Source: a virus. From it: a stretch of DNA of 24,374 bases. The notes under the pieces were generated by a model. The model did no database searches, was not told the DNA's origin, and saw only the letters and a list, made by a program, of their open reading frames with translations. The stretch lies in the IMG/VR virus record IMGVR_UViG_3300020176_001676, positions 1 through 24,374 of that record. One strand, 5' to 3'. The position numbers were made by a program, and so were the translations under genes. Positions within the stretch are counted from its first letter, which is position 1. Each line of letters begins with the position of its first letter. Positions 1 to 24,374 of this stretch are shown here, in pieces.

Positions 1-468
1 AACTTCTTGATCCCCAACTTGAGGTGATTTAGTAACTGCAGCATGCCATTCAGTTAATATAGCAGGAACTCCTTCGAATGCAACTACGCCTGAATTATGC
101 CATTTACCACCACGACGTGTTGACCACGGTAAATCCTCAACCATCGATAATTTATTTTTTTCTGTTAAATTAAAAATACCACTAATATCGCCAAGTACTT
201 GACAATCTGTATCTAACCAACATACCTTATTTGCAAATCTTGCTGCAGTTAACATAGCAAGAGGTTTATGAAACCACCCAATATGATTACTTTGCGGTAA
301 TGGTAGAACAAAGCCTGCATGCTTTTCTAAAGCTCTATCAGACATACCAAAATCCATAATATAGAGCTGATTACTATTATGCTCGAGATAGTTCATAACA
401 AACCAATCAAGCATCCATTCTGTATTAGAATCACATCCAGTAATAAAAATATTATTAGATGATTTCAT
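1..468 (-). CDS. GT8-like glycosyltransferase, 3' end missing
   Basis: Partial gene: ATG at 468-466, reading off the left edge after 156 codons. The visible protein begins MKSSNNIFITGCDSN and has a metal-binding DxD in WLDTDCQVLGDISGIF (about residues 85-100), then WHNSGVVAFEG and a final GDQEV. These are the usual landmarks of GT-A nucleotide-sugar transferases of the GT8 type: DxD for the divalent metal and sugar nucleotide, then a N-S-G-V strand, then a D-Q motif. It overlaps the end of the upstream GT25-like gene by 14 nt, so it is probably translationally coupled. It is the most promoter-distal gene seen in the glycan island. The sugar donor and acceptor cannot be told from the sequence. 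The start is the first ATG and fits paralogues that begin directly with the first beta strand. Confidence 0.72.
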   Translation of the reverse strand, partial: MKSSNNIFITGCDSNTEWMLDWFVMNYLEHNSNQLYIMDFGMSDRALEKHAGFVLPLPQSNHIGWFHKPLAMLTAARFANKVCWLDTDCQVLGDISGIFNLTEKNKLSMVEDLPWSTRRGGKWHNSGVVAFEGVPAILTEWHAAVTKSPQVGDQEV

Positions 469-1099
469 AAGTCTCACCATAATTATGTTTTGCCAAGCAT
501 CCGGCTTCTTTTTGAATGGTTGTAAAGCTATCATTTGCTTCACATACCCAAGGATAATATTCCTGAAGCCACGGAAAGGTTTGTGTATTTAGAAAAACGT
601 CTGTTGGCCTACCGTGTGTCTTTGCTTTATTAATAAGCTCTTTAGCACCCCACGGATTAACAATATATCCATGTGCACCACCAAAATATGGCTTCTGTAC
701 CAATCCATCTACGCCTAATTTAGTTGGTGTCCGGTATTTACCATATGAAGGCTTAGAGAATGTCATAACACCTTTAAATGGGGAATTTACGGGAACTTCA
801 CCAGTTACAATAGCATCATGTTCAAAGATAACAATATTTTCATCCGTCTTAACAGATTTCTCCCAAAGCGAATGATGAGAGAGAAATGCAGCCATACAGT
901 TTTCTGGTCTAGAATATTTTTCATGGAAAAAAGAAGGTTGAATACCTTTGGTATGGAGAAGCAAATGGGGATTATCTGCGGGGGTTGTAGCCCAGTGATG
1001 TTCTACATGCAATCCGTATCTCTCTGCTGATTTCATACATCTGGTAGCAGCCTGTACAGATTTTTTATTATCTAATATTGTAATTACATAAGCTTTCAT
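455..1099 (-). CDS. GT25-like glycosyltransferase
   Basis: 214 aa. It has the order of motifs of glycosyltransferase family 25 (LPS beta-galactosyltransferase and procollagen galactosyltransferase relatives): MKAYVITI at the N-terminus, FLSHHSLWE (72-80), FEHDAIV (92-98) where classical members have a variant of EDD, GYIVNPWGAKELI (144-156) and PTDVFLN (165-171). It probably transfers a hexose from a UDP-sugar. No signal peptide or membrane segment is visible, so it should act in the cytoplasm. The start overlaps the stop of the preceding gene as TAATG, implying coupling. Three paralogues of the same type lie within 6 kb. The E-H-D in place of E-D-D is shared by most of them and looks like a subfamily trait. 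Family assignment is fairly safe; substrate is unknown. Confidence 0.78.
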   Translation of the reverse strand: MKAYVITILDNKKSVQAATRCMKSAERYGLHVEHHWATTPADNPHLLLHTKGIQPSFFHEKYSRPENCMAAFLSHHSLWEKSVKTDENIVIFEHDAIVTGEVPVNSPFKGVMTFSKPSYGKYRTPTKLGVDGLVQKPYFGGAHGYIVNPWGAKELINKAKTHGRPTDVFLNTQTFPWLQEYYPWVCEANDSFTTIQKEAGCLAKHNYGETYEII

Positions 1100-1944
1100 T
1101 ATTCACTCGTTGTTGATTTTCCACCCTGTACTTTTGTTATATACGGATAAATGTGTTGGAGTTTTCCTGGCATTAGCTGTTTACACATAAGAGCATCATT
1201 TGGCCAGATACCATGTTCAGCTGTAAGTTCAATAAGTTTTCTTGCCCCAGCTGGTTTAATAATATATGCAGAATTACCTGCAATACCCTGTGGTATCATT
1301 TTGTTTTTATCAACCCACGGGGCTTCATAAACGTCATATTTAGGATTTTGTTTTCTTTTACTACTACGAAGTTCCCAAATATCTTTTAATGTTTTATCAT
1401 ACACACTTGCCAATCTTGTTGCACCTATTGGATTATTCAGTCCAAGTATATCTCCTTTAAATGATTCTTTTATTATACCATAATCAAACCGGTTTGTAAA
1501 TAACGCATCTTGTTCTAAAATCATAATAGGTTTATCGGCTTCGATACAATTTTTCCATAGCGTATAATGCGATAGAAAACAGCCTATTCTTTTATTAATA
1601 TCCCTTGTCTTATATCCACTTAATTCTAACCCAGTCTTCATATCATATCTAGTTTCACCCTCAAGTGGATATGTATATGATACCCTTTTTATTGTAGATT
1701 TACCGAAGAGTCTTTCGTGAACCGTTTTTACATTTCTTGCAGTTACTGCATCAAAGACAAAAGGCTCGATATTTGATCTGGTATCTTTTATACTAAGCAA
1801 CAGACGACGGGTTGCTACTGTAGAATCATGATCATTTGTAATGGAAATAATATAGGCTTTCATTGTATTTTTGGTCCTTTCCAAAACCTTTTCAAGAGTC
1901 GGTCTTTCATCAGGAAACATCTCATGAATAATTTCAAGCGACAT
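1099..1944 (-). CDS. GT25-like glycosyltransferase with N-terminal extension
   Basis: 281 aa, the longest of the GT25-like paralogues. Motifs: MKAYIISI (28-35), GCFLSHYTLW (121-130), ILEQDALF (142-149), AYIIKPAGARKLIEL (226-240) and WPNDAL (247-252). The paralogues begin at the MKAY-like strand, so residues 1-27 are either a short helical extension or untranslated. Two starts are possible. ATG at 1944 lies one base after the upstream stop (TAATATG, the same junction as at 4129). ATG at 1863 has a good Shine-Dalgarno AAAGGA and gives the paralogue-like N-terminus. I give the longer form because the shorter leaves an 82-nt gap in an otherwise gapless cluster. E-Q-D replaces the E-H-D of its paralogues. 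Donor and acceptor are unknown. Confidence 0.72.
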   Translation of the reverse strand: MSLEIIHEMFPDERPTLEKVLERTKNTMKAYIISITNDHDSTVATRRLLLSIKDTRSNIEPFVFDAVTARNVKTVHERLFGKSTIKRVSYTYPLEGETRYDMKTGLELSGYKTRDINKRIGCFLSHYTLWKNCIEADKPIMILEQDALFTNRFDYGIIKESFKGDILGLNNPIGATRLASVYDKTLKDIWELRSSKRKQNPKYDVYEAPWVDKNKMIPQGIAGNSAYIIKPAGARKLIELTAEHGIWPNDALMCKQLMPGKLQHIYPYITKVQGGKSTTSE

Positions 1945-1945
1945 A

Positions 1946-2536
1946 TTAGATCACTTTTTGAATAACAGTATACCCTACACTTGTTTCACCACGTTCAACT
2001 AATTTAAAGCCATTCTCTTTACCCCAATTAACAAGAGTACGGTGTAGTTGATCGTCTGGCTTATTAAAAAGTAACTTTGTGTCGTGTGCAATAATATACT
2101 TTCGTACATTTGGTCCGTGTACAGTTAATTCTCGCTGCATAAATCCTGCTTTATGGACTGAATCAATAACTAGCATATCGCAGCTATCAATAGATCCAAG
2201 ACCTGTCGAATCTGTTTCTCTTACATCTAAATGGATATTTTTTAAATTGGCATATTCTTCTGCAAGTGGCTTTAGAAATTTATTGTAACGACTCATATCA
2301 ATATCAATAAGAGTAACTTTTTTTGGTATAGGATCTAGAAGAATAGCGCAAGATGCTGTTCCACCTTGGTGTACACCCAGCTCCATATATCTTTTACAGT
2401 TTCCTTCTTTCCAGTACTTCTGAATAGCTTTATGCATTGCACAGTAGTCTACACCATGTGCCTCTTCTTGCTGCTTTACAATATCAACATGAAATTCTTT
2501 TACAGATTTTACATGACCCAATTCAGCATTAATCAT
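1946..2536 (-). CDS. Class I SAM-dependent methyltransferase (Methyltransf_24-like)
   Basis: 196 aa. A Rossmann methyltransferase pattern is visible: motif I ELGVHQGGT (52-60), acidic end of strand 2 in VTLIDID (74-80), then SCDMLVIDSVHKAGFM (118-133) and KYIIAHDT (146-153). The wording ELGVxxGGT followed by a D-x-V-H segment and IIAHDT recalls the Methyltransf_24 / cephalosporin-hydroxylase-like proteins often found in sugar clusters. It probably methylates a sugar or glycan intermediate made by neighbouring enzymes; that part is inference. It starts 8 nt inside the end of the epimerase gene (ATGATTAATGC at the junction) and is followed after one base by a GT25-like gene, so it is in the same transcription unit. 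Confidence 0.68.
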   Translation of the reverse strand: MINAELGHVKSVKEFHVDIVKQQEEAHGVDYCAMHKAIQKYWKEGNCKRYMELGVHQGGTASCAILLDPIPKKVTLIDIDMSRYNKFLKPLAEEYANLKNIHLDVRETDSTGLGSIDSCDMLVIDSVHKAGFMQRELTVHGPNVRKYIIAHDTKLLFNKPDDQLHRTLVNWGKENGFKLVERGETSVGYTVIQKVI

Positions 2537-3455
2537 TATAATAACTCCTATACCATTTTACAAAATTATGTACCCCTTTATCTATAGAGGTCGTAGGCTC
2601 ATATCCAAGCTTCTGTATTTTCGTTGTATCTGACCAAGTTTCTTTTGCATCTGCTGGATGACGTGGTGCAAAGTTTATTTCAGCATCGATTCCTAATTCG
2701 TGTTCAATACGTCCTACAAAGTGCATTAGTTCAACTTGCTGTCCATATCCAATATTGTAGATATCTCGTTCAGTCATATTCTGGGATACTAACCAAATAC
2801 CTTGTACAATATCGTCAACGTATGTAAAGTCACGTTTCATATCACCATTATTAAATACAGTAATTTCTTTTTTATTTAGGATATTCTTTGTAAATGTAAA
2901 CAGTGCCATGTCTGGTCTTCCCCATGGTCCATATACTGTAAAGAACCGAAGACCGACTGCATTCTTAATCTTTGAAGTATTAAATTGCTGTTCGTTTGTA
3001 GCTTTCGTATAACCATATGGACTAAGGTGATTTCCTAGTTTTTCATCTTCTTTCCAGGGTAACGGATTACCGTGCATAGTACATGATGTAGATGCATAGA
3101 TAACATTTTCAATCTTTTCTTTTTCTGCCCAACGTATAACATTCTGCGTTCCAGTAATGTTTACATCAATATATTCTTGAGGATGATCCATCGAATATCT
3201 AACACCAGCCATTGCAGCAAGGTGAATAACTAGATCAATATCTGAAACTGAAAAAGCAAAATCCTGATATCTTATATCGCCTTCTAATACTTTTATTTTA
3301 TTATTTTTAAGTATTTCGGCTCTTGTTCGTTTTAGCTTAGGATCATAATAATCATTAAAGTTATCAACACCGAAAACTTCCCAACCTAGTTTTTTAAAAT
3401 GGCATGCTGTATGGAATCCGATAAATCCTGCAATGCCAGTAATGAATACCTTCAT
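2529..3455 (-). CDS. NAD-dependent sugar epimerase, UDP-glucuronate 4-epimerase-like
   Basis: 308 aa extended SDR. It shows the NAD-binding TGIAGFIG (G7, G10, G13), acidic D31 after strand 2, LAAMAGVRYSM (79-89), catalytic STSCTMHG (122-129) and the Tyr/Lys pair Y147/K151 in SPYGYTK. The segment LRFFTVYGPWGRPDMALF (169-186) followed by GDMKRDFTYVDDIV is characteristic of UDP-glucuronate 4-epimerases (UDP-GlcA to UDP-GalA), so that is the best prediction, though related 4-epimerases share parts of it. It is slightly shorter than the roughly 335-340 aa family norm. The start overlaps the upstream GT25-like stop as ATGA. It would supply an activated acidic sugar to the nearby transferases. Cytoplasmic. 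A serine/threonine next to the active site (SCTMHG) replaces the usual SSVYG wording. Confidence 0.85.
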   Translation of the reverse strand: MKVFITGIAGFIGFHTACHFKKLGWEVFGVDNFNDYYDPKLKRTRAEILKNNKIKVLEGDIRYQDFAFSVSDIDLVIHLAAMAGVRYSMDHPQEYIDVNITGTQNVIRWAEKEKIENVIYASTSCTMHGNPLPWKEDEKLGNHLSPYGYTKATNEQQFNTSKIKNAVGLRFFTVYGPWGRPDMALFTFTKNILNKKEITVFNNGDMKRDFTYVDDIVQGIWLVSQNMTERDIYNIGYGQQVELMHFVGRIEHELGIDAEINFAPRHPADAKETWSDTTKIQKLGYEPTTSIDKGVHNFVKWYRSYYND

Positions 3456-4129
3456 TTGTATACCCCTGATGTTGTAGTAGGTACATAGTCAAGTTTTGTT
3501 TTCAAAGCACCTCTATGTGTATCCCACTGGCTTTCGTGAAGTGCATTTCCAACTACAACAGGATTTGAATTTTTATAAGGTGTAATTTTAATTATTTGAT
3601 CCTGGTTTATATACCGGTTCATATTATCGTGGCCAGCAAATCCAAGAGTTTCATATATGTCATTATATCTTTTTGCTGGTTCTGGGCCAATAGCATAACC
3701 GTGCGTAGCCTGCTCACGGCTGCATAGGTTTACTGCAAACTGGGTGTATGGTTGTCCAACATCTAGTTGCCTTTGAATAATTGCATCATGTTCTAAAATA
3801 ATAGATGGATAACCATTATTAATAATCTTTTTCCGAACTTCATAATGACTCATTGTCATACATTGCTGCATAACAATCATTCGGTTTTCTATTTCCTTTG
3901 TTGGTTCTTTACCAGCTTTTCTTCTATAGTTACCTAGAAGTCTTTCACGATAATCTTCACGTACTGGCCATCCTGGATAATATTTTTCCAGAGTAGAAGG
4001 AACAACAGCATCAAATAAAATAGGATTTATATTATAAGCTCGACAAGAATCAACGCATCTCTTTGTAAGGAAACGAACCTTATCATCATCAAATGAATTG
4101 ACTGTAGTTATAATATAGGCATCAAACAT
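3452..4129 (-). CDS. Divergent GT25-like glycosyltransferase
   Basis: 225 aa from ATG 4129. Motifs line up with the GT25-like neighbours: MFDAYIITTV (1-10), MTMSHYEVRKK (91-101), ILEHDAII (111-118), HGYAIGPEPAKRY (143-155) and NRYINQDQ (171-178), where an N-Q-D stands for the usual P-x-D. An in-frame ATG at 4147 would add six residues but has no Shine-Dalgarno; 4129 sits one base after the upstream stop (TAATATG) with GGAA upstream and gives the family-like N-terminus, so I prefer it. The last codons overlap the epimerase start as ATGA. The tryptophan of SHxxxW is replaced by Arg, the most divergent of the set. Probably a cytoplasmic nucleotide-sugar transferase of unknown specificity. Confidence 0.7.
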   Translation of the reverse strand: MFDAYIITTVNSFDDDKVRFLTKRCVDSCRAYNINPILFDAVVPSTLEKYYPGWPVREDYRERLLGNYRRKAGKEPTKEIENRMIVMQQCMTMSHYEVRKKIINNGYPSIILEHDAIIQRQLDVGQPYTQFAVNLCSREQATHGYAIGPEPAKRYNDIYETLGFAGHDNMNRYINQDQIIKITPYKNSNPVVVGNALHESQWDTHRGALKTKLDYVPTTTSGVYK

Positions 4130-4130
4130 A

Positions 4131-4928
4131 TTACAGTTTCCATTCATTAACAGGGCGATTAACTACAATCTTGTGCCAATCTGCATCCTGGTTGTCTGCC
4201 CCTCTTAACTGAACATGAACAAATTTGGTTTCTTCTGTCCTATTATCTATTACTGCTCTTGGAGTAGTTTTAGAATCACCATCATAGTGAACATAGCTAT
4301 TCCAACCGCTATGCATTACAGTATAATTCATATCTGCAATAGTTAGCATTGCGTGGAGATAATTCTGATCAATTGTATAAAACTTATTCAGACCAGCACT
4401 TCTACAGTGATTGATATATCCTTGGAAGCCTTCCCAGTTTTCATATGAATATCGAAGACCTTCGTTTGTATATAGAACTACGCCACTATTAAAAATCTTA
4501 AGATTACCAGCTTCATTACGTGGCATCTCTTTACCATATTTTTCAACCATCAATTTATTCCATCGTTCGTCAGCGGCTGTATTAATAGGGCTTTTAGTTT
4601 TTAGGTGTGAGATTTCTTTATGTGGTTCATCGCATATACCAATATGGCCTACGTCCTGATCAAAGATATTTTCCTCTAAACCTTCGACAGTAAAAACATC
4701 TGTATCGGCAAAAAGAATATTGTCATATTCCCAAAAGTCTTTATTATAGACAGGTTCGAAGGCATTATAATATTGTGGAATATCACAGTATTTAGATCCC
4801 CATCCTGGATTTTTAACAAACCGATATTCTGCACCAATACGTTCTGCATATGCTTTCATATTATCGATACCAGCCTGAACTGCAATTCCTGGCTTACCTA
4901 ACCAGTACTGGTAAATCAAATTCTTCAT
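4131..4928 (-). CDS. GT8-like glycosyltransferase
   Basis: 265 aa GT-A-type transferase. It starts MKNLIYQYWLG, has DxD in ILFADTDVF (71-79), FNSGVVLY (146-153) and TIDQNYLHAM (185-194), the landmarks of GT8 retaining transferases. C-terminal FVHVQLRGADNQDADWHKIVV may form the late His-containing metal/nucleotide site, as in GT8 enzymes where a C-terminal His binds the metal. No transmembrane segment. The start overlaps the methyltransferase stop as ATGA. It shares the LIYQ opening with the transferase at 5517-6302, suggesting duplication. The sugar and acceptor are unknown; the neighbouring epimerase makes a UDP-uronic acid a possible donor, but that is only context. Confidence 0.74.
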   Translation of the reverse strand: MKNLIYQYWLGKPGIAVQAGIDNMKAYAERIGAEYRFVKNPGWGSKYCDIPQYYNAFEPVYNKDFWEYDNILFADTDVFTVEGLEENIFDQDVGHIGICDEPHKEISHLKTKSPINTAADERWNKLMVEKYGKEMPRNEAGNLKIFNSGVVLYTNEGLRYSYENWEGFQGYINHCRSAGLNKFYTIDQNYLHAMLTIADMNYTVMHSGWNSYVHYDGDSKTTPRAVIDNRTEETKFVHVQLRGADNQDADWHKIVVNRPVNEWKL

Positions 4929-5530
4929 TTTTGAATCCTTAATGTGGGTCTTCCTGCTTTATATTTTCCAAATCTACCACGATGATCAGTAAAATCTGGA
5001 CTTGGCCATTCATCAATAATCTTATATCCAAGCTTATCTACCAGTTCTATAATATCACTACGAACATATGATAGCGGATCAGTCTGGGTAGGTTTCCATC
5101 CTGGTCTGGCAATATGCATTTCCATAATAAGACTACCGGTTGGAGTTAACTGTTCCATCCAGGTATTCATCGTATCTTCTGGGGTAATGCTATGGTCAAA
5201 AGAATTAGAAAAGACAATATCAAATTTACCAACCCATTCTGGCTTTTGTTTAGAAAAATCCCATTGTACTGTATCTGGAAAGCTGGCTGCTGTCTCACTA
5301 ATTTCGGTACCTATAACATAGGTATTTTCCCCATAAATTTGTTTAAAATATTTCTGTTCATAACCTGCACGAGTACCATGACATAGTACATGACTTACAA
5401 TCGGTATTCGTTTTTTGATTTCAGCAATAACTTCTAGTCCAACACCAGAATGAGAAGTTAGCTTTTTCTTATTACCTTCAGTCTGGTATCTTACATATTC
5501 ATCATAATTGCTATATTTAAATAATTCCAT
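4925..5530 (-). CDS. SAM-dependent methyltransferase-like protein
   Basis: 201 aa. A class I methyltransferase fold is suggested by VLCHGTRAGYEQKYF (48-62) as a variant motif I, VIGTEIS (72-78) with Glu after strand 2, WDFSKQKPEW (90-99), FDIVFSNSFDHS (103-114) and a strand/helix LTPTGSLIMEM. Motif I has H-G-T-R in place of the common D-x-G-x-G, so the call rests on the overall pattern. It overlaps the upstream transferase by 14 nt and the downstream one by 4 nt, so it belongs to the glycan unit. It may methylate a sugar, lipid or protein acceptor; nothing in the sequence says which. Homologues with this H-G-T-R motif are, to my memory, common in marine phage sugar clusters. Confidence 0.62.
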   Translation of the reverse strand: MELFKYSNYDEYVRYQTEGNKKKLTSHSGVGLEVIAEIKKRIPIVSHVLCHGTRAGYEQKYFKQIYGENTYVIGTEISETAASFPDTVQWDFSKQKPEWVGKFDIVFSNSFDHSITPEDTMNTWMEQLTPTGSLIMEMHIARPGWKPTQTDPLSYVRSDIIELVDKLGYKIIDEWPSPDFTDHRGRFGKYKAGRPTLRIQK

Positions 5531-6302
5531 TCATAAGCTCCTGTACATTCTCGCCATTTTGTGGTAGTTTATCTTTCAAAAAGAAATGTACAAAATAGCA
5601 TTCATCAATCTTTGTGTTAGCAGTATATAGCCCGTTCCATTTCCAATCGAGTTTCTTTACTTTCATCTTTTCTTTTTTGATCCAGTAGTTTAATAGCGTT
5701 TGATCTGTAGACCATTTCCATGGACCCATACCATCAATAAACGGTTTAAATTCTGAACGCATTAGAAATTCTTTTGGCGTCTGTCCTTTTAAATATTTTG
5801 CAAATGACCTGTTCATAAGCATCATACCCATATTCATAAATTCACCGCCGGTATCTTCACGCCAATCCCAATCTAATCGTAAGGATCCGTATTGCATTCT
5901 AGAATAGTTTAGAATTTTTCTTTTATATGCTTCGGTAAGTGGCATATCTCTTTCTACTACACCACCAAAGTCATATTCTTCCCCAAGATCATCAAAGATA
6001 TTAGGTGCGCTGTCTCTTATGTAGATATCTGCATCAATAATAGCAATTTGATCGTACTCTTTGAAATGCTCAAATGCATTTTCTTTTTCGTAGATCGGAA
6101 GATAACCGCCGTATTTTTCATATGATTCTTTGCTTCGGTTTGTAGAAAAAACATCAGGCTTGATCATAAGTCTAGGATGCATTTGTACAATATGATCTAG
6201 ATCATATTTTTCACAGTATTTTTTTACACTTTCAATACAGTAATCATATAGCTTGAGCTTTTTACCGCCAACATAAACTTGATAAATCAATCTCTTCTTC
6301 AT
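5517..6302 (-). CDS. GT8-like glycosyltransferase
   Basis: 261 aa GT-A-type transferase. Begins MKKRLIYQVYVGGKKL; DxD in IAIIDADIYI (86-95); FMNMGMMLMN (155-164) in the position of the N-S-G-V strand; STDQTLLNYW (198-207) with the acceptor-side D-Q; FVHFF near residue 240 could supply the C-terminal metal-binding His. This set and order match GT8-like enzymes. ATG 6302 follows the previous gene after 12 nt; the end overlaps the next methyltransferase by 14 nt. The protein is soluble and rich in Lys and aromatic residues. It is a likely paralogue of the 4131-4928 gene but the two differ enough in their middle parts to suggest different acceptors (inference). Confidence 0.74.
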   Translation of the reverse strand: MKKRLIYQVYVGGKKLKLYDYCIESVKKYCEKYDLDHIVQMHPRLMIKPDVFSTNRSKESYEKYGGYLPIYEKENAFEHFKEYDQIAIIDADIYIRDSAPNIFDDLGEEYDFGGVVERDMPLTEAYKRKILNYSRMQYGSLRLDWDWREDTGGEFMNMGMMLMNRSFAKYLKGQTPKEFLMRSEFKPFIDGMGPWKWSTDQTLLNYWIKKEKMKVKKLDWKWNGLYTANTKIDECYFVHFFLKDKLPQNGENVQELMNGII

Positions 6303-6314
6303 TGTAACAATACC

Positions 6315-6962
6315 TTATTTTTTAAACCTTTTTGCTTTACCCATAGACGGCTTTGATGTTCCTATATCTGGATTTATATAGTGAGTTGCACACGTATAAG
6401 AATCAAGATTCTTTTTTGACATTCTTCCTAATTGGTACCAATAATCCTTACCTTTACGTTGATAATCGTGGATATGTACATCAACTGGGAACCATATGCC
6501 CTTATATGCCAAAGCTTCTTTCATTAGTTTTTTTGCCCCCGAGGGTTTAATAAAGTATGCCAAAGCCGCAAGTGAATTTCTATGTGATTTGTCATCAAAT
6601 TTTGTGTAACCAAAACTCCATAGATTTCTTTTAAATAAAATATCTGGTATATTTTTATGTAATATGCAATCATGTTCAATAATAATAGAAGGTTGTGATA
6701 TTTTTTTCCATGCACTAAAATGCGAATACCAAATTGCTATTTCTTCTTGAGACCATTCTCTAGATATTTTACTAGTGTACTTACGTCTAGGGCCCATATT
6801 TAAAAAACTCGGAATATTTTCTGGTGTAGTAGCTTCTATTCTTTCAATATTATAATAACCGAACTTATTAAAACTCTCAATAGATTTTTGAGAATAATAT
6901 TCAGAAACCTCATTACCAGTAATAGCTATTTGATATATTGGTATATCTTTACCGATAGTCAT
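6315..6962 (-). CDS. GT25-like glycosyltransferase
   Basis: 215 aa. Opens IPIYQIAITGNEVSE; SHFSAWKK (80-87), IIIEHDCIL (93-101), AYFIKPSGAKKLM (135-147) and FPVDVHIHD (158-166) match the motif series of the other three GT25-like genes in the island, including the E-H-D triplet. The C-terminus is strongly basic (KPSMGKAKRFKK), which could help bind a phosphorylated or acidic acceptor. The start lies 14 nt inside the end of the radical SAM gene, so translation is likely coupled. The pairing with a SPASM radical SAM enzyme directly upstream recurs in sugar and peptide modification loci, but no shared substrate can be deduced. Confidence 0.74.
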   Translation of the reverse strand: MTIGKDIPIYQIAITGNEVSEYYSQKSIESFNKFGYYNIERIEATTPENIPSFLNMGPRRKYTSKISREWSQEEIAIWYSHFSAWKKISQPSIIIEHDCILHKNIPDILFKRNLWSFGYTKFDDKSHRNSLAALAYFIKPSGAKKLMKEALAYKGIWFPVDVHIHDYQRKGKDYWYQLGRMSKKNLDSYTCATHYINPDIGTSKPSMGKAKRFKK

Positions 6963-7920
6963 TTAGATCGAATTCCGTTCCGTGCATTTTGTAGAGATCT
7001 CTCTCGTGGTTTGTATACACTAGGACTTCTGGGTCATCAATAAGAAAGTCGCATCCTTTACAATAGTCTGGATAATTACCTGTTCGGTGGTCCTCACGTA
7101 ACGATTCGTATTTTTCACCAAACCAAATTTCTTCAAGTGTTTCTTCTGTAAGATGACCAAGTACTGCCTCATCATCTCGACCAAGTACCTGGCAGCATGG
7201 TGCAACAGCCATCCTTTGACCGTCGATACCACCTGCACGAATAACTACATCTGGACTGAAAGGTCTACCGCAAGTCTTAACTTTGCCTTCTCTTCCATAT
7301 TCTGGTTCATATACTCCGCTCCAGTTATGCATCTTCCAAATCTCAGTTTTGACTCCCGCCCAGTCAACAATATTACGGTACATCTTTACTTCACTATCAA
7401 TATTGTTATTATCAAGTATAAGATGATAGGTAGCTACAACACAGTCGGATCCAGATTCGGTGACGTATTCCTGCATAGATTTTAGATTATTAAGAACAAA
7501 TTGGAAGTTGTTACTGTTCATCCACTTGTTATATTCAATATGATTATATCCAATAATAGAAAAACGATAAAAGTCAAGACCAGCATCTACGCAGTCTCTC
7601 ATAAATCCATCTTTCATACGGAAGCCGTTAGAAAAACAGAATGCCTTTGCGCCATACTTTTTAACAATAGAAATATATTCTGGTAGGTTTCTATTCAGTG
7701 TTGGTTCACCAGATCCTTCAAGATTCACTACACGTAGTCCGGCTTCTGCACACTGTGCAACAGCATCTTCGAACTCATCAAGTGACATTTTCTTAAGCCA
7801 GTTTTTTCCACGAGCACCTGTTGATCCATCAGGATTTGTTTGCGGACACATTTGGCATGTATAGTTACATCCCCCATTAATTTCTATAACTGCTCTATCA
7901 ATATTCCAGGTCGGTTCCAT
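6949..7920 (-). CDS. Radical SAM enzyme with SPASM-type C-terminus
   Basis: 323 aa. The radical SAM cluster motif is C18-x3-C22-x2-C25 (GGCNYTCQMC), followed by LEGSGEPTLN (68-77), the usual GGE-like SAM-binding strand. The C-terminal third carries further cysteines C217, C242, C243, C287 and C290 in CGRPF, APCCQVLG and CKGC contexts; this is the arrangement of SPASM/twitch auxiliary iron-sulfur clusters. It should cleave SAM to a 5'-deoxyadenosyl radical and modify an unknown substrate. SPASM enzymes often act on peptides, but sugar-cluster members also exist. ATG 7920 has an AAAGGAT Shine-Dalgarno in the 26-nt gap before it. The end overlaps a GT25-like gene. A second radical SAM system lies at 14393-15275. 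Confidence 0.87.
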   Translation of the reverse strand: MEPTWNIDRAVIEINGGCNYTCQMCPQTNPDGSTGARGKNWLKKMSLDEFEDAVAQCAEAGLRVVNLEGSGEPTLNRNLPEYISIVKKYGAKAFCFSNGFRMKDGFMRDCVDAGLDFYRFSIIGYNHIEYNKWMNSNNFQFVLNNLKSMQEYVTESGSDCVVATYHLILDNNNIDSEVKMYRNIVDWAGVKTEIWKMHNWSGVYEPEYGREGKVKTCGRPFSPDVVIRAGGIDGQRMAVAPCCQVLGRDDEAVLGHLTEETLEEIWFGEKYESLREDHRTGNYPDYCKGCDFLIDDPEVLVYTNHERDLYKMHGTEFDLNDYR

Positions 7921-7946
7921 TATTAATATATCCTTTAGATTATATA

Positions 7947-8825
7947 CTAAATTTCTTCGATGTCCATAATTCGGTTTAATTTTATTAATTTTTTCTTAGA
8001 AAAATCAGTTGCTCTTTTAAGACGACGATCAAAATCATGAAAATAATGAAATTCGTGACGATGATTTTTATCTACTTCATATATTAATGCATCCGGGGTA
8101 TGCCATCTAGTAATGCCATCAGCTGTTAAAACAATCATAGGTTTATGAAAGTTTTTTGCAACATAGTGCCACATTCCTTCATAAGAAACTGTACATTGAC
8201 AGGTACTAATATGATAAAATACTTCACTTATAGGAGTTCTATAATCTATTTGAACTACATTGTATCCTTGTAATTCTATTAGGGTTTTAACGTAATCCCA
8301 TTCCTCTTTATCAAACGGTCGCTTCCAGTCTCTAGGAGGTGCTGAATTTGATACCTGTGTCCACATAACAATTTTACCAGGGACAGTTTTTGCACCAATA
8401 TCCCTAAACGCCCATTCGTTATACCGTGGATAGATATCATAAAATTCTCTAACTTTTCCGCCGCGGAGATAACCGTTATAGAAATCATGATAGAGTTTAG
8501 TATCTTCAGAGTTAAAAACATGATTAATTACTACGTCTGTGCTATCCTTTAGAAAAAAGTTGTGTGCATAATTAAGTCTTTCTATAATTGTTTCCGGGTC
8601 TTCGAAATGGTATAGGTAGTCTTCCGAATGAAACCAATTATAATTAATTGTAATACGTTTCTGTAATAGAAAAGATCGAAAATATGCTACATTTAAAAGA
8701 TACATAAAATCCCCGGCACCAACAGTACCTCTGACATTTATCGTATCAGAAAAATTTTCCTTTTTCCAAGCTGAACAGTATTTTAAAACGTGTTTTTTAC
8801 TAGGAACATATCTTTTCGTAGTCAT
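7947..8825 (-). CDS. Putative GT-B glycosyltransferase, heptosyltransferase-like
   Basis: 292 aa, not recognised with certainty. INVRGTVGAGDFMYLLNVAYF (29-49) looks like the glycine-rich N-terminal loop of GT-B enzymes. The second half has a strand KIVMWTQVSNSAPPRDWKR (151-169), a helix, YNVVQIDYRTPISEV, and TCQCTVSYEGMWHYVAKNF (208-226) followed by KPMIVLT. That last run resembles the SxGxxHxAxxxxKPxIxLF signature of GT9 heptosyltransferases and other GT-B enzymes, with Glu-Gly-Met-Trp-His before the nucleotide-sugar site. ATG 8825 lies 26 nt inside the end of the preceding small gene and has no clear Shine-Dalgarno, so coupling is likely. If right, it would be the only GT-B enzyme among GT-A types in this island. 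The alternative is an unrelated Rossmann protein. Confidence 0.55.
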   Translation of the reverse strand: MTTKRYVPSKKHVLKYCSAWKKENFSDTINVRGTVGAGDFMYLLNVAYFRSFLLQKRITINYNWFHSEDYLYHFEDPETIIERLNYAHNFFLKDSTDVVINHVFNSEDTKLYHDFYNGYLRGGKVREFYDIYPRYNEWAFRDIGAKTVPGKIVMWTQVSNSAPPRDWKRPFDKEEWDYVKTLIELQGYNVVQIDYRTPISEVFYHISTCQCTVSYEGMWHYVAKNFHKPMIVLTADGITRWHTPDALIYEVDKNHRHEFHYFHDFDRRLKRATDFSKKKLIKLNRIMDIEEI

Positions 8826-9012
8826 CTATAATACAATTCGCAATTTCAGCCGCACGATCAAAGCCTTCACGAAAACGATTGTTTACGTGTCCAGATTCTA
8901 TAAAATCATATAAACTATCTATGTCGCTTGCTAGACTAGATATTTTATAGCTATTCTCTGAAACAATTTCTTCGAACTCAAAGCGAAGTCTTAGTATCTC
9001 GCCAATTTGCAT
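8800..9012 (-). CDS. Small acidic protein of unknown function
   Basis: 70 aa, not recognised. The protein is acidic and predicted largely helical: MQIGEILRLRFEFEEIV, then SLASDIDSLYDFIESG and FDRAAEIANCIIDDYEKICS. No catalytic motif, metal site or membrane segment is visible. It starts with ATG at 9012, 22 nt inside the end of the HAD nucleotidase gene, and its end overlaps the GT-B-like gene by 26 nt. Overlap on both sides in a strictly collinear unit, and a length that fills the space exactly, support a real gene. It may be an early phage accessory protein; its composition (acidic, helical) would also suit a protein inhibitor or adaptor, which is speculation. Confidence 0.6.
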   Translation of the reverse strand: MQIGEILRLRFEFEEIVSENSYKISSLASDIDSLYDFIESGHVNNRFREGFDRAAEIANCIIDDYEKICS

Positions 9013-9515
9013 GCTTTCTCCAATTCAACAAATAGGTATTCTTCAAGATCGTCTTCATTTGCCTGGTAGCGAATACCGATACCACCAGCTTTATTCCATC
9101 GGTTGATATTTTCTGGTTTATCATCGATGAGAATATTTGGACTACGAGTCAGAGGACTTATAGCATACTTATGTTTGTTACCTGTGAAAATCATGTTCTC
9201 GATCAGAGGTGGAATGAAGCCTTGTTTTTCTAACCAAAGTCGTTTCCAAAAAGATGAGTTATGAGAATCCCCACGAAGCGGAGATGAACAGATACCCCAT
9301 TCAGTTTCTTCTTGCCAAGCAACAATTTTGACATGATCTACAAGTTTATGAGATGTTGAAAATACATCTAAGTTGTAGAAGAAGTCTGTATTGGCGAGTT
9401 CTCTAAACTTAATTTCACGATCTTGGATAGACTTCCAATGGCTTACACCATATCGTCTAGCAAGACCACCAAAGAAGTCAGCGATTACACCATCCATATC
9501 TAAGTATACTGTCAT
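8991..9515 (-). CDS. HAD-superfamily 5'(3')-deoxyribonucleotidase-like
   Basis: 174 aa. HAD motif I is YLDMDGVIADF (D6 nucleophile, D8 acid/base), motif II is CSSP (76-79), a motif III Lys lies in GNKHKYA (K114 or K116), and motif IV is ILIDDKPENI (D131, D132). The spacing and the DMDGVIADF start match the NT5C-type 5'(3')-deoxyribonucleotidases that hydrolyse dNMPs, which many T-even-like and marine phages carry. It would act in the cytoplasm on nucleoside monophosphates, balancing pools next to the ribonucleotide reductase made by another operon. The start overlaps the preceding 61-aa gene as ATGA. Lower-certainty alternative: another HAD phosphatase, such as a polynucleotide 3'-phosphatase domain. 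Confidence 0.8.
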   Translation of the reverse strand: MTVYLDMDGVIADFFGGLARRYGVSHWKSIQDREIKFRELANTDFFYNLDVFSTSHKLVDHVKIVAWQEETEWGICSSPLRGDSHNSSFWKRLWLEKQGFIPPLIENMIFTGNKHKYAISPLTRSPNILIDDKPENINRWNKAGGIGIRYQANEDDLEEYLFVELEKACKLARY

Positions 9516-9697
9516 GCTGCTTCTCCCATATCAATTTCAACACAATGGCAAGCATCCTCTACTACTATGAGTAGATTTTTCAAATGCCTACGTTCGTCAC
9601 TTGTAAGGCGACCGACTTCATCAAAGATATTTTCGACTGATGAATCATTTGCAATATTAGCTAATACTGATTCTAAGACTTTATAACGATATTTCAT
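9512..9697 (-). CDS. Small protein of unknown function, first gene behind promoter P1
   Basis: 61 aa, not recognised. Sequence MKYRYKVLESVLANIAND, then VGRLTSDERRHLKNLLIVVED and CHCVEIDMGEAA at the end; predicted helical with two cysteines close to the C-terminus (CHC). ATG 9697 has a strong Shine-Dalgarno GAGGAG at 9-nt spacing, and promoter P1 ends about 30 bp upstream, which makes this the leading gene of its unit. Its stop overlaps the HAD nucleotidase start by four bases (ATGA). The good ribosome-binding site and promoter-proximal position suggest an abundant early protein. No function can be given. Confidence 0.65.
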   Translation of the reverse strand: MKYRYKVLESVLANIANDSSVENIFDEVGRLTSDERRHLKNLLIVVEDACHCVEIDMGEAA

Positions 9698-9728
9698 AAT
9701 TTAGCTCCTCTTCCTAATTGTTGATACT

Positions 9729-9761
9729 ATTCTATCACAAAGGAACAGCTTTGTAAACCCC
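9729..9761 (-). promoter_or_regulatory. Promoter P1 (GGGG-TTTACA-N17-TAGAAT)
   Basis: On the minus strand, GGGG (9761-9758) joins a TTTACA -35 box (9757-9752), a 17-bp spacer and TAGAAT (9734-9729). The expected start of transcription is near 9722, some 25 nt before the ATG at 9697. An A-rich tract with AAAATGAAAAAAA lies directly upstream, like an UP element. The spacer contains a dyad (see 9737-9754). One of six matching promoters in the window. Confidence 0.85.
9737..9754. repeat. Dyad in the spacer of promoter P1
   Basis: ACAAAG (9737-9742) and CTTTGT (9749-9754) form a perfect 6-bp inverted repeat separated by 6 bp. It lies between the -10 and -35 boxes and overlaps the -35 by three bases. 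A repressor or activator bound there would touch RNA polymerase. The repeat is short and could be chance. Confidence 0.35.
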
Positions 9762-9788
9762 TTTTTTTCATTTTATTTGATTTTTTTA

Positions 9789-10478
9789 TTATTTTATACC
9801 GAGCATTTCTTTAGTCATAATGTAGTCACGTACAAAGTCCGATCGTACGATATCCTTCCAGCCAAATTCTACTGATTCGAATTGCTGCAAGGATTCTACA
9901 ATATTCATAAAATCCATAATACCCTTCTTTTCATTTTCATTCTTAAAATCAGACTGGTAATAATCACCGGACATAATCAATCTACAGTTCTGGCCGACAC
10001 GTGTAACTACAGAATCCAGTTCATGGAAATTCAGATTTTGCATTTCATCTACTAGTATAATAGCATCGTTAAACGTAGTTCCTCGAATAAAAGAAGTAGA
10101 CTCGAATTGTACTTTCTTCTGCATAACTAGTTTAGACCAGGCTTCTCCGTTTCCAAATATCTCTGAACAGATACCAACATAAGGTAAAGTGTATACCTGT
10201 TTCTTTTCTTCTTCATCTCCTGGAAGGAAACCAATATCCCGAGTTGGTACAATAGAACGTACCATAATCAGTCTATCATATGGCGTTTCTTTATCAAGTA
10301 CTTCTTCGAGTGCTAGATTCATACCAAGAAAGGTTTTACCAGTACCGGCAGATCCTGAAAGAATAAGATTTAAACCTTTATCCCAGAATTCAATTGCTTT
10401 TTGTTGATTACCAGTAATAGCATCAAAGGAACGTAAATGTTCTAATTTTATAGTATTTGGTGCATAAGATTTAGTCAA
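9789..10478 (-). CDS. phoH: PhoH-like P-loop ATPase
   Basis: 229 aa. Walker A is GSAGTGKT (42-49) and Walker B is ILVDEMQN (141-148); FLPGDEEEKK (84-93) and MSGDYYQSDF (about 169-178) are the other conserved PhoH blocks. PhoH proteins are predicted ATPases/helicases, named from the E. coli phosphate-starvation gene, and are very common in marine phages; their role in infection is unsettled, with RNA metabolism or phosphate stress proposed. The start is TTG at 10478: no in-frame ATG occurs before residue 50, and AAGGA lies 12 nt upstream. It overlaps the previous gene by 8 nt. This is the last gene of the P2 unit; the next bases are A/T-rich and lead into P1. Confidence 0.92.
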   Translation of the reverse strand: MTKSYAPNTIKLEHLRSFDAITGNQQKAIEFWDKGLNLILSGSAGTGKTFLGMNLALEEVLDKETPYDRLIMVRSIVPTRDIGFLPGDEEEKKQVYTLPYVGICSEIFGNGEAWSKLVMQKKVQFESTSFIRGTTFNDAIILVDEMQNLNFHELDSVVTRVGQNCRLIMSGDYYQSDFKNENEKKGIMDFMNIVESLQQFESVEFGWKDIVRSDFVRDYIMTKEMLGIK

Positions 10479-10716
10479 CTTTAATTGTATTCCTTCGACC
10501 GGAGTTTTCTTTTATTCTCTTTTTCAAATCGTTAAATCCAGATGGTACACGTTTACCTTGTCCACCATCGACACCAGATACAAATTTAGGTGTACTAAGA
10601 ACTTTCTCAATATCCTTGTCTTTTAGCTTCTCTTGAAGCTCGGAATAAGAACACAGAACGTCCCAAGTTTCATTTGTTTTTTTGTTTCTTAGAATATACG
10701 TAGGCAACTTTATCAT
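10471..10716 (-). CDS. FmdB-like small phage protein lacking the zinc cysteines
   Basis: 81 aa. The N-terminus reads PTYILRNKKTNETWDVLCSY and resembles FmdB-type regulators (MPTYxF...GExxE...S), but the CxxC pairs of that zinc ribbon are missing, leaving only C22. The middle KVLSTPKFVSGVDGG and the basic end GFNDLKKRIKENSGRR match a form I recall from T4-like marine phages. ATG 10716 has GGGAAG only 3 nt away, too close to work well. TTG at 10707 gives the family-like start LPTY and better spacing, so the true protein may be 78 aa. It overlaps the metalloprotease gene by 38-47 nt, unusually long here. Possible nucleic-acid binding; role unknown. Confidence 0.66.
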   Translation of the reverse strand: MIKLPTYILRNKKTNETWDVLCSYSELQEKLKDKDIEKVLSTPKFVSGVDGGQGKRVPSGFNDLKKRIKENSGRRNTIKVD

Positions 10717-11203
10717 CCACTTCCCGTAATGTTATGTTGTATCTATCCTTCATATGTTTACGTACATATTCATAGACTTCCATTTCTTTTTCATATGCTT
10801 CCTTTTCCCAGGGCAGATCGTGATATTTTACTTCATTTATATTAACATATTCTTTTCCAAATGCCTGCAGATTAGATCGAGATAGATGTCTTAATCTTCT
10901 TTGTGCATATTGAGAAACATGTATTAGTTCATGACATAGCGAAGAAATCACAATGTGCATATCTGATGTATCAGTCCAGGATAAACGTATATCAAAAAAC
11001 TTAGGAGATCGGTCGTAGTCTTCACAAAAGCAATCTGCAAATATACCTTCTTTTTTACAGAGATCTTTTATAATATGGTATTGTATATCAAGAGTATTTG
11101 CTAATCGTTTAGACACAAGATATTCAAGAGCTAATTCCGTAGCTCTCTCAATAGTCTTTTTTTGTCGATTGGATATATGATATCCTAAAAAGTGAACTAT
11201 CAC
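10670..11203 (-). CDS. Putative zinc metalloprotease (HExxH)
   Basis: 177 aa from GTG 11203. The zinc motif is in SLCHELIHVSQYAQRR (H91, E92, H95), and LPWEKEAYEKE about 40 residues later gives the Glu (E133 or E135) expected as third ligand, as in SprT-like and other phage zincins. No signal peptide, so it acts inside the cell: on host proteins or in processing of phage proteins, by inference. The GTG at 11203 overlaps the upstream stop as GTGA and has AGAGG upstream; an earlier in-frame GTG at 11227 lacks a usable Shine-Dalgarno. Basic C-terminus YSKKQKNK. Neighbours are an acidic unknown protein and an FmdB-like protein. It could also be a catalytically active anti-host protein; family name is uncertain. 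Confidence 0.72.
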   Translation of the reverse strand: MIVHFLGYHISNRQKKTIERATELALEYLVSKRLANTLDIQYHIIKDLCKKEGIFADCFCEDYDRSPKFFDIRLSWTDTSDMHIVISSLCHELIHVSQYAQRRLRHLSRSNLQAFGKEYVNINEVKYHDLPWEKEAYEKEMEVYEYVRKHMKDRYNITLREVDDKVAYVYSKKQKNK

Positions 11204-11622
11204 ACGATCATTGCCTCTTGCATCCACCTTTTCAAAGTAGGACGATCTATGCTCAAGGATGCAGCAAGCTTATCCATTTCAGCTTCTGCCTGAGCCTCGG
11301 CTTCGACTTCATACTTTGCCTCTGCATCCATGAGAGCAATAGCTTTATCGATCTCTACCTGGATCTCCTCATCAGTCATCGATGAGAAATCGAATGACCG
11401 AGCATACCCTTTACTGTATGCATCAGCGATGATGTAATATGCCTCTGTCTCGAGAGAGACACGGAGATACTCTGCAAGAGTACCAGTCGGCACACGCTCT
11501 GCCCAATATTCAACTTCAGAAGGATCGGGAAGCATACCAATAATGGTGCCAGGATTGGCATCCATTTCAGCCCGTGAAGCTGCGTTGGTTTCGATGATAT
11601 AATTTTTAAGGGCCTTTTCCAT
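11200..11622 (-). CDS. Acidic protein of unknown function, first gene behind promoter P2
   Basis: 140 aa, not recognised. N-terminal helix MEKALKNYIIETNAASRAEM, then PGTIIGMLPDPSEVEYWAERV, then a long acidic alanine-rich helix (about residues 80-120: EIQVEIDKAIALMDAEAKY and repeated EAEAQAEAE), ending in SIDRPTLKRWMQEAMIV, which could be a small helix-turn-helix. ATG 11622 has an excellent AGGAGAGAG Shine-Dalgarno and promoter P2 lies just upstream. The gene is visibly more GC-rich than its neighbours over roughly 11240-11580. Strong expression signals, acidity and leading position suggest an abundant early protein; function unknown. Confidence 0.65.
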   Translation of the reverse strand: MEKALKNYIIETNAASRAEMDANPGTIIGMLPDPSEVEYWAERVPTGTLAEYLRVSLETEAYYIIADAYSKGYARSFDFSSMTDEEIQVEIDKAIALMDAEAKYEVEAEAQAEAEMDKLAASLSIDRPTLKRWMQEAMIV

Positions 11623-11650
11623 GATCTCTCTCCTAATCTGTTACTATACT

Positions 11651-11684
11651 AATATAATGGTTTTCTGATCAAATGTAAACCCCC
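11651..11684 (-). promoter_or_regulatory. Promoter P2 (GGGGG-TTTACA-N17-TATATT)
   Basis: GGGGG (11684-11680), TTTACA (11679-11674), 17-bp spacer and TATATT (11656-11651) on the minus strand. Transcription should start near 11644, 22 nt before the AGGAGAG-led gene at 11622. Upstream lies an A-rich stretch with AAAATGAAAAAAA, the same wording as upstream of P1. Confidence 0.83.
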
Positions 11685-11709
11685 AAAGTGCATTTTTTTC
11701 ATTTTTTTT

Positions 11710-12252
11710 TCAAATTTTTTCAATTAAATCTGATGCATCTTTTAGGAATCCGTGTACAAAATAGGAATCACCTACTGATTGCTTTATAGCATAGGGATAA
11801 GTAAAGAAACAAGGAAACATTACTAATCGACCTGGAAGTCTATCAATAACTGCTTCATGGTCTGGTAGTTCTACTGATCCGCCAGTACCATCGTTTAGAA
11901 AAAGGAAAAAATGTAAAAACAAACGTGGATCTTCACCTTTATATATTTTAGGTAAACTCTCATCACCAGTTTCATATTTAAATAAACCAACTTCTTCTAT
12001 ACCATAATGCTTAGGATATTGCCATTCTTTTACATTACAAACTTCGGCATATTTGTCAGCTGCAATAGAAAAAGCACTAGCAATTTTTTCTACCTCTGGT
12101 CGAACATCTTCTTGGGATATAAGATCAAGTACTTTATATGATTCTTCGTCCGATTCTAACTTAAACATATTTTTAGTCTTGATCTTTTCTATAAAAGAAT
12201 TACACCAATCTTCATCGAATACTTGATCCCATATACGAATATAATTATCCAT
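11710..12252 (-). CDS. 2OG-Fe(II) oxygenase-fold protein lacking the iron ligands
   Basis: 180 aa. The pattern FKYETGDESLPKIYKGEDPR, FLHFFLFLNDGTGGSVELP (112-130), DRLPGRLVMFP (137-147), TYPYAIKQSVGDSYFVHGFL (151-170) follows prolyl-4-hydroxylase-type 2-oxoglutarate oxygenases: LNDxxxGGxxxxP, then PxxGxxxxFP, then a late strand. The expected metal H-x-D region reads P-K-I-Y-K, the distal His reads Tyr in YPYAIK, and the 2OG-binding Arg position reads Asp-Ser. So the fold is probably kept and the catalytic centre lost, or the ligands have moved. The start overlaps the upstream stop as TAATG. Downstream is an A/T-rich stretch leading to P2. If inactive it may bind a partner or ligand. Family call rests on pattern only. 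Confidence 0.55.
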   Translation of the reverse strand: MDNYIRIWDQVFDEDWCNSFIEKIKTKNMFKLESDEESYKVLDLISQEDVRPEVEKIASAFSIAADKYAEVCNVKEWQYPKHYGIEEVGLFKYETGDESLPKIYKGEDPRLFLHFFLFLNDGTGGSVELPDHEAVIDRLPGRLVMFPCFFTYPYAIKQSVGDSYFVHGFLKDASDLIEKI

Positions 12253-12809
12253 TATACTGCTACCTCAAACCATTCTGGAATAGAACGTTTAGTCCAGGCC
12301 ATCTTGAACCTATGTTGTTTAGTCTGATAAAATTTACGATAAGATCCAACAGGATCTGAACTATCTATACACTCGGGTGATGCGCCCATAGCAAGCTTGA
12401 ATGCTGTTTGCCGTCCGTATGGAATATTGTTAGGAACATCTATAAGAGTATCTTGAAGATCAGTCCAAGATTTATGTGTACGACCATACCTATATATAAA
12501 TTCATCATGGAGTGCACAATAATGTTCGTAATGCCAAAGATAGTTAGTAATAGATTCCATAGTCCATACAGTACACGGATGTCCGACGTGCACCGCCTTA
12601 TATAGAATATTTTCTCTTTTATCCGGTAACTCCCAGTACTTTACCATAGTCTTACCAGACTTAGAAGGACGCCGCGTTTCTTTACCATCTAATACACGAT
12701 GGGCAGTAGATAACATCTGTGCCGATTCTAGTATCATTTTGGAAACGTGTGCATCACATTGAATTTGTGCTGCTTTTACAGGGTCTTTGTCAAGTATAAA
12801 AATATTCAT
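12252..12809 (-). CDS. Conserved phage protein, Pyr_excise-like
   Basis: 185 aa. It starts MNIFILDKDPVKAAQIQC and continues DAHVSKMILESAQMLSTAHR, then GHPCTVWTMESITNYLWHY, NNIPYGRQTAFKLAMG, DPVGSYRKFYQTKQ and ends WTKRSIPEWFEVAV. From memory this is a strongly conserved family in T4-like marine phages, distantly grouped with pyrimidine-dimer DNA glycosylases (Pyr_excise); whether it is a glycosylase is not shown. Conserved His and Glu in HVSKMILESAQM (about 21-32) could be functional. ATG 12809 has GGAG about 11 nt upstream, and promoter P3 gives a leader of about 28 nt. It is the first gene of a two-gene unit with the oxygenase-like gene. Confidence 0.68.
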   Translation of the reverse strand: MNIFILDKDPVKAAQIQCDAHVSKMILESAQMLSTAHRVLDGKETRRPSKSGKTMVKYWELPDKRENILYKAVHVGHPCTVWTMESITNYLWHYEHYCALHDEFIYRYGRTHKSWTDLQDTLIDVPNNIPYGRQTAFKLAMGASPECIDSSDPVGSYRKFYQTKQHRFKMAWTKRSIPEWFEVAV

Positions 12810-12820
12810 GATGTATGTAT

Positions 12821-12860
12821 CTCCGTTCCGATAAACTCTATCTATTATACCGAAACGGAG
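12821..12860. repeat. Inverted repeat around the -10 box of promoter P3
   Basis: CTCCGTTCCG (12821-12830) and CGAAACGGAG (12851-12860) are inverted copies with 9 of 10 matches, separated by 20 bp that hold the -10 box and the probable start of transcription. The centre lies near 12840. Because one arm is upstream of the transcript start, this would work as DNA (operator) rather than as an RNA hairpin. The downstream arm also supplies the GGAG Shine-Dalgarno. Confidence 0.5.
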
Positions 12861-12877
12861 ACACTTTGTAAATCCCC
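12844..12877 (-). promoter_or_regulatory. Promoter P3 (GGGGA-TTTACA-N17-TATAAT)
   Basis: GGGG (12877-12874) plus A, TTTACA (12872-12867), 17-bp spacer and a perfect TATAAT (12849-12844). The G run shares its first base with the TAG stop of the 57-aa gene, so gene and promoter abut. Probable transcription start near 12837, giving a 28-nt leader. It has the best -10 of the set together with P6. Confidence 0.87.
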
Positions 12878-13050
12878 TATGTTACTAAAATTCTGGTTTT
12901 TTGTATTTCAGCTATCTGTTCATCTAAGAATATTTTTTTCAATAGCACTTTAGCCATTCTATCGGTTCTTCCTTGTTTTCGATACCGAGCAATTGCAAAT
13001 TCGAGTTGACGCGAATCTTTTTTAAGCCGTTCGATTTGAGCTGAAACCAT
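12877..13050 (-). CDS. 57-aa basic helical protein
   Basis: A short gene: ATG 13050-13048, stop TAG 12879-12877. Protein MVSAQIERLKKDSRQLEF, then AIARYRKQGRTDRMAKVLL, then KKIFLDEQIAEIQKTRILVT. It is basic, almost fully helical by eye, with a heptad-like pattern (coiled coil) and no catalytic motif. GGAGAAA at 8-nt spacing before the ATG is a good Shine-Dalgarno. The gene fits exactly between the terminator hairpin (13066-13098) and promoter P3, whose G run begins within its stop codon. How it is transcribed is unclear: either read-through of the terminator or a promoter not seen. A longer ORF in another frame over this region has no such signals. Function unknown. Confidence 0.66.
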   Translation of the reverse strand: MVSAQIERLKKDSRQLEFAIARYRKQGRTDRMAKVLLKKIFLDEQIAEIQKTRILVT

Positions 13051-13065
13051 TTATAGTTTTCTCCA

Positions 13066-13098
13066 GAGAAAAAGCGTATCACAGAATATGATACGCTT
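13066..13098 (-). terminator. Rho-independent terminator after the DUF6433-like gene
   Basis: Minus-strand hairpin with perfect 10-bp arms AAGCGTATCA (13098-13089) and TGATACGCTT (13081-13072), a 7-nt loop, and a run of five T (including the stem end) continuing TTTTTCTC. It lies 40 nt beyond the stop at 13138. It would end the P5/P4 transcript. The T run is short, so read-through into the 57-aa gene is likely. Confidence 0.78.
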
Positions 13099-13137
13099 AA
13101 CAAGTTAAGGTAAAGGATGCTAAAGTTTGGATGCATA

Positions 13138-13557
13138 CTATTTCCTAATAATATCTGGAAAAGCCTCTTGAATAATTTTAAGGGTAATACCGTCACATGG
13201 CTTTTCTTTGTTAATCATTTTTACAACCAATTCAGCATCACGAGGGTGTATTGATTCCAGAATGCCAAGAAAAATATTCTCTCTTTTAAATCCTGGAATC
13301 CTTTCGCCAGGCCCGCCTTTTACGACGTACCGGAATTCTTTATATTTACTAAGAAGATTTGAAGGCGCATTGTGTTCCTCACTTGCGGTATAAGGAACTG
13401 GACCTTTCGGAAGTAGAAATTCTACTTTAGGATCCATTGCACCTGCCAAAATAGATTTAAGTGCCAAGGTATCATTTTGTTTTAATACTTGGACTTTTGC
13501 CTTACGGTCTTTTGCTTTTTCAAATTGTTCTAATACTTCATGTACTAATTTAGCCAT
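13138..13557 (-). CDS. Conserved phage protein, DUF6433-like
   Basis: 139 aa. Sequence features: MAKLVHEVLEQFEKAKDRKA, VLKQNDTLALKSILAGAMD, VEFLLPKGPVPYTASEEHNAP, a basic central part with FRYVVKGGPGERIPGFKREN, then ILESIHPRDAELVVKMINKEK and ITLKIIQEAFPDIIRK. This order (N-terminal helix, LLPxGxVPY, a G-G loop, LExxHPxDAE and a final AFP motif) matches the family I know as DUF6433 from T4-like phages; its function is not established. It starts on the TAATG overlap with the 5' nuclease gene, a neighbour that suggests a role in DNA replication or early metabolism. A terminator follows. No membrane segment or signal peptide. Confidence 0.75.
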   Translation of the reverse strand: MAKLVHEVLEQFEKAKDRKAKVQVLKQNDTLALKSILAGAMDPKVEFLLPKGPVPYTASEEHNAPSNLLSKYKEFRYVVKGGPGERIPGFKRENIFLGILESIHPRDAELVVKMINKEKPCDGITLKIIQEAFPDIIRK

Positions 13558-14396
13558 TAGAAAAACTCCTCAACAACTTCTACTAATAATCTGCAACGTT
13601 TTTCAACAAGATAAGGAAATACTTTTCCTTTATTTCCAGATGGGTTCTGATTCATAAAATTATTTATAATTTCTTTTGACACCGTTTCTGGGGTTTCTGA
13701 TAAATCTATCAGTTTTTTATTACGTAAGTAATTACGATATACTTCTTCACCAAGAGCTTTTGGATCATCAAGTAGTATCTGTTTCTTTTTAGAAGAAAGA
13801 ACATTTTGCTTTCTACCTTCTACAAATACCTTATCATCTGATAGGACATTTGGTACACCATCACCAGAATCGCCTTTTAGTATCTTTTCCATAAGACCAA
13901 GACGTGGATTATCTTCCTTGACAAACTTTTTAGTCATTGGTGAAAACTGCTTGACGTTATCAAACTTTTGTAGCTGTTTGAAGTCATGGTCAGAAGATAT
14001 AATCATTACTGGTTCATATTGGCCAAGCTCTTGTGTATTCATAACGATTTGGGCAATAGAATCATCTGCTTCACATCCCCATATGTGTACCATTTTATAC
14101 GGAAAGTTTTCAGCAAGTTCTTCACGTACCATATTCGTAATACGAAAAATCTCCTGCCAGTCACGCTTATCGTCATCACGATTTGTCTTACGCTTAGCTT
14201 TATATTCAGGATAATAATCTTTACGCCAGTTGCCACCAGCATCGGCAACAATAACTACATCACCATATTCTTGGAACTTTTGTCTGTACATTCGAATAGA
14301 ATTCAGGATCATATGGCGAATAATATCTTCTTCTGGCATTAGTTTCTGTGCAATAATATTACCAATGGCAATACCATTATAGTCAATAATAATCAT
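13557..14396 (-). CDS. rnh: T4 RNase H-like 5' nuclease (FEN family)
   Basis: 279 aa. Metal-binding acidic residues of the FEN/5'-3' exonuclease fold are visible: D5 in MIIIDYNG, D52 in IVADAGGNWRKDYYPEYKAKR (helical-arch basic stretch at 57-69), E109/D111/D112 in GCEADDSIA, D136/D138 in SSDHDF, and D176/D179 in GDSGDGVPN, the helix-hairpin-helix-like DNA-binding site. It is close in length to T4 RNase H (305 aa). It should remove RNA primers and flaps on the lagging strand. Overlaps the SPASM-like ORF as ATGA and is 91 nt downstream of the probable start from internal promoter P4, so it can be expressed separately from the radical SAM genes. Cytoplasmic, at the replication fork. Confidence 0.88.
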   Translation of the reverse strand: MIIIDYNGIAIGNIIAQKLMPEEDIIRHMILNSIRMYRQKFQEYGDVVIVADAGGNWRKDYYPEYKAKRKTNRDDDKRDWQEIFRITNMVREELAENFPYKMVHIWGCEADDSIAQIVMNTQELGQYEPVMIISSDHDFKQLQKFDNVKQFSPMTKKFVKEDNPRLGLMEKILKGDSGDGVPNVLSDDKVFVEGRKQNVLSSKKKQILLDDPKALGEEVYRNYLRNKKLIDLSETPETVSKEIINNFMNQNPSGNKGKVFPYLVEKRCRLLVEVVEEFF

Positions 14397-14671
14397 AATG
14401 TATCCTTTACGTTTTTCCCAGAGCAGTATTCATAGCAGAGATCAGGTCCTTTACCCCTTTTCAAGTCGCTATAAAAGCTTTTCCATTCTTTAGATAGTAC
14501 CACATCTTCAACGGATTGTAAATCCCCTAATTTGAATTTTTCATCAACTAAGGCTGCAATATCACTTTCAAAAAGGTTAGGTATATCCCAGTGACAGCAC
14601 GGGAGTATGTATCCACGGGCTGTATGGCCGTAAGGTTTACCTGAAAGACATTTTGGTTTTAAATTGCTCAT
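14393..14671 (-). CDS. SPASM-like C-terminal half of a split radical SAM enzyme
   Basis: 92 aa. It reads PKCLSGKPYGHTARGYILP followed by CCHWDIPNLF, then LGDLQSVEDVVLSKEWKSF and CYEYCSGK; cysteines C8, C25, C26, C79 and C83 match the auxiliary iron-sulfur pattern of SPASM/twitch domains, and the ILPCC element also occurs in the intact enzyme at 6949-7920 (APCC). There is no CxxxCxxC of its own. It overlaps the radical SAM core ORF by 35 nt in the +1 frame and has its own ATG at 14671 with a weak AGAAAGAG. It is either a separately translated subunit, the product of a +1 frameshift, or the result of a split. Promoter P4 lies inside it. Its stop overlaps the 5' nuclease start as ATGA. Confidence 0.75.
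   Translation of the reverse strand: MSNLKPKCLSGKPYGHTARGYILPCCHWDIPNLFESDIAALVDEKFKLGDLQSVEDVVLSKEWKSFYSDLKRGKGPDLCYEYCSGKNVKDTL
14494..14527 (-). promoter_or_regulatory. Internal promoter P4 (GGGGA-TTTACA-N17-TACTAT)
   Basis: Inside the SPASM-like ORF: GGGG (14527-14524), A, TTTACA (14522-14517), 17-bp spacer and TACTAT (14499-14494). It keeps every element of the other five, including the G run and spacer, though the -10 is weaker. Start of transcription near 14487, about 91 nt upstream of the 5' nuclease ATG. Confidence 0.65.
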
Positions 14672-15275
14672 AATCTCTTTCTACATAATGTTGGGGGTTT
14701 GTAGGCTTCAACTCATCATCTTCATTGAATCTACTTGATCGTATAAAGTTAATTGGTATTTTATAATAGTCGGCTAACTGTTTAGCTTCTTGCATTGTAT
14801 CTTCGTTATATTTAAAAATAATATAGTTCCAGTATACTTTCAATCCCATTTGTTTCGCTAAAAACATCATTTCAAATAGTTTAGTGCCATCCTGGTTCTT
14901 TCTATAGAGATGGCTTTCTTCTGGGATTCCGTCTATGCCAAAGGTCCAGTGAGCTTTTGGATTCGAATTAAATGCTTCCAAGTACCAAGCCTTAGTTCTA
15001 TTCGAGGCAGCATTGTCTACGTATGTTTCGATCCCCCGTTCGTAATTTAATCGAAGGAACATCGGGAATTGGTTGTGCATGGTTGGATCGGATACGTTCC
15101 CGCAGAAATGTATTTTATCAAAGTAGTCCGTAATAGTCTTATATTCTGTGAAGGACATATCATGCCCTGGAATACGTAATCCGTTTTTCCTATAAGATAT
15201 TCTTAGGCACTTTGGACACTCAAGTGTGCATCGGTTAGTGATATCTAAATTAATTGATTTAAGTCTATTTAACAT
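14637..15275 (-). CDS. Radical SAM enzyme core, SPASM domain on a separate ORF
   Basis: 212 aa from ATG 15275. The cluster motif is CTLECPKC (C-x3-C-x2-C) near residue 16, after SINLDITNR. Then FCGNVSDPTMHNQF, in place of the GGEP strand, and IYVDNAASN-like ETYVDNAASN, WTFGIDGIPEESHLYR, and a TIM-barrel-type series of strands up to VERDYEQFKTKMSFR, where it stops. The whole length is short because the auxiliary-cluster part lies in the next ORF in the +1 frame. In-frame TTG (15284) and GTG (15281) could also start it. P5 places the transcript start near 15290, so the leader is only about 6-15 nt, with no good Shine-Dalgarno. Substrate unknown. Confidence 0.8.
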   Translation of the reverse strand: MLNRLKSINLDITNRCTLECPKCLRISYRKNGLRIPGHDMSFTEYKTITDYFDKIHFCGNVSDPTMHNQFPMFLRLNYERGIETYVDNAASNRTKAWYLEAFNSNPKAHWTFGIDGIPEESHLYRKNQDGTKLFEMMFLAKQMGLKVYWNYIIFKYNEDTMQEAKQLADYYKIPINFIRSSRFNEDDELKPTNPQHYVERDYEQFKTKMSFR

Positions 15276-15296
15276 AAGCACCAATTTTTACATTAT

Positions 15297-15330
15297 ATAA
15301 TACCATATTTTTATTTAATTGTAAATCCCC
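15297..15330 (-). promoter_or_regulatory. Promoter P5 (GGGGA-TTTACA-N17-TATTAT)
   Basis: GGGG (15330-15327), A, TTTACA (15325-15320), 17-bp spacer and TATTAT (15302-15297) on the minus strand, in the gap between SNase and the radical SAM gene. Expected start near 15290, only about 15 nt before the ATG. A-rich sequence lies upstream within the end of the SNase gene. Confidence 0.82.
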
Positions 15331-15337
15331 TTTTATG

Positions 15338-15757
15338 TTATTTTATTTTAATTTCCGTAACATCTATAAATTCTCTATTTTTTATATGACCTTCTGCAAT
15401 ATCATCTTTTGATTGTCCGAAGTACGCTACTGCATGATGTTGTTCAATCATCATTTCATTTAGAATTCTGCCGTCTTCTAGTTTGAATTTTCCGAGTATT
15501 CTACCGTATTTTCCGACGCCATCTTTCATAGTAACTAGAATTTGTGTAGATCCAACAGGAATATGATCTTTTACAAACTGCTTAGCAGCAAGACCGTATT
15601 TCTTTTCTTCTTTATCGGAGGTTCGACTTTCTGGCGTATCAATACCATGAAACCGAATCCTTTGTTTTCTTAACCATACACCAAATCCTAGATCTATATC
15701 TACATCTGTTGTATCGCCGTCTACTACTCTGAGGATTTTACACTTATATTCGTACAC
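15338..15757 (-). CDS. Staphylococcal nuclease-like (thermonuclease) protein
   Basis: 139 aa. It shows the OB-fold nuclease core: VVDGDTTDVDIDLGF (11-25) with the metal-binding Asp, RIRFHGIDTPESR (33-45) with R35, D40 and E43, and KYGRILGKF (83-91) with R86. These correspond to the calcium ligand, general base and the two catalytic arginines of the family. Family members cut DNA and RNA to 3'-phosphomononucleotides and need calcium. No signal peptide, so it should work in the cytoplasm, probably on host nucleic acids for reuse with the ribonucleotide reductase. GTG start at 15757 has GGAGACG at 7-8 nt. It overlaps the small basic gene by 34 nt. Promoter P5 lies right after its stop. Confidence 0.88.
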   Translation of the reverse strand: MYEYKCKILRVVDGDTTDVDIDLGFGVWLRKQRIRFHGIDTPESRTSDKEEKKYGLAAKQFVKDHIPVGSTQILVTMKDGVGKYGRILGKFKLEDGRILNEMMIEQHHAVAYFGQSKDDIAEGHIKNREFIDVTEIKIK

Positions 15758-15927
15758 GAGTCGTCTCCCTTATGCTTTGATGGTTTTAATAATTTTTTGG
15801 CCTGCCTATTCGCCCTGCTTAAACTAGCTCTCTGTCTCAAGCTTAGGTTAGAGGGGTTATATTTTAAATGTACCGTCATAGCCCTTTGTTTCCGTAAACC
15901 TATCTTCAAATTTATAGCTAAATTCAT
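15724..15927 (-). CDS. 67-aa basic peptide of unknown function
   Basis: 67 aa, not recognised. MNLAINLKIGLRKQRAMTVH, LKYNPSNLSLRQRASLSRAN, RQAKKLLKPSKHKGDD, then SCTNISVKSSE. It is strongly basic in the middle (Lys/Arg about one in four) with a Ser/Asn-rich tail and one Cys. ATG 15927 overlaps the upstream TauD-like stop as ATGA, and the tail overlaps SNase by 34 nt; an internal ATG (residue 17) would give a 51-aa form. The coupling supports translation. It could bind nucleic acid, or be a substrate of the neighbouring modifying enzymes (ATP-grasp-like, oxygenase, radical SAM); both are guesses. Confidence 0.55.
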   Translation of the reverse strand: MNLAINLKIGLRKQRAMTVHLKYNPSNLSLRQRASLSRANRQAKKLLKPSKHKGDDSCTNISVKSSE

Positions 15928-16778
15928 TCATTAAACAATCCTCCATAATCAAAACTTATACGATACAATAACCTATCTCCTTCAACTTGGTTGCGCTTAT
16001 GTATACTATGAAACTGGTCCATAAAAATAAAGTCACCTGTTTTCCAATCATTATGGTGGTATATATATTTTTCTTGAAACACATGATCGATTAAATATTC
16101 TTTAAGCCATTTTTCATCTAATGGCTTTCCTGAACGTCTCCACATTTTTCTTATGTAATGAAACGTAAAGTATAAACCTTTATCATTATCCCAAGGATGG
16201 TTATATACTAAAGGTTTAGTAACTCCTTCTGGATAAATCCGTTTGTTTTCAAACATTATTAGTTCTTTGTCATCTTCGTCTAATTTGTAAAAAGTATTAT
16301 TTTTGAATTGGAAAGTACAATCTACATCATCTACTATTTCTTTGATTTCGTCAGGTAATTCTCTATAAGCTTTACGTGTATCGCAAAAACTTGTGATGCT
16401 GTTTTCACCTGGTTCGACACAATAAAGAGCAACACAAGATTCCTTGCCGCTCGGACGACCGTTACCATTTGAGTGCCAATCTAATTCTTTATCAGCAAAA
16501 ATTCCGATTTTTTCACCGTTTTCTCTTCTATTAGTAACCCTAAATAATCCAGGATATTCTGGATGCATAAAAAATTGCTTAGGTTTCAAAACAGTGCCGA
16601 ATGTTTCGCAGATACGTAAAATATCTTCTTCATTACATTTTTGATTTCTGACAACTACAATATTATCTTTAATAATGTTTCTACCAAAATCCTTTAATTC
16701 ATCAACGCTTAACTTACTTAGATCTAAATCTTCGTATTTTATTCCTACGTTCATAATTTTTCCAAACTTCTTCTTCAT
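15924..16778 (-). CDS. TauD/TfdA-like 2OG-Fe(II) dioxygenase with an H-x-N motif
   Basis: 284 aa. The double-stranded beta-helix of TauD/TfdA-type dioxygenases is indicated by FGTVLKPKQFFMHPEYP (60-76), LDWHSNGNG (99-107), YCVEPGENSITSFCDTRKAY (119-138), GDFIFMDQFHSIHKR (248-262) and LLYRISF (270-276). Distal His H260 and 2OG-binding Arg R273 are in place. The first facial-triad motif reads H102-S-N104 where H-x-D/E is usual, which would weaken iron binding or mark an unusual subgroup. The substrate is unknown; phage members may hydroxylate nucleobases, proteins or small molecules. The start overlaps the ATP-grasp-like stop as ATGA; an internal ATG at residue 9 is possible. Member of the P6 unit. 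Confidence 0.8.
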   Translation of the reverse strand: MKKKFGKIMNVGIKYEDLDLSKLSVDELKDFGRNIIKDNIVVVRNQKCNEEDILRICETFGTVLKPKQFFMHPEYPGLFRVTNRRENGEKIGIFADKELDWHSNGNGRPSGKESCVALYCVEPGENSITSFCDTRKAYRELPDEIKEIVDDVDCTFQFKNNTFYKLDEDDKELIMFENKRIYPEGVTKPLVYNHPWDNDKGLYFTFHYIRKMWRRSGKPLDEKWLKEYLIDHVFQEKYIYHHNDWKTGDFIFMDQFHSIHKRNQVEGDRLLYRISFDYGGLFNE

Positions 16779-17410
16779 GTTTGTATTCGTACATAAGCTC
16801 CTATCCTCCCGTGAATATCTGGATACTCTATGTATCTATATCCGTTAGGTGGATTTATATCTTCACCTTCCCAAACAGGTATAAAAGATGTATTACCCCA
16901 TTGGAAATCATTATTTTTTCTAAGATGTACTTCGATTAAACGAGAACCAATAAATTCACAATTAATCCATTCATATTTTTCTTTTATCGGATTTAATATT
17001 TTAGGAAAACTTATAATTCTTTCTATAGCAGGCAAATCATCAACTTGTTCCCACCTATCCCACTTTACAAACGTATCTTCTTTTTTAAATCCCTCGACAA
17101 CAAGTTTAATTTTACCCCATTGGTAATCTACACTAAAATGTCTTCCCTTAAATACTTCGCACCAGAAATATCCTGGGGTAAGATGATCTGTACCGCAGTC
17201 AACAGCTTGTAAATATTCTAAACTTGTACCGATACCTAAACCTAGTGCATTCTTACACGGTCGAACGATATATCTGTTATCTTCGGGTACATCCATACCT
17301 ACTGGGCCACAGATGTATTCTAACTTTCTTGAAAGAATAAATTTATCTAAAACCCAAATATGATCTGGGTCTATATTCTTCCAAACTTCGTCTTCATAAC
17401 ATATCTCCAT
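16775..17410 (-). CDS. ATP-grasp-like protein of unknown function
   Basis: 211 aa. MEICYEDEVWKNIDPDHIWV, then CGPVGMDVP and YIVRPCKNALGLGIG (47-61), which looks like the glycine-rich loop between the two ATP-grasp lobes; WCEVFKGRHFSVDYQWG (83-99) fits the lid strand and NCEFIGSRLIEVHLRKNNDF (150-169) fits the metal-binding strand where E/N/R coordinate Mg-ATP. Such enzymes join a carboxylate to an amine or thiol through an acylphosphate. I recall this protein as a conserved hypothetical of T4-like marine phages, without proven activity. It overlaps the GIY-YIG gene by 17 nt and the TauD-like gene by 4 nt. Smaller than typical ATP-grasp proteins (about 300 aa), so the N-terminal part is reduced. 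Confidence 0.5.
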   Translation of the reverse strand: MEICYEDEVWKNIDPDHIWVLDKFILSRKLEYICGPVGMDVPEDNRYIVRPCKNALGLGIGTSLEYLQAVDCGTDHLTPGYFWCEVFKGRHFSVDYQWGKIKLVVEGFKKEDTFVKWDRWEQVDDLPAIERIISFPKILNPIKEKYEWINCEFIGSRLIEVHLRKNNDFQWGNTSFIPVWEGEDINPPNGYRYIEYPDIHGRIGAYVRIQT

Positions 17411-17825
17411 CCTTTAGCCTCTTAACATGAGATCGATGTATCCTGCAATTAATAATACCATTATAATAGGTATCATCTAACAATACAGATCTATCGAATT
17501 GTTCTTTTGCTTCGAGATATCCCATTTCTCCCTTTGATTTACAGAGATATAGTATCTCACGGCGGAATCCTTTCTCACCGTGATCTTCAAGGAGTTGTTT
17601 AACCAGGTCAGATGATCCGAAGTAGTCTTTCCAGTTGGATTCGACAATACTTCTTCTTTTCCTGGTTTTACCTTTAAGCGGGGGAAGTGTTTTTCTCGAC
17701 CAGAATCCCTTTTTACCAACGTACTTTTTGTTATTGGTAAGATCCGTGATGATGTATACAAATCCTGCCCAATCCCGTAATTGATCTTCGGAGGGATTAA
17801 ATTCTCTATCATTATAGTACCACAT
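17394..17825 (-). CDS. GIY-YIG-type endonuclease-like protein
   Basis: 143 aa from ATG 17825. GFVYIITDLTNNKKYVGKK (21-39) is the GIY-YIG signature (G-V-Y then Y-V-G), followed by a basic segment KGKTRKRRSIVESNWKDYFG and, later, KGEMGYLEAKEQF, where Glu residues could bind the metal. These are Mg-dependent nucleases; phage examples act as homing endonucleases or in degradation of DNA. The fold looks complete but short, without a separate DNA-binding domain, closer to T4-like phage stand-alone nucleases than to intron-encoded ones. The reading frame stays open 29 codons further upstream, but that part overlaps the zinc-ribbon gene and begins with no signal, so I reject it. No intron is apparent nearby. 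Confidence 0.73.
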   Translation of the reverse strand: MWYYNDREFNPSEDQLRDWAGFVYIITDLTNNKKYVGKKGFWSRKTLPPLKGKTRKRRSIVESNWKDYFGSSDLVKQLLEDHGEKGFRREILYLCKSKGEMGYLEAKEQFDRSVLLDDTYYNGIINCRIHRSHVKRLKDGDML

Positions 17826-17836
17826 ACATCTATATA

Positions 17837-17986
17837 TCAGTCCCAATCTTCCTCGTCTAGATCTAATCCCTTGTGTAAGATTGCTTCGCTTCTGCGACCA
17901 CACATAGGACAAAATTCTGGATGATCAGATGCTACCATATATGTGGTTTCTTCACATTCTTCGCATTCGATTTTGAATTCGATCAT
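17837..17986 (-). CDS. 49-aa zinc-ribbon protein
   Basis: ATG 17986-17984, stop TGA 17839-17837. MIEFKIECEECEETTYMVA, then SDHPEFCPMCGRRSEA, then ILHKGLDLDEEDWD. Two CxxC pairs (C8/C11 and C26/C29) give a classical zinc ribbon, and the tail is acidic. The start overlaps the NrdB stop as ATGA, so it is translationally coupled to ribonucleotide reductase. The gene fills the gap between nrdB and the nuclease gene exactly. Small phage zinc ribbons of this kind can contact nucleic acid or RNA polymerase. Its fusion in expression with nrdAB could also suggest a redox or assembly role; both are inference. The zinc ligand pattern is clear. Confidence 0.82.
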   Translation of the reverse strand: MIEFKIECEECEETTYMVASDHPEFCPMCGRRSEAILHKGLDLDEEDWD

Positions 17987-18945
17987 GCTACTTTGTCCCA
18001 GTCCCAATCGCCTTCCATAGAAGTTACGGAATATTCAGTAACACGTTTTTCGAAGAAGTTATCATGTGAAGCACCATTCAGTACCCAATCAAGCCACGGT
18101 AGAGGATTATCTTTTACCTTAAATGTTGGCTTCAGGCCAAGCTGTAGAAGACGACGGTCTGCAATATGTCGGATATAGTCTTTTACTTCTTGTCTTGTTA
18201 ATCCCTGTACATCATCAATACCTTTGAATGATAGTTTAATAAATGCGTCTTCGAGCTTAACTGCATCTCTTGCCATCTGGTAGATTTTAGATTTTAGTTC
18301 ATCGTTAACAATACGTGGATGTTCATCACAGAACTCACGGAAAAGTTTAGCAATACCCTGAACATGCATTGATTCGTCACGTATTGACCATTCAACAATT
18401 GTTCCCATTCCTTTCATCTTGCCAAACCGTTGGAAGTTCAGCAACATTACAAAGGAAGCAAACAAGCTCATTCCTTCGTTAAATACAGATTGTGCCATAA
18501 TAAGTGCTAGACCTTGCAGAGTGTTTGGATTACCCTGTGACATAAATTCAATCTTATCTGCCATTTCCTTATATTCAAGGAAGGCATGAAATTCTTCATC
18601 AGGTAATCCAAGAGTATCATTGAGGAGAGCATATGCACGCTGGTGTACACCTTCACGGTTAGCAAATGACGAAAGCATGTTACGTACTTCATTATTCTTA
18701 AATTTAGGAATAAGAAGCTCATGGTAATTTTCGCCTACCTGAACATCAGACTGAGTAAACAGACGAAGAACTTGTGTAATAAATTCTTTTTCATCATCAG
18801 ACAGTTTAGTTTTCCAATCCTGAACATCTTCGGATAGTTCAGCTTCGTCTTCGACCCAATGGATCTCTTCATGCTTTTTTGTTAGTTCTACCGCCCATGG
18901 GTATAGGAATGGGCGATAAGTTTTAGATACTTCTGTAAGTGACAT
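17983..18945 (-). CDS. nrdB: Ribonucleotide reductase class I small subunit (beta)
   Basis: 320 aa. All metal ligands of the di-iron ferritin-like fold are present: D67 (TQSDVQVG), E98 and H101 (NREGVHQRAY), E157 (FNEGMSLFASF), E191 and H194 (IRDESMHV). Tyr105 sits where the radical tyrosine lies in the E. coli enzyme (Y122), four residues after the His, so a tyrosyl-radical type is likely. It pairs with the NrdA homologue next door to convert ribonucleoside diphosphates to deoxy forms. The C-terminal tail SMEGDWDWDKVA carries the aromatic/acidic end that docks into NrdA. ATG 18945 has AGAGGAG at good spacing, 11 nt after nrdA. Host-independent dNTP supply during infection. Confidence 0.94.
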   Translation of the reverse strand: MSLTEVSKTYRPFLYPWAVELTKKHEEIHWVEDEAELSEDVQDWKTKLSDDEKEFITQVLRLFTQSDVQVGENYHELLIPKFKNNEVRNMLSSFANREGVHQRAYALLNDTLGLPDEEFHAFLEYKEMADKIEFMSQGNPNTLQGLALIMAQSVFNEGMSLFASFVMLLNFQRFGKMKGMGTIVEWSIRDESMHVQGIAKLFREFCDEHPRIVNDELKSKIYQMARDAVKLEDAFIKLSFKGIDDVQGLTRQEVKDYIRHIADRRLLQLGLKPTFKVKDNPLPWLDWVLNGASHDNFFEKRVTEYSVTSMEGDWDWDKVA

Positions 18946-18956
18946 GTTTTCTCCTC

Positions 18957-20948
18957 TTAGCCTTCACATGCGCGACACTCGTCGCCTGATTCTATTGTCA
19001 TCGGTTGATTTAAATATTCCATTAGTTCGTCATAGCCACCAACATACTGGCCACTGATGTAAATTTGTGGTACGGTCTTTACTTTACGTCCTGTAACTTC
19101 TGCTGCGGTCTTGCCAATTTCTTCTAGGTCAATATAATCAAACTGAATACCACGTAAAGAAAGTTCTTCTTTTGCTCTTGCACAATATGGGCAATCGATC
19201 TTACCATATACGATATTACGATCATCACCCTGTAGTGCTACACGTTCTACTTTTTCAGAAACATTTTCTGCACGTTGCTTTGCTTCCGTACGTAAGTAGT
19301 AAAGACCTTTTAGTCCTTCCTTCCATGCTTTTACATGTACTTTATTTACATACGATTTTTCTGCACCAGCAGGGAAAAATACGTTTACTGATTGACCTTG
19401 ACAAATATAAGGTTGTCTATCTGCAGCATGTTGTACTACCCAATTTTGATCAAGCTCTTGTGCTGTCTTAAATACTGCCTTTTCACCTTCAGTCAAGAAT
19501 GGTAGATGTTGTACTGAACCTTTATTTGTAATAATAGAAGTCCATATAGATTCGTTATTTTCGCCGTGCCTTTCTAATACTTCTTCCAGGTATTTGTTCT
19601 TAACAAGAAAAGAACCTGCACGTGTACGATGTGTATATGCATTTGCCTTACTTGGTTCAATACTCGGTGAGGTAGAAAGAATAATGCCAGATGATGCATT
19701 TGGTGCAATAGCCATAAGGTGTGCATTACGACGACCTGTACCAATACCATCCGGATATTCACCTCTCTCCTGCGCAAGCTTTTCTGTCTGGGAAATAGCA
19801 CGTTTCTGAATATCTTCAAATACGACTTTATTCATTTCTCTTGCATGATCACTCTCCCAGGCAACACCGTGCTTTTGTAAGAGTGAATGGAAACCCATTG
19901 CACCTAGTCCGATAGATCTCTCACGTTCCGCAGAGAACCTTGCTCTCGAAATTGTATCAGGAGCATTTTCGATAAAATACTCGAGGACATTGTCAAGCAT
20001 AATGATAAGATCTTCGACAAGAGTAGTATCCTTCCACTCGTCATAGAGTTCAAGGTTGAGAGAAGATAAACAACAGACCGCAGTGCGTTCAGCAGAAGTT
20101 GGTAAATGAATTTCATTACACAAGTTGGAACCATGAATTTTTAATCCTAAATCTTTTAGATTCTGCGGTAAATGTTTATTTGCTATATCTATAAAGTTTA
20201 AATAAGGCTCCCCAGTACGGAAACGTGTTTCAATAATACGTTGCCAAAGTTTACGTGCATTTACTGTTTCTTTTACTTCATCGTCCTTCGGATCTTTTAA
20301 ATCCCAATCTTCATCATTTATAACTGCATTCATAAATGCATCAGAGATATTAATAGCATTATGCAAATTAAGAGCCTTACGCTGTACGTCACCAGTCGGT
20401 ATACGCATATTAAGGAATTCTATAACATCCGGATGCGAAACGTCCATATAGGCTGCGTATGAGCCTTTACGGGTACGTCCTTGGCGATATGCAATCATAT
20501 CAGCATCTACCGTATGTAGAAATGGCATAGGGCCAGGAGCAATATCAGATACTGTACGTACGTCACTCCAATGACCGCCAACTCCACCTCCATAAACAGA
20601 TAGCCAACGTAATTCTGAAGTATGTTCGATTAATCCTTCCAGCGTATCTGGAACATATGTCAAGAAACAAGATATAGGCATACCTTTGTCATTCTTTGTA
20701 CCATTTGGTGCATTCGAAAGAACAGGTGAGGCAAACATAAACCATTTGTTTGAAACTGCATTATATAATCTTTGAGCTAGAAGTTCGTCTGTATTGCCCT
20801 GGAAAGTTGCCCATGCACTTGCTGCACGAGCATATGCCTCTTGAGGTGACGATTCATTCTTTCTCATATAAAAATCTTTGAGCATACCAACAGCATATTC
20901 TGTTAGTAGGCTATCTTTTTTCTTATTAATTTTAATGGTATTTTGCAT
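18957..20948 (-). CDS. nrdA: Ribonucleotide reductase large subunit (alpha) with glutaredoxin domain before the C-terminal tail
   Basis: 663 aa from ATG 20948 (AGGGG at 6 nt); an in-frame GTG five codons upstream is less likely. It lacks the N-terminal ATP-cone: the protein starts close to the ten-stranded barrel domain. Core residues: redox C94 (PISC), N275/C277/E279 (NLCNEI) as the active-site radical cysteine region, its redox partner in TAVCCLSSLN (C292/C293), and Y550/Y551 in LYYLRT for radical transfer. After this comes a glutaredoxin domain with CPYC (586-589), TVPQIYISGQYVGGYDEL and then, at the very end, DECRACEG (C658, C661), the CxxC swinging tail that re-reduces the active site. 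So the glutaredoxin is inserted between core and tail. Behind promoter P6. Confidence 0.93.
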   Translation of the reverse strand: MQNTIKINKKKDSLLTEYAVGMLKDFYMRKNESSPQEAYARAASAWATFQGNTDELLAQRLYNAVSNKWFMFASPVLSNAPNGTKNDKGMPISCFLTYVPDTLEGLIEHTSELRWLSVYGGGVGGHWSDVRTVSDIAPGPMPFLHTVDADMIAYRQGRTRKGSYAAYMDVSHPDVIEFLNMRIPTGDVQRKALNLHNAINISDAFMNAVINDEDWDLKDPKDDEVKETVNARKLWQRIIETRFRTGEPYLNFIDIANKHLPQNLKDLGLKIHGSNLCNEIHLPTSAERTAVCCLSSLNLELYDEWKDTTLVEDLIIMLDNVLEYFIENAPDTISRARFSAERERSIGLGAMGFHSLLQKHGVAWESDHAREMNKVVFEDIQKRAISQTEKLAQERGEYPDGIGTGRRNAHLMAIAPNASSGIILSTSPSIEPSKANAYTHRTRAGSFLVKNKYLEEVLERHGENNESIWTSIITNKGSVQHLPFLTEGEKAVFKTAQELDQNWVVQHAADRQPYICQGQSVNVFFPAGAEKSYVNKVHVKAWKEGLKGLYYLRTEAKQRAENVSEKVERVALQGDDRNIVYGKIDCPYCARAKEELSLRGIQFDYIDLEEIGKTAAEVTGRKVKTVPQIYISGQYVGGYDELMEYLNQPMTIESGDECRACEG

Positions 20949-20960
20949 AAAAGACCCCTG

Positions 20961-20981
20961 CACCGAAAATTGCTTTCAGTG
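20961..20981 (-). promoter_or_regulatory. Hairpin abutting the nrdA ribosome-binding site
   Basis: In the nrdA leader the minus strand reads CACTGAAA, a 5-nt loop and TTTCGGTG, an 8-bp stem with one G-T pair. Its last base is one nucleotide before the AGGGG Shine-Dalgarno (20959-20955). It could tune translation or protect the 5' end. No long poly-T follows, so it is not a terminator. Short enough to be chance. Confidence 0.35.
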
Positions 20982-21009
20982 TTTTAATTTATTTTCATTT
21001 GATGGTAGT

Positions 21010-21042
21010 ATTATATATCGTTATTGGAAGTTTGTAAACCCC
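21010..21042 (-). promoter_or_regulatory. Promoter P6 of nrdAB (GGGG-TTTACA-N17-TATAAT)
   Basis: GGGG (21042-21039), TTTACA (21038-21033), 17-bp spacer and a perfect TATAAT (21015-21010). Expected start near 21003, leader about 55 nt to the nrdA ATG. It is flanked by direct repeats described separately. The upstream sequence is A/T-rich. Confidence 0.87.
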
Positions 21043-21056
21043 GATATATCGTTATT
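21013..21056. repeat. Direct repeats overlapping promoter P6
   Basis: On the minus strand AATAACGATATAT occurs twice (21025-21013 and 21056-21044), 31 bp apart, close to three helical turns, so both lie on the same face of the DNA. One copy overlaps the -10 box, the other sits just upstream of the -35 next to a CGATATATCG palindrome (21042-21051). This is what an operator pair would look like. No other promoter here has it. Confidence 0.55.
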
Positions 21057-21063
21057 TTCGATT

Positions 21064-21792
21064 TTATTCCCAGTTATTTTTTTCCTTATCGGAAAGCAAA
21101 CGGGTAACAATTTTCTCTGCTTTGGAATCATGAACATAATAATAATCGGTTCTTCTTTTATACAAACAGGTGTATCCTATTTGTCTCATAAATTTATCTA
21201 TTCGGGGTTTATGAGTCTTAACGTGTGCTGGCCTTACTTCTAAGACTACGGTAGGTTTATGATTTAATAAAAGATTCTTGGCTCCGATGACGACTTTTTC
21301 TTCGTAGCCTTCTACGTCTATTTTTATAAAATCGACTTCTATATCTTTAGATAAAAAATGATCTAAAGTGTCTATTTTTATATTAGTACGCCTACTAGCC
21401 GAACCTCCTGCTTTTTCTCCGTTTTCTAGAAATCGACTTATTCCTGGCCTGTTGGGATTGTATTTAAAATCTCTTTTTTCTACAACATTACCAATACCGA
21501 TACGGTATGTATTTACATTTTTTAAATTATGTTCTTCTATATTTTTTAAGAGACATTCGTAGACAGGAGGATTAGGCTCAAATGATATTATTTTTTGGAA
21601 GTATGGTGAAAAGCCGATAGTTGTCTGACCGATATTAGCACCAACGTCAAGACAAACTCTTCTAGGTCCTGGACAGAAATAATCTACAGTAAATTCACAG
21701 AAATAATTTTGCCATTGTTCTGGATTAGGCCAATATTCAAACCATTTCGTTTCTTCTAGGTCAGTTATCCACCAGTTGTTTACTTTTTTCAA
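21064..21792 (-). CDS. FkbM-family methyltransferase
   Basis: 242 aa. Class I SAM methyltransferase with FkbM wording: CLDVGANIGQTTI (47-59) as motif I, SFEPNPPVYECL (70-81), and DFIKIDVEGYEEKVVIGAKN (154-173), followed by KPTVVLEV. FkbM enzymes usually O-methylate sugars or polyketides, and phage members often belong to glycan clusters, yet this one stands between the lysis genes and nrdAB, away from the island. The start is TTG 21792 inside the last 32 nt of the o-spanin gene, with no other in-frame start before the fold; GAAGAC lies upstream. C-terminal tail RLLSDKEKNNWE is charged. Substrate unknown; may act on the same glycan as the island. Confidence 0.8.
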   Translation of the reverse strand: MKKVNNWWITDLEETKWFEYWPNPEQWQNYFCEFTVDYFCPGPRRVCLDVGANIGQTTIGFSPYFQKIISFEPNPPVYECLLKNIEEHNLKNVNTYRIGIGNVVEKRDFKYNPNRPGISRFLENGEKAGGSASRRTNIKIDTLDHFLSKDIEVDFIKIDVEGYEEKVVIGAKNLLLNHKPTVVLEVRPAHVKTHKPRIDKFMRQIGYTCLYKRRTDYYYVHDSKAEKIVTRLLSDKEKNNWE

Positions 21793-22183
21793 TATCGTCT
21801 TCAGGATTTTCAGTCACTGCCTTTTCGTAATAAACTATAATATTCTTTTGTTGACCTATATATCTTTTCATTTCTGCAATATTAAGTGCTAGGTTTTCAT
21901 AGTCACGCATAGAAAGAACAACAAATGCCAATTCACCATAAGTATCCTTGAATTCTGCTTCGAATGATTCAAGGGTATCTTTAGTTACTACAAATACACG
22001 GACGTCAGTTAGCTGTAGTGGTTTCGGTTTCGATACTGTTGGTATCTGAACTTTCTCCACCTTGGTTACTACTTTGATCTCCGGTTCCGGTTGGACGCGG
22101 CTGCAACCAACTAGGAAGAGGGACGTTGTCAGTATTACCGGTATCAACCATGAGCTCACGCCAAAGTTTAGCAGTCGCGCCAT
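21761..22183 (-). CDS. o-spanin (Rz1-like outer-membrane lipoprotein)
   Basis: 140 aa. N-terminal MARLLNFGVSSWLIPVILTT, then SLFLVGC with lipobox L-V-G-C and acylated Cys27, as in secreted lipoproteins anchored in the outer membrane; residue after Cys is Ser, consistent with outer-membrane sorting. A Pro/Lys/Val-rich linker (EPEIKVVTKVEKVQIPTVSK) follows, then helical YENLALNIAEMKRYIGQQKN and a charged tail. It starts inside the i-spanin gene, in another frame, and overlaps it by 179 nt. With the i-spanin it should link the two membranes and fuse them at the end of lysis. Mature size near 113 aa is longer than classical Rz1. ATG 22183. Confidence 0.85.
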   Translation of the reverse strand: MARLLNFGVSSWLIPVILTTSLFLVGCSRVQPEPEIKVVTKVEKVQIPTVSKPKPLQLTDVRVFVVTKDTLESFEAEFKDTYGELAFVVLSMRDYENLALNIAEMKRYIGQQKNIIVYYEKAVTENPEDDIEKSKQLVDN

Positions 22184-22508
22184 TCATCTTTCCTTCTAAT
22201 TTTACATTATCCCGAAGCGCATCTTGTACAAGATTGAGTCTCGAGAACTTAGACCTTAGTTCATCACTGTATGCTTCTGCCTGTCTTAGATCAGAAGCTA
22301 ATTGATTATTTAATTCTTGCATCTTAGCAGCATTTTCTTGCATTAGTGCTATACTTGCCTCTGCAGTTTCTACTGCACCTTCAAGCTTCACATTATTTTC
22401 TCGTAGGGTAGCAATGGTTGCTTGTGTTGTATCATAGTAGTATTTGGCTCCGTAGCCTACACCACCAAGAATACCAAGTACAATTATAAGAGCATAAACT
22501 TTAAGCAT
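22005..22508 (-). CDS. i-spanin (Rz-like inner-membrane protein)
   Basis: 167 aa. One N-terminal membrane segment, VYALIIVLGILGGVGYGA (4-21), then a periplasmic helix with coiled-coil heptads (TTQATIATLRENNVKLEGAV, then ALMQENAAKMQELNNQLAS and DELRSKFSRLNLVQDALRDN), and a Ser/Thr/Gly-rich disordered end after PSWLQPRPTGTG. This is the design of class II i-spanins that span the periplasm and bind the o-spanin. ATG 22508 overlaps the previous gene by 8 nt; its C-terminal 60 codons overlap the o-spanin gene. The encoding of the second protein in the end of the first is the classical Rz/Rz1 arrangement, here partly overlapping. Holin and endolysin are not in this window. Confidence 0.86.
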   Translation of the reverse strand: MLKVYALIIVLGILGGVGYGAKYYYDTTQATIATLRENNVKLEGAVETAEASIALMQENAAKMQELNNQLASDLRQAEAYSDELRSKFSRLNLVQDALRDNVKLEGKMNGATAKLWRELMVDTGNTDNVPLPSWLQPRPTGTGDQSSNQGGESSDTNSIETETTTAN

Positions 22509-23037
22509 TATCTTCTATATATTTTCTAAATCTTTTCAAAAGAACTGGTATTTTATCTTTTTTACGACGGCGATCAGTTACATTTACTGTTTTAATTCTC
22601 GGCCCCATAGCTGTATCAGCAGGTGACGGAATAGAACCAGTACTAACTGCTGGTGCGTCTTCTCTGTAAATATCGGACGATCTTTGATTTTTTCTCTTAC
22701 GATTAATAAACCCTTTATATTTTGGATTTGGAACGCGTAAGTTTTTTAACTTCTTGTCTTGAACTGTAGGACGAATTGGTGTTCTCTCATCTAATTCATT
22801 TGACTCTTTTTTATCAGCCATTGCAAGACCCGCCTTACGCTTACGCATAATATCATCTTGCTTATCCATCTCTTTATTTTTATATTTTCTAGAGGTAGGA
22901 GATGCAGCAACACGAGCATATTTTTGTGCAGCACTATAGTTACTCTTTGATGCGGCTTTCTTATATGATTGTATTGTAGCGGGTGAGAGCTCGTCAAGTG
23001 TACCTTCATTTACGTTTTCATCTAGACTTTCTTTCAT
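22501..23037 (-). CDS. Basic, probably disordered phage protein
   Basis: 178 aa. It begins MKESLDENVNEGTLDELSPA, then TIQSYKKAASKSNYSAAQKY, then many Lys/Arg-rich stretches (KYKNKEMDKQDDIMRKRKAG, KGFINRKRKNQR, VTDRRRKKDKIPVLLKRFRK) and a Ser/Pro/Ala linker (APAVSTGSIPSPADTAMGPR). It lacks a fold signature and looks mostly disordered. The short motif LDELSPATxxSYxKKA occurs, as I recall, in internal or scaffold-like proteins of T4-like marine phages, so a virion or prohead role is possible. ATG 23037 overlaps the next gene upstream by ATGA. It could also bind DNA because of its high charge. Function not assigned. Confidence 0.6.
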   Translation of the reverse strand: MKESLDENVNEGTLDELSPATIQSYKKAASKSNYSAAQKYARVAASPTSRKYKNKEMDKQDDIMRKRKAGLAMADKKESNELDERTPIRPTVQDKKLKNLRVPNPKYKGFINRKRKNQRSSDIYREDAPAVSTGSIPSPADTAMGPRIKTVNVTDRRRKKDKIPVLLKRFRKYIEDNA

Positions 23038-23633
23038 CGTACAATCTCGTTTGCTGTTATATATATTTTCTGTTTAGTACGTATATGAGTTGCTTCATAT
23101 ATGTTAATACCGAAAATATCCCCAACAGGATATGCATTTTCATCTACCATAATTTTGTCGTTAGGATAAACCATTTCATCGCAGGTACTATTAAAAACTT
23201 TATTAATAGTTGTCTTATAAACCCCAGGAGAAAGTCTACCATCTTCAAGAATAAACCACTGGCTTTCTTCTACCATAAGATCAGTAGGATCCACGCCAAT
23301 CTCTTTCAGTCCAGATAGGAGCTTCTTTTCTGAAACAGAGAATTTTTCTTTAATCAAATAAAGTGCAGCTGCATATGATGCAAGACGTGATTTACCACCA
23401 GGAACTTTGCCCATTAGACGTTTTACATTAAATACGAGACGGTGGAAAGGCGTATAAGCATCTCTATACGTCATACGATTTTCCATACTGTCAAGATTAA
23501 ACGACTTAAGTCTTTTACCGTTTTCATCAATAATACCAGCTTTATAGGCTTCGGTCTTATCAAACGGTGTTACAAGAAGAGTCAGGAATCTAAAGGTATA
23601 AACTAGATCTCCAGCTTGTTTTAAAAGTCCCAT
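23034..23633 (-). CDS. Conserved T4-like marine phage protein of unknown function
   Basis: 199 aa. MGLLKQAGDLVYTFRFLTLL, VTPFDKTEAYKAGIIDENGK, FHRLVFNVKRLMGKVPGGKS, YAAALYLIKEKFSVSEKKLL and a C-terminal half with YPVGDIFGINIYEATHIRTK. The N-terminal helices with VTPFDKT, the basic FNVKRLMGKVPGGKS and AALYLIKE are features I recall as well conserved in a family present in T4-like and other marine phages, next to neck, tail or DNA-packaging genes. No enzymatic motif; the C-terminal beta-rich part may bind a partner. No membrane segment with certainty, although the N-terminus has a hydrophobic patch. Starts on the TAATG overlap with the upstream gene. Likely virion or assembly related (inference from context). 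Confidence 0.68.
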   Translation of the reverse strand: MGLLKQAGDLVYTFRFLTLLVTPFDKTEAYKAGIIDENGKRLKSFNLDSMENRMTYRDAYTPFHRLVFNVKRLMGKVPGGKSRLASYAAALYLIKEKFSVSEKKLLSGLKEIGVDPTDLMVEESQWFILEDGRLSPGVYKTTINKVFNSTCDEMVYPNDKIMVDENAYPVGDIFGINIYEATHIRTKQKIYITANEIVR

Positions 23634-24004
23634 TATATTTCCTCTAACTTCTTTTTAACTTCTTCGTTCGAATGAATATGTTGTAACTGTCCCGGATTTA
23701 AATAATTCAAATATTCTAAAAACGGTTTAACAATAGGCCAATGTTTTTCTTCTAATTTATTTGCCAATATAGTCAAGCTACCATAATTTCCGAATACATT
23801 AAATATAACAATAATGTGATTCATTAATAAACGTTCTGTTAGTTTACCTGTTTCCAGATATCGATTTACCAGACGTTTAATATATTTAATTCGCTTTAAA
23901 TCATCATAAAACTCTTCAGGATCAATATAACCCTTTGGAGTATAATAATGTTTAGCCGCGAATACTACCAGATCTTCATCTAGCAATTCATCATATTGTG
24001 TCAC
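23633..24004 (-). CDS. Small conserved phage protein, helical
   Basis: 123 aa. LVVFAAKHYYTPKGYIDPEE, FYDDLKRIKYIKRLVNRYLE, LTERLLMNHIIVIFNVFGNY and KLEEKHWPIVKPFLEYLNYL. An all-helical protein with the invariant-looking ARHYYxPKG, FxxDLxRxKYxKRLxxRY and NHxIVxFNVFG blocks that recur in T4-like phages; to my memory the family (perhaps DUF7207) has no known function. ATG 24004 follows the next upstream gene after 10 nt, and the end overlaps the following gene as TAATG. The hydrophobic helix MNHIIVIFNVFG is short for a membrane segment. The tail IHSNEEVKKKLEEI is charged. Proposed role: small assembly or chaperone protein, unsupported by any motif. Confidence 0.65.
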   Translation of the reverse strand: MTQYDELLDEDLVVFAAKHYYTPKGYIDPEEFYDDLKRIKYIKRLVNRYLETGKLTERLLMNHIIVIFNVFGNYGSLTILANKLEEKHWPIVKPFLEYLNYLNPGQLQHIHSNEEVKKKLEEI

Positions 24005-24014
24005 GAGTTAATCC

Positions 24015-24368
24015 TTAGTTTAGGAATCCAGCAGAGATCTTATTTAAAAGACTTTTCTTAGTGTCTTTACTATCTACCTCTATTCCTTCATCTTCTGCTA
24101 AGGCTTTTAACTCCGTTTTTGTCATTTTAGTAATATCTTTCGGCGAATCCTCTGTAAGTGGTTCACATCCACAATCAGGACCGCATTGGCAATATGGATC
24201 TCCACACGGGCAGGATTCTACCTCAATAAATGCAAGTTCTTCATCTATAGTATACTGACCAACACCATAATACTCATTGAGCATTTCTGGTGTTACCTTC
24301 ATCGCTTTTAGAACTTCTCCCGTTCGCTCGTGTACCCACCCGCGAGAAGTTAGAATTGCATTTTTCAC
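24015..24368 (-). CDS. Cys-rich phage protein with SAP/HeH-like C-terminus
   Basis: 117 aa from GTG 24368; the frame is open to the right edge, so the true start may lie beyond it. N-terminus MKNAILTSRGWVHERTGEVL matches the opening of a conserved small protein in marine T4-like phages, from memory. The middle has six cysteines, C53, C55, C60, C62, C66 and C68, in ESCPCGDPYCQCGPDCGCEP, dense enough to bind metal or form disulfides. The end MTKTELKALAEDEGIEVD, followed by KKSLLNKI, has the form of a helix-extended-helix / SAP-like fold (T-K-x-E-L, then a second helix), usually DNA binding. Acidic overall. Possibly virion associated as its neighbours are; role unknown. Confidence 0.62.
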   Translation of the reverse strand: MKNAILTSRGWVHERTGEVLKAMKVTPEMLNEYYGVGQYTIDEELAFIEVESCPCGDPYCQCGPDCGCEPLTEDSPKDITKMTKTELKALAEDEGIEVDSKDTKKSLLNKISAGFLN

Positions 24369-24374
24369 TGGCTT

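Follow-up and report, generated by a model that had tools for sequence, protein, structure and literature searches.

Within the window, a 24,374-base fragment of a viral genome, six short sequence blocks combine a run of G residues with an adjoining -35 hexamer and a correctly spaced -10 box, and the question arises whether these blocks are promoters, which polymerase would read them and what the G residues contribute. Every gene of the window lies on the - strand, and the gene content includes PhoH, a T4-type RNase H, DUF6433, a staphylococcal-nuclease-like protein and the large subunit of ribonucleotide reductase. Because PhoH is only about 50% identical to its nearest named counterparts, which are those of cyanophages, and the protein of ORF 12252-12809 is 63% identical to that of its nearest named phage, C48C1 (Kyanoviridae), the fragment is, judged by its proteins, a T4-like virus whose named relatives are distant; the virus is related to the Kyanoviridae and Straboviridae. 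A megablast of the promoter region against named phages gave no match. The sites and the genes discussed below are the following:

9729-9762, - strand: P1, GGGG-TTTACA-17-TAGAAT, first T of the hexamer at 9757, 29.4 bits, upstream of ORF 9512-9697
11651-11684, - strand: P2, GGGGG-TTTACA-17-TATATT, first T at 11679, 37.8 bits, upstream of ORF 11200-11622
12844-12877, - strand: P3, GGGGA-TTTACA-17-TATAAT, first T at 12872, upstream of the denV-like ORF 12252-12809
14494-14527, - strand: P4, GGGGA-TTTACA-17-TACTAT, first T at 14522, 31.5 bits, within ORF 14393-14671 and upstream of RNase H
15297-15330, - strand: P5, GGGGA-TTTACA-17-TATTAT, first T at 15325, 31.8 bits, upstream of ORF 14637-15284
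21010-21043, - strand: P6, GGGG-TTTACA-17-TATAAT, first T at 21038, 24.3 bits, upstream of the reductase ORF 18957-20963
12252-12809, - strand: denV-like gene behind P3, 185 aa, PHROG 624, pyrimidine dimer DNA glycosylase family
13557-14396, - strand: T4-type RNase H / 5'-3' exonuclease, gene behind P4
18957-20963, - strand: ribonucleoside-diphosphate reductase large subunit, gene behind P6

Several further observations concern the genes themselves. The C-terminal residues 566-652 of the reductase large subunit match a thioredoxin-domain family (phrog_22). At 14393-15284, two ORFs overlap that contain paired cysteines (CTLECPKC; CCHWD..CYEYC) and resemble a split radical-SAM protein; a Pfam search gave no match for them, and P4 lies within the second. 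Positions 1-9500 hold a one-strand run of ORFs whose sequences suggest sugar or glycan enzymes and a radical-SAM protein (ORFs 2529-3455 and 6949-7920); a scan of this part found neither a G-block promoter nor the late promoter motif TATAAATA. A terminator-like hairpin at 13072-13098 (12 pairs followed by a T-rich stretch) follows the DUF6433 gene and precedes P3 by about 200 bp.

The pattern GGGR-TTTACA-N17-TAnnnT occurs six times in the window, where a second-order Markov null gives an expectation of 0.0025 (maximum 1 in 400). With a weight matrix built from relatives, the fragment itself being excluded, P1-P6 score 24-38 bits, and the runner-up, at position 1500, reaches 14 bits, is intragenic and lacks a G block, so that the absence of sites from 1-9700 and 21100-24374, as stated in the original prediction, was borne out. 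All six sites lie on the coding (-) strand and five of them, as had been noted, are intergenic, the exception being P4. The common architecture that had been proposed stands with respect to the single strand, the TTTACA hexamer and the 17-bp spacing; the literal GGGG(A/G) block is present at four of the six sites only, and since P1 and P6 carry just four Gs directly before TTTACA, the common block is GGGR, with G as the last base in P1, P2 and P6 and A in P3, P4 and P5. An AA following TTTACA, supposedly present in most copies, was found in only three, and the A-rich tract described for several sites proved to be general, as 19-22 of the 24 bases upstream of the -35 hexamer are A or T at all six.

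The sites recur in related viruses with the same geometry. Among 80 loci with phoH relatives, GGGR-TTTACA is followed by TAnnnT at 17 bp in 55 sites and at 15, 16 and 18 bp in one or two each; secondary peaks at 12, 19, 22 and 25 bp probably stem from A/T-rich sequence around the -10 box, e.g. ATAGCTTATATT. Of 19 related virus records, 15 contain strict sites (1-8 per record), always on the same strand within a record, and the reversed pattern gave no match in these 19. When 41 distinct sites were aligned without requiring a -10 box, TA appeared at +23/+24 in 93% of them, which corresponds to the 17-bp spacer, along with two A/T blocks upstream at an interval of about 10 bp, or one turn of the helix, an A/T step ahead of the Gs and a Shine-Dalgarno (SD) sequence about 45 bases downstream. 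In IMG/VR, the strict pattern was found in at least 119 stretches, whereas the reversed pattern gave 5 and a spacer of 18 bp gave 24; among the matches listed, T4-like proteins are encoded by 112 of the 119 stretches, and in the 106 cases with a T4-like gene downstream, that gene is on the strand of the promoter in 93. The relative G014 (151 kb) encodes a T4-type capsid protein; 23 of its 25 matrix sites share one strand, and its late-type TATAAATA sites are distributed 26 to 4 in favour of the coding strand. In the window, a scan for TATAAATA gave a single copy, which lies within a gene, and the fragment therefore yields no map of late transcription.

The promoter form is confined to this group as far as the searches reached. 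A search of named phages with a conserved 33-base promoter returned chance matches only, and the G-block form is absent from the seven named phages scanned; the cultured or named Kyanoviridae scanned (C48C1, Mosig, HTVC008M, Melnitz and P-TIM40) lack it. A literature search for the string GGGGTTTACA returned 14 papers, and none of their titles concerns phage promoters. In cellular genomes, TAGGGGTTTACA-N17-TATAAT gave 65 matches spread across unrelated groups and therefore no clue to the host.

The promoters also move with their genes. Orthologs of the genes behind P1, P3 and P4 carry a promoter 53-66 bp away, either at every locus or at some of them. Interior genes of the units, which serve as neighbouring controls, have none ahead of them (phoH, 0 of 79 orthologs; DUF6433, 0 of 35; SNase, 0 of 11). 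The result for P3, whose promoter is kept upstream of the ortholog in many contigs, is not independent, as the matrix was partly trained on P3 orthologs. For P1, the ortholog in L067 has the same promoter at equal distance; for RNase H, the promoter lies 53-56 bp ahead of the gene in relatives and P4 126 bp ahead in the window. The test for the P2 gene comprised a single locus, L126, from a near-identical record, and similar spacer sequences occur at sites in G003 and G008; P5 had no informative orthologs, and the one ortholog for P6 (L299) has a site below threshold. In the relatives, the sites are thus strand-pure, mostly intergenic and held at a fixed distance from conserved genes, not scattered at random density inside genes.

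We consider it highly probable that P1-P6 are T4-type early promoters read by the host RNA polymerase, with the G block as a clade variant and with a translation gate at P3. The polymerase carrying the main sigma factor would recognize the sites as strong composite promoters, in which phased A/T blocks serve the alpha C-terminal domains and are followed by an extended -35 element AGGGR-TTTACA, the 17-bp spacer and the -10 box. The sites, their conservation, strand, spacing and association with genes and the covarying repeat at P3 are results of computation, from which recognition by the unmodified host polymerase, early timing, the role of the G block and the effect on translation are inferred. 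The proposed map of early transcription units holds in so far as the promoters head units of T4-type prereplicative genes, the designation "early" being taken by analogy from the resemblance to T4 and from gene content. If transcription starts seven bases past the -10 box, the G block covers roughly -40 to -37. It falls between the UP element and the -35 hexamer, a stretch in which region 4 of sigma adjoins alpha. T4 likewise carries additional conserved bases between these two elements; the G block would be the clade's counterpart of them and would probably tune the contact made there by the two polymerase parts, and no new factor would be needed.

That the G block lies outside the usual sigma70 consensus is supported, and it had been suggested that a phage or host factor may read it. 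A DNA-binding protein recognizing the block and activating or repressing the set, for instance as a second temporal class, would account for its specificity in position and base, as GGG occupies positions -4 to -2 relative to the hexamer in 86-89% of the clade set (sites chosen with a matrix that favours G). It would likewise suit the relative G014, which has about 30 TTTACA-17-TAnnnT sites (e.g. 92647, 97627, 136737; loci L222-L229) with the G block or a GGTG form in only about one third of them; the remainder may be a second promoter class, and the G-block sites could therefore be one of two. Yet the sites already possess a complete -35 and -10 at optimal spacing together with UP-like blocks, T4 early promoters keep extra bases in the same position without such a factor (PMC2988021), and profiles of MotA and AsiA, the proteins with which T4 switches promoters, found no match (both profiles detect T4, and that of AsiA also KVP40) in eight clade records, most of which are fragments. 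A separate factor is therefore unsupported and we regard it as unlikely.

P3 differs in that its spacer takes part in an inverted repeat, which can be described as follows:

12817-12864, - strand: P3 inverted repeat; the spacer of the promoter contains arm 1 (12848-12864), and arm 2 (12817-12833) falls on the Shine-Dalgarno sequence CGGAGA

The gene behind it belongs, by sequence comparison, to a T4 denV-like family: 13 of 17 homologs match PF03013 (pyrimidine dimer glycosylase; best E 8.5e-9), the protein of 12252-12809 alone falls below a match to this family, and a search for solved structures found none. The repeat forms a stem of 17 bp (-25.8 kcal/mol, z -4.2 by folding) whose loop contains most of the -10 box, and the departures from Watson-Crick pairing in the stem core are G-U pairs (measured in L126, which is identical here). 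An RNA started at P3 lacks the first arm, and the predicted unpaired fraction of the SD sequence is 0.00 in read-through RNA vs. 0.63 in RNA started at P3. RNA running in from upstream would contain the P3 spacer and fold back onto the SD sequence, so that the denV-like gene is predicted to be translated mainly from RNA started at P3. According to this folding model, P3 likely acts as a gate, in which read-through RNA hides the ribosome-binding site and P3-started RNA does not. As a counterpoint, the terminator-like hairpin (13098-13072) should already limit read-through into P3, which may thus be rare. At P1, the read-through fold hides the SD sequence partly (unpaired 0.31 vs. 0.99; fold z -1.7).

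In upstream regions of denV-like orthologs, the pairing is kept with other arms, e.g. ATTCTATCCCGTCC/GGACGGGATAGAAT, AAAGCTCCCATAATT/GATTATGGGAGCTTT and GTTCCCCCTTTCTG/CAGGAAGGGGGAAT. A stem threshold is reached in 18 of 44 distinct upstream regions vs. 1.6 expected when arms are permuted between loci (thinned at 75% identity, with residual relatedness between loci remaining), and in 1 of 20 RNase H promoters from the same pool. A strong repeat is missing from the majority of the denV-like promoters, and clade promoters outside this gene show little excess of spacer-SD pairing. A different small gene at L243 (G008) is preceded by an early promoter (position 763) whose spacer and SD sequence form a 10-bp repeat (TCTCCGTGTG..CACACGGAGA).

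The arms flank the -10 box and PHROG annotates the product as a DNA binding protein, for which reasons the repeat might be a DNA operator, e.g. for the product of its own gene. For an operator, however, one would not expect arm sequences that vary widely between phages with the pairing kept, nor an arm falling on the SD sequence. In addition, non-Watson-Crick pairs in these stems are G-U in 23 cases vs. A-C in 9 (p 0.02, an optimistic value because a few of those loci are near-duplicates), and in the T4 spacer stems in 17 vs. 4, an excess that fits RNA and not DNA. We therefore consider an operator unlikely.

A further possibility is that the G block forms the 5' arm of a hairpin ending upstream transcripts, each site combining a terminator with a promoter. 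A few sites fit, such as G003:32994 (GGCGGTTTACAACCGCC followed by T7) and G009:786, and there is a slight excess of pairing across the -35 hexamer (p ~0.02), but none of the six sites in the window has a C-run and T-tract after TTTACA and most clade sites lack them as well, which makes this reading very improbable. Given the weak excess, it was rejected that the G block generally serves to form a hairpin across the -35 hexamer. At two places, L230/L231 (G003) 32994 and L239/L240 (G002) 21806, a G-rich/C-rich hairpin with a T-tract behind it has the TTTACA in its loop (GGCGGTTTACAACCGCCTTTTTTT), and there terminator and promoter appear to share bases. A chance or compositional artefact can practically be dismissed. 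The window is A+T-rich and a generic sigma70 scan, which was uninformative, gave no promoter excess over shuffles, but the null expectation, the strand-pure recurrence and the synteny with genes in relatives refute it.

Returning to the translation gate, pairing between spacer and SD sequence was also found in T4. For 34 T4 early promoters with an SD sequence, regB included, the mean stem score is 8.2 vs. 6.2 when permuted (reached in 0 of 2000), although in part of these stems the partner of the spacer is sequence ahead of the SD. In a sliding test restricted to the SD region, among windows upstream of the start those over the spacer pair above chance (z 5.2) and those located further upstream do not; a leader window deviates as well (z 5.7), but it overlaps the SD region and has no strong stem. 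RB69 shows one or two cases and thus a weak signal, and spacer-SD pairing was not found in Aeromonas phage 44RR, so a universal property of T4-type early promoters was rejected. In 44RR, the spacer pairs with bases directly after the -10 box, which would leave the SD sequence exposed; the repeat spans the -10 box with its arms in the spacer and just downstream (L436-L444; e.g. 44610, 72300, 38640; TGATGGG..CCCATCA). On balance we lean towards the view that T4-type early promoters double as translation gates for the denV-like gene in many uncultivated phages and for several T4 early genes such as regB. The spacer, which is never transcribed from its own promoter, would pair with the SD sequence of the gene, so that read-through RNA would be silent and local RNA translated.

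The G-block signature offers a reliable promoter marker for uncultivated T4-like viruses that form a widespread group. For marine T4-like phages, two papers defined the early class by generic promoter prediction only (PMC9004378, PMC7029224), and in one of them middle and late promoters were not predictable. The SD hairpin embedded in a promoter is more surprising than the promoters themselves and, if true, spacer-SD pairing would be a compact device letting promoter choice decide translation. In open-access text, a literature search found no report of an SD-hiding helix at early promoters.

Among known systems, the closest are the early promoters of T4, which consist of UP, -35, TGn and -10 elements with additional conserved regions and compete well for the host polymerase (PMC2988021). 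In T4, GTTTAC-N18-TAnnnT occurs at 39 sites on one strand and at none on the other, and the matrix derived from the relatives finds 18 sites, all on a single strand, vs. 0.1 expected. Shared features are a TTTAC-type -35 hexamer, a 17-bp spacer, a TATAAT-like -10 box, an A/T block at about -55 to -50, the use of one strand and the position upstream of prereplicative genes. The two differ in the bases ahead of the hexamer, where clade sites have GGG at -4 to -2 and T4 has G/A, T/C and A/T, its own extra conserved bases between UP element and -35 being A at -5 and G at -1; position -1 is G or A in the window and nearly always G in T4. The extended -10 motif TGn is present at three of the six sites but at most T4 early promoters, 85% of which have the G. 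RB69 and 44RR have early promoters of the T4 form, with no G block, and the block thus marks this clade's variety of the T4-type early promoter; RB49 and KP15, showing no strand bias for TTTAC-N18-TAnnnT, were left out. T4 middle promoters, which depend on a MotA box and AsiA, have the sigma70-type -10 box in common with the sites described here, but there the MotA box replaces the -35 hexamer, which is complete in P1-P6. The promoters belong to an established kind and have a new form specific to the clade.

For the gate at P3, the nearest parallel is provided by the T4 genes e, soc, 49 and I-TevI, whose SD sequence is hidden in an RNA helix; for gene e, this helix forms in upstream-initiated RNA and not in RNA from the late promoter (PMC3014915). 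These leaders share with P3 that upstream-initiated RNA hides the SD sequence and that RNA from the local promoter lacks the 5' arm. In genes e and I-TevI, however, the local promoter is late, whereas at P3 it is of the early type and the 5' arm is situated between its -35 and -10 elements.
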